Shown here in pieces: positions 1-64,000 of a DNA stretch of 64,000 nt; within the stretch, counting starts at the first letter, position 1; each line of letters begins with the position of its first letter. The DNA lies in contig VCMS01000222.1 of the NCBI GenBank assembly GCA_022539475.1, positions 62,001-126,000 of the forward strand, given 5' to 3'. The notes under the pieces were generated by a model that saw only the letters and a list, made by a program, of their open reading frames with translations, searched no databases and was not told the origin of the DNA. The position numbers and the translations under genes are program-made. Source of the DNA: Gracilaria domingensis. Taxonomy: Eukaryota > Rhodophyta > Florideophyceae > Gracilariales > Gracilariaceae.

Positions 1-413
1 ATGTTGGATGCCGTACCCATGACAGCGGCAACATTTCCGCTACCTCCCCCGCCAATAGCCCCGGTGAATAATCCAGGAGATGCATCACCGCCACCACCAA
101 TGCCGGCGGAAGCCAGCACGCCAGTGGCTGCACCATCCCCGCCGCCACCGCCGCCACCACCAAATCCGCCAGCGGTAGCGCTACTGGAATCGGTGGCTGT
201 GACTGTAACAGTGCCTGGGGCCGGAGCCGGAGCCGGAGCCGGAGCTGGGGCTGGGGCTGGGGCTGGGGCTGGGGCTGGGGCCGGCGCTGGTGCTGGAGGC
301 GCGAGAACGGTGAAAGGGAACACTGGCGGGAAGAAGCCAAGAATTTGATGAGAAACGGGCGCACTAAGCACTGAGGTCAGGAGAAGCGACACGACAACAG
401 TTGCGAGCTTCAT
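1..413 (-). CDS. Secreted Ala-Pro/Gly-rich structural protein, C-terminus cut by window edge
   Basis: The minus-strand frame starts at ATG 413-411 and stays open to position 3, so it is incomplete. The protein begins MKLATVVVSLLLTSVLSAP, a typical signal peptide, followed by a short linker, an (Ala-Pro)n block at about residues 40-58, then a Gly-rich segment with a GDASPGLFTGAIGGGGSG motif. That motif and the order of domains match the complete gene at 5752-6897, so the two are paralogs on opposite strands. The composition resembles extracellular wall or matrix structural proteins; no enzyme domain is visible. A TATA box lies about 105 bp upstream. Function beyond a secreted, low-complexity structural protein is inference. 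Confidence 0.75.
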   Translation of the reverse strand, partial: MKLATVVVSLLLTSVLSAPVSHQILGFFPPVFPFTVLAPPAPAPAPAPAPAPAPAPAPAPAPAPAPGTVTVTATDSSSATAGGFGGGGGGGGDGAATGVLASAGIGGGGDASPGLFTGAIGGGGSGNVAAVMGTASN

Positions 414-517
414 GGTGAGGTTTGCGGGCGTGATTGCAAGGAACAGATAAGAGCGAGTTGAAGTGTGTCGATCTTTGAGATGGCAGCTAGTGAGGCTCAG
501 ATGGGAGCATCCGACGG

Positions 518-525
518 CTTTTATA
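518..525 (-). promoter_or_regulatory. TATA box of the left Ala-Pro-rich gene
   Basis: On the minus strand the sequence reads TATAAAAG, about 105 bp upstream of the ATG at 413. The paralog at 5752 has a TATA box at a similar distance (about 125 bp), which supports both. Confidence 0.55.
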
Positions 526-1528
526 GGCACTGCGAGAGCCACTTTAGAATAACTCCCTTTTGTCGTGGGACTTGTGGGCAAGAGATCGCAAAGCTTACAT
601 TCCTCAGTTTGGATTTTGCAATCGTGGATAGTGGATGTTGCAGACCAGTGTATTCCTAAAATTCTCATTGCAATCGAAAGCGAAGTCCAAGGAGATAATA
701 TTAATCGTGTCCGTGCTCGTCAGCACGACGAGGTGCCCCACTCAACTGTCTGCCCCTTCCTAAGAGTGATAGCATTCATGGAACAAACAGCTTCTATTAC
801 TGTATAACTTCTTACACTGAAGTATTATAAAACATGTCTAAGGCATCCCAACCGTTCATCATAGGGAACTCCATGTAAGGTTAACAAAAACCTTCTCCAT
901 AGAGATCTCTCCAGAAATATTGGCCAATGGGATGATTATTGATCGGTGATCAGGTCTACATGAAGAAAGTTTTTTGTTACATAGAGATCGGTCGGGAAGG
1001 CATGTTCTATAATGTTAGGCAATCGATCTCCGATTGGAAAAGATCTTTCAATGGCAGAAACTGTGCCATTTCAAAGAGCCCTTGGCAGGTATACAGAAAA
1101 GCCACAGAAGCGAGAAGACAGAACAACCTTATATCTTTTGGGCTATTCGCCCATGGGCGAATCGCGCAAACAATATATTCATGTGAATTTCATAAACATC
1201 CAGTCAGAAGATCTTTTCGGACCTGCTATGTTCAAGCGCGCTCAAGCAGGTGAGTTTTTACGTTGTACACAAACAAAACCCTAGGCCTGATTGAAAAATT
1301 TTTGATATTTGTAAGGCACAAAACTTGGTCACCTTCACAGAAAAAAAAAGCAAGCTAGCACAGTCTATGCAGCGTTTGAAACAATGATACCGTGAATTAT
1401 GCATGCAATGTAATGCATATGATATGATTATTTAGGCGATTATGGGAGAACCTCTGTTGCGTGTCTGATGTCAAAGCAGACAGGAAATAGTGAAGTGTAG
1501 AGTAGATAGAAGGACACGAAGTAGATAG
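526..1528. other. Non-coding stretch
   Basis: Only short overlapping frames without recognisable domains or coding character are present. I see no RNA gene or mobile-element protein here. Confidence 0.5.
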
Positions 1529-1921
1529 ATGTTTAGAGGTCAAAGAAAAGGATTACCGGAAACAGTATAAATAGGAGCTTGGTAGTCTACACTGCTAACT
1601 TCTATCGGTAATCATCAAGTAAAACAATAACATCCAACTATCAGGAAATGACTCCGATGCGGGAGACCGCGCAACAACGTTGCAACTACTTGTAACAAGT
1701 TAACGAACCACGAAGCGTTATACACTAACCTTACGTTTGTATCGACCTCTACTGCGTGTGGAATCGACAGGTCCGCTCTACTGCAGCATCATTGGGTGCC
1801 GCATACGATTCCCATCTGTGAGAATAAAGGAAGTGAGAATACAGCCTCACTGGGGCCCGCGAATACTGATCTTTATTGAAATGTACCGGCTTTAAGCCGA
1901 CTTATAGCCCAGGTTTCGACA
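1529..1921 (+). repeat. Possible LTR
   Basis: The segment begins TGTTTAGAGG, has TATAAATAG at about 1564 and AATAAA at about 1821, and ends in GACA at 1921. It is directly followed by TTGGTATC, which resembles an initiator-tRNA-Met primer-binding site as used by Ty1/copia elements. The boundaries are guessed from these signals alone, and no second copy is visible in the window. Confidence 0.3.
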
Positions 1922-2245
1922 TTGGTATCTACATACAAGGGTAGATCTACCAGGACCACTCTGCTTGATCCTGGAGAAGATATCAAAAAGAACATGTACG
2001 CAGTTTCTTCTCAGCCATTTAGCTGCCCTGCTATTGGTTGTTGCTGTCAAGGTAGACAAGTTCTTCTTTCGGTATCACTGGCCGAACCAATAAAACCAGA
2101 AGTTAGTCTGTCGAGCGCGAGCGCCTTGCAGGCGTCGGATGCAGGCGATTCAGGCCCTGACAGACGTGTCGTTGCGATGACAAAAGGTTTCACGCGGACA
2201 ACCATCCTAGATAGACTGGATTTTCGAGGCACGAAGAAGGGGATT
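1922..2245 (+). repeat. Dispersed repeat, copy A
   Basis: About 320 bp that reappear, inverted, at 16310-16637 with roughly 85-90% identity by eye. Both start at TTGGTATCTACAT, share a stretch with GAGCGCGAGCGCCTTGCAGG, and end near CGAGGCACGAAGAAGG. A frame runs through it, but the two copies differ by frame-breaking changes, so no protein is claimed. It may be the internal 5' part of an LTR retroelement. Confidence 0.7.
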
Positions 2246-2994
2246 AATTTCTCGCTGTAACGTGCTCCTCCTTGGCGATCTTTATTGTCGGAAGGGTCAG
2301 TATTCCTGGACTCAGGAAGCGTCAGCGACGCCCTCCCGTTCAGGACCCAGCGCGCTTTGAACAAAGGGGAGCACAAGATGTCCCCCGCCCTGGCGGGTGG
2401 CGGGTGACTCAAACAAACCCAAGGAAGCTCCAGAGACGCAGCGCAGGTCGGCGTGCGCCGCGGCGGTTGGCACTTCGGGCATCCGACCGCCGGGCAGATT
2501 ACACAGCAGGGCTCTTGTATCCCAGATGCCGGCGTCGTTTCCTCGCGTGCCATGCCGCCGCACGTGTCGCTGTAATAAATCTTCTGCGTCCCTGGAAGTT
2601 CCATTACTTGACCGAGTTGACACGCGTCGGACTCGTGATGCTCTACAAATTCTACATTGGCCGCATCGGGTGCGAGCCATTGCGCCGCCTTCGCGCTCTG
2701 CTCGTTCTTCGTCGTTGTCGAGATCGCAATGCGTGGAGCAGATCTACGTTGATCCTGGTTGCTATTGTTTTCCCAAACTTCTTAACCCTTGGGGAGCAGC
2801 ACCTTCCTTCTAGGGAGCTGTGTGCCTTGGAAGGTTTCCATTCGCACGACGGGAACGAGGCCCGTTCCCGTCACCCCCGCCTCTCTCTGAGAGATTAAAG
2901 ATCTTGAGGGTGAAAGCTCGTCAAACTACGTGTAGAGAACAATAAAAGCATGTATCTACTCGTTTCTTCGCCCTGCCGTGCCAGTATGTGTAGA

Positions 2995-3035
2995 AGGTCA
3001 CACGTAGTGACGCCTAGCGTCACTACGTGTGACCT
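2995..3035. repeat. Perfect 19-bp hairpin
   Basis: The left arm at 2995-3013 (AGGTCACACGTAGTGACGC) is exactly complementary to the right arm at 3017-3035, with loop CTA. No gene is adjacent. It could be a remnant of a foldback or MITE end, or an RNA or DNA cruciform site. Confidence 0.9.
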
Positions 3036-3417
3036 GCCGAGCCATTTTGTTCGTCCAACACGTTTGATTCTCATTGGTGCAACGTCTTGGACGTCCCAAG
3101 TATGCTATTGCGAGAGTTTTTTTTTTGGTTAACTTTGAGACCCCTGCTTTGTGCATCTAAATTGGAAGGGGGTTCAACTCTTTCAACTGCATGCAACCGA
3201 ATTCACAAGAAATCGTACGGAACGCTTTCTCAAGGAGTCAACCGGACAGTTTCTGTTTGTCCATCAGAATTTGATGGATAAACAGTTTGTACAAACACAA
3301 CGCTATGAGCTGTCACAGGCTGTCACAGCCATGCAAGTATAATGATCTGGCGTTGAATGAACGAGGAGCCGCCTGCATCTCGGAGGCTGCAATCTTTTGT
3401 GCAGCGATAACCTTACC

Positions 3418-3693
3418 TCATCCTTCTGACCAGCTTGCATTTACGAATCTTCTGTAAGCGCCCTGCGAAAACTGCTGTGATGACTGGTCATCCGGAAAAT
3501 GAGAGCGCGCCATTTGCTCGACGAAAGGTGCGAAGGTTTCGTCGAGCTTAGTTTCGACATTGTACCTTTGGTACAGATAACGCGCGATGATGATTTGACC
3601 GAATTCGGAATCACACGCAGTGCCGCCGTCGCGTTTATTATTCGCGATAGCGACAATGAGTTGCCCCTGTCCGGCATCATCAACGCGGGACAC
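3418..3693 (-). pseudogene. Unidentified short reading frame, possible element relic
   Basis: A 91-aa frame with protein-like composition (FGQIIIARYLYQRYNVET near its middle). Its upstream continuation in the same frame is interrupted by several stops, so it is more likely a relic than a complete gene. I do not recognise the family. Confidence 0.2.
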
Positions 3694-4079
3694 GGTGTCA
3701 CGGCCTCTTTAACTAAAACATATGAGTCGCACTGTTTGGATAGCGCTGTATTCACGCTTGAACGAGAGCGAAAGCACCTTGCAGGTGGCAGCACTAAAGA
3801 CAAGACAATAAAAGACAGCAATGGGCTGCTGTTAACGTATGCGAACAAAAAGTATCTAATTACCATTACCCCTCATTGCCGTAATCATTACGGCGTAATG
3901 GGATACCATTTCTATTCAAATGGCGCAAGAACGAACAGACTGCTTCAACTTCGTCAAATTTCAATCAACGGCGTTGCGATACGCATTATACGTACTACAT
4001 GACCTGTAAACGGCTGTTACTCGAGGTATGTACTAAACCCCTAAACCCCTCATGAGGGGTCCTCGTGGAGACTCTTGTG

Positions 4080-4131
4080 GAGTCAAGACTTACCGGGGTG
4101 TGCGATCGCACACCCCGGTAAGTCTTGACTC
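4080..4131. repeat. Perfect 52-bp palindrome
   Basis: Two 26-bp arms meet without a loop at GCGATCGC (4102-4109). Every base from 4080 to 4105 pairs with 4131 to 4106. The outer CCTCGTG (4061-4067) and CACGAGG (4131-4137) extend the symmetry imperfectly after a 12-bp interruption on the left. No gene lies within several hundred bases. Confidence 0.92.
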
Positions 4132-5279
4132 ACGAGGAACACCTTATGTATTCAATGCATTGGGCCAATCGGTGTTGCATGTGAGATGCTCCGAGTCTTC
4201 CTTTGGAAGACTATTCGAGACTCTCGGAGCACTTTGAATATGCTCAAGCGACAATCGTCGATTACTAGGTACTAAACCTACAAATGGGGCACAGTAAAAG
4301 TGTGAGAAACTTCTATGCTACTATCAAGTCAAGTACTGTACCGCAGGAAAGCAATGACAAGTAATTCCGACTCAATCATGAGGAATATCATACGAGTCCC
4401 GTGCGACCCAAAGCTCTCTTTGGTCCAGAGCGAGCGTTTCGCTCAATGTAAGATATCTTTGGTACATGGGTTCTCAAGAATGAGGAAAACTTTAGCCAGT
4501 GGCAAAAGTTTAGTGGGCACTGCCCACTGGGCAAGTATTTTGCAAAGGAGAGATCTCCTAGGTTAGTGGTTGTCATGGTTTCGTCAAGATGACGAGATGA
4601 TGTTTGGCAGCTGTTGGTATGGAAATTCGTCTAAGGTTAGGAAAGCGTAAGACGCTGAAAGCAGCTGTTAGTAACAGCCCTCAGCCCAACGGGCCATTGG
4701 CCACAGTGTTGAACTGAGGGCTGTTAGAGTCAAAAATGTGAGGGGATATGTTATCCACACCTAAAGAAGTTGATACAGCTACAGTACCGTTACGGTGGAC
4801 AAGTGTGAGAAGAGGTGGTTGAAATTAATCGGGGCGACGCAGTTCGCTGAATCTGTGGGTTTGTGTAAAACGTACATACCAGAAGCAACTCTGATGTACG
4901 TATACAGGCAGGGCGCATTGGGCCCGCAATGCGTTTAAAAGGATTAAACAAGCGGTGGGTTAATATATTAACAGAGAACGGTGGTTGGAAGTTAAGCGGC
5001 TGGCTGTCTTGAAGACAGCTACACTAATAGCTTACATACATTGGCTTCATGACGGAGGTTCGTCCAAAGAATGAGAGAGGAAGACATCAACTTGGCATGG
5101 CATTCATCGGCGAAGACCGCGATGCAAGCGCAACGTTAGCCGAGAAGCGGAGATCGATTGAGAAGGATAACCTGGCAGACAAGCAATCACACAACACACA
5201 GTCGAGCACGGCTGCCCTTGCGCGATCCCACGCCTTTCGTAAGGAATAACGCGCTTCAAGCAACTTCGGTACGTATGAA

Positions 5280-5470
5280 ACTGACGACGACACGCGTTTC
5301 ACGCTGCGCGCATTGCTTACAGCGCGGTTTCGGCAAACGCGCGTCCGTCACGCGCGTCACAACGCGTTGGGCGGACGCGCGCGGCATACAGCCGCTGCCG
5401 TTGGCGCGACGCGTCGCGTGACGCGACTCGCGTCGCCGCTGCCGCCGGCTGAAGCGCCGTGCGATACATC
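5280..5470. promoter_or_regulatory. CG-rich upstream region with repeated ACGCG motifs
   Basis: This is a sharp local rise in CpG with many ACGCGT/ACGCGC and GACGCG words, some palindromic, ending about 280 bp before the start codon of the secreted Ala-Pro-rich gene. It could be a CpG-rich promoter-proximal region with multiple factor sites; no specific factor can be named. Confidence 0.35.
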
Positions 5471-5620
5471 ATATCCTCGCTCGACGCACGTACGCGAATT
5501 CGCGCCCGAAGCCGTAATGCAGTGCCGCCAGCGGCCAGCGGCCAGCAGCTCTGAGAGCGCACAGCCAAAGCAATTGGCTTTGCATAGCGGAAACCGAGTA
5601 GAAGAGTGCCATCGCTCCTG

Positions 5621-5629
5621 TATATAAAG
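5621..5629 (+). promoter_or_regulatory. TATA box of the right Ala-Pro-rich gene
   Basis: TATATAAAG, about 125 bp upstream of the ATG at 5752. A pyrimidine-rich stretch (TCTCTCTT, CTTTCTCTCC) follows, typical of a transcription-start region and leader. Confidence 0.65.
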
Positions 5630-5751
5630 CACACTATGCTACTCCACATCGCCGTTATCGGTCGTCTCAGACTCATCTACGCCGCTGAAGCATCTCTCTT
5701 CTGTCTTTCTCTCCTTTCCTCTCTGTCCCATTTATTGAAGCTGCAATCTCG

Positions 5752-6897
<1,146 letters not shown>

Positions 6898-8184
6898 GTT
6901 GTTTGTACTGAATTAAAGATGACTGGTCTGTATTGACTGGGTTTTGATACCAGTCTGAATTGGTCACATTCGAACGATCTTCACTAAATGTACCAAAATG
7001 AGCGCGGCAGATGCTGCAAAATGTTGTCACTTGTGTACGCTAAACTAGCAAGGATGGGAGTCCCATCATGGGACAAGGCTAAAACAGTCGTAACCACGTC
7101 CCTGACAAGTTGTTCGGACAGTTCTTACGCGTCAAAGCACTTGCGAAGAGAAGGACGTGCACTACACAACGGTTCGGCATATTGTGAGGCAAAACCTAGC
7201 CAAAGATATGACCAAAAATGACGACTTGTACTCTTGTACGCCGTTGGTCCCTCATGACCAATGACCAATGTCTGGTAATGGTACCGGTACTTGTTGCAAG
7301 AGCTGGACAAAAATAGCACGTGTACACGTTCGTGTGGACGCACGTGGACACAAACTACACCACCTAAAATAGGACACCTGTACACAGCCACATGTGTACA
7401 CGTCGCTTCAAACCGACCAATTTGGCGGGAACACTGCTGTAGCTGTAGCATTCATCCTGCCTCTGCTGTACGAAGGTTGATCGTCTTCTTCGCGCCAAAA
7501 TGACAAGGTCCCCGCTGTGATGACAAACAACCAAATTCGGGCTGATCCAATCTCACGGAGCCTTGTATGAAAGCCGCACCTGTATCGGATACCAGTGTGT
7601 CGCGTAAACCAAAATTTGGTTGAGCGACAACCCTTGCACGACGTGGAGCCTCTAAATTTCGACACAGCAGAATCAGGTCATGGACAGAATGAAAGATAGG
7701 ATAACTTTTACCGTCAGATACCCTTGGTATGATAAGGCATGGTTGGAATTTGTTGAGCTTGGTCGCTCTCGGACGAGATTCGAGGATTTGTCGTTTGTAT
7801 AATGTACTTACAGGTATTGTGTAACCGAATTGTGTACATGTACCGGCCTCTTGAACTTTCTCATTATGGCATGAAAGAACTGTAGTTCTAACAACACGTT
7901 CCACATGCAATAACTAAGTAGTAATCACTTGATATTGTGTGATCGTGGTAGCACAAGTCTTGTGCTAGCCCGATCAAACACTAGGCGATTGACGTCACGC
8001 AACATTTGTGAAGTAGATAGAGTTGAAACTCTTTCACATCGATGAGATCTAGTAACTAAATATATTTCAAACAGGGTAGTCTAGTAATAGGCAACTTGTC
8101 GATAACAATTGCAATTCACGCTATGAGCACATATCTTCTAATCTGTGAAGGACTCCTTTCAAAGTAGTGTTCGTCTATCAGATT
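6898..8184. other. Intergenic stretch, no gene seen
   Basis: An ATTAAA-type signal sits at about 6912 just after the Ala-Pro-rich gene. The rest carries only short frames with no recognisable domain on either strand. Confidence 0.5.
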
Positions 8185-9804
8185 CTACCGCCGGTTGGCA
8201 GAGTATTGCTCAACAAGCCTGTCGCCCATCAACTCGGCCAACATGTACACAGAAGCCATAGGGCCAGCGGAAACAGGCATAGTGCGAATCGACGACGCAT
8301 CAATCACCCTTAGATCACTCGTGCCTTTCACCGAAAAGTCTCCTGCCAGAACATCTCCAATAGGACATCCACCAACAAAGTGTGCCCCCCACTGCGCAGC
8401 ACTTCGAACAAACCCTTCTGTCACCTCGCCATTAGGCGGGTACATGAATGACATTTCGAAGCGCGCAGGGAACTGACGGTGAACATTCGCCATATCTTTC
8501 AAGCAGTTGGTCAGCCTTTGTAAGTCTGCTTGCGTAGAAAGTAGGTTGTACTTCACGAGAGGTGAACTGAACGGGTTCGAATCCCGAATGCGAAGAAAGC
8601 CCGTAGTTTCAGTGTTGTGGTAGCAAGCGGAGCGAACTTCAGGCGGACCAGGAACGAAGGGCACGCTCGAGGAGCCGAAATACGCATCAAGACCGGCAAC
8701 TCCATTTGCCATGGCAACAGGCGAGCCAAGAATACCTCCAAGTCCAGCTTCCCATTGTTGACGCGCCTGGGGCGAATTGAGCAGGGTCTGGTTGTTCGCA
8801 GGCTCATCTGGAACTCCTGTGTACGCAGAAGGAATGGTGGCAGAGGCGCGACAGATGGTTGCCTCCCCTACTGGTAGATTAAGCACTTGGGGAACACCAG
8901 CTGCGTCCAGTACTGACTTCAGGCCAATTCCAGAAAGCTGCAGCAACTTTGGAGAGTTGTACGGACCGGCAGTGACGAGGATTTCCTTTGATGCCCAGAT
9001 GCGTTGAGCCTGCTGGGAACTTGCTGGAGAGGGTATCGTATCAACGGCAACGGCTTTCAGAGAAGGGGGTTGTGTGGGCGTCGTGCTGTTTGTGGTGCGT
9101 TGGAAAACGATTTTGGAAGCGGTAAGACCTTGCATTAAATTGACGTTCTGCGAACAATGAGACTGAAGGAGGGGAAGAAGATAGGCAGAACATGCGTCAT
9201 TTCGACGGAACGTATCGTTAACAGAGAGACGCGTCTGCCATATGGAACGCAATGGCTGTTGAAACGGATCCTGACTAAGAGCGAAACCTGCGTTGATTCC
9301 AGCCTGGACGTAGTCGTCAGCGTATTGCAGAGGGTTTTGCGGCGGTCCAAAGCCAACCTTTTCGTAGATGGTGCGGAAATAACCATCAGCAACCGCAGCG
9401 GTTAGACCGGGAATGCCCCACTGCTCAACGGTACCCGGACGCGGAATGGTCCACTGCATACCATTGATGGTCGTAGAGCCCCCCAATGTCGAGCCGGTGA
9501 CCGCATCGACAGCACGATTGTTAAGGCCCGGATCAGGCAGTGAGGGGATGAGCTCTGCGACGGAGCGATCCGATAGCACAGAGTAGAGATTTCTGGGCGC
9601 GTGGACGAGGAAGTTTGATTGAGGCGTGCGCGGAAGACCTCGTTCGATGACGGTGATTCGCTGGTTGGGGAAGGCCGTACATAGCTTTGAAGCAAGGACG
9701 CAGCCGGCGGTGCCGCCGCCCACGATGAGGAAGTCGGTTGTTTGCTGCGCGCGCGAGACAGAGATGAAGCAAAAGAGAAGCAGAAAGATGGTGAAGAACG
9801 GCAT
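8185..9804 (-). CDS. Secreted GMC-family FAD oxidoreductase, paralog 1
   Basis: A 539-aa single-exon protein. A signal peptide (residues 1-19, MPFFTIFLLLFCFISVSRA) precedes the FAD-binding dinucleotide fold GGGTAGCVLASKL at 29-41. The first GMC signature GSTLGGSTTINGMQW, the second signature GPYNSPKLLQLSGIG, and the C-terminal VIDASSI motif are all present, so it belongs to the glucose-methanol-choline oxidase/dehydrogenase family and acts outside the cell or in the secretory path. Catalytic His475 (GAHFVGG) is in place, but the second active-site position, normally His or Asn, appears to be Gly514 (SAGPMASVYM). The substrate is unknown. It is tandem with and similar to the gene at 10478-12073, in the same orientation. 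Confidence 0.9.
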   Translation of the reverse strand: MPFFTIFLLLFCFISVSRAQQTTDFLIVGGGTAGCVLASKLCTAFPNQRITVIERGLPRTPQSNFLVHAPRNLYSVLSDRSVAELIPSLPDPGLNNRAVDAVTGSTLGGSTTINGMQWTIPRPGTVEQWGIPGLTAAVADGYFRTIYEKVGFGPPQNPLQYADDYVQAGINAGFALSQDPFQQPLRSIWQTRLSVNDTFRRNDACSAYLLPLLQSHCSQNVNLMQGLTASKIVFQRTTNSTTPTQPPSLKAVAVDTIPSPASSQQAQRIWASKEILVTAGPYNSPKLLQLSGIGLKSVLDAAGVPQVLNLPVGEATICRASATIPSAYTGVPDEPANNQTLLNSPQARQQWEAGLGGILGSPVAMANGVAGLDAYFGSSSVPFVPGPPEVRSACYHNTETTGFLRIRDSNPFSSPLVKYNLLSTQADLQRLTNCLKDMANVHRQFPARFEMSFMYPPNGEVTEGFVRSAAQWGAHFVGGCPIGDVLAGDFSVKGTSDLRVIDASSIRTMPVSAGPMASVYMLAELMGDRLVEQYSANRR

Positions 9805-10477
9805 ATTGAGTAAAGAAACGTGGGGAGATGAAGAAGATGGGAGCTGCGAATGATACTTGCCGACCTACCACCGCAGGAAGTCGAAGAACGCTGTGTAAGC
9901 AGTTGTGGCTGGCGGCGGTTTGCGCCGGTGGCATCGCATCGCTGGCGGCTAACGTTGGCACTTGGATGGCAGACGCAAATCGAAACCATTTCGGTGGATG
10001 CAGTTTCCGTGGCACCGGTGCCATAATGCCGAACAACTTTCGCCCCAAGCGCGGGTTTTGTACTCACATGCATTGTATGAACAACAACAGAATTCGCGTG
10101 CTATCTTTGTAACTTCTACGTGTACGTGTGGACTTGGAGGAGAAGCTAGGAGAAAGTGCCCAGGGTTGAAGACACTTGCCCGTATGAAACCAGAAAAACC
10201 CTGTCGACAATGCCCATAGCCCTTCATAGGTTATAGACACCGGCAAATGTTGCCGGCGTCCACAACATGCTGGTTTTCAACTGGAGTAAGAAAAACACTC
10301 TTCACGCTCATCACGAAAGAAGGAACTAATCATACCAAGTAGCTTAGCTTCTACTCAGTCTACGCAAACTCCATCGCATGCTGCCCTGGTGAAGTTACGT
10401 ACTGCTCGAAGTGAACCGAAACACAACGAGATCGTTCTTTAATAACGAATCATAAATAAACTTCCACCTCTTCTTTC
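9805..10477. other. Spacer between tandem GMC genes
   Basis: It contains the upstream region of paralog 1 and the downstream region of paralog 2. Only overlapping short frames are present, with no independent gene. Confidence 0.55.
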
Positions 10478-12073
10478 TCACATACCTCCAAATTCAGCAA
10501 TAATACGGTCCGACATGAATTCAGCCAACATATACACCGAAGCTGCAGGTCCAGCAGACCTCGGCATTTGCGGAATTGCCGAAGCATCAACAACCCGCAA
10601 TCCATTTACACCTTTCACCTTCAACTCCCCCGTCAGAACATCTCCCACAGCACACCCACCCACGATGTGTGCCCCCGTGTTGGCATTCTGCCTTACGTAT
10701 TCTTCATCCACCACACCGTTTTCCGGTGCCGTCAGTCTCATACCGAATCTTGCCGGAAAGTTTTGATGAATCTCAGCAGCCTTCTGTAGACAACGGACTA
10801 ATCTCTGTACGTCGCCCTCATCGCTCAGAAGATTATTTTTCAGCAACGGTGTACTGAACGCATTTGCGTCAGCAATCCGAATGAAACCTCTTTGATTCGT
10901 ATTATGATAGCATCCAGTCCTCAATTCTGGCTCCCCCGGGAAGAACGGTACCAGAGTGACGGTGAAATATCCATCATCGCCGGTTCGTCCGTTGGCTGCT
11001 GTAACAGGTGTGCCCAACAAGCCGCCATTTCCAGCCTCCCATATTGCGCGCTGTTCGGCACTCTCAACCGCCTCCTGGTCATTGACTGGTTCGTCGGGCA
11101 CTCCAGTGAATGTAGAGGACACTCCAGCACTTGCTCGAGTCACCGAACCTTCCCCGACAGGTAAATCAACTTTCTGCGTCACACCGGCAGCTGCCAAAGT
11201 TGTCCCGCTTCCAATTCCGGAACGCTGCAGCAATGTGGGTGATCCGTAGGGCCCAGCTGACGAAATAACCTCCTGTCTCGCCCAGTAGCGATTCCGAGTC
11301 ACGCGATCAACACTGGAGATCGTTTCCACGGCAACAGCTCGTTTTCCATTTCCATTATCATCCTGCATGATGATAGTGTCAGCAGTCTCAGCTTGCACTA
11401 CCATCAGATTCTGCGAACATGCTCCGCTTTGCACCGGAGATACGTATGCGGTACAAGCATCATTTCGACGGAAGTTTTGGTCGATCGCGAGACGGTTCTG
11501 CCAAACAGACGTTGCCGGCTGCGAGATAGGATTATCAGACGGGAGAAAGCCAACACCCAGCCCAGCACTAACGTAGTCTCCCGCGTATTGAAGCGGCGAC
11601 TGTGGGGGTGCAAACCCAATAGCATCGTAGGCACGACGGTAATACGAAGCGGCGGTAGCAGTGTCAAGACCGGAGATGCCCCATTCCTCAACTGAGCCCT
11701 CGGTTGGCACCGTCCACTGCATACCATTGATGGCAGATGAGCCGCCGAGCGTTGTACCGGTCAAAGTGGGTGTAACCCTTCCTCCCAGACCTTCATCAGG
11801 GAGCGATTCAAAAAACTCCGTTATCGAACGGTCGGACCATGTCTGGTATAGTTTTCGGGGAGCAGCGACGAGGAACTCGGAGTTGGGCGAACGAGGTAGT
11901 CCGCGTTCTAACAGGGTGACATGAAGACCTGGAAATGCAGTACAAAGACGAGCTGCAAGGACACATCCCGAAGTACCGCCTCCCACGATAAGAAAGTCAG
12001 TGAAGTTATCGGCGAGAGTGGACGGAAGAAGAAACACGAGCAACGTGCTGTAGAGAAGCCTTCGCGACAACAT
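10478..12073 (-). CDS. Secreted GMC-family FAD oxidoreductase, paralog 2
   Basis: A 531-aa protein if it starts at the ATG at 12073, chosen because a signal peptide (MLSRRLLYSTLLVFLLPSTL) follows at once; an in-frame ATG at 12166 would add 31 residues that bury this signal. FAD motif GGGTSGCVLAARL, GMC signatures GTTLGGSSAINGMQW and GPYGSPTLLQRSGIG, and terminal VVDASAI are clear. Catalytic His469 (GAHIVGG) is present, and the second catalytic His/Asn is replaced by Gly508 (SAGPAASVYM), just as in the tandem paralog. The shared change suggests a subfamily trait rather than a random loss. The substrate is unknown; secreted GMC enzymes often make peroxide or oxidise alcohols and sugars. Confidence 0.9.
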   Translation of the reverse strand: MLSRRLLYSTLLVFLLPSTLADNFTDFLIVGGGTSGCVLAARLCTAFPGLHVTLLERGLPRSPNSEFLVAAPRKLYQTWSDRSITEFFESLPDEGLGGRVTPTLTGTTLGGSSAINGMQWTVPTEGSVEEWGISGLDTATAASYYRRAYDAIGFAPPQSPLQYAGDYVSAGLGVGFLPSDNPISQPATSVWQNRLAIDQNFRRNDACTAYVSPVQSGACSQNLMVVQAETADTIIMQDDNGNGKRAVAVETISSVDRVTRNRYWARQEVISSAGPYGSPTLLQRSGIGSGTTLAAAGVTQKVDLPVGEGSVTRASAGVSSTFTGVPDEPVNDQEAVESAEQRAIWEAGNGGLLGTPVTAANGRTGDDGYFTVTLVPFFPGEPELRTGCYHNTNQRGFIRIADANAFSTPLLKNNLLSDEGDVQRLVRCLQKAAEIHQNFPARFGMRLTAPENGVVDEEYVRQNANTGAHIVGGCAVGDVLTGELKVKGVNGLRVVDASAIPQMPRSAGPAASVYMLAEFMSDRIIAEFGGM

Positions 12074-12166
12074 GATTTGCAGAGAAAAGGGCTGCGTGCA
12101 CAAGATGCGGCTGGATAAGATATGAGTGCGTTTGTCAAGATTAAGTTTAGAAAGCATGATGTTCAA

Positions 12167-15100
12167 CGTCTGTGATTATATAGCTCGTATCCTGGGTAAG
12201 CACGATAAGCTTGCGGCGGAGAAACGAGCATGACGAGCATGAAATCTCCATCAGCCTCCGAATGTTCGATCAATAGTGATGTCACCGGCACCGGTGTAAA
12301 TCGTCATAGATTTATCATTAATCTAGAGGAAGCCTAATGGTTGTGAGCTGGCCCAAATGTTCTCTTTGTCTCGAATGGCATGGTACCTGTTCGAAACGCG
12401 AAGCTGCTGTGAAATGCCATCAGTTCTTTCATCGTGGTCATTTACAGCAAAGCCTTTTAGCTCTCCACATCTCGATACAACTTTTCATTCTCAACGACAG
12501 ACATTTCGCTGTCCAACTGGGAACAGCACAATTCTTCACTGGGAGTCAAAGACTTGAAGTCAAGAGTCTAGAAAACCAACCGGATCGGTGGATCCAATGC
12601 GAGTCAAATTGTATCTATTTCATTCCATAGAGACCTTTTTTTCTCTGTTATGTGAATATTTGCGCGTAAGCAACTTCGTACACGAGGACACGCTGTAAAC
12701 AATATTGTTTTTCGTCTAGAATTGAAGTTTTTTGAATATGTGGTTTGGACATGTGTGTTAAATGCCGCAAAGACAGTAATCAAGAATTATTATGTTTTCA
12801 TTGCATACTATGGCCTTTAAATTAGTCGATATTCTCGCTCTATGTAAAGGGGAACTTATTTGAATGGCGTAGAAATTTATGCCTCGGTTTTCGGTTTCTT
12901 GCTGGTAAGAACTCCAAGAAACTCTTTCAAGCAATTTCCTTAGTTGCTGCATAAAACTCGGTTTTAGTTCCAATGAGTTTAAATGGTCTAATCGAGATGG
13001 TGATTTATTGGAACGCACGGTAGCACACGACGTTACTGTGGACACGCAGGCGCATATGCTGATCTTGGGTTGCTGGGTTGCTGGCGTCGCACCCAAATCG
13101 TGGGTGACACTCTACTTGAAAACCAAAGCGAAAGGCCCCAGCTTCGATCTTCTTCTCTGCCCTCAGCTGCTTCGCGCTCAGCTGCTTCGCTCTTCGCCAG
13201 TTTGGTCCTCGTCTTTGGGCCTTGCGTTTGGTCTTTTTTTCCCCTCCCGCCGCTTCCCATAATTTTGCTGTTTTACAGTGTGTTTCTATCGCGTTCGGAA
13301 CATGACGAGTGACTGTCATGTGCGCATACCGACTTGCGCAGGGCGTCATTTTAGCACAACAGGGCAAGTGTTGAGGTCAGGATGCCCACAGAGAACGAAA
13401 GAAACTGTCCGCTCGAATGCGGACGTTACCAAAAACTGGAACTTAATATAGTTCTGTGAGAAGCACGATGCTTCCCTTGTTCTGGCTGTGCGTAGGTAGT
13501 GGAACAAGTTTCATTGTATCGTTTCAGTTCCAGGGACTTTAAATTTTCTATCATATTGTTTCACACAGCTCTATGAGCCATCTTTTCTGTTTTGGTGAGG
13601 GAAAAGTGTCCCAGTAAGCACCGAAAACACTAGCTGAAGTACAAATTAATCTAGCTACACGAGCATCTAGAAAATGCATAATATCCCCGAAAGGAACTAC
13701 AGGCGTGGGTGCGTGGGAGGAAAGACAGACCTATAGAAGTGCCTTCGTCGTAGTCCATGAGAATTGTGACGAATCGACGCTGGTCGACTTCAGCTGCCCG
13801 CTGCCGCTCCGATGACAACCACAAGAACAGAACGACCATCCATCGGGCAGAACCAGCAAAGATCTAGTCACAGTCCTCAAATTTCCAATAAATCCACTTC
13901 CTTGTCCGGACAAATCCAATATAGTTTTCGAGTTCAAAGTAATAATTCTCCCTTTTCGGGGACATATACTGAACCTTCTACATTTCTATTGGTCTAATAT
14001 TGTCTCCCTGAATGAGATAATCCCACTCGTTCAGACTGGTGCTGGAGGCATGTACGAGATTCTTAATTAAAACAATTTCTCCATAGAATAATATCTTTGG
14101 TTCTTGCTTAATGGAGACAGTTTGTACTATTTCTCGTCAAAAACGGTGTCATAGGCTTCCAGCATGTTCTTCGAAGAAGAAAAATATAGGACTGGAAGGC
14201 AAACTATGATATTTGACCGTAAAAAGTATTGTCCAAATAAAAATTTGGCTCCTACACAAGGACATATATTTCCTGGGCATTTAAGGAAAGGGACACCTGA
14301 AATGAAATGAAAGGAAATCAAATATCTTTCGAAAGATATACACTGTGTCAAGAACAACGGAATGAATCACGAGAAAAAGCAAAAAGATATCCATTGAATT
14401 TTACGAGACCCTATTCACCAAGACACAGAAGCTTAAGGAAGAGTGACATTTCAAAATAAAAGATGGGCTGTCCAGCAAAAGAAGGAGGTGCGCGTACACC
14501 GCTCAGTGGAAAATGTTGTCAATATGAGAGTCATCATTCTGTGCACCTTTGCCCAAGTTTTACGTTGGGGCGGAGAAGATGGACAAAGTGCAACAAAAGT
14601 AACTCTTTACCATTCAACTCTGAACGAAATGGTCATTGGGAGCCCCATTGTCGGACGTGTTCTCATCCGGAAAGATGTCATTGGAGAGAACGTTGTGAAA
14701 ATTGCCTATACTGGTTTATCAGGTGCTTGTATTGTTATAAGAGTCTTTGTGAGGGGTGTGCATGCACCCAATACAACTCTGGAAAACCATCTCCACTCGG
14801 AGGTCAGATCTGAAATTTGAAACGCCTGTAAACCCTTTGCCAGTCCTTACTGGTTCAAGAAAATCTTCCATACAAAAGTAAAAACAATAAGCGTGTGAAA
14901 GCCACAATCGTTATTACATGTGCTAGTGATAGCCATCTTCTCTCGTATAAAATAATGTTTCAAGGTACGCAGAAGATAATTTATCATGACGATGCGCATT
15001 TTACGTCCATATGCGTAGATGACTGAACGGATCAAGATGACATCAGTGCTTAGAGAGGCAACCTTCTCTAAAAAACGGATGCAAAGCTTCTTTGAAAACA

Positions 15101-16309
15101 GTTTGTTGCGAATACCCTGTTTAAAGTCGCAAATGTTTCGAATGTCTTTCATTAGTTAACTTCTTTTTAAATACAGAAAAGTACTTTATTCGTGCAAAGT
15201 ACGAAAAATGTGATGCAAAGACTTGGAAAAGTCTGAGCATTTCTGCCAAATATCTGTTAAGTGGAAGAATAAAATACAAAACATTTTTTCGAATGCTGTT
15301 CAAGTACGCGTATCCAAAACGTTTGCCTACAAATATTTCTGCTAGAGCAGAATTTAATTTTGTTGGCATGTGTCAGATCCACACGAAAAAAAACAACCAA
15401 AACCCACACGCGACAAATAGGGCCTCCTCGGCACTGTGTCTGGAGCGGGGCTAAATCTTCCAACAGGAATGCACGGGACTTTTTATTCACGGCTCCCATA
15501 CATATCCGGATCATTTCGTAGTCTAGTTTAAAACATCTTTGTTATGACTATGAAGTTCTGAAATAAACGCCAAATGTCCCTCAACAATACCATGAGAGTA
15601 TAAATACTATACTAAACGCACACAGATGCGTTGCGTTCGCGGTAATCCGAAATGCGACCCCTAAGAGGTCCTACATGACGTAAAACAAGTGTTCTTGAAC
15701 TCGAGTACGCCTGTGCACAAAAAGGTGTGTTCGCACATAGTTTGGAATATTTGTCGAGTATCATACTGGCTTTTGCCACAGGTCGTCTCGTATCCTACGT
15801 TTTTGGATCTGTCCAGGTGTGCATTAGATTATTTAATGTAGTTAAACTAATGTATTGGTTACAATATAAAAAGTGACCTCTCGGTCACCTTCACCTCTAG
15901 TAAAGGGTAACCCAGTCCGGCCCTGGACTGCTTTTGACTGCGCAAAGTGTACAAATCCTTCAGAACGGTCACCGCGTACGGTAAAGAATATACCGGCATC
16001 CTTCGAGATCATTCAGGCATTTTTGACTGATTGTTGCTATTGCCCTTGAGCGTACTTTCTCTCTGGACATCTTTCTACTTGCAGATATTTGCTTAATCAC
16101 AAGTGGTAGATCTGCCAACTCTTTATAGAGATATTCACCGCGCGCGCGTAATACACGTTACCCTCTCCTGCTGCTGGGTCTGATGCTACTTGTGGCATGC
16201 CCTGCCAGGGGTTTGCTTATTGTCCTTACCCTTTTTTCCTCTTTTGGCCTAAGAGTTTCAGTGCCCACTGGTGCCGTTTACCACTGTCGACTCCGTTTTC
16301 GGATCTTCA
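12167..16309. other. Long intergenic stretch without a supported gene
   Basis: AT-rich sequence with only short frames on both strands. A small hairpin, GTGACC-TCTC-GGTCAC, lies at about 15872-15887. Nothing resembles a known domain or RNA gene. Confidence 0.5.
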
Positions 16310-16637
16310 CCAAGCCTGTTTCTGAAATGAACACCCTTCTTCGTGCCTCGGAAATCCAGTATATCTAGGATGGTTGTCCGCGTGAAACCTTATGTCATCG
16401 CAACGACACGTATCAGGGCCTGAATCGCCTGAAGCCGGCGCCTGCAAGGCGCTCGCGCTCGACAAACTAACTTCTGGTGTTATAGGTTGGGCCAGTGATA
16501 CCGAAAGAAGAACATGTTTACTTTGACAACAACAACTAATTAAAGGGCAGCTAACTGGCTGAGAAGAAAGTGCGTACATGTTCTTTTTGATATCATCTCC
16601 AGGCTCAAGCAGGTTGGTCTCGGTAGATCTATGTAGA
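16310..16637 (-). repeat. Dispersed repeat, copy B (inverted)
   Basis: Inverted counterpart of 1922-2245. In this copy the sequence before TTGGTATCTAC does not match the possible LTR upstream of copy A, so the shared unit seems to start at that point. Confidence 0.7.
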
Positions 16638-17732
16638 TACCAAACTCAATGGTATCACTGTTTCACGAGTGAAGTGCTTTGCGTTTTCAGAAATACGGCG
16701 CAACAGTTGCCAATAACGTGGACGCAATGGGCGCCGATTGGAACGGCAGCAACTGAAAAGAACATGCGCGGCATTGACGGCGATGACGGTGATGCGATGC
16801 ACGCGCCACGCTCCGCTCATTCTCCAATGGGGCGCTTTCTTCCGGCCGAGCGCATTCGCTTCGAATTGAACTGGGCGCATGCCAAGGCGCCGCCACCCCA
16901 TCTTGGCCATTGAACAAGTACGAACACGCTTGATGGCGTGGATACGAATATGCGGTATGCAAGTGGTACTTACTGAACACTTGCGGTGGATTTATGTACG
17001 CCTATGCGAAGCTGAAACATATACGTGAGCGTGGTTGAGTTGTTACCGTGGCTTTTCATTTCGATTCCCATTGTCCACCGTTTCCTTACTTTTTTCTGTG
17101 TGTCGTGCACGTCGTCTTATTCAATGATGCGTTCTGATGTCAAAGAGAAGTGTTTTCTCATCCAGGTTTGGTTGAGCACATTCATGGAACCAGGACAAGG
17201 TTAAAGTTGAGAAATGATAGATACAGAAAGTCATCCGTTGGTTTTGCAAACCAGACATGTTTGAACAGCGGGTCATAGTTTTATAGATACTCTTTCAGTC
17301 ATCATTTCCCTTTGTGCCCATGTAGCGTTGTAGCGTAGAAGGTCTATAATATTTCTGTCATCTAAATCCTAGTCTAGGATGGATTACATTCTCTCATGCA
17401 GATCTTGTTGTGTTTGCACTCAACAAATGAAACGAAGCCTTCCATAACTTTTGAAAGTGCAAATGCAATATAATCAAACGCCCATGAAAATTGAAACGCA
17501 GAATCGGAGTCATCATTGACACGCAGCTTCGACTGGCGACGCGGGATGCTTCTTTCAAGCATTGTGAGTCGTCAGGAGAAAAGTTGTTCTCAATGTGGCA
17601 AACGAGTAACGGGACCAGATGCATCTATTTTGACGTTCCTTCTACTAGCGCGAGGTGCTGAATGAGTTGGGATAGGGCTCCACGGACTCGTGGTTCATTG
17701 TGAGTGATAAGAGTTTCGCATAAGTTGAGATT

Positions 17733-18270
17733 ATGGGCTGTTTGTCGCGTTTGAAGGAGCCTAGAGACGGCGACACAGGCAGACCCGTTTGTTCACGGGC
17801 GTGGGCGAGCGCGCATGTGGCAAAGAAACGCTATGTGCAATACGCAGCCGAGCTAGATGACGTGTCCGTGCCCTGGCTGCGAGAGCGCAGGCGCACCATC
17901 ACCAGCCTGCGCGTGGTCACGGAGTAGCGCGGCGGTGACGGCAAGCGGCGAGAGAGCGGGGCGTGAGCGCGTGGGGAGCGAGGCTCAGCAGCTAAATGGC
18001 AAGATCTGTAAGGCAGACTTTGCAGACGACGACGACGACTGGGATCTGCTGAACCGACAGTCCATCGACGTGGCGTTCTAGCCGGCGGCATCGGGCAGCG
18101 TGCGCTCGCGGGCCAACCTCAAGGCGGACAGCGCGCAGCTTCGCTGGATTGGTGGCGAGCAAGAGTGAGCGGCATTCATCACGCACGTGAGGCTGAACGA
18201 GCTGTTGGAGCACAAGCGCCGGGAGTGGGACGAGTTCCGCGTGTCTAACGAGCTAGCGCGCAAGTGATAT
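17733..18270 (+). pseudogene. Decayed gene relic of unknown type
   Basis: GC-rich segment whose frame starts at an ATG (MGCLSRLKEPRDGDTG) and has a protein-like run with DFADDDDDWDLLNRQS and LNELLEHKRREWDEFRV, broken by at least three stops and a frame change. Its GC content contrasts with the AT-rich flanks and is similar to the transporter relic 1.1 kb downstream, so both may come from one lost genic segment. I cannot name the product. Confidence 0.3.
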
Positions 18271-19324
18271 AGTGCAATATCTGCAAGCAGTAAAACACTA
18301 TGAAAACGTTCGGGATCTTTCTCTACGGAGGGCAGCCAGCGAACAGGGCCCCTCTGAAATGGCACGGCTAGCCGGGTGTAAGACCGGGGCCAAACCGTCA
18401 GGACGGAGCGTGGAGAGTTGAGCAGAGAAAGCAAACCACGTGTGTGGATTGTACCTTTCTAGAAGATCGGTATCACGAAGTGGGGCAGGAACGTAAAAGC
18501 GAAGAGGCACCCACGTAGGTATAATGACCTCAAGAGAAAAAGGGGGCAAAAGGATACGGCGTACAGCGGGGTGTTTCCTGTACGGAATTGAAACGCGACG
18601 AAAGCGGTTGACAATCCCACGATTGCGTTTCTTAGGGGAAGCAGGGTGGATAGCCGAGCTGTTGCAACGGGAGACCTTCCGATAAGAAGTTGTGCACCAC
18701 CGAAGGCGAGAGAGGCGAGAGAAGAGATCCTGAAGTAGAATTACCCTCGTTGGGGAACTTTACTGGGCGCGACAGCGGCGACGGCGGCGCGCTAAGTAGT
18801 GCGCTCCCAAAATTAATAAATAATACTAACTAAAACACCCACAACTGTGTCCAACAGCCACGTGTAGTGGTCAGCCTCCCATCAGCTCCACCATGTCCCA
18901 CGTGTCCAAACCATCTCGATGGCAACCACTAGTTATTACCAGCCGTATACTGGTATGTACCAGGCAAACCCTTGAACGAGAATTATGACTAAGTCCGTTA
19001 AAATCCTCATAGATGAGCCCTGGACTACAAGTGGTGCCGCTGCGGCGCAGCGACTACGCCGAAGAGCACCAGTCGCGCTGCCCCGCGCTGCACCGCGCTC
19101 TCGCTTCCGCCGATGTGCGCGCACGCGCTGGTGTGCGAGTTCGAGCTGCGATAAGTTGCAATATAGTGCCCCTAGAATAGCTACGAAGCTCCCGCCGTCC
19201 TCCGCGTCCGCCATTGCCGCCAACGATAGACAGAGACGCCTTGGGTCGCAAGCCGCCGCCGCAGGGCTTCTCACCGCGTTAGCTGCTGTCGCTCCCAGTC
19301 GGGCTGGTCGGGCCGCAGTTCTCA

Positions 19325-19655
19325 GGGAGACTACGTCACCAAAGCGATGCCCGAGCTCGAGCTCAGCAACCGCTTTGTATTGTACGCCTGGCTGGCCAGC
19401 CCCATCGCCGGCATTGTCATGCAGTTCGTCATCGCTCTGCTGTCCGAGCGCCGCTAGTCGCGCCTAAAGCGCCGCCGCTCTTTTCTCATCGTTGGCACCG
19501 CCTTTGCGATCGCGTGTCTGCTCAACTTTTAATTCGCGCGCTAGGTCGCTGGGCGACGTCGCTGATGCTCCGTTCTGCCGTTACGAAATCTCCGTCCCCG
19601 TGCTTTCCTTCTGGATGCTCGACTTTGAAAGAAACCGCCGGTGGCAGGAGTAGCG
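19325..19655 (+). pseudogene. Sucrose-transporter-like (MFS, GPH type) pseudogene
   Basis: The translated frame reads DYVTKAMPELELSNRF, then a membrane segment LYAWLASPIAGIVMQF, ALLSERR-stop-SRLKRRRSFL, another membrane segment, and after a frame change VPVLSFWMLDFERNRR. The order (helix, cytosolic RRR loop, helix, then the FWMLD motif) is that of the N-terminal half of sucrose/H+ symporters of the SUT/SLC45 group. Stops at about 19456 and 19530 and a frameshift at about 19532 show it is dead. The first stop fits a CAG-to-TAG change. Confidence 0.6.
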
Positions 19656-19659
19656 AAGT

Positions 19660-21318
19660 AGTGGCTTGAATTAGAACCTGTTTTGGAACGTGTCGGCACT
19701 CTGTTGGAATTTTCGTCATAACTTGCAGCACAGAGTTCAAAAGTTTGAATCCACCATACTTTAGAATTGTATACATAGCTCACTCTTTCCAAAGCATATA
19801 AGTAGATTGGAAACCACGCTTACCTCATTTGACTGCAAAGCTCTTACTGGGGTGGACGCTCGCTAATCAGCTCAAAATGTCAAGCCAATTTTAGCAAAAA
19901 TAAAGTAAATACTAGCGCTAACAGTAGTTTGGTACACTGACGAAATGTGCGCGCTTATATATAGAATGATCCCTTTTTTTCAATCAATCAGTCATATTCT
20001 AATAAAATTATTTAAAAATATGCGCCATGTCACACGGCGCATTTAACTCGTTTTTTGAAACCTTGCTGTGATTGGATCACTGCCATACCATCAAATGAGC
20101 CCCTGAGAAAAACTTTCCTTCCATGCAAACATTTGGGAGAAGTATCCCAGGTGACATCAGAAAATGAAGTTCTTCTACGAGCCACGTTTAGACGCAATGT
20201 CTCCCATTGCTTCCAAATCGGAGGTGACAAAGATCTAAACATCATCGTAATAACTTGCAAAAGAAAACAAAAGAGGAAAACGTTTCGCTGAGTTTTGATT
20301 TCTTTCGTGCTGCTTTTTAAGACGGAAGAATCCATGGAAGCATTGACAAAACGATAAACGACTGCCTACGCCAGGTACAACAAAGTATTAACACATGTAA
20401 AATAATTACTTTTCTATAGAGGAAATGAGCAACACAAGCGGTAACAGGAATATATCGTTTAGATAAATGTACCCATCTTCATCAATATCTCTTTGAGATC
20501 CTTTCACATGTTTATTCGAGAAAACATTAGTTAAATCAATCAATCAATCTGCTTTCAACCATTCTCCATGCACGTAAGAAAAAACTATTATAGAATAGCC
20601 GGATTTTAGATTATCAAAGCATTGGATAATGTCTGAACGTGAGTTCAATGATTACATCATTTTTCTGCTTGCAATATTTTTGTAACATGATAATTAATAA
20701 TAGAAAAAGAATAAGATAACTCATAGGCCTTAAACTACATATGCTCTGGTTTCGTGCCAATGAAATTTGCGGGAGGTATTTTGAGAATCAACGAAATGAA
20801 AACTATGTAGTCCTGCACCGTAAGTTCCCTGAAACTTATACGAGACAAATCACAGTGTACGATAGCATTGTTCTCAACCCCAAACGCTTTTACATTCATT
20901 GTTCCTTCCATGAACACGTACCTGTTGACACAACAGCTTTGTCTTTCGCTTTTGTGAGAATCTCTTTAGAGCACATTTTTGTATCAACACAAACCGCCAA
21001 GTAACCTACCGGATCTTCGACAGAAAGCATAGTATCGGTTCCATTGTCACAGCACTTGTCAATCCCGCCACAAATTTCAACTGTAGAAGAGCAAAAACTG
21101 CCAGCAAATGTGGAGTGAAACATTTGGCAAAGGACGTCTGAAGAAGGAAGACTCTTTTGAATTGTAGGGTGCCAATTTCCAATATCAGGCCTCCAATACT
21201 TCCATCGTTTAGGGAAAACATTGGAAGATGCGAAGAGCTGCGAGAGGCTCTCCAACCTATCATATCAGAAATAGACACATTGTGCACACATCGGGAATTC
21301 CCGTTGCATTCATTAGTT
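19660..21318. other. AT-rich intergenic stretch
   Basis: Only short frames with no recognisable domains are present. I see no RNA gene or element end. Confidence 0.45.
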
Positions 21319-21810
21319 TCAATATAAAACTGAGATAAACATGTCTCTTTGGCATTTACACCGATGCTCAGAAGCCCAGTACAGTCGGCAATATATATAA
21401 AACGCAATCCTTGCCTCTTCTGGTTGTTCGTAACTGAGTCTACCAAACGTGTTTTCGACTATTGCGCATCTGAAATTCGACACTTTTACCAATTCGTTTT
21501 GCAAAACCCCTTCTCTTGCTGCTAAACGTCGTTGCACTACGCCAATATTCTTGGCTAATTCAGTACCGAAATCGAAATTACGGAGAGTTTTAACCGAGAT
21601 TTTAGATTTCTTCTTCGGTGATTCCTCGCTAAGACTTCGATTGTTCTTTTTCGGTAACATAGCAGTTACAGCTGACGAGAAAGACGGATAAATTTCATCG
21701 TCATCATGGTCAAACGATCTGAAGACGTTTGGGTCAGTCAAGTTTTTGTGAATGATGTTCCGTCTTTCGCTGAAAGAAGGCGAGCGATAAGAGAGTGAGG
21801 AAGTTTGCAA
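21319..21810 (-). CDS. Hypothetical protein with basic nuclear-type motif
   Basis: A 163-aa frame with a Ser-rich N-terminus, an acidic patch (DHDDDEIYPSF) and a PKKKSKISVK basic cluster that could be a nuclear signal. The last third overlaps another open frame at 21006-21446, so the end is uncertain; the region may be part of an old transposable element. No family is recognised. Confidence 0.25.
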   Translation of the reverse strand: MQTSSLSYRSPSFSERRNIIHKNLTDPNVFRSFDHDDDEIYPSFSSAVTAMLPKKNNRSLSEESPKKKSKISVKTLRNFDFGTELAKNIGVVQRRLAAREGVLQNELVKVSNFRCAIVENTFGRLSYEQPEEARIAFYIYCRLYWASEHRCKCQRDMFISVLY

Positions 21811-21905
21811 TCACAGTAATGTTAGTAGTGTAGAAGGGCTACGAATCTGTTAAAATCGATGCTTATCGAGTATAAAAAGTGCAGCTCTATCAGATGTTTT
21901 GTTAA

Positions 21906-22040
21906 AGAGATACTCATGGCTTGAATTTGGTTGAGGAGCAATCTTTATAGCTGCCACGCAAAAGCGTGACCGCCATGAGTTGCTTGTACTGTTGGAGAGA
22001 TATTCATGCCATGAATTTGTTTGAGCCGCATTCATTATGG
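21906..22040. repeat. Imperfect 47-bp direct repeat
   Basis: AGAGATACTCATGGCTTGAA at about 21906 recurs as AGAGATATTCATGCCATGAA at about 21997, and similarity extends through the following TTTGGTTGAG/TTTGTTTGAG. The copies start about 90 bp apart. Confidence 0.5.
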
Positions 22041-22049
22041 CGATGTGAT

Positions 22050-23587
22050 CACCCAAATTTGTGATCACTATAAAACACTTCCGTGAGCTGGCGCGTTAGC
22101 TCCGTTTATTTTTTTGCATTCAGCATATAAGATCAGCGCCTTGAGTAGATCTTCAGATACTCTAAAAACCTTGGATGAAAGCTTCGCATACATTCCTCTA
22201 GAAGTCAAAAACTTCACACTAGCGTCTAACAGGACATAAATGCCTGTAACAGTCATCATCACCTTGAAAAAAGCAAGTAAGTACAAGACCTTTTTGATAA
22301 AGTGTATTCTTTATTTGGATTTTCTTTTAGTTCAAGTTCCGAACAGATTCCACACATGTTGATTTTCTCGCATCGAATCTGCTGTAAAGCATAAAACAAA
22401 ATTCTTTTGTATTGATTATTCTCGGTTTTTGAGTACATATCAAATAAAAGTTCTGCAATTACAGAAGGCAAGAAATTAATCCAAAGGAAAATCTTCGAAG
22501 TTTGTATAAAACTTATGAATAAGTACTGGTGGAATTTGACTGAGCTGTTGAGATGAACCTTTTCTCTTCAAAAACTGTCCAGATAACAATTATAAAACTT
22601 CACACTTCAGATTTGAATGAGTAGGTGTCTTTTACGTTCTCATCAATCACGTATGCAGTGCTCTATTTAACATCGTTGTAATAAATCATGAACAATTGAT
22701 ATTACTATGAAATGCCACAACCAGATTCATCTTGCTCCCCGTACTATGCAATGCAATGCGATGGCAACATACTTGCTGGCATATGACGCAGTGAACAACT
22801 CTTGCCCTCCAATAGACGTTAAGGTTGTGTCCTGAAAACTAACTGAAATAACTACTACAGTCATATTTGAGTGGAATCAACAAGAAACAAATTACAACAT
22901 TTCTCAGTTCATTACCCTCAAAGCAAAAATTCTTATGGTTTAATCCCTTCCAATCAATTCAATCTAGATAAGGTCCCTAATCTCCATTTGTTTACTTGTT
23001 TGAAACGCTTATCACATACTTTGGTTATACAGAAGTTGCCCAGTGTGAATCAGTTGTACTTCAAACTCAGCCCGTTGTTATACATTCTCCATTCTGTTTC
23101 GGGCACTCGATCTTTATTTGAAACTAACCAACCATGGAAGGTTTTCAGGCATCAGATCAGAACACTTTTGCATTCACCCTTTGACCTACTCTACAACGAT
23201 ATTGGAATCTACAACAATCATGGTTCCCATAAGCACTTTGTCCGCTGCTCGGAAACGCTCGCAAAGAGCAAAACAGAATTCTGACAGGGCAAAAAGGTCT
23301 CGTTATCAGCGTAGAGTACTGCAACACCGCATTCATTCTGAAACGACTTCAGAAACAACTGCTTTACAAAATTTGTTGAATCAGTTCGAGAAAAGTCACT
23401 AAGAAATATTGTTCACAACAGAGCAGAGCCACTTCCTTCTTGTCTCTTGAACAAAACAATTGTTGAATGTATGAAACTAATAAGAGAACAAATGAAAACG
23501 GATTTTCTGAATTACAAGCATGTCATAGAGCCTGGTAACTGTCAGATAAAGAAAAAAAAGACCTTTATTCAGCAGAACAGGAGAGTT
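22050..23587. other. Mostly non-coding; possible element N-terminal relic
   Basis: A frame at 23118-23402 has a Lys/Arg-rich part (RAKRSRYQRRVLQHR) of the kind seen at the N-termini of Helitron proteins, and a Helitron lies downstream. This link is weak. Nothing else is recognisable. Confidence 0.3.
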
Positions 23588-23905
23588 CTAAGCGTCCAGC
23601 AAGCGGGCCTCCAGGGCCCTCGTGAAGCGGCGAAGGGTCCGGAGGAGCCGGACGAGGGCAGCGTAGGCGAATCGGCTTGGACGCTGCGCATTCATGCCAT
23701 CCTTGACGCACCTGTACGCGTCCTGCCATCCAGCACGGTACGCACGCGACAGGTGAAAATTGGAAATTTGCGACGGTGGAGCGCTCGAGAAGCCAGCAAT
23801 GCCGGGGGTCGCGCGGAATTCGGCGACGAATTCTACATCGTCCTCGTCAGGCTCGGATTTGATGCGGGTAGCAAGTACAGGAGAAGAAGGAAACGGAGCG
23901 GACAT
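23588..23905 (-). CDS. Small hypothetical protein
   Basis: A 105-aa frame starting at ATG 23905-23903. The composition is protein-like: an acidic N-terminal part with IKSEPDEDDVEF, then an Arg-rich amphipathic C-terminus (RLLRTLRRFTRALEAR). An AATAAA polyadenylation signal on the same strand (23569-23564) lies only about 20 bp after the stop, which supports a real transcript. The longer plus-strand frame covering it has a less natural composition and is treated as its shadow. No known domain. Confidence 0.45.
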   Translation of the reverse strand: MSAPFPSSPVLATRIKSEPDEDDVEFVAEFRATPGIAGFSSAPPSQISNFHLSRAYRAGWQDAYRCVKDGMNAQRPSRFAYAALVRLLRTLRRFTRALEARLLDA

Positions 23906-24029
23906 GTCGGGAAGTGGTTGAGAGTGGCTGTGACAGTTAAAGAAGTGCGAGAGCTCTTACACTAATACACACGTGCAAACCAACCTGCTGAGAGTGACAA
24001 GACGTCACGGAAGCAGATGCCTATCACAT

Positions 24030-24095
24030 GGTAAGCACTCTCAGCAACGGTAGGCACTCTCAGCAATGGTAAGCACTCTCAACAACAGTTAGCAC
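24030..24095. repeat. 19-bp tandem repeat, about 3.4 copies
   Basis: Unit GGTAAGCACTCTCAGCAAC at 24030-24048, 24049-24067 and 24068-24086 with one or two changes each, then a partial copy. Short minisatellite; no gene function is evident. Confidence 0.85.
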
Positions 24096-24774
24096 ATGAA
24101 GCAGAACGGGCCATGAAACGCGTGATGACAAAACAATGGAACACAAGCAGTACGTAGAAATAATGAGAGTGTTACGTAGAAATGTTTGGTGCTTCTAGAA
24201 CAATCTAAAACGATTCTTAATTGGACGAAGCCATTTCTTTTCTCCCAGATTCTCTTGAAATCGATCTAGAGAAGATATTTTAGGGCTCGCGACGTGGAGA
24301 AATTGTCTGGAACCTTTTAAATAGCTCTTCAGAAGGCTTTAGATGGCTAGGAACGCCGGAGAATGATCTGATAAGGGGCTAGCAAGGCAACAAAGTGTCT
24401 AGAAAGTTCTTGCGAGATGTGTAGAAATTAGAAAAACCTAGAAACAATTTCTACGATATGCTACGCTCAAATAAAAGCTAGGATAAAGGGTACCAATCGT
24501 CTTTATAAACAAGGTGGCATTCGAGTTGACCCTTCTTCAGTCCTCTCCGACCACCGACCACCGACGACACCCCCACATAAACAGCAACACCTGCTGGTCA
24601 ACCTTTCCCTCAACCTTTCCTCTTTCCCTCCCTTTAGTGTGGTGGGCTTCCCTCTATCTACATCCCCCCTCCTTCTCTTGGCCGCTTGGTGGCTCCGGCC
24701 TTCCTTTCGTTCTTTTCGTTTTTCTCTTTTTGCCTACGTCTGGGGATTGGCTCCTACTATCTCCTCTCATTGTT

Positions 24775-24995
24775 TTCGAGCTCGTGTCTGAAGTTTGGTA
24801 CGGGCTTTTGCCGTTTGAATTCGAACTTGCGTCTGACGTTTGATCCGGGTTTTTGCCGTTTCATTTCGAGTCCTTGTCCGTCGTTTGGCACAGCCTTTGG
24901 CCGACTCGTTTCGAGTTCGTGCCTGAAGCTTGGTACGGACGTCAGCCGTTTATTATTCGAGCCTTCGTCTGGAGTTGACGTGAGCTTTTGCCGTT
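24775..24995 (+). repeat. 45-bp tandem repeat (15 codons), five copies
   Basis: Copies start TTCGAG at about 24775, 24820, 24865, 24910 and 24956; unit length is 45 bp, 46 in the fourth. A hydrophobic, Phe/Ser/Cys-rich frame (24686-25342) runs through it and would give 15-residue repeats, but no start signal or family supports it as a gene. A TATAAAC lies at about 24504. Confidence 0.75.
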
Positions 24996-26376
24996 ACTAC
25001 TTTGATTACTTTTCTTGTGCATTCTGCACATTGCCATTCTTGGCTGTTACCCCATGGCATTTCTGCTTCCTGTTGGATTTGTCACCACCCGCGTTATTTT
25101 GTTACAAAAATGACGTCCACAGTAACTATCTTGTTTGTCGAGCATGTGTACGGCATCTACTAAGAGCGTCATGCACTGCTCCTAGGGAAACAACCTTCGA
25201 GAAATGGATGCGTATCATAGACAGATGTTCATATCCTGATGAGAAAAATTCAGATACTTTCCTTTTTTCTCTCATTTTTCAAACGCTTTGCGACACGGAA
25301 GCGCTCCAATTGAAGCACTTAAACAATGATGGCCATTTCTAAATTTTGTCCCAACCGTTCTTTCCATTTTCTAAAATTAGGAACGTCAACTCATTTGTTT
25401 GCGGCTTCCATCTGTATTCGTTTACAGATCACAAAGTAGATTTGGTCAAATAGAAAGCAAAGGAGCTCACGTTTTGTTTGCAAATCCAGTTTCTGACTTA
25501 GGCAAAAATCTCCACGTTATCACAGACTGGTTTTTAAATTTTTGATAGAAAGTCGGACAACAATTGAAATTAGTTCAAAAAGCGTTCGAAAAGCTTTGTT
25601 TTGGTTGCAGGAAAACAATCCTCTATACAAAGATATTGAGCTAGACGAAGACGCATTTGAAGATATAGATAAGCTAAATTCTTTAAAAGGTCCTGGCTCT
25701 TCGTTCAGATTCGTGGTCCCAGGTGAAGTACTTGAGAGCCCAGACAAAAGTTTAACATCTGTCACCAAAGCTAGGTTTGATGCTGACGAACTAAGCAAAG
25801 GACAGCAAGGTCCTATAGATATTGAGATTATCGAAGATCTTTCAAAGCTGGTAACAACCGGAATCGACGACGGCGGAAACGCTCATCATTGCGGATTACT
25901 GATTACATCAAATGCTACGATCTCTTCCGCATAGAAGAAATCATGTTCTTCCCTCATATGACGCCCCAGACTATTTGGAATCCTATTTTCCTGTTCTATT
26001 TCTTTATCGGAGAGGAGGTCCTGAAACAGTAGGCTGTCACCTTGGACTGTGGACGAAAGTCGCCCTTTCTGTTTATCGCTCAGGATTCGTTAATGACCTT
26101 GAATTCATCTTTTTCGTGCCTTCTGCTGTAAAGCGAAAGAGATTTACTGGGCTATGCACATATTCTCCTCTCCGAAGTGGTTCCAATCATGCTCTTAGAG
26201 AGGTGAAAGAACTTCTTTCAAGTTCGCTTCCATCTACAGTTATTGCAAGAAAAATCGACTCCCTCGTCCGCTCTGGAACGTTAAGTGCAACTTTCGAGAC
26301 GTTACGAGGCTCTCCCGCTTTCTGGGCCTGTCTGAAACGAAAATCCTGGCAAGATTTGGTCCGTGCTGTAGTATAG

Positions 26377-26937
26377 TGGCACGGGTCACTAGGAACGGGA
26401 GGAACGGTTCAAAGGATGAGAGTCCAACGGCGAGACCACTGGTGAAAAGGCGCAATGGGTGTACGCTATCTGTCGTGCCTACAGGAAACGGCGAGTGACG
26501 TGCCGATGGCTTGAAAACCTTAAGGTCTTTGATACGTGCTAACCTATGGGGTCAGATAGTTGCCAAGGGGTCTCTTGCTTTACTACAGGGGGAGGCGCAG
26601 CGCGAGCAGCCTAAGTATCGGCCGCGAGGCGCCTCGTTCTCGGCCGTCGTGCACTGTAACGCAGTGCACCACGTGTACTATCTACACTACCTATGGTACA
26701 AAAACTACTAGTTAGAAAATAGGAAACCACTGGGCCCAAAAAAGCTACACGTGTTCCACACGTCGTCCTTACCAACGGCGTCTGCTGCCATTCACTAGAT
26801 CCAGGTAGATAATTGAAAGGATTTAAAGCACCACACGTGCCAACTCTTTTATACATTGAGTGCAGCCGATTTAACAGATCTACATGTATACTGCGAAGCT
26901 GATGATTCACTTTCAATTTAAAGGGCAAGAGAGCTGA
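26377..26937. other. Insertion within the Helitron
   Basis: Helitron-type coding stops at the VRAVV end at 26376 and resumes at about 26945 (QIVADIFASNPVAAVTVF). The intervening GC-richer sequence carries GTGCACTGTAACGCAGTGCAC and CACGTGTAC words and no coding. It could be a solo LTR or MITE; its ends are not certain. Confidence 0.45.
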
Positions 26938-26939
26938 CA

Positions 26940-27250
26940 GCTACAGATCGTTGCGGATATATTCGCGTCAAACCCTGTTGCAGCAGTCACAGTATTTCAA
27001 AGCCGTGTTGCTTCCTTCATCAACAACTGTTTACTTGGAAAGCCTAAACCGTTCGGAAGTATTGGGGCCTATCTTGGAAGAATAGGACAAAAAACTCGCT
27101 TCTCTCCTCATCTCCATCTATTGAGATGGTTGAAAAAGAAATTCCCTAATGTTCTGCAAGCTACAGAAAGTTCTCCCATCGACATTGTCAGCTTTGTGGA
27201 ACTTTTCTAGACTGCCCATGTTCCTGAAGATATATCGACACCACAATCAC
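26940..27250 (+). pseudogene. Helitron Rep (HUH) domain remnant
   Basis: The frame reads VFQSRVASFINNCLLGKP, GSIGAYLGRIGQ, then RFSPHLHLLRWLKKKFP. The PHLHL part (codons at 27106-27120) is the two-histidine HUH motif of rolling-circle Rep nucleases, in the context RG-PH-H-L-W usual for Helitrons. A stop follows soon after (SFVELF-stop). Confidence 0.6.
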
Positions 27251-28310
27251 TTATTCCATACCCATCTTAATCTATTCCGCTTCGTGAGCATTTCTCTCTT
27301 GCAACACATCAGAAGATTATTTCTATCTCCTATATTCAGGAGGAAGATATGATATTATTTAGAGTCCATGCAATGCTTTGGGACTTGATGGTAGCAAAGA
27401 GAGCAATCAGGAACTTTGAAAGCTGTTTCTGGCCACTGAGTTCCACAAGTGCAACTACTATTGCACTGAAGAGAACAAACCCTGCAGATTTTTGTTTCCA
27501 TTTTGTCAGCAAACAAGCGGAAGTGTTTCTTATCGAAGTACTTCTGAAGGTTAGAAACAGTTCATATCTCTTGCTTCTAGATCTTCAACGTTCTTGAATG
27601 CTACTCATCCCATGCTAGTGAATATGCCACGTGCAAACACAGATGTTACTGTCATAATTGAAAATTCTATTTAGCAATCTATGTATGTCTGTAGTTATGC
27701 AGTCAAATCGGACAAGAATCCACTTTTTGATACCAAATATTTAAAGAGAAGAAGATAATTAGAGAGCGAAACCGAAAATCGAAAACTACTTGGATCTATT
27801 GCTCGCAATTCTGCCGGATCTAGAGCAATCGGTTCTTGAGAGGCAGTGGATTACGTCGTGAAAAATTCTATAACCTTCAGTTCCGCTTCAGTACAAAATA
27901 TTAACACGGATTTCATCACAAGATTTAGTGGAGCCCTATCTCCGGAAAAGAAGGAATCTGCGGAACTGAGCATTAACACAACACCAAATAGAAAGAATAT
28001 ACTGCCTCAATTGGGTGCAGATGACAAGCAGCTCTCTACAACAATCATGATCGCAATGAAAATGTTGAAAAATCACTATTGCACCGGGGAGTCCAACAAG
28101 GTCATTCAAAACTACATTCGTCAGCCAAACTCACTGGAAATGGTTTCAGCTTCACAGTTTCACGATTTATATACAACTAGAAAATTGATACACTCCGCTG
28201 TGAATTATGATGCCGAGATGCTCTTGAAAAATCCTGCAGAATTTGACTCTTATAATATGAGAGGTAATACTTGCTCCAGTCCAGAAGTAGTTCTGTATTA
28301 CAGCGTCGGC

Positions 28311-29754
28311 TGTGACAACGTACTATGCCCTGGTAAAGGAACAACTTGCGCAGCACCCACGCGGGGACGAAGGAGCACTCAACGGACGCTAGCAACGGGC
28401 CACGAGATAGGCGTGGAGCACCCCTAGTGACGGAAGGATGACCCTTTGGGAAACCAGACGATAAAGAAATCGGCTAGGGGGTGCTTGAGGTTTACTACGG
28501 TGAGCTCTGCCCGACGGGAGATGCTTAAGTGCACCTCCCACGGGCAGTAGCCACGTGTCGAAAGTAATAAACTATCTACGCATAAGGGGGGGGAGTCCCG
28601 AAGGGCGACACGACAACTGTCACGACCCAACACGTGTGGGACCCGAGGTGCACCCTGTGCACACTAACTACTACAAACTACTATTATGCACCCATCGGGA
28701 GGTGCATCTCACTGCACTACAGACTCCTCTTCTTAGGCCTGGCCTCGTCGCGAGGCTGGCCAAACATTCCGATTCGGGAAGCGACCGCGACTGCAGCCTT
28801 CACTGAACAACAATTCCCAGTCCACCAAGATCCCATTTGGGCGACCATCGTACGCGACGCAACGCACGAGAGAGCGGCACGAAGCACCCGTGATGGGAAC
28901 ACAACCAGCAAAGCGAGCAACATGACGAGCCCCGTCCTGCCTTCTCTTGAATTCCAAATTGGGTGACGAATGAGCGCACGAGCGCGGCGGCCAGATAGGC
29001 ATATCCTCGATTAGTGAATAGGCCAGGATCGGCTGATTTCCTGAACGGTTACTTGCAAAGCGAATCAAGAAATACCTGCCGGAAATTACCCTCCCAGATG
29101 GGATCGTAAACAGCGATTCTTTGTTTTGCCCGTAGCTCGGAAACGCGGGCGTTTCAGCGGCTCGCAATACCCGATTTGGGGTGCGCGGCACATCAAAATA
29201 CATATAATGTTTTGATCATGCCAGACCGCGTCCCTACGGGCAATACTGTATGCCCCATCGGCTACCCACAGTCGTGGGCCACTTGGCGTTTGGCTGGCTT
29301 GCAACGGCGCATAGCGGCGTGCGCGCTTGTGCATGGCGCGCGTGTGTCCTATGTGGGTGGTGCGAGCGTGCAACGGCGCGTTCGTGGCCAACGCGGCCGA
29401 CCCGTGCATGAAACGGCGCGTGCCAGCGATGCCGCAGGCTGCACAGGGTGTGCACAGTCCTCAAAAGGTCGGCCGCTCGGTTCTGCGAGTGTTCCAAATC
29501 GTCCTAGATCATCCCAAAGGAGTCCAAACTTCTCCGAAGGTGTTGCAAAGCCTTTCAAAGGCCTTCGCGAAATCCATAGGAACTTTGAAAGCGCGCTATC
29601 CCGCCTGCAAAAATTGTGGCCGCCATGGCCGGGGGAAGACTATGCCAAAATTTAACTTACCCAAAACGGAAAAAGTACTCCAAAGTCCTCGAAAGAGGTT
29701 GCGTTCAGTTGCGCGATCGTGCGCGGTCGCGTCGCGCGCGAAAGCGAGCGACAA
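28311..29754. other. Repeat-like, non-coding stretch
   Basis: GC-rich, with short inverted words around 28440-28700 (GGTGCA, CACGTG, GCACCC) that look like LTR or MITE debris. From 29,200 it has many GCGC words. No coherent reading frame is supported. Confidence 0.4.
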
Positions 29755-31668
29755 AGGTAAAGGGAATGTTTTTGAGAGGCTCCTAGGAGTCTCTTGAGGG
29801 CGGGTAACCGTACCACCAGAATTTCACCACTGCAGACCCATCATGGGCCACACCCTCGTCGAGGACGTTCTCTACAACCCATTCGCGGGAATCGTCGCTT
29901 TCTTCTTAGAGGAGTTCAGGTGGCAAATCAACGTCTGGGAGAGGTGTCCCAGAGGGTTCAGGCAAGGTCGTAGGATCGACCGAGACCTGTTTAGGGCCAG
30001 TAGACTGTGGCTCAGAAGGAGCGTTCCTAGTGGGGTCAGCTGTCTCGGAAACCGGCGTCGTCGTTCCCTGTGGGGCTGATGCGGGCTGAGGCGACTCCGG
30101 CTGTGTCGTTGGTGACTCAGGATCCCGTGGGGTTTTCGTGACACGGTCGATGAAGACTGTGTCGTGCAGGTCGGCGTCCAAAATGGTCACGATTGTGTCT
30201 GTAGCTTTGACAACCCGAAAGGGACCAGTTGTTCTAGAAAGAAGCTTGAGGGAGATACCTTCTTCATCCGCAGTCTCCGTTGTTTTCCGCGGAGGGCGGT
30301 CTAGAAAGACGTAGTCCCCAGGGAAAAATGAGAGCTGAGCCCGTACACGGGAATCAAAGTCGGCCTTGTGGCGCTGCTGGGCACGGTCCATTGTCGCTTT
30401 TGCCTTCGAAAGGAGATACCGAATACGCGCGCGTGTCTAATGTTTCACTGTAACCGAGTTCAAATTCTCAGACCCAGCTGGGGAGATAGCGGTAGTTGAG
30501 GCCTCCATGACGATCCCAGGTGGGTGTCGCGTTAGCACCAAGTCAAAAGGTGTCGTCTCCGTGGTTCCATGAACCTGGAAGTTGTACGCGAAGACCAAGG
30601 GCTGGACGAAATCATCCCGGTCTTACTGGTGCTCAGAAACGTAATGCCTGAGGCGTCCCACAAGGTTTCGATTAAAACGCTCGGCCTGCTCGTTAGTCTG
30701 CGAGTGGTAGGCCTCCGTCAGCAAATGACGCAAACCTAGATCCCCGCAAAGGTCTTCAAAGAATTTCGCGACGAACTGCGGTCCGTTATCGGTTAGCAAG
30801 TACTGAGGTGCCCCATATGGAAATATTTAATGCTCCAAGATGGCAAGTGCGATGTTGTTAGCTTCTGTAGCCCGCAAGGGAATGGCGCGAGCCAGCTTGG
30901 AGAAGCGATCAGTAATGACCAGAATAAAGCGATTCCCATGTGCGGTCTTCGTGACTGGCCCCAATGTGTCCATGGCGAAAAATTCAAGAGGACCCGCTGC
31001 GGGAAATAGCTTCAGATACTTCTGATGCTTGTGATGCGTAGCTCACGTCGCAGCGCATGACCGGCAATCCTTGACGGTCTGATAAACGTCATTCGCCATG
31101 AATGGCCATTAGAAGTCCCGTCTGAGGGTCGCGTACACTTTCTTCCCTCCAGGGTGACCAGCCAATCTTGGATAATGCGATAGATAGAGTACGCGGTCCC
31201 GCAGGGTTGGAGGAACCAGGCACTGAATTGCACCGTCCAGGGGTGATGCCCTTGAAAGGAAACAATGATGATCGTACCCGAAGCCGGACTGGGGCTGTCC
31301 AACAGATTCAGCGATACCCTTACACCACGCGTCGCTGGTGTGCTCTGCCAAGAGTTCACCCGTTAGGATAGGCAGTACTTCCGTTTGCTCCGTGTTCACG
31401 GCCAGTACATCATCATCCCCTAAGGGTTTGTTAGCGCTGTCAAAGTCCTCCCAATCAATGAGGACGTTCTCGTAAAGAGTCCCCCCTTCTTGGACTGTAG
31501 CCACGAGGCAATCACAGTCCCAGTCAGGTTCCATCGCGAAGCAAGGGATGTCGTCCTCAAGAGGTCCGTCATCGAGACCCTCGGTCTCCAAACGGGACAG
31601 CTCGTCCGCAGCTTGGTGCTTGACACCCGTGCGATGCACTACGTCAAAGTCAAACTCTGTGTAACACT
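29755..31668 (-). pseudogene. Gypsy RNase H tail, integrase and chromodomain
   Basis: It starts with YTEFDFDVVHRTGVKHQAAD, the usual end of gypsy RNase H, then the integrase zinc region (LYLSHYPRLAGHPGGKK and CRSCA). The DDE core shows FAMDTLGP and LLTDNGPQF with AYHSQTNEQAERFN. A GPFRVV motif marks the C-terminal integrase domain. A linker rich in Pro/Thr leads to the chromodomain ENVLDEG, WWYGYPPSRDS-stop-EPLKNI. At least five in-frame stops (for example after RRDF, LEH, SEHQ and RDS) make it non-functional. Confidence 0.85.
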
Positions 31669-31877
31669 ATGATGGTTGAGTGAAGTCTGGCCTTCTCCGA
31701 TGGAGGGGAAGGCCGGCTGACGCTCCTTTAATACAGATCTTGTAGCAGTCCACAGATGTCTACAACTATCCTACAAGATGTCTACTGTCTCTGACTGTCT
31801 CGTAACACGTCAGCTACAAGCCAAGCACGGTGATGAGGCGTGACTTCGGCTTGTAGGCTGTCCTCTGTGCTACACTC
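31669..31877. mobile_element. Short insertion in gypsy RNase H
   Basis: The RNase H frame is cut between RLARWRLRLSE and YTEFDFDVV by about 210 bp. The borders show similar words, TGTGTAACAC on the left and TGTGCTACAC on the right, which could be a slightly diverged target-site duplication. No coding content. Confidence 0.5.
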
Positions 31878-32000
31878 TGATAAGCGTAGGCGCCAGCGTG
31901 CGAGTCTTCCGGTACAGTCGGCCAAATTAAGGATCCATCTCAGCGAGTGGTGGTCAGTCCTTGTTAGAACACTGGGTCTGAGGTTGAACAATGGTTGAGA
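31878..32000 (-). pseudogene. Gypsy RNase H fragment
   Basis: SVLTRTDHHSLRWILNLADC then GRLARWRLRL, the central RNase H segment of a gypsy Pol. It continues the fragment at 32516-32990 after a 515-bp insertion. Confidence 0.8.
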
Positions 32001-32515
32001 ACGTGAACGATGGTGACTGCCGAGGAGAGTTCGGGCAGTCGACCAGGGTTTATATGGAGAATCGGACCTTCGAAAATAAGGTCGCTAACGCAGCTTTCTA
32101 GAATATCCCTCAAACTAATGTGTCTACGAGTACTGGCCCTTGGGTCGGAATTAGTGTAGAAACTGTGCGTAGAAATCGACAGTGGAGTCTTCTAGAAGCT
32201 TCTAGAAGTTCCTGCAACGTGTCCATTTGTAGAAGTTCCAGCAAGGCACCGAAACTATGAAGTCAGTCATGACGTCAACTGACGAGGCAGACATCACACG
32301 TGACATGTCTTGGTAACATTATGACAACTAATGTCAAACAAAGACTCTGAGGATCATTAGGGTATCAAATCGGATCGCTAGACCACGGGGAATTCAAAGA
32401 AAGCATCAAAACATTAAATGACTAACTAAAAGCATAGCAATATAACAAATTCAAATAAGAACATGACCAGAATTAACGAAATCCTAACAGTCCTCACAGT
32501 GATTCTTTCAACTTC
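32001..32515. mobile_element. ~515-bp insertion in gypsy RNase H
   Basis: It lies between LLLRPYLE and LRPSVLTRTDHH of the RNase H. It contains TCTAGAAGCTTCTAGAAG and related inverted words, and is AT-rich toward its right side. It may be a solo LTR or non-autonomous element. Confidence 0.45.
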
Positions 32516-32990
32516 CAGATATGGCCTTAAAAGAAGCATCGACCACACAACCGCGAGACATTCCTTCTCGGTGGTTGTGTTCTTCCGCTCCGCCCCCGAG
32601 AGAGAACGGCTCCAATACCCAACGGGTTTTTACTCCTTCCCATCGGGTTGTTGTTGGAGTAAAGTACAGCCAACCTGGACATCGCACGCGTCGGTGTCCC
32701 GCAGGTACGGACGTCCCGGTACGGGTAAAGCCATAACTGGTGGGGAGATCAGTCTATCTCGTAACTCCTGCAAGTCCTCGTACTCTTCATCGTTGAGTAT
32801 CCCAAAAATATCGGGTTGTCCCTTCTCAAGTTTCCTGTTCAAAGGTGCAGCAATGCGAGTGAAGTTAGGGACAAGCCTTCGAAACACATTGCACAGTCCG
32901 ACAAAGGAGCGGATTCCCGTTTGGGTCGTGGGCAATTTAGCCTGCCTAATGGCATCGCACGTCTTCTCGGAAACCTGCTGGGAACTGCAG
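32516..32990 (-). pseudogene. Gypsy RT thumb to RNase H start
   Basis: VSEKTCDAIRQAKLPTTQTG, GIRSFVGLCNVFRRLVPNF, and later NTTTEKECLAVVWSMLLLRP. This continues directly from the RT fragment at 36075-36742 if the 3.1-kb insertion is removed. A stop occurs after QQQPDGKE. Confidence 0.8.
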
Positions 32991-33182
32991 GAATCGAGCA
33001 AAATAGAAAACATTTTTCTTTGAAGACTTCGTTTCTTTGAAAGCAACTTTTGGACAAAGTAAAATGCAACAATACGTAAAACTAAGTATTTAAATCCAAA
33101 CATATCAATAGTATGTTCAAAGAGAAGTATAGCACTGCAATAATCATTTTATGCTTTGAGTGACAGAGTATGCGGATTTCTT

Positions 33183-34053
33183 TTAAGGATTGAACACACG
33201 AAACAGTTTTGCACCACTTTGAAGAAAAACTTGCACAACATTAGCAACTGCAAAAAAACATGTCGAATGTCTAAGCCGATTGTGACGATACCTGTGATCA
33301 AGTATATTAAACTTCTTAAAATATCGGTTTAACGCCTCGTGCCTTGCTCTCAATCTTTGGTGTACATTTCCCTCATGATTTGGAACATCAGTATATTTAA
33401 AACATCGCGGATCACCGTATCCGTTATCTGTGACAACCTTTTCTCCGGCTCCAAGCCTCTCCTTCAGATTTCCGCGAAATATTCGAATGTCTGGAAACGA
33501 TCCACAAGGATAACCCCCATTGACCCACACAATAAACCCACTATCCACTCTAAGTCCAATTTCGTACCGTTAACCTGCTCCCCGAAATTTATGGGAGTAC
33601 CACATTCTAGAAAACGGAGAAGGTTCGTTAATGGGACAGTCGGTGCAGTCCACGGAAATAAAACAGGAATAGAACTTTTTAGAGCACAACCTATTCTGTA
33701 GCTTAATCTGCATTCACATTGTCAGGATTATTCAAAAATATGTGTAAATATATAAGAGTTTTACGTACAACTTTTAGTTGGGATAACAATCTCACAAACA
33801 CCCAAGACCATTTTCGAAATGTTCTCTCGTCCACACCAGTAAAAACGGTATTGACTGCCTCAGGGTTGTATTGTTTGAGAAAAGGAAGCGCCCAGAGAAG
33901 ATGTTTTGGTGATGATCCATCTGGCAGAGAAGGACGCAGTTTGTTCCATAAAAGAGAACAAACGTAGTAATCAGTTCCGAATAAACAAACAAATCGCCTG
34001 CTTGAGTTGATACTCCTTCGTCGTTTCCTAATGCTCGGTAGAGCAAAGAACAC
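33183..34053 (-). pseudogene. PIF/Harbinger-like DDE transposase
   Basis: N-terminal part (33703-34053): FGTDYYVCSLLWNKLRP, PKHLLWALPFLKQYNPEA, DERTFRKWSWVFVRLLSQL. C-terminal part (33183-33700): SVDCTDCPINEP (first catalytic Asp), KFRGAG-stop-RYEIGLRV, GGYPCGSFPDIRIF, VVTDNGYGDPR (second Asp), RARHEALNRYFKKF (Glu), and a final CFFAVANVVQVF. This is the DDE_Tnp_4 layout of PIF/Harbinger transposases. It is inactivated by a TAA at about 33570 and a frame change at about 33705. Confidence 0.75.
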
Positions 34054-34059
34054 ATTGCA

Positions 34060-35030
34060 AAACGTAGACCTATTAGCTGGTAGGACATATCATTGTCTTA
34101 CAAGAGGAAAGACTACTTTTAATTTTTCAATTTTAGATAAAAGCACTTCAGGTACTTTCAAGCTTTGGTTTCGCTCTTGAACTTACGGAATTGCCTTAGA
34201 TTCTTATTTTGCAATGAAAGGCTTCTGAACACATCACAATGTACTACATGATAACTTACCTATAAAACCCACTTTGTGTCGTCCGATTGTTCTTTGTACG
34301 CCTAAAAGGTGCGAATATCACTACGAGCATTAATTGCGTACACTGTTTTCTTCGAATAAATGAAGAAAAAACTGATGTCTGGAAACCCATTTCAAAGACT
34401 CGGGAGCTACAACATTGTTAAATATGAGAAGTTTTGAAAACTTTACTATATGTATGAACAAAAATCTTCTTTCGAAGTGAGAATTCTTCTTATATTCAAT
34501 ATTACTTGTACACTAAAACCATGTGCCATTACAACCACCAACGATAGAGAATAGGGCGCAACTATCTTTTGCATAGAAGAAGCTACAGATACCCATCACA
34601 ATGCATCAACGGGAAGTGTGTTATGATGTGTGATGACTTCGTAATGTATCACAACATTGTAAGGAAAAGCTTTGTAAGTTGAAAGTTTTACACACGTCAC
34701 AGTTGAAATATATTTTAATTGTGTATAAACCCCTCACAATCTCCGGCTATCTCAGCTTTTATACATCTTTCATGGCCCTCAGAACTTGTCAAGTGAGGGA
34801 CAATTTTGCTCACGCAAGTTTGACGAAGTGTTTGTTCTTAATTTGTTCTATGTAAGACCTTATCTGCTTTCGAAACTGTCTGAGTCTCATACATTTCGCT
34901 GTACAATCTGATGGACTCCAAGCATTGACACACTATCCTTTCACAGAGAAACCTACTTAATGCGGACAGATTGCGTACCATGAAGTAAACTGAGACGTTA
35001 CTTCATCGACATCACCTCATCCACAACGAA
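34060..35030. other. Non-coding part of the nested element
   Basis: AT-rich sequence between the transposase and the plus-strand frame, with only short frames. Probably a shared upstream region for two divergent element genes. Confidence 0.4.
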
Positions 35031-35035
35031 GAAAT

Positions 35036-35569
35036 ATGTCCCACAAACGCACAGTTCCTCGTCTAACGGAGTCTGCAGCGGCCGTTAAGCGCCTTCGGCA
35101 GATGTTCCGAACGGGGGAATTAACTGGAGATGAAAACGCAAGCGAGGTTAAAAAAATGGATCCCGTTTTCAAGCCATACAAAAGTACTACGTTTCGTTTG
35201 CGATATGGCAAGATTCGAACTGAGATGCTAGGTCATGTCCGTAAGTGAACTTTTAATCGATATCATCTTTTATGACATGCATCTGACGGTAGCTTAAAAC
35301 CTGTATTATCTGCGTTTGTCGCACGAACGACGGAAGATGACGACATTGCACCACAACCAAGATTGAAAAACACAGAGCCATCAGAAGATATTGTGCGGAA
35401 CGATCATTTTGAAACATCTGAAAATAGCCATGGCAGAGAGTTCAAACCTATTTGGTTAATTTCAGAGTGGGAGCATGACGAATCGACGATTAAATATATA
35501 TCTTTGGCAATTTTATTTCCTTCAAGTGTTCACGAAGACCATATTGTGCCACAAGTTGTGGAAGATTGA
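35036..35569 (+). CDS. Two-exon hypothetical protein, possible accessory ORF of the nested element
   Basis: Exon 1 (35036-35240) starts MSHKRTVPRLTESAAAVKRL. A canonical GTAAGT donor at 35241 and an AG at 35335-35336 define a 96-nt intron. Joining them keeps the frame (a CAT codon spans the junction) and leads into DDIAPQPRLKNTEPSED and on to the stop at 35567-35569, about 145 aa. The protein is basic at first, with FKPYKSTTFRLRYGKIR, then acidic. Harbinger elements usually encode a second, DNA-binding protein next to the transposase, and this position fits, but no Myb/SANT motif is visible. The in-frame text continues after the stop (YVLELKVQWPTT), so the true protein may be longer. Confidence 0.4.
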
Positions 35570-35910
35570 TACGTTCTGGAACTGAAAGTTCAGTGGCCCA
35601 CAACGATGGTGAACATGGCTGTCTTGCACAAAAAGTGGTTATCAAAGCAGTTTCAGGCATGTTGAAATATCATCCCATGATTTTAGGTTTTAACAGAAGC
35701 CTAAAGGCGTTGAGAGAGTCTGCCTCGGATTGTGTCTATTCTGTGTGTAGGATAGAATTGCCGTTTGCTGTGGAAACGCACATACCTCGAAAAGAGCTAT
35801 TGGATTTTACTGATGGATCTACGGTTTTTCACATTGACCTGAAAGCGCCGGATGATTCTTATGCTAAGAACCAAAGTATTACTAGAACGCAAGTAGATGA
35901 TACTTTCTAA
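35566..35910 (+). pseudogene. Continuation of the accessory frame
   Basis: A 114-aa frame ending FHIDLKAPDDSYAKNQ with protein-like composition (PFAVETHIPRKELLDF). It follows the two-exon frame in another phase, so it may be a further exon or the frameshifted end of the same gene. No domain recognised. Confidence 0.25.
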
Positions 35911-36074
35911 TAATTCATCCTAATTTTTCTAATGTGCATTAAAATGTTTTTGATCTTTGTTTATGAGAAGTTCTGACTACGTACCTGAGGTAGTAGTTAA
36001 ATTTCTGAAGTACAGTACTCTCCAAATTCCATATCGGATTGCCATATTTGAATATGCATCTGTCTCCCGCAATT

Positions 36075-36742
36075 CCCAGATTTCCGGGCCGGACTACATG
36101 TCCAAGGTAGTCCACGGAGGTCTGGAAGAAGAAGCATTTCTTCAGCTCCAGAGTGACTCCAGCGTCCCGTAAAAGGGTCAGCACGTGGCGAACGTGCCGG
36201 AACTGCTCTTCCACCGAGCGGAAGTAGATGATGACGTCATCCAAGTACACCAGAGCCTACTGCCACTTGACCTTATTCAGGATGATGTCCAGCGCCCTCT
36301 GAAAGGTAGTGGGCGCATTCTACGACCCGAAGGGCATTCGCGTAAAGAGGTACACACCCATGTGGGACGTGAATGTCGTCTTGTCGCGATCTTCTTCCGC
36401 AATCTCAACCTGCCAACACCCACTGTTTGCGTCAACGGTTGAGAAGATGGTGGCTTTTCCAAGGGAATCAGTACGCTCATCCATGCGCGGGATGGGGCAT
36501 GCGTCCCGAAGGATCATGGTGTTGAGCTGGCGGTAGTCAATTCAGAACCGCCAGCTACCGTCTTTCTTCTGGGAAAACACTACAGGGCTCGCCCATTCGG
36601 CCTTCGAAGGTTCGATGACACCCGACTCCAACATGCGTTGGACCTCGAGGCCTTTCATTGCTCTGGTCTTGTGCCCAGCCCTGTAGGGAACTTGACGCCC
36701 CGGTTTTGAACCCGGTTCTAGTACAATCCTGAATGCCTGAAG
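36075..36742 (-). pseudogene. Gypsy reverse transcriptase fragment
   Basis: VQRMLESGVIEPSKAEWASP, VVFSQKKDGSWRF-stop-IDYRQLN, TIFSTVDANSGCWQVEI, TFTSHMGVYLFTRMPFG, and the catalytic YLDDVII (YxDD) motif are in order. Stops occur at RF-stop-ID and KWQ-stop-AL. The coding sequence is cut on the left at about 36075 by the nested element and begins abruptly at about 36742. Confidence 0.85.
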
Positions 36743-37770
36743 GATAGCATGAAGTGTTTGTTTGTCACTAAATGGAAGTGCATATATCCTGGCACTTGGT
36801 CAATATCGAGCTCTGCTATTTTGATAATCGGTAGGTATATACGTAATACATTTTTAGAGTAGCTGTATTACTATAATTTAATTTTGGTTTTTTTTACTTT
36901 ACCACTTTAAACAGGCGGTATATACCGCAAATACGCAATATATCGCGATCATTTATTGCAAACAGTAAACAATACGCATAAACATATAGTGTTATGGATT
37001 TAAGAATCTATTCTACGGTTTAAAGACTTCTGCGTAAAGCATGTAATGTACTTCAAAAGTCTCTAACATCAATGATATTGCCTTTTCAGCTTTAGAAGTA
37101 CTTGTATTTATCAACAAGATCTTTGAAGATCTTGAATGAGCGCCAAGAACTTCTTGCATACTGGCCTTCTACGGCCACTCTTGCCAAACTTGAAATTGGA
37201 TCAATTGTTCGTGTTGCAGCAGTGAATTTTCAAATGGAATGAATTCCATCTAACATTTTCCCAATTTTGTTAGAGGCGCGTACAGTGCTGGAAAACAGAA
37301 AACTTTAAATTTATTAAACCGTTTTTTCTATTCTTCTCCAACTCGTCTGTCTCTTGCAGATGCTAGTTTTTGGCGAGGGTCGTCCAGAAATTTGCAAGGG
37401 TCGTCCAGTAAATGTTTTGAAAAAATATCGAGATCAATTATTTCAAAATTTGGAGATAATTGCTTGGGTCGTCCAGAATCGTTGTGCAGTAAATACTGGT
37501 GGGTTTTCCACTCATGCTAGTTCTTTAGTCGAGGGCTACCTGAACGGTATTTCGCGAAGTCTAGGTTCAGTTTCCATTAAGGTGCACATTACACGATACC
37601 TTCTGCGGAATGATACCCTGCAACGCATGGAATACTAGTGCTAGTACAGATGATGCCCATTATGAAATCATACCGTTTTATTCGTATCTATTCTTCTATC
37701 GACCGCTTTTGCTAACCACTACTTCGCTATATTACATGTACCATTTCCCCATGATGGAGCGGGTGTAGGC
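36743..37770. other. Intergenic, element debris
   Basis: Three copies of GGGTCGTCCAG lie at about 37378, 37404 and 37468 within a short frame (37354-37638). A minus-strand stretch near 37080-37270 has a protein-like but interrupted run. No supported gene. Confidence 0.4.
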
Positions 37771-37774
37771 GCAA

Positions 37775-37927
37775 TCTGCGGCAGATGCCGCAGAATGCAC
37801 CTCCACCATAGTGCTGTATCGGTAGAACAAATACGCACTCCGAGAGGATGAGGCGCGAAGCGCCTCATCCTCTCCGTTCCTCATGTAGGGAACCATGCCC
37901 AGATGCATGGTTCCCTACTTGAGGAAC
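37775..37927. repeat. Cluster of three hairpins
   Basis: Hairpin 1: TCTGCGGCA-GA-TGCCGCAGA at about 37775-37794. Hairpin 2: perfect 15-bp arms 37842-37856 and 37860-37874 with loop GAA (arm GAGAGGATGAGGCGC). Hairpin 3: arms 37876-37898 and 37905-37927 with one mismatch and a 6-base loop (arm core GTAGGGAACCATGC). Hairpins 2 and 3 are separated by one base. Confidence 0.9.
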
Positions 37928-37973
37928 CTGCACCTGCAACTCGTGAGCTACGTCCGCATCAAAAGTCATTTAC

Positions 37974-38486
37974 CTGTATACGCAAGCAGAAAGTATCCAT
38001 AAGTTAGTCAATGATCCGTTAGATACATTTGAAATGCGATGGAACGTACCATTGATAAAACCAAACAGAAACGTTGCGCTAGAAAAGTGGAGGGACCTAG
38101 TAACTCGCAAAAGGAAGAAGAAGCAGGAAAGGGATCGGTTAGATTACCAGCCCACCATCATCGTAAAGCGCGAAAGGTGTCGAAGCGAGAACTCACAAGC
38201 AAGGACACCAAGAATGCCCATGCAGCAAACATACCGCAAGATGCGATAAACGAGAGAGCAGCCTATGTCCCAACCAAGTACCAGAATCGCCTATCCCGAA
38301 CAGCCAGAGATCGATCTTGAGAGACGAAATGAAATTGGTCGTTTATCTGTATAAGCAAGCAGAAAGTATCCATAAGTTAGTCAATGCTTCGTTGGATACA
38401 TTTGAAATGCGATGGAACGTACCATTGATAGAGCAAAACAGAAACGTTGCGCTAGAAAAGTGGAGGGACCTAGTAACTCGCAAAAG
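37974..38486 (+). repeat. 140-bp direct repeat, 374 bp apart
   Basis: CTGTATACGCAAGCAGAAAG at 37974 recurs as CTGTATAAGCAAGCAGAAAG at 38347. Both copies run to CTAGTAACTCGCAAAAG at about 38113 and 38486, with few changes. The shared frame (QAESIHKLVN, DTFEMRWNVPL, KWRDLVTRK) looks like a former coding piece that was duplicated. Confidence 0.8.
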
Positions 38487-38780
38487 TAACCCAAAGCCTT
38501 TTTCCTGCCGTTTACATGTCGCAGAGCGCGAAGAGACGTGGTGAGGATTGGTTAGTTTAGAACAAAGATACGTAGAAGTATATGGAAGCACGTACGAAAA
38601 GACTGCACGGAAAGACTGCACGGAATTACGGATGCGGATGATGTCCGCTTTATGGAGGCGTCCATTAGGCGGACATGAAGCGTACCTCATTCTCTTCCCC
38701 GCACTCTACTTCGTAGCGAGTGCGAGAGCGGAGAAAGGTACGACGGAGCGCCGCTCGTGATCCATGCCATCCACATCTTC

Positions 38781-38807
38781 GCGTTCTACTCCGGCGGAGT
38801 AGAACGC
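38781..38807. repeat. Perfect 13-bp hairpin
   Basis: GCGTTCTACTCCG at 38781-38793 pairs with 38795-38807, with a single-base loop. It lies about 240 bp upstream of the transposase start. Confidence 0.85.
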
Positions 38808-39002
38808 GCGACGGTAACGGTAGGTCGGACGCCGGAGGCGCGGCGGCGGCGGTGGAGGGAAGAGATGTATTTTTCTGTGCGAGATTGGACAGATGTACAG
38901 CGTACAATGTTGCGAAACCACAGGTTTATAACCAGTGGTAGATAATACGAGAAGTACACCCTTGTGTTGAGGTCGACGTGTACCTACGTTCCTTTTTGAA
39001 CG

Positions 39003-39016
39003 AAAGCACGTGCTTT
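39003..39016. promoter_or_regulatory. 14-bp palindrome in front of the transposase gene
   Basis: AAAGCACGTGCTTT, perfectly symmetric, with a CACGTG (E/G-box-like) core, 30 bp before the first ATG. It could be a factor- or transposase-binding site. Confidence 0.4.
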
Positions 39017-39045
39017 AAACTCAAAATATATTCTCCGTTCTGAGC

Positions 39046-42000
39046 ATGACGTCGATATTGACTGTCGCTCGACCTCCTTCTCCCTTCGGACGACCTTCCC
39101 TTGCAGTCTTTGTCGTTGTTTCTCGTTCATTTCTTCTTCCCATGGTCTACTACTGTACACATAAGAAGCGTGGGTGCCCCTTCGTTACTCGCCGAGGAGT
39201 CTTATCTCTTCAACAGCATGTCAACCATTGCCCTTTTCGTCTGAAAGCAGCGCTGGAAGACGACAATAGGCCGCCCATTCGGAGAAGCAAGCGTCTCAAG
39301 CTTTCCGCGCCCGCGCCCGCATCTTCCGAAACGGTCACTGCCCCTTGTCGCCTTCCCGAGCCTCCGGTGTCCGAGGACATCGTCGACCCCACTCCGTGCG
39401 CCCCTCCCATTCCGGACACTTTGCATTGTGTTCCTCCTTCCCCGGGTCCCGCGTCATTAGAGCGAGAACACGGAAGCAGTTCCCGCCCAGTGCCTTCTGA
39501 GGAGGCCCTCGGTGATTTGCATATGGATTATCTCACGGTTTGTCTGGCTTCAGTAGCTTCCAACCTTGGTCATCGTGAGGCAGACGAGCTAATTGGGCTA
39601 CTTTTAGACCCGCGATTCTCGCAAAAGCGATTCAACGAGACCATAACAAGTTCCAAGCGCTGTACAGAACTGAAGAACGCCATTTTCGAACGATACGCCT
39701 CAAAGGACGGTTTCGATCGAAGAACTGTCTCGCCAGAAGGATGTAAGTTCAGCGCCACCCTCTACACGAGAGACCCCGTTCAGACACTTGTGAAACAGCT
39801 CCAGTTGGCTAACAAAGAAAACACATTCTTCCACCCTATACCTCAGACCCACTCCACGAAAATATCTCACCCCATGTCCGGCTCTCTCGCAAGAGACGCC
39901 ACCTCAAAACTTAAGGAAATGGTCATGGGCTCTTTGGATAGTAGAATAGTGTGGTACTCCCAAGAAATAAGTTACAGTGAATCTTTCCTAGGTCTTCTGC
40001 AGGTATACACAGATAAGTCTTCAACAACTCTAAAGCAAACATCGGTTACCGCCTATCCTCTTCACCTCATATTTCTCGACTTCTCCGACGAGCTACGCCG
40101 TAAGTGCATCCGTGTTGACCCCACAGTAGTGGCATACTTTCCTACCACACTGATCGAGGTTTCCACATCTGAAGCAGACGCAATGCCATTCGTTTCTAGC
40201 AAGTCTCTACGCGAGTCCAGGATGCAAATCCTTCAAGAATCTCTTCGTCAAGTCCTGGAGCCCATTCTAAATCTCACGCAGAAAGGTTTTCAGTTCATCG
40301 GCGAAGACAAACTAAGTCGAGTGTGCCATCCTCTGCTTGCAAGTTATTGCGCGGATATTCTTGAGGCTAAGGACATTCTGTCCATTCTTCATGGAGCCAA
40401 AAAAACGGAAAGCGCGTGTCATAGATGCAAAGCCCCTCGCTCATCTTTATGCAGTCCTATTCCCACCTCATTCAACGGAAGTTCTCAAAAGCACACGAAA
40501 AGCATCCGAAAGACATACACAGCTATCTTGCAACATGCACAAAAAGACGAGGCGGAAAGACGTCCACGTCGTGCGAGGGAGAGGAGATCTCAAGCGGATA
40601 CTCTGATGCGTTCAAATTCCATATCTCTCATTCCTTCGTTCCTCGAAACCTCCGTAAGCCTTGGAATGACCCCGGGATTGTCTCCATACAGTCTGTTCTC
40701 ATTCGAACCATTACACAACTTGCATCTCGGCATCTCAAAGCTGATAAAAACGGCCACAATCGAGAGACTGCAGTCAGACACCCTGTGCACCACAATAGGA
40801 ACATCTGCATCGCGCTCATTTCGAACGATACGCACCCAACTCCTGAACCATGCAAACGCAATTCTAGCTGCCATAGAACGCGATTCTCCTGCCAAAGGTT
40901 TACATATCGATTTCTCCACGCTGGAGAAAGGCAAATCTTTGAATGGTGTCTTCACGAAAGACGGTCTCCGTGGAATGCTGGAGGCCAAAAACTACAAAGC
41001 ACTTGACATGGTCTTCCCTTTCATAGGAGCATTCTTTGACATATGCTGTGGAGAACAGGACGTTGCCCCAATCACAACCGTTTTCTCTCAGTACTCAGAC
41101 TTGCTTTCGACCTTATTCAGATACAATCGTGACCCGTATTGGACTGAAAGCTCTCTCCTGTGTCTTAGTTCGGAGATTGAAGCCTTCAAGCGTTCCGCAA
41201 CAAAGACTCTGGCGGATTTTCTTCCCTCCAGACTGGGAACTCTGAAGTTTCATCTTCTCGATCATCTCGTGAACGATATTCGCCGTCTGGGAAGTATCAA
41301 GTACTACGACGCAGGCATATACGAACATGCACACCTGCTATTTAAGAGACACTACAAAAAGACGTCCAGAAGAACAGCAACGGCTGTGGAGGAGACTATT
41401 CGCTCCATTGAGCACGGACATGTTAGAAAGCAATGGAATGGCAATACTCCTTACCAGCGTAATCCAGGTTTACCAGGAACTTCCACACAGCTTCCTCGGT
41501 TTGCAATGAGAGGGCATTCTTTCACTTTACGAGCTCTTCAACATTGTGTTTCAAGTATGTCCAGTTCAAAAACATGGACTGCTGTTAGAGAGATGTTCTC
41601 AAGTACGGACACAAGGTCGATTCTTGACCCAATTGGTGAACAGGCCCTTCCTCCTTTCCTCAGTCTCGTGAAAGAAACACTGGATGAGCACTCTATTACA
41701 TACTTCCCAGAAAAGACAAGGATAACTCTGGTGAATTCGGCCCTCGTGAAAGGCGGTTTCGTTCCGACTCCTGAACACTTCGATTCGTCTTCTAAGGCAC
41801 TTAAGCTGGGACGACCCAGATACCGCATCATCCAACGTGTCTTCGCTTCTCCAGCATTTGGTCCCAGTAGAAAGCCAAAGTTTTCCACTGTATTGGTAAG
41901 CGGAGAAGATTCAGAGACTTGGGTTGCCCAGGTAGTCGCTCTGATTCGAATATCTCTCCTTGATTCTGCACTTACCGCACCAGAGGTGGCGTTCGTCCGG

Positions 42001-42300
42001 TATTTCGAGGTTTTACCCCCCGCAACAAACATCGACCACATATTGAAATTCATATCTTTACGGTGGGCTACAAACGATGAAAAGAACCACACTCTTCCGT
42101 TCCCTCGTCATTCCAAAGCGGAGACTATCGTAGAGTTACCTCCTTGGTACGGGATGGTTCCGGCTTCTGCACTACAGGGAACTGTCCATGTTTTTCGATC
42201 AAACTACCCTGCTCCACCTTTTTGTCCTCCACTTCAATGGTTTCAACACCGATTCTACATCAATCGATTCTATCATGATTCAGATGAAGGACCAACTTAG
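39046..42300 (+). CDS. Plavaka/KDZ-like (tnp2-type) DNA transposase
   Basis: An intact 1084-aa frame. An internal ATG at 39142 (codon 33, MVYYCTHKKRGCPF) may be the real start because a C-x6-C-x13-H-x3-C zinc finger begins there. A basic RRSKRLKL signal and a Pro/Ser-rich linker follow. The core has the order seen in fungal Plavaka and related KDZ/tnp2 transposases: FLDFSDELRRKCIRVDPTVV then AYFPT, a zinc pair (ESACHRCKAP), EPLHNLHLGISKLIKT, and TLKFHLLDHLVNDIRRLG with YDAGIYEHAHLLFKRHYKKT near residue 765. These elements move by a DDE-type cut-and-paste reaction. Catalytic acids cannot be assigned with certainty without an alignment. The 3' end faces the minus-strand gene block 20 bp away. 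Confidence 0.8.
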   Translation: MTSILTVARPPSPFGRPSLAVFVVVSRSFLLPMVYYCTHKKRGCPFVTRRGVLSLQQHVNHCPFRLKAALEDDNRPPIRRSKRLKLSAPAPASSETVTAPCRLPEPPVSEDIVDPTPCAPPIPDTLHCVPPSPGPASLEREHGSSSRPVPSEEALGDLHMDYLTVCLASVASNLGHREADELIGLLLDPRFSQKRFNETITSSKRCTELKNAIFERYASKDGFDRRTVSPEGCKFSATLYTRDPVQTLVKQLQLANKENTFFHPIPQTHSTKISHPMSGSLARDATSKLKEMVMGSLDSRIVWYSQEISYSESFLGLLQVYTDKSSTTLKQTSVTAYPLHLIFLDFSDELRRKCIRVDPTVVAYFPTTLIEVSTSEADAMPFVSSKSLRESRMQILQESLRQVLEPILNLTQKGFQFIGEDKLSRVCHPLLASYCADILEAKDILSILHGAKKTESACHRCKAPRSSLCSPIPTSFNGSSQKHTKSIRKTYTAILQHAQKDEAERRPRRARERRSQADTLMRSNSISLIPSFLETSVSLGMTPGLSPYSLFSFEPLHNLHLGISKLIKTATIERLQSDTLCTTIGTSASRSFRTIRTQLLNHANAILAAIERDSPAKGLHIDFSTLEKGKSLNGVFTKDGLRGMLEAKNYKALDMVFPFIGAFFDICCGEQDVAPITTVFSQYSDLLSTLFRYNRDPYWTESSLLCLSSEIEAFKRSATKTLADFLPSRLGTLKFHLLDHLVNDIRRLGSIKYYDAGIYEHAHLLFKRHYKKTSRRTATAVEETIRSIEHGHVRKQWNGNTPYQRNPGLPGTSTQLPRFAMRGHSFTLRALQHCVSSMSSSKTWTAVREMFSSTDTRSILDPIGEQALPPFLSLVKETLDEHSITYFPEKTRITLVNSALVKGGFVPTPEHFDSSSKALKLGRPRYRIIQRVFASPAFGPSRKPKFSTVLVSGEDSETWVAQVVALIRISLLDSALTAPEVAFVRYFEVLPPATNIDHILKFISLRWATNDEKNHTLPFPRHSKAETIVELPPWYGMVPASALQGTVHVFRSNYPAPPFCPPLQWFQHRFYINRFYHDSDEGPT

Positions 42301-42320
42301 CACGTTGATCTTGTATAGCC

Positions 42321-43837
42321 TTAAACATTAAGGGCACCATCCTCTACATGTTCACCTTGTGGTGCCTTTTCTTGTGATCCTGTGCTACCTCCGAAATCGT
42401 TCATGTCCATTTCCATGAACTCCATATCCCCTTCCTCGCATTCACCAACGAAACAATCGCTAATAGACCCCAATCTTCGGCTCACACTGTCAATAAAAAA
42501 TTGTTCTTTCACAGTGAGGTAAAGTCTTCCATTTGACGGCATTCGATATCCAAATGTAGCCTCTCTCATGTCATTACCAAGAACCTTAGTCCAATCTTCC
42601 GTTGTCGTTCCAAAATTATGAAACTCGCTGGAATTGGTCCTCAAGACATGTTGCCTAACATCCCCCAGAACATTCTTTAAACACAGAGGTAGCAGTTGGG
42701 CAAACTTCTTTGTAAACAGTTTCTGTCTATGGCCACCCCTTGACACATCCGTACTTAGAAGGCTCACAACCGTCAACACCCAAGCGTCTAAACGTGCGAG
42801 CAACAGTATTGTGCCATCTAAAAAGGTGCCCGTATCCTTGTCTTCCACATCATACCCAATAAACTCCTTCAGTACTTGTACCCCGACACGATTTCGGAAG
42901 AACAAGTCTTGATCTTCCGTCGGCATATCCTCGACATTGTCCGCATTGGAGTACTTTAGACGAACAAATGGGGCTTTTCTCCACTATGAAGTGTTCGGTA
43001 CACCATTTTCGTCAAGACGCAGTATGTTCTCCAGCGCTTCCTTCAACTGCATTGTGAGTTCGTCAGCATTCTGTTCTACCAGCTTTGTTCTTCTCCAAAT
43101 CAGATCGTACCCCAGGAGCAGAAATAGTTTATCCCTCCTATTTCTCTTCCGAACGCCCACGACGTCACTCATGGTCTGCCGCATTCTCTGCCTAAGGCAC
43201 ATATCTGCACAAAGTTCCAGTATACACCTGTCGGTAAGAGATGCTTTTCTAATACCTTCCCAGCTCAACTCCTTCGACTCGCTTTCAACCATTTTCTTCA
43301 GCAAAGCATCTGGCCCCCCTCTACCGACGATATGAACATGCCAAAACTGCCCAAGAGCTCCACGGGGTTTTTAGGAACCATGTATGAACCACCCTCCTCC
43401 GGCTCAATAAGCCCTTCCCCACTCTCAGTTGCGTCTTCCACCTTCTCGGCACGGTTACCCCAATTTCGGGTGAGCCACTCACCTTCGAGCCATAGCTCAC
43501 TTGTTTCTCTCCTTGCCCACGTCAGCATGTTGTGATACACTGCTCGAGAAACCCCTCGAAACTCGTCGCACACCTCAATTTTATGCTTCTTTCGACCTGT
43601 CTGCCCAGGTTCACCAGCACGTGTACTCCTATCTCCCTCCTGTTTCAGTGCCCCTCTTAGCCCTTCAATGACTAGATCCTTCTCTTCAAGCCTCTTTTTC
43701 AAAGCCGTACTCTGCTCTTGGGCGACCTTCACTAGAATTCCCCGAACCATCAAGTCCTCTTGTAGCGTCTTAACCTTTTCTTTCAAGCAATTCAGTTCAT
43801 TTAAAAGATCACGTCTGTTCATAGAGGTTGAATTCAC
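42321..43837 (-). pseudogene. Coiled-coil protein of the cargo block, frame disrupted
   Basis: Three pieces belong together. 43837-43298 has a Leu/Glu/Lys coiled coil (LNELNCLKEKVKTLQEDL) and then KIEVCDEFRGVSRAVYHNML. After a one-base shift near 43350 the frame continues WHVHIVGRGGPDALLKKMVE to the second piece (43304-42984), which is in the same frame as 42926-42321 but separated by a single TAG at 42986-42988. The joined chain would be about 500 aa, ending in an acidic tail (ECEEGDMEFMEMDMNDFG). No family is recognised; a coiled coil suggests a structural or DNA-associated partner. Upstream text in the same frame (GTWDSSDNEITPNPA) hints that it may have been fused to the next gene. Confidence 0.5.
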
Positions 43838-43928
43838 ACCAGTGTGGATATCTTCCGGTGTTTCCCTAGCCTCTTCGGCGACAGGCCCCGGTAATGCCGC
43901 AGGATTCGGTGTTATTTCGTTATCAGAA

Positions 43929-44714
43929 CTATCCCATGTGCCATACCCTTAGACACGAGAGGCTGCAGGCGTTCTGTGTCCACCCTTGGCACGGCTCCGA
44001 GCTCCAACTCCGGTGTCTGTCCTCCTCCATGGCATCGTATATCAGATGAATTGGGCCTCGTAAGAGCTGCAACGGCCCCCGTTCTGGAAAGAGGGGAAGG
44101 TCGAGGAGTAACTCGTCTATCAGTTGTCTTCGATTTCTTATAGTCTTTCTCCCTTGTCCGGACCCATTGCGAGGCATAATACGATTCATAGCGGCCCCAG
44201 TTCTAGAAGACAGGGAGGGACGTGACGATCTTAATATACTAGGGCTCTCACGACTTCTCGTCATTGTCCCTTGTTGTCCAGATCCACTGGGCGGCGTAAC
44301 CCGCGCCCCAGTAGCTCCGGTCTTCGATATCGGCCGGGGACATGAAGGTTTTGGTGTCATACGAACCTCTTCAGTTCCAGTTGTCATGCCCTCCTGTCCT
44401 GACCCGCTGGGCCGAGTTACCTCATCTTCTTGAGGAGCAGAGACAGATGCACGATTTGCATTATCGGCAGTTGACGGCACGACATCGTTCGCTGATCCAC
44501 GAATTCTTGACGCAATCCCGGAAGACGCTCCGCTGCGAGATGGGCGAGAGAGTACTGTAGAAGGACGCCCACTGACTCTCTCCTTCGTCGAGGACGACTT
44601 CCGTTTAGGAAGTGCGGTGCTTGTAGCCTGATTCGTATCATCCGATGCTCTTCTCTTCTTCTGTCCACTCTTGTTCCGCTGCGTACTATTTCGCTTTCTC
44701 GGCGTTATACCCAT
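43929..44714 (-). CDS. Basic Ser/Thr-rich low-complexity protein
   Basis: 261 aa starting at ATG 44714 (MGITPRKRNSTQRNKSGQKK). Strongly basic and disordered, with several potential nuclear signals and about three imperfect repeats built on PSGSGQ-G-MT and TGA-RV/NRIMP, roughly 45 residues long. The last ~30 residues may be out of phase: another frame reads GGGQTPELELGAVPRVDTER and on into the downstream coiled-coil gene. The composition suggests a chromatin- or DNA-binding tail rather than an enzyme. Function unknown. Confidence 0.45.
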   Translation of the reverse strand: MGITPRKRNSTQRNKSGQKKRRASDDTNQATSTALPKRKSSSTKERVSGRPSTVLSRPSRSGASSGIASRIRGSANDVVPSTADNANRASVSAPQEDEVTRPSGSGQEGMTTGTEEVRMTPKPSCPRPISKTGATGARVTPPSGSGQQGTMTRSRESPSILRSSRPSLSSRTGAAMNRIMPRNGSGQGRKTIRNRRQLIDELLLDLPLFPERGPLQLLRGPIHLIYDAMEEDRHRSWSSEPCQGWTQNACSLSCLRVWHMG

Positions 44715-44945
44715 GTTGTGGAGATAAACGGGGTAATGAAACGAAATTGTTGGAGGGGGGGTGCATGGTTCAGATATTCCGGGAGACTCCGCAGTTCCTG
44801 CTTTTTAGGAATTTGAGGTGCCCAATGGGTCGCAAATATCGCCGTTACAAATAGATGAAGAGCTCCAGTGTACATGTACAACGCGTATTGCAGGCAGCTG
44901 CAACATTCACAAGCATATTTACTTTCTATTCGGTACTGAACTCAT

Positions 44946-45707
44946 CTATTGCTCCAATGTCAGAGCCCAGTCCCAGGCGTACTGCTCTCCGTAGTTGAAA
45001 TACAACTCTTCGCCCCTCTCAATATCTCTTACTGCTCTACAACGAAGTAGAGCATAGTTAGAAAGGTCGGACTTAAACTGTATCACGGACTTCGCTTCCA
45101 CCATCTGCACATTGGCACTTCGAGTCCTGTTTGACCGGGGCTGCGATAAATCGGGATCCCCGGCATGATATCCGGCGTCGTTAATGTAGCCCCCGATACA
45201 AAAAGGCGCCGGGACAATGTACACTTCGCTCTCCTTTCTATCCTGAGCCTGTCCTGGTCTGTTCCTCAGGTGCAGAAACTCCGTACCAGTCACAGTGACC
45301 ATCATAGAAAACAACTTGTACCGCACTGGAGTTGCTCCGAGACAGCCACTTCCATACGTTAAGTGTCTTTCCTTCCGGTTCGTCAGATCCGTGTATACCA
45401 AAGTTCCATAAAAATGACAGATAGTTTCCCCAGCCAATATCTTATGTTCCGTGAACACCCCCATACCAGCACGGGGATGTCGAATCTTAGAAGATGCTAC
45501 ATGTAAGCGATAGCGATTGGCTTCAACAGTCAACAGCATATGCATATCCATTAGATTCAGAGCTCCTCGGTACTTCTGGTCCCAAAGATCTACAGTATGC
45601 TGTCCACACTTGTCGACAAACTCCCAGTCCTTCCAGTATCTTCCTAGAACTGAGTAATATGTGCAGGCATCACTTGGTACTGGGGGTATCCAAATGGAGC
45701 CTCCCAT
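44946..45707 (-). CDS. SET-domain protein
   Basis: 253 aa, single frame. SET-domain hallmarks: GMGVFTEHKILAGETICHFY (SET-N, with the G-x-G cofactor region), then GGYINDAGYHAGDPD, NRTRSANVQMVEA (in the place of the NH-CxPN pseudoknot) and RCRAVRDIERGEELYFNYGE followed by QYAWD (SET-C, catalytic Tyr). It is therefore a probable protein-lysine methyltransferase. The NHSC-type motif is atypical (N-R-T-R-S-A-N-V), so activity and target are open. The gene follows the DNA methyltransferase on the same strand, with its ATG directly after an in-frame TGA. Confidence 0.75.
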   Translation of the reverse strand: MGGSIWIPPVPSDACTYYSVLGRYWKDWEFVDKCGQHTVDLWDQKYRGALNLMDMHMLLTVEANRYRLHVASSKIRHPRAGMGVFTEHKILAGETICHFYGTLVYTDLTNRKERHLTYGSGCLGATPVRYKLFSMMVTVTGTEFLHLRNRPGQAQDRKESEVYIVPAPFCIGGYINDAGYHAGDPDLSQPRSNRTRSANVQMVEAKSVIQFKSDLSNYALLRCRAVRDIERGEELYFNYGEQYAWDWALTLEQ

Positions 45708-45788
45708 TCAAGCCGACCTCGGTCCCGATGTGGAACCCGTTCATAAGTCGTTGAAGCAGCATCCACCACCTCCTGTTCAACCACGATG

Positions 45789-46912
45789 TCATTCTTCCCC
45801 TCGCGAAGAACTTCGGCCATAAGAGTCGTTAATGGTGCTTCGCATGGCTGAACATGGCCTATTCTTCTCGCACCCCAAGAACTTCCTATGCTTTGTCAGC
45901 GATAGGCACGCCATACCCGTAGAAAAAGTTCCCGCGAACATGTCCATGACAAGATCACCCGGTTTTGTGAAGCGACATATCAACTCTTTCATCAACTCCC
46001 TGGACTTCTGCTCCGGTCTTATGTACTGCCCACTTGGTACTGAACTACCTGGCTCATTTACCTTCCATGTCAACCACTCCCCCGCTCTCGGTTTTGGCAC
46101 CCGGTCAATTACATTCCTGTTAGCCGGGAAAGTAGAAGGAATGAAATTTTCTCCTCAAATGGAGTAAGACTGGCTTCCTCCGATGGTCGCAATCCACGCT
46201 TCACCCCATGAACGGCGTACTCCGTTACGGGCTGTATCCCAAACTTCCGTGGATTCCCTCCAACATTACTTCGATCCCGGATGAACACCAGTGGATTCCC
46301 ATCCACTTTAAACGAAGGAATGAGTTCTGGTTTACCTTCGCTTCCAGCTTCATCTTTCGTACTCGCCGTTTCCGAAAGTATCCTGTGCCAAACATGAAAC
46401 TGTGCCATGGCACAGAATATGATGAAGTGCCCACCTGACCGAAGCGCGGAACTTATTAAGTCATCCGTACGGATCATGTCATCCTCACTGAAGACATCGT
46501 GAGCACTATTCCGTTTGTTCCTCTTCCTTCGAGTGTTAAAGGGAGGGTCTGTTAGGACAAGCTGTGCCTCACCCCATAAAATCTCACTCTGATTCACAAA
46601 CGTTTCGTGTGTGTGCCTCAGGTCCTTCATGTCACAGTTGTACGCTACAAAGTGTGACTTTCTCATCCCCTTCCACACCTTGTCCATATTCATTCGAAGG
46701 AGACTGGATATCCCCTTCATGGGCGGCTCAATACCAGTCTTTTGGATGTTGTACCCGGCAACCCGAGATTCATGCTCCGCACGATTCACCGGCTTCTCGA
46801 AGTCGTCGCCATCGGAGCTCACGAGATCTATATACTCTCGACGAGGTGGGGCTGGGGCAGACTTGGTCGAAGAAGGTTCGGCATTACCGGAAGTTTTAGG
46901 GTTTTCGTCAGT
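45789..46912 (-). pseudogene. Beta-class DNA amino-methyltransferase (N6A/N4C), frame disrupted
   Basis: Motif IV, QLVLTDPPFNTRRKRN, comes first; then GGHFIIFCAMAQFHVWHRIL, NVIDRVPKPRAGEW, PEQKSRELMKELICRF and the AdoMet motif I GDLVMDMFAGTFSTGMACLS. Catalytic motif before the cofactor motif is the beta order of amino-methyltransferases; most relatives are bacterial or phage N6-adenine or N4-cytosine enzymes. The frame changes at about 46112, within CTAACAGGAATG, which could be a frameshift or the 3' end of a ~60-nt intron. It seems to shift again near 45835, where another frame continues LTTLMAEVLREGKNDIVVEQ. No ATG precedes the conserved part except after codon 34, and the open frame begins inside the stop of the gene before it. 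Confidence 0.65.
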
Positions 46913-48077
46913 TCAATATCGGGTTTCGCGTGAATGCCACATTGAACCCTGCCGCATGACGCATATCCTGTATCGGTTTCCATAGCAACTCCGAAAAGTT
47001 CTGAAATCGTGCAGGCAACTCACCGGAGTCAGAACCAGATACGGTATCCATCCGTATCTCCGAAAACTCTATCCAGTTCCTCATCTGATCAACCCGTAAG
47101 CTATAGAGGCTATCGTGGGTGCATATGGTTTCGAGGTCTGTCAAAAACTCCTTAGCCAGTATTCGCAGGTTTGTATCGCATTCATCACTCAAGGTCTCCA
47201 CCGATCCACTAGTACTGCTCTGTGGCACATCCTTTGTGTTGAATCGAGTACTCTGGCTCGGCGGGGCATAACCAGACTCCCGTGTCTCTAGCGCTGTATA
47301 CTTCAACGTCTGCATATTCATGTAAATGTATGGTTTCACCATGTGCTGAACGTTCGTGTATCCAAGATGAGCCGCAAAACAACTCCATGCCCATACGACC
47401 TCACTGATAGCGAATCCCAGTCGATCACAGTTGTCTTTGGAGAACGACGTAAAAGTGGGTATGTACACAGCTGGTGCATGGTTCACTTTTCGTTTCTTTT
47501 TCGGTTGTTTCTTCTTCATCATTCGGATGTTGTCGTTCTCTCCCATTATGTGGCCGAGGTATGATAAGTATATAACGACCTCAAATGGGTTCACAGCTGT
47601 TGGTGGGATGAACACTGTCGTCTTCAGAACCTGCTTTCTCCTGGTCATGAAATAACCAACCAGGCATCGCACCGGTAGGTATATACCCATATCCATAGAG
47701 AGAAGGAAAAAATCGCGCAGTCTCTGGTCCTCATCCCCGTCCTTCTTGTCAAGAAGCTTCGTTACAAGATATCGCTGTTCCACAGGTTTGTTATTCACAA
47801 CACTCTTTCGCAGCTGTTGCAGTGTCAAGTTCTGCAGGTTCTTGGAGTTAGTGGCCTCCTCAAACATCTTCCTTGCCTCCGGAATATCCTTATAGTTCTC
47901 GGCGCAGAACTCTATTAACCCTCTAAACCCCACGTCCCGTGGCCGATCAGGGCCTCCATCGCTGTTTGCCAAAGCATCGCGAAGAACCAAGAAAAGTCTG
48001 ACATATGCATGGAACGCCGGAGGCGGAGCACTCATGTCGATAGGATGTATCTCCTCTCCAACATCGGTGGAATCCAT
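46908..48077 (-). CDS. Unknown nuclear-type protein of the cargo block
   Basis: An intact 389-aa frame from ATG 48077-48075, only about 18 bp from the left inverted-repeat arm, so it is the first gene read leftward from the palindromic region. Around residue 200 it has KKKQPKKKRKVNHAP, containing the classical PKKKRKV nuclear localisation sequence. No enzyme motif is recognised. The C-terminal part is acidic, with LRILAKEFLTDLETICTHD. Its stop overlaps the start of the methyltransferase frame, suggesting tightly packed or formerly fused genes. Confidence 0.6.
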   Translation of the reverse strand: MDSTDVGEEIHPIDMSAPPPAFHAYVRLFLVLRDALANSDGGPDRPRDVGFRGLIEFCAENYKDIPEARKMFEEATNSKNLQNLTLQQLRKSVVNNKPVEQRYLVTKLLDKKDGDEDQRLRDFFLLSMDMGIYLPVRCLVGYFMTRRKQVLKTTVFIPPTAVNPFEVVIYLSYLGHIMGENDNIRMMKKKQPKKKRKVNHAPAVYIPTFTSFSKDNCDRLGFAISEVVWAWSCFAAHLGYTNVQHMVKPYIYMNMQTLKYTALETRESGYAPPSQSTRFNTKDVPQSSTSGSVETLSDECDTNLRILAKEFLTDLETICTHDSLYSLRVDQMRNWIEFSEIRMDTVSGSDSGELPARFQNFSELLWKPIQDMRHAAGFNVAFTRNPILN

Positions 48078-48094
48078 CGCTTCAGCGCAAACAA

Positions 48095-48189
48095 CGGAGG
48101 CGAGCCTTTAAATGGCGACTTACGCTGGGCACCCCCGCTTTCGGCAGCTCCTCCCAGCGCACTGCCAGTCTCGTCCGTGTCCGTGTCCG
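48095..48189 (+). repeat. Left arm of the large inverted repeat
   Basis: CGGAGGCGAGCCTTTAAATG and the following ~75 bp are found inverted at 48871-48964, with a few small indels (about 90% identity by eye). The arm lies in the 5' leader of the leftward 389-aa gene. Confidence 0.85.
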
Positions 48190-48190
48190 C

Positions 48191-48232
48191 TCGGAGCGAT
48201 AGCGTCGCGTGTCGGAGCGATAGCGTCGCGTG
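48191..48232. repeat. 21-bp tandem duplication
   Basis: TCGGAGCGATAGCGTCGCGTG twice without a spacer, just inside the left arm. Confidence 0.85.
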
Positions 48233-48344
48233 TCGGCCACGTCGCGATTCGGAGCTATTGCAACGGTCCCGTATTGTGCTAAAAGTCGCGGATCAAGTGG
48301 GTGTGAAGCGCTAGTTTTCTCTAGTTTGATATATGTGTACGGCG

Positions 48345-48672
48345 TGTGCAGCGAAATCACTGCCGGAAGTGCCGGGAGGAGTGTTTTGGGAGGTCTCCGG
48401 AAGGCGCCGGAATGTGACCAGAACGTGCCCGCGGGCGGGGGGGTCGGTCGTGTTAGGGTAGGTACCCTAACACGACCGGACCCCCCCGCCCGCGGGCATA
48501 AATCGCACATTTTTCAAAAAATCGCCAAAACGTGCCCGCGGGCGGGGGGGGTCCGGTCGTGTTAGGGTAGCTACCCTAACACGACCGACCCCCCCCGCCC
48601 GCGGGCACGTTCTGGCACATTCTGGCGCCTTCCCGGGACCTCCCAAAACACGCCGCCCCGCAGTGATTTCGC
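48345..48672. repeat. Central composite palindrome with two G-rich hairpins
   Basis: GCGAAATCACTGC at about 48350 pairs with GCAGTGATTTCGC at about 48660. Inside, GTGTTTTGGGAGGT pairs with ACCTCCCAAAACAC, and AAGGCGCC with GGCGCCTT. Two direct copies of a long hairpin form the centre: 48427-48497 and 48531-48609, each with stem core GGTCGTGTTAGGGTA, a run of seven or eight G, and GCCCGCGGGC ends, with a one-base bulge. A 30-bp AT-rich spacer separates them. The G runs could also form quadruplexes. Confidence 0.9.
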
Positions 48673-48870
48673 TACACCCGGCCGCCGGTACGTTGGCGCC
48701 GCTGTCCACGTTTATTGGCGGGAGTAGGCTGTACATGAAAGTGAATGAGTGTACTCTTGACTACTATGCAAAGCATTTGAAGAGCACGATTAGAGAGCGC
48801 GACCATTGCTCGCGTGAGTCATCATTGCGCGAACTCCACGACTCTAAAGCGTACAATCAGCGTGCGAGCG

Positions 48871-48964
48871 GCCACGGACAGGACACGACGAGACTGGCAG
48901 TGCGCTGGGAGAGCTGCCGAAAGCGGGGTGCCAGCGTAAGTCGCCATTTAAAGGCTCGCCTCCG
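48871..48964 (-). repeat. Right arm of the large inverted repeat
   Basis: Inverted counterpart of 48095-48189, ending AAATGGCGACTT...CGGAGGCG when read on the minus strand. It lies in front of the rightward gene block. Confidence 0.85.
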
Positions 48965-49028
48965 TTCTTGTATCGTCCAGAGCGAGCGTATTGTTGATAT
49001 ACACCTTTCACTGCAATAGCTGTTCAAC

Positions 49029-49360
49029 ATGAAGCCAACTCGTGTTCGAAAGCGTACGCAAAGCGTGACTCCTCGCACTCGGCGGAGCACTCGATCATTG
49101 CAAGGTGGAATGCGGTTTCTCTGCAGATGGATATTGAGAATGAAGGAAAGGTGATAGTCGGGGAAGCGTTGTTGCATGGAATTGGAAGTGTTCTACGCCG
49201 CGAGTTGAACGGGAAGCAATTGGACCCAGGTCTTGTGGTGGTTCATAATATTCTCATCAGTCGAAGCTGTCACACGTTCTACCCTTACCGGGCGGAGGGC
49301 CTGGATCTTCCACAATACATCCAGGATCTCGGACGGCCGCTCCTTGGGATGAGAAAATGA
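49029..49360 (+). CDS. Start of the rightward block, basic N-terminus (uncertain)
   Basis: The first ATG after the right arm (49029) gives MKPTRVRKRTQSVTPRTRRS, very basic, resembling the start of the leftward low-complexity protein. In another phase from 49127 a 77-aa frame has MDIENEGKVIVGEALLHGIG and HTFYPYRAEGLDLPQYIQDL. They may be parts of one protein joined by a shift or splice. No family recognised. Confidence 0.3.
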
Positions 49361-49519
49361 TGGAACCGGTGGCAGCCAGCATTCCGGCGTCAAGCGACGA
49401 ACGGTGAGCGCTATGAGTGAGGTGATGACGCCGACAAGCCGCACGGAGCCAATTCGAAGTTCATCAACAACGAGAGGTAGCGCATCAGTAGCACCTCCGC
49501 GGGCAGGTCCGTCGTCTTT

Positions 49520-51265
49520 ATGAAGCGGTCTATGGAGACGAGAGCATCCCCAGCTACGAAGCGGACAGGTCAAACAAAGTCTACCTCCGCTACGAAGCCC
49601 ACTGCGTCGAAAAGGGCATCTCCTGCGATGAATCAGACCGTCGACACAAGGGGAACTTCTGCGTCGAAACAGACGGTTCAGCACGGGACGGCTGTGCAAG
49701 AAGAGGAAGATGAGATCATAAAAGGTCCCCTTCCAGACGCGGATGCGCAATCCGCACAAGGAGCTGGTCCATCTGTACCCCAAACTGCACTAGAAACTGC
49801 GGAGCAGCAGGACGATGACGTTGTGCTTCTGTCCGCAAGAATGGCACGTTCAAGTGTTCTGGCGAGCGGTCTGGAACACAAGGGACACCTACTCGGAGCA
49901 AACGTACAGACGAATTCGTCAGAAGGTACCAAAGGTGAACCTCAATCAGTACCGGATGGTTGTTGTTACTGTTGACATCACTCTGGTGGACACTCCGCCC
50001 AATTTACTCCGTGGAGTAAGTAAACGCCACGTTGAAGCCCTTGTGAAGAGTATGGAGGAGCGGGGGATATTGCAGTCGATGGGTTCTCCAGTGGTGGCCT
50101 TACAAGATGCTACTACGGGAGAGAGGGATACTGACAAGGGACGCCTAACGAAGAAGTGCTTCATTGTAGATGGTTTGCATCGTCTGAAAGCTATACAATA
50201 TTTGGCAGCGACTGGTGCACCGAATTGGAAGCGATTAGCCAAGTTTTGGCGTTGCAATCTGCTGATACGAAGAGATGGGAGGCCCATTGGGATGAAGGAA
50301 TTGTTATGTGTTGCTTCGTACCTCAATGAGTCGACGAGTACCATGCGAAGGATGATGTTTGCAGACAAGATACACTCTATAGTTAGTGTGGTCGCCATTC
50401 TAATTGAAGATGTTGAGGGGGTGACGCCGCAGACGTGGATCCTGCAGAAGTGACAGAAGTGTTGAAGGAGAGCCAACTGATTGGGACTGTGCAAGAGCGT
50501 CAGTATCTGAGATATGCCAATGTCGCCCTGCAACTCATGTCTCGTGAGGAATGCTGGCTCATTTCGAGGATATATGTGAGAGTGTGAGTGACATAGGTGT
50601 CACACATCTGTCCCATACTCCGCTATATGTTTTGGATGCCGAGGAGTTTTCCTTCATTCTTGATTGTCTTCAGATGTTTCTATTGAAGGGCAAGTCGACG
50701 AAGACAAAGCAATGGAAAAGCTTTGAGGAGGTTCGAGGTTTCTTTTATGATAGAGCAGTGTCTCTGTTCCGCGCGGCTCGAGCAGTGAGGAATGAACTGA
50801 ACGAGGAAGAGTCGATGGAAGTGTTCTGAAACGCGAATCAGTCTGTCTGCTCCATCGAGTGAAGATGACGTTGAGGACCCAGACAACAACGCAGCTGTGA
50901 ATCAGTTCCTTTTGGGACACGTTGTGAACTTCAATACATTGCCGCGTGTTCGGAGCAGGATGAACTCAATTAGAACTGCCACGAATTCCGTTCAGAATCG
51001 ATTGCGGACGATGCTCAAGGTAATTCCGCCCCCCGCACCAGTGAAGCAGTCCGTGACGAAGAGGAGGACTCCCACTGCTGCTGCTGCAACATCTGCCAGT
51101 GAAGAAGGGGAGCCGCGAAGAAGTGCACGAGAACGGGCGCAGGTGAGTTATAGGGAAATTGAGCACGGCCGAAATCGAGGTGCCATAGAAGTTCTGGATG
51201 CTCTGAAGAAGAACAGCGGGCTCCGCCGAGGAAGAAACGGAGAAAGACTTTCACACAACAGATGA
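49520..51265 (+). pseudogene. ParB-like domain protein, frame disrupted
   Basis: A basic Ser/Thr/Lys-rich leader (49520-49820) is followed in another phase by a ParB/Srx-fold domain (about 49940-50440): VVVTVDITLVDTPPNLLRGV, KRHVEALVKSMEERGILQS, then CFIVDGLHRLKAIQYLA. The DG-HR--A motif is the nucleotide-binding core of the fold. Coding-like text continues after one-base shifts at about 50450, 50545 and 50830: VTEVLKESQLIGTVQERQ, MLAHFEDICESVSDIGV, SSEDDVEDPDNNAAVNQF and RRSARERAQVSYREIE. Read through, it would be a protein of roughly 550-600 aa. ParB-fold proteins act in plasmid and chromosome partition or as nucleases; a role here is unknown. Confidence 0.5.
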
Positions 51266-51617
51266 GATCTACTCTGAACAGCATGACACCGGATGACCTG
51301 ATGTCTCAACTAAATGAACATGTGCTGAGAGCAAGGTCGATGAAGGTTCAGTTCGTGGCATTGGAGAGGGAGCGAATGCAGAGAACGCAGGCAGTTCTGC
51401 ATTTGTGGATGACGAAGAGCTTCTTGCTGTGACAGTTCCACGGGTTGTCACCGTCGAGAAAGATGCTGCGCCAGACGATCAGCAAGAGACAGGTGGGGGG
51501 TCATTTGATGACGAGTTACCTACAGCTCTTCCGGAATCTGAGGAGCACGGACTTGTTCGAGGAGACCCATATGATGGCCCACCGAACCCATCATGGTGCG
51601 GGTATGCAGGCTGAGAC
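51262..51617 (+). pseudogene. Small helical and acidic frames between ParB-like and dioxygenase genes
   Basis: 51262-51432 encodes a helical 56-aa stretch (LMSQLNEHVLRARSMKVQF). In another phase 51405-51614 gives an acidic, Pro-rich piece (EKDAAPDDQQETGGGSFDDE). They may be the linker between neighbouring domains of one broken protein. No family. Confidence 0.25.
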
Positions 51618-51649
51618 CGCAGGAATGGCAAGGGAAGAACGTAATTGAG

Positions 51650-53648
51650 CACAAGGACCCCTGGCTCAGAGTCATTCACTTGCCGAAGGACATAGGTCGG
51701 AGCTGCTAAGTGTCTCGAATCTCAGAGATGTACACCATCTTGTCTTTTGGCACGCTGCAAGGGCTGAACATCGCCTACGGGCGGAGACATTTGGTATGCA
51801 GTATCCTCGTACTCGACCGACAGGTATGGATGATGAAGAGGTGCTGTGGGTTGCTGCGAAGGAGCATGACGAATTTGGGCAAATGTTCTTCGCCCGAATG
51901 CAAGCTGAGCTAAGCAGAATGGATATCTGCGTGCTTGATGGCTTTGCGACGGATAATGGGTGTCCCTAAANNNNNNNNNNNNNNNNNNNNNNNNNNNNNN
52001 NNNNNNNNNNNNNNNNNNNNNNNNNNNNNNNNNNNNNNNNNNNNNNNNNNNNNNNNNNNNNNNNNNNNNNNNNNNNNNNNNNNNNNNNNNNNNNNNNNNN
52101 NNNNNNNNNNNNNNNNNNNNNNNNNNNNNNNNNNNNNNNNNNNNNNNNNNNNNNNNNNNNNNNNNNNNNNNNNNNNNNNNNNNNNNNNNNNNNNNNNNNN
52201 NNNNNNNNNNNNNNNNNNNNNNNNNNNNNNNNNNNNNNNNNNNNNNNNNNNNNNNNNNNNNNNNNNNNNNNNNNNNNNNNNNNNNNNNNNNNNNNNNNNN
52301 NNNNNNNNNNNNNNNNNNNNNNNNNNNNNNNNNNNNNNNNNNNNNNNNNNNNNNNNNNNNNNNNNNNNNNNNNNNNNNNNNNNNNNNNNNNNNNNNNNNN
52401 NNNNNNNNNNNNNNNNNNNNNNNNNNNNNNNNNNNNNNNNNNNNNNNNNNNNNNNNNNNNNNNNNNNNNNNNNNNNNNNNNNNNNNNNNNNNNNNNNNNN
52501 NNNNNNNNNNNNNNNNNNNNNNNNNNNNNNNNNNNNNNNNNNNNNNNNNNNNNNNNNNNNNNNNNNNNGGGTTGCTGGCGAAGGAGAATGACGAATTTGG
52601 CAAATGTTCTTCGCCCGAATGCAAGCTGAGCTAAGGCAGAATGGATATTGCGTGCTTGATGGCTTTGCGACGGATAATGGTGTCCCTAAATGGGAGGAGT
52701 TGGAAGAAGTTCGGGAGTTCGGAGATGTGTCGGGGAAGTTGGTGGACTTCTTCGAGAATGAGTATGGAGCGATGCCGGATATACGGAAAGGAGAGGAACA
52801 GAAGTCGTTTGTTCAAATAATCAACGATGATGAAGGATGGAAGGACGGTAGCGATGGACCATTTGAGGGAGAGTGATGTCGACACGTTGGGGTACGGTGG
52901 AGAAGCGGAGGATAATGAGGAGCTCAGGTGGGTTGTAAGGTCGCGTGCTTTACTTGATGTTCGAATGGGTACAATTGCTGCGGCTTTGGGACTATGGGAC
53001 AATGAAAGGGAAGCTGTGAAGATGTACACTCCGAAAACTGGTGGTCGATTTCTGGGACGACGAGAAAGTGCAAGCGCCAGACGCTGCACACCGACTTCAG
53101 TGGTCTGGTTACGAAGGAAACAATGAATACTGGCAACCCCGGATACTTTGTAATGGCCTCTGGGAAAGAGGGCTTTCCTCTCTGGGTGAGCGCTGGAAGC
53201 CATCAACTGGTGGGGATGAACAACCAACAGTTGCGAGTGATGTCGGAGGTGTATCCAGCGAAGAAGATAATCATCCCACCGTACTCTGTATCGTGGGCCG
53301 TGGTGATGTGACACATGCTGGAGCAAGTGGGAAGGACAAGGTGGATAGGCCGAGTCTATGGATTTGCTGGTTAGATACCACATGTACATGGTACCAGAGG
53401 GCTACGCACTACCTGATGCTGTTCATCGGGTGCGGGATTTCCGACCCACGTTTGTCAATGGTGACGAGGAGGAGGAGGCGGAGGATGAACTGTTGTCCGA
53501 TAAGGAGGGTGGGGCGGTTGACATGGACGAAGACCAAGTGGTCGTGGAGATTGGTGTGGAAGCGGACGCCGGTAGAACCGAAGTGCTCGAGAGTAGTAGT
53601 GATGACGATTTGCCAATAATGAGGCTGCGAGCGCCTCGAAGTGGATGA
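51650..53648 (+). pseudogene. 2-oxoglutarate/Fe(II)-dependent dioxygenase (PhyH-like fold), frame disrupted, spans a gap
   Basis: Before the gap: LVFWHAARAEHRLRAETFG. Across and after it: FFARMQAELRQNGYCVLDGF, the usual N-terminal strand of PhyH-type dioxygenases. In successive phases follow KRQTLHTDFSGL (HxD metal ligands, about 53077-53112), GFPLWVSAGSHQ (typical of the fold), VGRGDVTHAGAS (distal His) and KDKVDRPSL (Arg for 2-oxoglutarate), RYHMYMVPEGY, and an acidic tail. At least four shifts (about 52850, 53050, 53290 and 53355) break it. All ligands survive, so decay is recent or the shifts are sequence errors. Such enzymes oxidise many substrates; in other elements related dioxygenases (TET/JBP) act on methylated bases, and that role is only a hypothesis here. 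Confidence 0.65.
51971..52568. other. Assembly gap (N), probably artificial
   Basis: 598 N. The ~120 bp before the gap and after it are the same sequence with small indels, for example GAATTTGGGCAAATG against GAATTTGGCAAATG and GGATATCTGCGTG against GGATATTGCGTG. Confidence 0.9.
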
Positions 53649-53912
53649 GAATGAGATGATTAGTAAATTATGTGTGTCTTGCGAGTATTAAGAGTAGTAT
53701 ACTATTACAAGGCTATACATATGAACATAGAAAAGGTGCGGCAGGCTGGTAATTGAACAAATGTCAAACGTCTTTGGTCCAGTTGCGTCTAATTGCAACA
53801 TGCCAAATGCTCGGTATCGTTAACATCATTGGTGGCACCAGTCAATTCGCAATTGAACATGTAGCGTCCTAACATTTCTGAAACTGCACTTAAGGTTGCT
53901 TTTAAGAGAAGT
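53649..53912. other. Spacer between element-like block and host-like genes
   Basis: No gene. I looked for a terminal repeat matching the 38.9-kb side and found none by eye. Confidence 0.4.
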
Positions 53913-54824
53913 GTGAAACTGAGAAGTCTATACAGTTCCTGTCTATGCGGTACTTGTGGCAGTATGGTGACTGTATCAGGAAAAATGGCAGAGGAACAGA
54001 GAGACTTGGCGGAAATTTCACCAAATACCTTGTCTAAGTTCATATATGCCAATGGTTACGGTATATTAAGTTCCGTTGATGGAACGTTGAGAAGAGAAGG
54101 AGAGTCAATTCCAGAAGAAGTTGTGAAGTGTATGAAGTTCATTGACGAACGTGTTGGTTTCGGACTTGTCACAGGGGGTGATGTGGGCGACGTGGAGGGG
54201 AAAATGGAAGGACTCGGAGACTATAAGTTTGGTGTCTCGGCGAATCATGGAGCTTTCCTGCGTTTCTCTGACGAGAGGGAAATTAAGGGTGCATTCAATG
54301 ATCACACCCTTGACCACACTGTTGACGGACTACTGTTCCTGGCAAGGGATTTGAATAGGAGGCATGGTATTGTGAATGATGATGACAAGGGGTTCGTGGA
54401 GACCAGAAGTGATAGTGGCCTTCCCAATTTCGTGTACAACAAACTGTGGCAGTGGAAAGAAGAAGTGGATTCTGCTATTGGGGACCTGTTGCAGAAGATG
54501 GATGCGTTTGTTATCTATCCCGGCGATAAAAGTTGCGAAATTGTGGACAAGCGATACACAAAAGGAAGCGGAGGAGCAAATCTTGTGGATAATGAACCGA
54601 GATTTATTGATACGGATGACGTCGTGACGTTCGGAAGTGCTTTGAGCGACGGGCCTTTGCATGAGGTAGGCGTGTACGGCGTTCACGTCAAAGAAGATTG
54701 TATCCCGGGTGGAGTACACAACCTGTTCGAAAGCGTGGAGGATGTACATTCGACAATTATGTTGGTGGCTCTGTTGTACGGCTACGAGGAAAAGCAGCAC
54801 GATAAAAACCACCAAGATTTATAA
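53913..54824 (+). CDS. HAD-superfamily phosphatase-like protein, probable pseudoenzyme
   Basis: 303 aa. Homologous along its whole length to the convergent gene at 54855-55825. HAD motif I, normally D-x-D-G-T, reads SSVDGTL: the nucleophile Asp is Ser54. Motif II is VTGGD instead of ATGRD, and motif IV is altered (FGSALSDG). Without the nucleophile no phospho-aspartate can form, so it is likely inactive as a phosphatase and may have a regulatory or binding role. The start is uncertain: ATGs at codons 1, 18 and 25 are possible. The C-terminus has EDVHSTIMLVALLYGYEEKQ, matching its partner. Confidence 0.7.
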   Translation: MKLRSLYSSCLCGTCGSMVTVSGKMAEEQRDLAEISPNTLSKFIYANGYGILSSVDGTLRREGESIPEEVVKCMKFIDERVGFGLVTGGDVGDVEGKMEGLGDYKFGVSANHGAFLRFSDEREIKGAFNDHTLDHTVDGLLFLARDLNRRHGIVNDDDKGFVETRSDSGLPNFVYNKLWQWKEEVDSAIGDLLQKMDAFVIYPGDKSCEIVDKRYTKGSGGANLVDNEPRFIDTDDVVTFGSALSDGPLHEVGVYGVHVKEDCIPGGVHNLFESVEDVHSTIMLVALLYGYEEKQHDKNHQDL

Positions 54825-54854
54825 AATGGTATTGAGATATACACGACACTTTTA

Positions 54855-55825
54855 TTACTGAGATCTCATATCATAGCTAAGTATTAAGGCATCGTAGCAC
54901 TTGAAACAAATTCCAAGAGCATTTCTAAACCTTTGACACTTGCATTTTCTGTACCCGTACAGTTCTGCCACCCTTCTGATGGTCTCATGCACGTCCTCCA
55001 CGCCATGAACAAGATATGTTACCGCTGCTGGATGGTCTTCTCCCTTCACATGAACTGCCAGGGTTGCCATTTCATATAGAGGCCATCATTGGAAGCATTC
55101 CCGAAAGCAACGATTAAATGTGTGTCGAACTGGGGGTCGTTTTCAACCAAGGCTAGCGCCCCACTATTTTTCGTGAAACGAATGTCCCCTATGTCACAGT
55201 TTTCATCTTGAGGGTACGCAACCAGGTTCGGAAAGGATGTCAACACTTTTGAAATACCGGAGTTAACTTCTGTTTTCCACTTCGAGAGTCCATTGTACGT
55301 GAAGTTAGGGAGTCCACTGTCTTTTCTAGTGCTCACCACTGCTTGTTGACGCTCTTCGTGAAGTCCGTGCGATTCATTTAAGGAGAGTGCAAGTCTCTCA
55401 AGTTCGGCTGCACATCTTTCGTAGCCTTCCCTGTCAAGGTCCTGATCAATTTCGGTACCATTGGATAATCTCACCCGTGCGCCTTGGTTTCCAGAGATGC
55501 CAAAAGTGTAGCCACCCAGGTGCTCCATGAAACTCTCGGCATCCTCTATATCTCGCCCAGTAGCAATTCCGAAACCAACGCGTGCGTTGATGTACTTCAT
55601 GCATTTGACTGTTTCGGTAGGAATGTTCTCCCCAGCTCTTTTCAGAGTACCGTCAACATCACTAATCACGGCGTAGCCATTTTCGAATATTTCGTTAGCC
55701 AGCTGCTGAGGAGTTACTTCTTGGGCTCTAACTTCCGAGTTATACATGTTTTGAAAGCTTTCAAAAGGGTTCGTTTTGCAAATGGGTGTGGGTATACGAA
55801 TGAGAAGGATGTGATTGATGTTCAC
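54855..55825 (-). CDS. HAD-superfamily sugar-phosphatase-like protein with a 2-base frameshift
   Basis: Motif I SDVDGTLKRAG (Asp56, Asp58 if the first ATG is used), motif II FGIATGRD, motif III Lys in RFTKNSGA, and motif IV FGNASNDG are all intact. The layout is that of C2-capped (Cof-type) HAD phosphatases acting on small phosphorylated sugars or similar; the substrate is unknown. ATG at 55747 (MYNSEVRAQE) matches the likely start of the paralog better than 55825. The frame ends early at 55046 (DGLYMKWQPWQFM), but the homologous C-terminus resumes in another phase (MATLAVHVKGE, ELYGYRKCK) to 54855. A duplicated TA in TATATGAAATGG at about 55075 explains the shift. Confidence 0.75.
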
Positions 55826-56374
55826 AAGGTGTTTCGTAGTATAAAAAGAGTCTAAGAACGACCATATACGGGTATTGTAGTACTGTTTTAAAACGTTACT
55901 AGAAGGAGAAGTTTTTGCATCGACTTGAAGTAAAGAAAGGATGATTTAGTCATAAATTATATGTACGGGTTCAAGTGGGTAAAGAAAACTGTAAATATCT
56001 TTAACATGAGCTTGGAAATCAAGAAGAGTAAAACAATCTCCATTAGAGGTTGAAACCCATAAAAGGTTTACCTTACTTTATACGGGTGCCCCAAGTAATG
56101 CAAACGCTTAGTTCTTCAGAAATATCACAATATTTGTACTTGTTTCGTTACTAGTATCGTGCACTTTAATGATATGGAATGACCATTTTCTATCTAGCAA
56201 AATTCTAGCGAAGTATTAGTGATAACGGATGTAGGATTTAAAGGGGCATATTTGAACCACAGAAGAACGAACAATATAAGTAATGTAATAGGAACAGGTC
56301 ATTTCGATAAAGTAACTTTTATGTTTAACTATCTCTAAAAGGTTTACAACACCGAAAAGTCATGTGTTCTAACC
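55826..56374. other. AT-rich intergenic spacer
   Basis: No reading frame or repeat of note. Confidence 0.55.
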
Positions 56375-57277
56375 TCAAAGCTGGGGGAATGGGGAGGGGG
56401 ATAACTTTTCCTTAACAACGTTGACGTAGTTTGTATGAAAAGGAGCGGGGTCACCGCCTACAATGTTTCTTTCTTGGCGGGAAAAGTCGTAGAAGTACGC
56501 GTTCCTAAACTGAAAGTCGGAGAAAGAAGTAGGGAAGCCAACGAGAGTTTTCCCATATGCAAGAAGTCGCCCAACGGTCTCTTCCAGGTTGAAAGTAGTA
56601 CCTGTCTTAAGCGAAACTATCTTCAACAGCTCTTTCATTATTGTGAGCACAACCGTACTGCACTCCGTAGCGACTACGCCCATAGGAATGAAACCTCTTG
56701 AGGCCCCGACGATGTTGAACGCTGATAGCCACACGAGCTTCTCATAATAGCTTACGAGAAATGTGTCTTCGTCGACAACCCCGCAAGTGAGATCCATAGA
56801 CCTAAACCTGTCTGCAACGTTGGAGGCCCACTTTCCTGTTGCGACAGTGAGACCATCCGGAATTTGAGGAGTGACACCATCCTGCGGAGCTGCGTTTCTT
56901 GAAGGGACACCAACGTATAGGACAACTTTTGAACATTTGTCCACACCGAGCTTCGAAACCAATGGTATGATGTCTCCATTCTGGAAGAAAACGAGATTCT
57001 GTCTGAGCGAATAAGGGCAAGCCTGAATTACGGTCTCCAGGGTGTTCGTTCTTCCACAAACTAGTATCGGTACATCAGAAAGATGAGAAGTAGCAGCCAT
57101 GCTGCAGAATTCGTGTGCGGAAATGACCATATCTTCTTCGTTCGCCAGCATGGTACCTATACGTCCCTTTCCAACAATAACGGCCCGAGTCCTTCGGGTC
57201 GGAGATGAGGCCTGAGGGACGTCAGAGTATCTGGGACTCGGAGGCGGAGTCGGAGGCATGTCGGACTGGGAGTTCAT
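56375..57277 (-). CDS. Ketopantoate-reductase-like NAD(P)-binding protein
   Basis: 300 aa from ATG 57277 (MNSQSDMPPTPPPSPRYSD); an ATG 29 codons upstream gives an unnatural leader. After a Pro/Ser-rich N-terminus comes a Rossmann motif AVIVGKGRIGTML, then LVFFQNGDIIPLVSKLG in the position of the substrate loop, and a helical C-terminal domain YYEKLVWLSAFNIVGASRGF with the Lys typical of the ApbA/PanE fold. It is a member of the ketopantoate reductase-like family, but the G-x-G-x-x-G motif is altered to GKGRIG and the true substrate may differ. Cytosolic; no targeting signal. Confidence 0.6.
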   Translation of the reverse strand: MNSQSDMPPTPPPSPRYSDVPQASSPTRRTRAVIVGKGRIGTMLANEEDMVISAHEFCSMAATSHLSDVPILVCGRTNTLETVIQACPYSLRQNLVFFQNGDIIPLVSKLGVDKCSKVVLYVGVPSRNAAPQDGVTPQIPDGLTVATGKWASNVADRFRSMDLTCGVVDEDTFLVSYYEKLVWLSAFNIVGASRGFIPMGVVATECSTVVLTIMKELLKIVSLKTGTTFNLEETVGRLLAYGKTLVGFPTSFSDFQFRNAYFYDFSRQERNIVGGDPAPFHTNYVNVVKEKLSPSPFPQL

Positions 57278-57677
57278 TGCAAGTGTTCGATTGTTTTTGT
57301 GTGACGATAGAAATGAAAGATGGGGCGGATGACTGCTGGGGTAAAGAGAGATACTTAAGTACAAACGGTTGGGAAGCGCAGAACAGGAACATGGTTCACT
57401 TTGTGAAAGTGAGCGAAATGTATGATATGTGATTGTACTGAATGAATGATAGGGCTTGTATGAGACGACAAGCTACAAAGCGTGATGATGTTTTATGAAA
57501 AGTAGGTGGAAGAGTAGAAAGTGTACAATGAATGAAACTGATTTCGAACCTGAGTTGTAAAGTACGAGTTACGGGAAGCTTGAATACAGGATGAAAGGAG
57601 CCATTTTGGCTTCATAAATGACGTGATCGGGTTCTATGGCTTCACTCGGGTTGCCATAACCTTCTTTTTTATTGAGG

Positions 57678-57685
57678 TATAAAAG
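57678..57685 (+). promoter_or_regulatory. TATA box of the epimerase gene
   Basis: TATAAAAG, 56 bp before the ATG at 57741. Confidence 0.6.
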
Positions 57686-57740
57686 GAGGGTGTGTCTGGG
57701 AAGGACGGGTTTGGCGTTACTGAAGTTATCGGCGTTCAGT

Positions 57741-58439
57741 ATGGATTCTCGTTTAATTATAGCGCCATCAATTTTGGCTTCAGACTTTGCTCGCCTTTCA
57801 GATGAAGCGAGTGCAATGGAAGAGGATGGATCGGAGTGGCTGCATATAGATGTAATGGATGGTCATTTTGTGGCGAACCTTACTGTTGGACCGCCTGTTG
57901 TGAAAGCGTTGCGGAGGCATACGAAATTGTTTTTGGACTGTCATCTGATGGTATCAGATCCTGGGCGCTGGATAAAAGACCTTGCAGAAGCAGGCGCAGA
58001 CGGAGTCACATTTAATACCGAGAGTGTGGCTAAGGGACTAGAAAAGTGCGATGTACCAACTGAGGAGGAGAACGTGGTGTTGAAGAAATTATGTAACCGA
58101 ATTAAAAGGATGGGAATGCAGGTTGGAGTTGCGTTGCGCCCGAATACGTCTATAAATGTCGTAGAAGCACTTATGAAGGAAGGAGTTGTAGACATGTTAT
58201 TGTTGATGACGGTGGAGCCAGGGTTTGGAGGACAGGCGTTTATGGAGGGTGTTCTTGATAAGGTGCGACATGCAAGGAAGTTGTACCCAAGAATAGGGAT
58301 ACAGGTGGATGGAGGTATTGGACTGCGTACTGTGAAAGCAGTAGTGAAGGCCGGTGCAAACATTTCAGTTGCAGGATCTGCCATCTTTGGCTCGAGTAAC
58401 CCAGCTCATGTCATAGCTGGTTTTCGAAAGGTTGGTTAG
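57741..58439 (+). CDS. RPE: Ribulose-phosphate 3-epimerase
   Basis: 232 aa, the usual length. Interconverts D-ribulose 5-phosphate and D-xylulose 5-phosphate in the pentose phosphate pathway. The TIM-barrel motifs are all present: APSILASDF (Ser10), LHIDVMDGHF (metal ligands His35, Asp37), FLDCHLMV (His68), VEPGFGGQ (phosphate loop) and IQVDGGIG (Asp190). The common TFH-E stretch reads TFNTE. ATG 57741 is chosen because it directly precedes the conserved N-terminus and follows a TATA box; the open frame upstream lacks an ATG. The VEPGFGGQ form and lack of a transit peptide suggest the cytosolic enzyme. Confidence 0.95.
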   Translation: MDSRLIIAPSILASDFARLSDEASAMEEDGSEWLHIDVMDGHFVANLTVGPPVVKALRRHTKLFLDCHLMVSDPGRWIKDLAEAGADGVTFNTESVAKGLEKCDVPTEEENVVLKKLCNRIKRMGMQVGVALRPNTSINVVEALMKEGVVDMLLLMTVEPGFGGQAFMEGVLDKVRHARKLYPRIGIQVDGGIGLRTVKAVVKAGANISVAGSAIFGSSNPAHVIAGFRKVG

Positions 58440-58509
58440 AGATAGTAGCATAAAATTATTGTTTATTACATTGTTACCTTTACGTGTTATCACGACTATA
58501 TTCTCCGTG

Positions 58510-58850
58510 TCCATTGGAGATGTATTTCTCTTGTATCACAACCGGGAAAGGATGTGAGAGAACATCAATATATCCTCAGTGGACGCTGAGAGGGAGGATG
58601 AACTACTCTACGTGCTATCATTGTTACCCATCCGGTGTCGAGTGGTGACATATTCTTTTTTTGTCACAACCCACAAAGGATGTGACGGAAGAAGAAGATG
58701 CCCCCAGTCGAGACAGAGGGTTAGCAACTCTAAGTACAATCACTAGTCCCTAGCTTGCCTCCATTGGAAATATCTTCCTGTTTTGCTATAACCATCGAAT
58801 GGGGTTATGGTGGAAGAGAAAAATATCTCCGGTCGAGGCGAGGTGGGTGG
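58510..58850. repeat. Three diverged ~125-bp tandem repeats, each with a hairpin
   Basis: Copies start at about 58510, 58635 and 58760. Each has a small hairpin: TCACAACC...GGATGTGA (58537-58558), GTCACAACC...GGATGTGAC (58662-58685), ATAACC...GGTTAT (58788-58807), followed by a purine-rich part with TCGAG. Diverged, so old. Located between the epimerase and the coiled-coil gene. Confidence 0.6.
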
Positions 58851-59079
58851 GGATTATGTGAGCGCGAAAGAGGAGACAGAGAGGTGGCGCTCAAATAGTG
58901 GAAGGTGCGAAGGTGTACAGTAGATGTTTTGGCGGGAAATGGAATGAGGGAAACAGGGACAATCATGGTGCTGGATATAGCGCGTGTGGTTGGACAGTGG
59001 GGGTGGACAGCACAGTTTAGCTCGATTGCACTGTATCGCAGCGGAAACTTCGATCCAACTACTCCTTCTTGTTCTGAAG

Positions 59080-60009
59080 ATGTCGAACGGATACGTGAAG
59101 GATGAGGAGCTGTGGGTGCTGTTGGAGGGGAAGGAGGTACCGCAGACGCCGTCACCAAAGCGGGAAGAGGACGTGATTACGGCGGCTGGTCGGATGTCGC
59201 AGAAGAAGGAAGTGGCTGATGAAGGAAAGAAGTGTGAGGCGAGGAGAGGGGATGGTGATGAGGTGGAGAAGGGGGTAGAATTGGAGGTGGAGGGGGTCGC
59301 AATGGAGAGAAGGGGTGCGGTGCATCTGAGTCAGTTAGAGGTTGGAGACCAGATAGAGAGTGGGGGCGGAGAGGGTGACAGGGAGATGCGGTTTGTGGGG
59401 GAGATGAAGGCGAGGGTGGGGATGTTGGGGTTGGTGATGAAGGAGCAACTGGACGATGGAATTGTGGAGATTGTAACGGAAATGGGCGGTGTGGTGCTGA
59501 GTGGGGGTGGTAGTGGTGTTTCGGTTGAGGCGATTTCGAGCCTGCGGAATTCGTTGTCGGTATTGGGAGTGGAGATGAGAAATCATGTGTATGGGATAGT
59601 GGAGTGTGCGGGAAGGGAGGTTGGAGAGTTGCGGGAGGAGAATAGGGTTCTGAACGAGAGGTTGGACGTGCTGGAGAAGGGGGTGAAGGAGCTGGGCAAG
59701 AGGCAAAGATTGGTGGAAGAGGAGACGGTGAAAGGAGGTGTGGAGGGAAAGACGGAGAAGGGAAGTGTGGGAAGGGTGGCGGTGCAGAAGGGGTCTCCTG
59801 TGACACCGAAGACAAAGAGTGGTGGGGTTGGGGATGAGAAGAGCCGTCTGAAGAAGAGGCGTAAGGAGATGAAGAAGGTGAAGGAGGAGGTGCCGCGGGA
59901 GGGAGTGGGAGCTCCGGTGGTGACTGGGTTTAGGAGTGCGGCGGAGGTAGCGCGGACTGCGAAGGGGATTCTGAGGGGACAGGAGGAGAGAAGGATGGGA
60001 GGGATGTGA
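59080..60009 (+). CDS. Charged coiled-coil protein
   Basis: 309 aa from ATG 59080 (MSNGYVKDEELWVLLEGKEV). Rich in Glu, Gly, Val, Lys. A central segment with regular hydrophobics ends in a coiled coil (VGELREENRVLNERLDVLEK). A basic cluster KSRLKKRRKEMKKVKEE near residue 265 could be a nuclear signal. The coding strand is very purine-rich, which makes long Pro/Ser/His-rich frames on the other strand; these are treated as shadows. No known domain; it could be a transcription- or chromatin-related protein. Confidence 0.55.
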   Translation: MSNGYVKDEELWVLLEGKEVPQTPSPKREEDVITAAGRMSQKKEVADEGKKCEARRGDGDEVEKGVELEVEGVAMERRGAVHLSQLEVGDQIESGGGEGDREMRFVGEMKARVGMLGLVMKEQLDDGIVEIVTEMGGVVLSGGGSGVSVEAISSLRNSLSVLGVEMRNHVYGIVECAGREVGELREENRVLNERLDVLEKGVKELGKRQRLVEEETVKGGVEGKTEKGSVGRVAVQKGSPVTPKTKSGGVGDEKSRLKKRRKEMKKVKEEVPREGVGAPVVTGFRSAAEVARTAKGILRGQEERRMGGM

Positions 60010-60228
60010 AGCCAGTTTGGGGCGAGGCGGGTATACGAGGAGGGGGAGAGTTGTGCATCTGACTTCTACAAAATGACGTTTGCGGAGACGGGGAGAGAGG
60101 ATGGGAACGCGTGATTGGCGAGAAATGGGTAAATAGCGGGGGTGGTGTGTACTGGGAAGAAGTGATGGGATGATTGAGGTGGGATGAGTTGCGATTGGCA
60201 TTGCAGCATGGGAGAAAATGGAAAGGCA

Positions 60229-60473
60229 AACTAGCACGAGTGCAGTTTTGAGAGAGGGTCGCGGAAAAGAGTGAATGGGGTGGTGCGGCGAAGTAGAACC
60301 TCTACAAAAACTAGGGGACCCAAGAACTAAACTGCGCGAAATGGAATTTAATATTCCAAAATTTCTTAATTTTTTGAGTGCCAGCCTCTGCTACCCCCTC
60401 GCGCGCCCCAAATAGCCCCAAAACTAGCTTAGTTTCCAAAGCGAACAGACTATATTCCACTTTGGAGAACACA
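60229..60473 (+). repeat. Left 245-bp inverted repeat
   Basis: It starts AACTAGCACGAGTGCAG and ends near GAGAACACA. It matches the reverse complement of 63756-64000 with two differences: C versus T in the GCGCGCCCC stretch, and G versus C in CTTTGGAG. Confidence 0.95.
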
Positions 60474-60493
60474 GACGAAGGGGACGAGGATCC

Positions 60494-61115
60494 TTACCGA
60501 TCGTGTGGGTCGCCGTTCTCGTGTTTCGCGCATCTCGAAGAAGGCGTACGTCTGCAGATCAGCATACCGTCTTCAAATCCACAGTGGCCTTCTGAGCCCT
60601 CTGCACTTGCTCCCACGTACGTAACACTTCTCCCTGGGTCGACCAATGCTATCGCAGCGCCTTTGTTCTCATGCTCCCACACACCACAGATTCCACCGCT
60701 TGATCCCCACAAAATCTTTCTTCCTTCTTCAGCAAACGCTAAACATCTTACCGCGTCGTCCACTTCAACCGCGTTCAAACATTTTCCGCTCTCTGTACTC
60801 CCCACACGAATAGTTCCTTCAAATGATCCGCTGGAAAACAGTTTCCCATCCTCACTGCATGCCACACAACATATCTTTGGCTCTTTCCAATCGTTTTTAT
60901 CCAGTACTCTACCATCCACACCGTCTACATCACAGATCCATATCCTGCCGTCAAGAAACCCACAGACAACCTTTCTCCCAGTCACACTCACATCAACAGG
61001 AACCACAACCTCTCCCTCAGTCCGGAAATCCCGAGGTCCGCCACCGGCATGCGGGTCCTACAATACCACATTTGCGGCATCCATGAAACCATATGCAACC
61101 CATCTCGAATCATAG
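60494..61115 (-). pseudogene. WD40-repeat protein fragment
   Basis: A 170-aa frame (61006-60494) has at least three WD-like blades: CCVACSEDGKLFSSGSFEG, DAVRCLAFAEEGRKILWG, and GGICGVWEHENKGAA. Similar text continues upstream to about 61115 past a stop (NVVL-stop-DPHAGG). It is the decayed C-terminal propeller of a larger protein, possibly of a NACHT/STAND-WD40 type, but no NTPase part is visible. Confidence 0.5.
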
Positions 61116-61357
61116 CTAGTGCCAAAACACCGAATACAGCTCTTACTCTCCCCCACGACACTTACCACACCATTCGTGGTTGTCAGCGCTGATGTGCGCA
61201 GTGTGGTTCGAGTGAACCTGGGAGCTGCCGGACGAACCCTTAGGAGGTTCTGTCTCAGCGCCTTTTATATATATTATTGTTTCCTATTTGGAAAACACTG
61301 TGCTAAGCTACTAAATAATTTAACTATTACGTAGCACTATAGACTATTTCCTGTCCG

Positions 61358-61591
61358 TTATAATACTAGCCAAGTAAGAGCTTTACTCTCTCTCAGATTA
61401 TCTCTGACAGTAGTGTCCCATTTCTTGAGAACCTGATCTGTGTCTACCCATACAACTTCTTGTCCATCTTTTGACATTCCACCTTGCCAAAAGGATTCAG
61501 CCCTATTGGTAAAGCCTCGAGTGCCGTATTTGAGGCTGCACGTAACAACTCTCAGCATCCGGCTACACCTTAGAACGCACAGAATCCTCAA
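61358..61591 (-). pseudogene. Additional WD-like remnant
   Basis: Contains MSKDGQEVVWVDTDQVLKKW, which has the strand pattern of a WD blade, on the same strand as the fragment downstream. Interrupted by stops further upstream (to about 61760). Confidence 0.35.
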
Positions 61592-61769
61592 CTCGTTCCC
61601 ATTCTTTTAAACACACTTAACGTGTCCGTCCACTTCAATCTCTCCAATACAGCTTTGCGAGCCGCACTCAGGAAACCTTTGCTTGCTTTCGCCCATGGCC
61701 CTTCTGAACTCTTTGCAATTTGTGAAATTTGTTCGTCACATTGACAATGTGACTTGGTGAGGAAAATAG

Positions 61770-62326
61770 CACATGCGCCGTGTGCGCCAGTGCACGTCTG
61801 AAGTCTGTCAGCAAGCGACGGCCCGTGCGTCTACGATACTTCAGCACTTTGACTTCTCGGAGCCTTGGGACAAAAGAATAAAGAAATCATCATCATCGTA
61901 ACACATACAACCATATTTTGTCTACACGACTCCCCGTCAACCAGCGTCGCCGAGAGGCCGTGACTGGCATCGCACGCAGCCCACCGAAGGGCCGCCACTG
62001 CGAGAAGCTCATCAGCCGTAGCACAGTCCTACTCTAAATGATGTGAGATCCGGTACAGAAGACCAGACAGAAAGCGACAGATTTGCTCAGTTTTCAATAG
62101 TTATTGGCCCAGATACAGGGGTCTTGGGTTCAAGCACCGACTGGTCTAAAAGAGACTTTTTGTTACGAACTACGAGAGTGTTCGTGAAAAAGTGTGAGAG
62201 TTCGATGCCTCTCTTTTACTGAGAGGGCAGAGAATGACTGCTTAAGAGCAGTCGAGTGACGCTGAATTAGGGAACGATTCGCTATCCGAATGTTTCCCAA
62301 TCGGGAACCCTACACACGAGTTCGAC
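61770..62326. other. Spacer inside the inverted-repeat element
   Basis: No frame recognised. It contains short hairpin words (AGAGTTCGATGCCTCTCT; GGGAAC/GTTTCCC) and ATCATCATCATCG. Confidence 0.4.
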
Positions 62327-63766
62327 CTACAGTGTCCTGAAACTCGTGGGGTCGTAGATGGCTGTTCTGGCCGGCAACCTACGCCGATCTGCATCTGTAC
62401 TGAAACCAGAACTGGCTACACTTCCCTCTTTCAAAGACCTAGTTTTCAAACGGGCGCTCTTAGCCAGCTTCGCGGGAGTGTTTTTGCGTTTTAGAAGACG
62501 TTGCAGCATTACCGGCACGTCCTGGTAGATGCGACTGAGCGGTTCGAGCGTATCTTCTTCCACTGATAGACCTTTCCAGCGCACTTGCACCTTGATGCCT
62601 TCATCTGTTTGCAACAACTTCATGAGCCGAGCTACTTCCATGCCAGTTTCTGAGGTCAGTACATGAGACATGATAGCCTCCTCGTCTAAGGATTTGTCGT
62701 GATAGAATCTGAGTCGACTTCCGTGTATTTCCTCCGTCTGACCATTGCGAAGATCTTCAACCTGATAGACGTAATCTGATACGGCCTTAAGAATACGGCG
62801 TGGCCCACGCCAGCGCAAAGCTAACTTCTCTCCGGCGTGAAATTCATTGCGCGCTACCAGCACAAAGTCACCTTCAACAAAGTTGAGTAGAACGCCAGTT
62901 TCTGTCATTCTTCGCGACTTCTCCCTGTTCTTCTGCGATCGGTCTTGTATTAGTGGGTGGAGAGCAGCGCAATGATCTTGAAGCTTTGGAATGTTTATGG
63001 CACGTTCGCGAAGGACTTCGGACACTTCTATGGTTTCCTGTGATGCGCAGCGAAAAAACGAGGCTATCGGAGGTGTGGGTTCCATTCCAAGAAATGCAGT
63101 TACAGGAGCGACGTTCATTCGGTGAGGGGAAACGGCGTTGTTTAGTGCACTTTGCACGACGGGAAGTAGATCCGGCCATTCGATAAAATCCATTTGCACT
63201 TCAGACGTTAGCACTCGGAATGTTCGCAAAACTTCTCAACCAAGTCGTTCCACGGCGCCATTGCTGCACGGAAGGTATGGGAGCGTGAAGTGATGCGGGA
63301 CACGCAATGACCGGGACAAAATGCGGATGGTTTCATTCCTGAAATGCGTGGGTCCATCCGACATCATCCCGTTCGGTACGGCAAATGCGGCGCACCAGTC
63401 GACCAGAGCGTGTGCAGTGTGCTCCGCAGAGGTAGATGTGCAAGCAAAAAAACATTTATAGTCCGAATGGTCGTCACGGAGCATCAACACATACTTCGCG
63501 CCGGAGTTGCTTGGGCCTATCTCCAAGAAATCGAACTGCAACAGATCATTTGGGCCTGTTCCATGCACGGCGGGACCAAAAGGTCGAGAGACTTTCTGTC
63601 CTCCTGTAGTAGAGATACAGTCTATACAGGCGTTGACGAGAGTGTGCACGTCGTTCTCGAGCGTTTTCCAGGTGTAATGCTTCTTGAGAGTCCTTTCGGT
63701 TGCCGTGCTTCCTCTGTGTCCTGCGGGCCCTGTATGTGCGATGATGCATAACTTATGTGTTCTGCA
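62327..63766 (-). pseudogene. Gypsy-type integrase/transposase with chromodomain, one in-frame stop
   Basis: One continuous phase from the right inverted repeat to the stop at 62327. The zinc domain HHCC lies at about 63735-63610 (IIAHTGPAGHRGSTATERTL, ACIDC). Core acids are LQFDFLEIGP (D), MSDGPTHFRN (D) and NGAVERLG (E), the last two exactly 35 residues apart: D,D35E. RWRGPRRILKA is the GPY/F motif. QVRWKGLSVEEDTLEPLSR is a chromodomain. A single TGA at 63238-63236 follows ERLG; CGA-to-TGA or a similar point change would explain it. If that stop is read through, everything else is intact, about 470 aa. Confidence 0.8.
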
Positions 63767-64000
63767 AAGTGGAATATAGTCTGTTCGCTTTGGAAACTAA
63801 GCTAGTTTTGGGGCTATTTAGGGCGCGCGAGGGGGTAGCAGAGGCTGGCACTCAAAAAATTAAGAAATTTTGGAATATTAAATTCCATTTCGCGCAGTTT
63901 AGTTCTTGGGTCCCCTAGTTTTTGTAGAGGTTCTACTTCGCCGCACCACCCCATTCACTCTTTTCCGCGACCCTCTCTCAAAACTGCACTCGTGCTAGTT
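63756..64000 (-). repeat. Right 245-bp inverted repeat (may extend beyond window)
   Basis: Reverse complement of 60229-60473. Its inner end encodes the first residues of the integrase frame (DYIPLCRTHKL); the left arm encodes the matching DYIPLWRTQ before diverging. Confidence 0.95.

Follow-up and report, generated by a model that had tools for sequence, protein, structure and literature searches.

The 64,000-nucleotide stretch of Gracilaria domingensis DNA analyzed here (the window; GCA_022539475.1, contig VCMS01000222.1, positions 62,001 to 126,000) carries a mobile element of 23.1 kb, probably a large Plavaka-type cut-and-paste DNA transposon of this red alga. The best explanation of its gene content, to which we give a probability of roughly 55%, is that the transposon encodes its own two-protein chromatin kit, consisting of a predicted writer in which a DNA amino-methyltransferase and a SET domain are fused and of a second protein joining a ParB-like part to an oxygenase. 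The features of the window copy are as follows.

37344..60477, no strand: whole element, 23,134 bases including a 598-base N gap
37344..37366, + strand: left terminal inverted repeat, CGTCTGTCTCTTGCAG..., ends read across copies
37377..37474, + strand: subterminal repeat GGGTCGTCC, three copies (starts 37377, 37398 and 37466), possible transposase sites
39046..42300, + strand: Plavaka transposase, 1084 aa, intact frame (PF18759, E 5.7e-14)
42321..44714, - strand: basic, coiled-coil-like protein; intact copies probably have a single frame of about 800 aa
44946..48077, - strand: methyltransferase-SET fusion gene, broken in this copy
44946-45707, - strand: SET domain of the fusion (PF00856, E 2.1e-8, above cut-off)
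45789-46822, - strand: predicted amino-methyltransferase part, in two frames (the upstream one contains DPPF, the downstream one matches PF01555 at E 2.2e-12)
46908-48077, - strand: N-terminal region of the fusion, with PKKKRKV (NLS)
48090..48189, - strand: proximal promoter repeat of the fusion gene
48437..48596, no strand: near-perfect palindrome array (48437-48486, 48545-48596) between the two divergent genes
48875..48966, + strand: proximal promoter repeat of the ParB-like/oxygenase gene, the inverted counterpart of 48090..48189
49029..53648, + strand: gene for a protein of about 1300 aa with ParB-like and Fe(II)/2OG oxygenase parts, disrupted in this copy
near 49936-50453, + strand: ParB-like part (DG-HR motif)
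51971..52568, no strand: N gap of the assembly, 598 bases, inside the ParB-like/oxygenase gene
52604-53648, + strand: oxygenase part (oxygenase motif, fold match)
53913..54824, + strand: HAD-IIB (Cof-like) hydrolase, diverged (PF08282, 1.7e-4, just over cut-off; TIGR01484, 9.6e-4, below cut-off)
55046..55825, - strand: HAD-IIB (Cof-like) hydrolase (PF08282, 9e-12; TIGR00099, 6.4e-10, below cut-off)
56375..57364, - strand: protein matching no Pfam or NCBIfam family
57672..58439, + strand: ribulose-phosphate 3-epimerase, intact in this copy (PF00834, 6e-65)
58984..60009, + strand: charged, coiled-coil-like protein, 341 aa, equally long in copy L089, no Pfam family over cut-off
60455..60477, - strand: right terminal inverted repeat, ...CTTTGSAGAACACAGACG, ends read across copies

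Comparison of the window copy with other genomic copies placed the borders of the element, since similarity begins at 37344 and stops at about 60473-60483, which rules out an end near 42300 or 53648. The termini are sharp and common to the copies (CGTCTGT...ACAGACG), and near-terminal probes found 564 places for the left end (a 32-mer with up to three mismatches) and 575 for the right end (a 29-mer), with zero for both reversed controls. Target duplications of 2 bp match in 10 of the 12 copies read at both ends; the window copy, flanked by CT and AA, has no matching duplication, and neither has copy C71. The short copy L089, although internally deleted, retains portions from the left, the middle and the right of the element, arranged as in the window copy. 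Because of these shared ends, the hundreds of end matches, the duplications and the layout of L089, the block is a single mobile element, as the earlier note had proposed, but the limits given there (39046..53648) were too short. Its suggestion of searching other copies for common ends, inverted repeats and target duplications was borne out by the termini and duplications described above. The GGGTCGTCC repeat occurs once more in the window, inverted, at 41809, and the N gap is flanked by a 123-base near-duplicate (51848-51970 and 52569-52690), with other copies continuing across its position without a gap. A second copy of the element lies 3.3 kb from the window copy, tail to tail.

The transposase, correctly read as intact in the earlier note, matches PF18759 with 52.5 bits (cut-off 26.3) and contains, within its 1084 residues, exactly one CxxC (residue 458), exactly one H-x(3-4)-H (residue 736) and an E at residue 760. 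Its pN/pS is 0.40 in frame versus 1.36 and 1.25 in the wrong frames, and the best-scored 42 of 1805 candidate copies are 96-100% identical. An exact-word search of the protein database, in which the best 7992 candidates were scored, returned no relative at E 0.001. The label "Plavaka/KDZ-like" proposed previously keeps its first half only: judged by its sequence, the transposase is a Plavaka (CACTA-related) and not a KDZ (Kyakuja-Dileera-Zisupton) enzyme, Plavaka being the sole Pfam family found, the duplications being 2 bp long versus 8 bp in Zisupton, and Plavaka being classed outside KDZ in the relevant part of the 2025 classification (Kojima 2025, PMC12730594). PF18759, the C(2)C and H(3-4)H motifs and the 2-bp duplications all agree with Plavaka of the CMCT group. 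The termini are neither those of PlavakaA (TGT..ACA) nor those of PlavakaB (CATCA..TGATG), with TGT/ACA lying here four bases inside the ends, and we file the element as a Plavaka of another lineage. For the basic protein at 42321..44714, frames of 501 codons (L012, L013, L014 and L018) and 491 codons (L022, L028 and L032) run off the loci and overlap in window coordinates; the window frames gave nothing above cut-off in Pfam, and L012 and L022 matched nothing in NCBIfam.

The SET domain and the beta-class amino-methyltransferase reported earlier were both recovered, together with PKKKRKV, but not as separate genes: they form a single open frame of 1045 aa in 3 of 12 loci (L010, L012 and L020), which in the window copy is split by single-base deletions. 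In L010, PF01555 matches residues 506-743 (3.8e-15) and PF00856 residues 873-1032 (1.7e-7; 32.0 bits, cut-off 22.4), the latter predicting a histone-lysine methyltransferase of the SET family. DPPF starts at residue 511 and FAGTFSTG at residue 715, so that the catalytic motif precedes the AdoMet-binding motif; the same beta order is read in the window copy because DPPF sits in the upstream frame. By these motifs the methyltransferase part is a predicted beta-class N6A/N4C enzyme. Several deletions are shared among loci (codon 835 in 5 of 11, codon 760 in three and codon 1003 in two), and these breaks may be inherited; L013 has no indel and is still not open throughout. The reading frame of the fusion is under constraint, with a modest contrast for SET (0.54 in frame versus 0.89 and 0.83 in wrong frames) and a reversed one for the linker (0.81 in frame versus 0.60 in a wrong frame). 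In this element the SET motif is YIND; NH is usual at this position. A protein database search reaching only relatives with exact shared words returned none for the fusion at E 0.001. Searched by sequence against the PDB, it matches the bacterial methyltransferases CcrM and DpnA, which resemble it in the C-terminal AdoMet-binding region and the beta motif order but are short chains (232-366 aa) that, judging from length and names, have no SET domain.

By the earlier note's own standard, its reading would fail if these enzymes were fixed single-copy host genes. Separate host genes are ruled out because the SET probe matches 233 places and because, among the 150 SET rows listed in the genome search, only eight are strong, while the other 142 score lower and are mostly of one length and score. 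Many of these rows have a common 253-codon frame. Set against 347 places for the transposase and about 570 for the ends, the SET count means that many copies have no SET.

On the plus strand, the ParB-like and oxygenase motifs noticed previously are present, and from the overlapping open frames of other loci (L034, 947 codons; L041; L042, 653 codons) we infer one gene in place of the two described. None of 10 loci has it fully open, its reading frame is under constraint, and proteins P0003 and P0005-P0008 contain both parts. P0002, a G. domingensis protein without the oxygenase core, does not enter the motif counts or one of the alignments and is included in two others. The HxD...H iron triad, the 2OG-binding R and, by comparison of a structure model, a double-stranded beta-helix fold point to an Fe(II)/2OG oxygenase. 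The structures listed first among its fold matches are, by title, enzymes of small-molecule metabolism; TET/JBP structures are not among the matches listed, which does not of itself exclude that family. For the oxygenase part of L041, Pfam gave no match with an E of 1 or less, and a PDB sequence search with the oxygenase gave nothing usable. In the ParB-like part, all 6 aligned sequences have DG-HR. PHROG returned a weak ParB match for L034 (phrog_3264, 6.8e-4) and none to that profile for P0003, P0006 and P0008; PDB sequence, PDB profile and Pfam searches found no usable match, and the modelled structure, poor at full length, gave no fold match.

Between the fusion and ParB-like/oxygenase genes, which are transcribed away from each other, lies a promoter that is duplicated in inverted orientation and contains palindromes. 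Opposite arms of loci match the repeat of the fusion gene at 92-99%, and in 23 loci the palindrome array comprises 1 to 5 core units 104-115 bp apart, in sets 350-465 bp apart. In a second family (C382), a fusion 25% identical to the present one, with YINH in its SET motif, adjoins an oxygenase 37% identical. Since this family keeps both side by side, the two seem to form a conserved module. No Plavaka match was found on C382 among the 123 scored of 672 candidates.

In the proposed mechanism, the fusion would mark the same chromatin twice, with an amino-methyl group on the DNA (6mA or 4mC) and with a mark on histone lysines, and the ParB-like part would bind the palindromes and bring the oxygenase to the shared promoter. 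There the oxygenase would remove or alter such marks, so that the element's genes stay expressible, and the balance between writer and oxygenase would set silencing against activity and hence copy number. The earlier idea of an element that writes and erases marks thus survives in its writer half, the predicted writer domains being real and fused, while identity of the oxygenase as TET/JBP or as an eraser is unsupported. More tentatively, this could be a self-contained, transposon-borne epigenetic system, a dual DNA/histone writer with a palindrome-guided oxidizing partner, older than the divergence of the two families (25-37% protein identity).

A possible but doubtful alternative is that fusion and oxygenase both repress the element, whether to limit its copy number or to keep peace with the host; the oxygenase would then have proteins or a different base as its substrate and would not erase a methyl mark. 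The small-molecule enzymes heading the fold matches would suit this, as would the bdelloid rotifers, which, according to part of the published account (PMC8885841), silence transposons with a PF01555 amino-methyltransferase and SETDB1 variants; however, the abundance of end matches and the near-identity of the best-scored transposases argue against effective repression, at least recently.

It is unlikely that the enzymes are passengers, host or foreign genes picked up and adding nothing to the spread of the element, as seems true of the epimerase. Metabolic cargo, some of it decayed, occupies the right third of the element: many other copies have lost the 5' part of the epimerase, with 57659-58120 absent from 8 of 23 scored copies and from L089, and the protein at 56375..57364 presumably resembles ketopantoate reductase, as judged by eye. 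Shortened copies are common among the genomic matches, and the falling counts from ends to transposase to SET also fit passengers. Against this stand the constrained frames of both genes, the mirrored promoter that they share and their renewed adjacency in the second family, which would be unexpected of passengers.

That the block consists of two or more elements, nested or side by side, is very improbable: the unmatched flanks of the window copy, the N gap and the neighboring tail-to-tail copy could suggest this, but C168 has middle and right parts in order with the same right end as the window copy, and both L089 and the matching duplications at 10 of 12 end pairs speak for one unit. An endogenous-virus remnant as the supplier of the methyltransferase, ParB-like and oxygenase genes is hardly credible: the methyltransferase part does match a phage profile (phrog_67, 1.8e-23), but the viral contigs scanned held no confirmed relative, the frames scanned against Pfam gave no capsid or packaging match, and the ends and 2-bp duplications are those of a transposon.

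The preferred reading, a transposon with its own chromatin kit, has partial precedents. Fungal Plavaka transposons, in the part of the account concerned (PMC12730594), share the CxxC and HxxxH transposase and the 2-bp duplications, and some carry TET/JBP oxygenases inside the element, whereas the present element is 23 kb long, lives in a red alga, ends in CGTCTGT..ACAGACG, joins its oxygenase to a ParB-like part and adds the methyltransferase-SET fusion. The introduction of the same paper describes oomycete HarbingerS and MuDR elements that likewise hold a SET histone methyltransferase gene, but these belong to other transposase superfamilies, and that passage does not mention fusion to a DNA methyltransferase. 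As portrayed in part of PMC8885841, bdelloid N4CMT is also a eukaryotic PF01555 enzyme of permuted (beta) order linked to histone-lysine methylation; it is, however, a host gene with a chromodomain, directed with separate SET proteins against transposons, whereas here both predicted writer domains sit on one transposon-encoded polypeptide. CcTet of Coprinopsis is, in the relevant part of a review (PMC13297926), another eukaryotic 2OG oxygenase, acting on 6mA/5mC and with relatives of TET/JBP type carried by transposons, but it belongs to the TET family, and the oxygenase here is placed by its Fe/2OG fold.

In the literature searched by titles and abstract beginnings, no paper described this element or reported a transposon with a methyltransferase-SET fusion. 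Transposons with a TET/JBP or SET gene are known; a transposon-encoded amino-methyltransferase-SET chain paired with an oxygenase over a mirrored promoter was absent from the papers so searched. If the more tentative reading of a self-contained epigenetic system is true, a mobile element of a eukaryote would be equipped with a chromatin switch that turns on and off heritably. The chain and its partner would make a good case in which to ask how silencing is evaded or exploited by mobile elements. They would couple DNA and histone marks in a small, naturally occurring tool, and would offer a direct test of whether 6mA or 4mC has a role in red algae.

Comparison with the rest of the 77.9-Mb, 680-contig assembly containing the window placed the boundaries of the element: in other copies, the DNA at 34000-39100 was matched only from about 37344 onward, and that at 53700-62000 only up to about 60480. 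Most of the slices examined have the termini CGTCTGTCTCTTGCAG... and ...CTTTGCAGAACACAGACG; a few show variants. The earlier note had proposed 39046..53648 as one mobile element; it is indeed a single element, but the proposed extent was too small.

37344-60477: Plavaka-type transposon, both ends fixed by locating its termini in the window sequence
49029-53648, plus strand: gene with a ParB-like part and an Fe(II)/2OG oxygenase part

Near-terminal probes allowing up to three mismatches matched 564 places (left) and 575 places (right) assembly-wide, and reversed control probes of both ends matched none in the same search. An identical 2 bp lies outside both ends in 10 of the 12 copies read at both ends, as against 5 of 132 control pairings of ends from different copies. 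The 2 bp differ in the copy on contig C71 (TG, TC) and in that of the window (CT, AA). Rearrangement or misassembly may have affected the latter, since its sequence is interrupted by a gap of 598 N with a 123-base near-duplicate on either side; other copies are continuous there.

Pairing of the 98 left and 100 right ends that were mismatch-free among the matches listed gave at least 51 pairs under 40 kb, spanning 6.4-35 kb with a median of 13.8 kb, of which 16 measure 9-12 kb and 10 measure 21-25 kb; four right ends were entered twice, which makes four pairs ambiguous, and the longest pair may be false. As a rough estimate, 570 copies of median size would occupy about 7.9 Mb, one tenth of the assembly. 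The short, 10.3-kb copy L089 lacks 39983-47026, 50162-56106 and 57659-58120 but is collinear with the full element in what remains of its left, middle and right parts. Assembly-wide, the transposase probe matched 347 places and the SET probe 233. Transposase copies are 96-100% identical to that of the window (best 42 of 1805 candidates) and left ends range from 90 to 98% identity (40 scored copies); the spread of the element is therefore at least partly recent. The start of a second copy lies at 63756-64000 on the other strand, 3.3 kb from the first in a tail-to-tail arrangement; this copy is 99% identical to the first across the 6.8 kb compared.

The transposase, described previously as Plavaka/KDZ-like, is a 1084-aa frame matching the Plavaka profile PF18759 (52.5 bits). 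CxxC (at 458) and H-x(3-4)-H (at 736) each occur just once in it, with E760 after the latter. According to PMC12730594, this pattern characterizes Plavaka and its CACTA-related CMCT group, Plavaka is classed outside KDZ, and PlavakaA makes 2-bp duplications and has TGT..ACA ends. The element shares the 2-bp duplications but differs in its ends, and was therefore filed under another Plavaka lineage. Matches scoring 75-87 bits over a different part of the profile (e.g. C22:687175, C12:68428 and C143:1376 of the assembly searched, G000) probably belong to further Plavaka families in this genome. Upstream of the transposase lies a 149-base direct repeat (37965-38113 and 38338-38486, 94% identical) whose unit number seems to vary among copies.

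The right third encodes two HAD-IIB hydrolases, a ribulose-phosphate epimerase, a coiled-coil-like protein and a protein that is reductase-like by eye, all taken as passenger cargo. Many copies have lost the 5' part of the epimerase gene, and an epimerase gene on contig C320 scores better than that of the element. A WD40 frame ends 17 bases past the right end of the element, which thus appears to be inserted in a WD40 gene or next to one. Also present in the window are:

60494-61006, minus strand: WD40 open frame, 170 aa
62327-63649 and 35939-36250: Ty3-type retrotransposon pieces (integrase core rve 4e-7, just below cut-off; chromodomain-like stretch below cut-off; by eye, a reverse-transcriptase-like fragment to the left of the element)
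8185-9804 and 10478-12166, minus strand: two adjoining GMC oxidoreductase genes

The NLS, methyltransferase and SET parts, earlier read as separate genes, form a single 1045-aa frame in 3 of the 12 best DNA matches checked (L010, L012 and L020, within L009-L020), and the corresponding 1055-codon stop-to-stop frame occurs in 8 of 150 SET matches among those listed. L010 contains N6_N4_Mtase (3.8e-15, residues 506-743) and SET (1.7e-7, residues 873-1032) and matches the DpnA and CcrM methyltransferases in sequence. With L010 as reference, the remaining 11 loci show no indels other than single-base deletions, and three of them (L012, L013, L020) show none at all, although L013 is not open over its full length. 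Such one-sided single-base loss is a frequent look of assembly error. Some breaks may be inherited, since the same deletions recur across loci (codon 835 in 5 of 11, 760 in 3, 1003 in 2). Counted from unique substitutions versus L010, pN/pS for the whole fusion was 0.57 in frame versus 1.06 and 1.37 in wrong frames; it was 0.55 versus 1.01 and 1.56 for the N-terminal part and 0.53 versus 1.60 and 1.98 for the methyltransferase. The SET part is only modestly constrained (0.54 versus 0.89 and 0.83), and the linker gives no sign of constraint (0.81 versus 0.60 and 1.04).

The fusion and ParB-like/oxygenase genes are divergent, with starts about 950 bp apart. A proximal promoter of 92-100 bases precedes each gene as an inverted repeat with arms 92-99% alike among the matches listed. 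Between the arms are nearly perfect palindromes, each some 50 bases long and built around GTTAGGGTA..TACCCTAAC. In 23 loci, some spanning the stretch only partly, there are 1 to 5 palindrome core units, spaced 104-115 bp inside a set and 350-465 bp from set to set. This mirrored arrangement suggests shared control of both genes and makes the palindromes candidate binding sites for the ParB-like part.

Across 81% of its length, the oxygenase frame of locus L042 shares 94% identity with FGB62_128g110, a protein of Gracilaria domingensis, the species taken to be the host. Database proteins with both ParB-like and 2OG-oxygenase parts (P0003, P0005-P0008) constitute a family without a Pfam family. 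A second family is known from one of three copies on contig C382 (L090 and L091, C382:5000-12600), where three SET matches with frames of 1169-1170 codons were found among those listed. Its 1127-aa fusion L090 (N6_N4_Mtase 2.8e-16, SET 5.2e-7) is 25% identical to that of the window family over 1104 columns and carries EPPY in place of DPPF, an unusual form of the methyltransferase motif. The oxygenase gene, which has the same orientation as this fusion and lies some 1.2 kb upstream of it, is split between two overlapping frames; it retains HTDF, GDVFHAG and IRYH and is 37% identical to its window counterpart over 306 columns (E 3e-71). No Plavaka match fell on C382 among those listed (best 123 of 672 candidates). 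The relative orientation of the two genes is unlike that in the window element; they thus remained side by side as the arrangement changed.

Precedents exist by analogy in other systems: in bdelloid rotifers, an amino-methyltransferase of the same Pfam domain can work in concert with SET proteins in the silencing of transposons (PMC8885841), and the fungal oxygenase CcTet can act on 6mA (PMC13297926). The enzymes of the element would most likely constitute a self-run chromatin switch, in which the fusion protein would be the writer and the ParB-like/oxygenase protein its guided counterpart.
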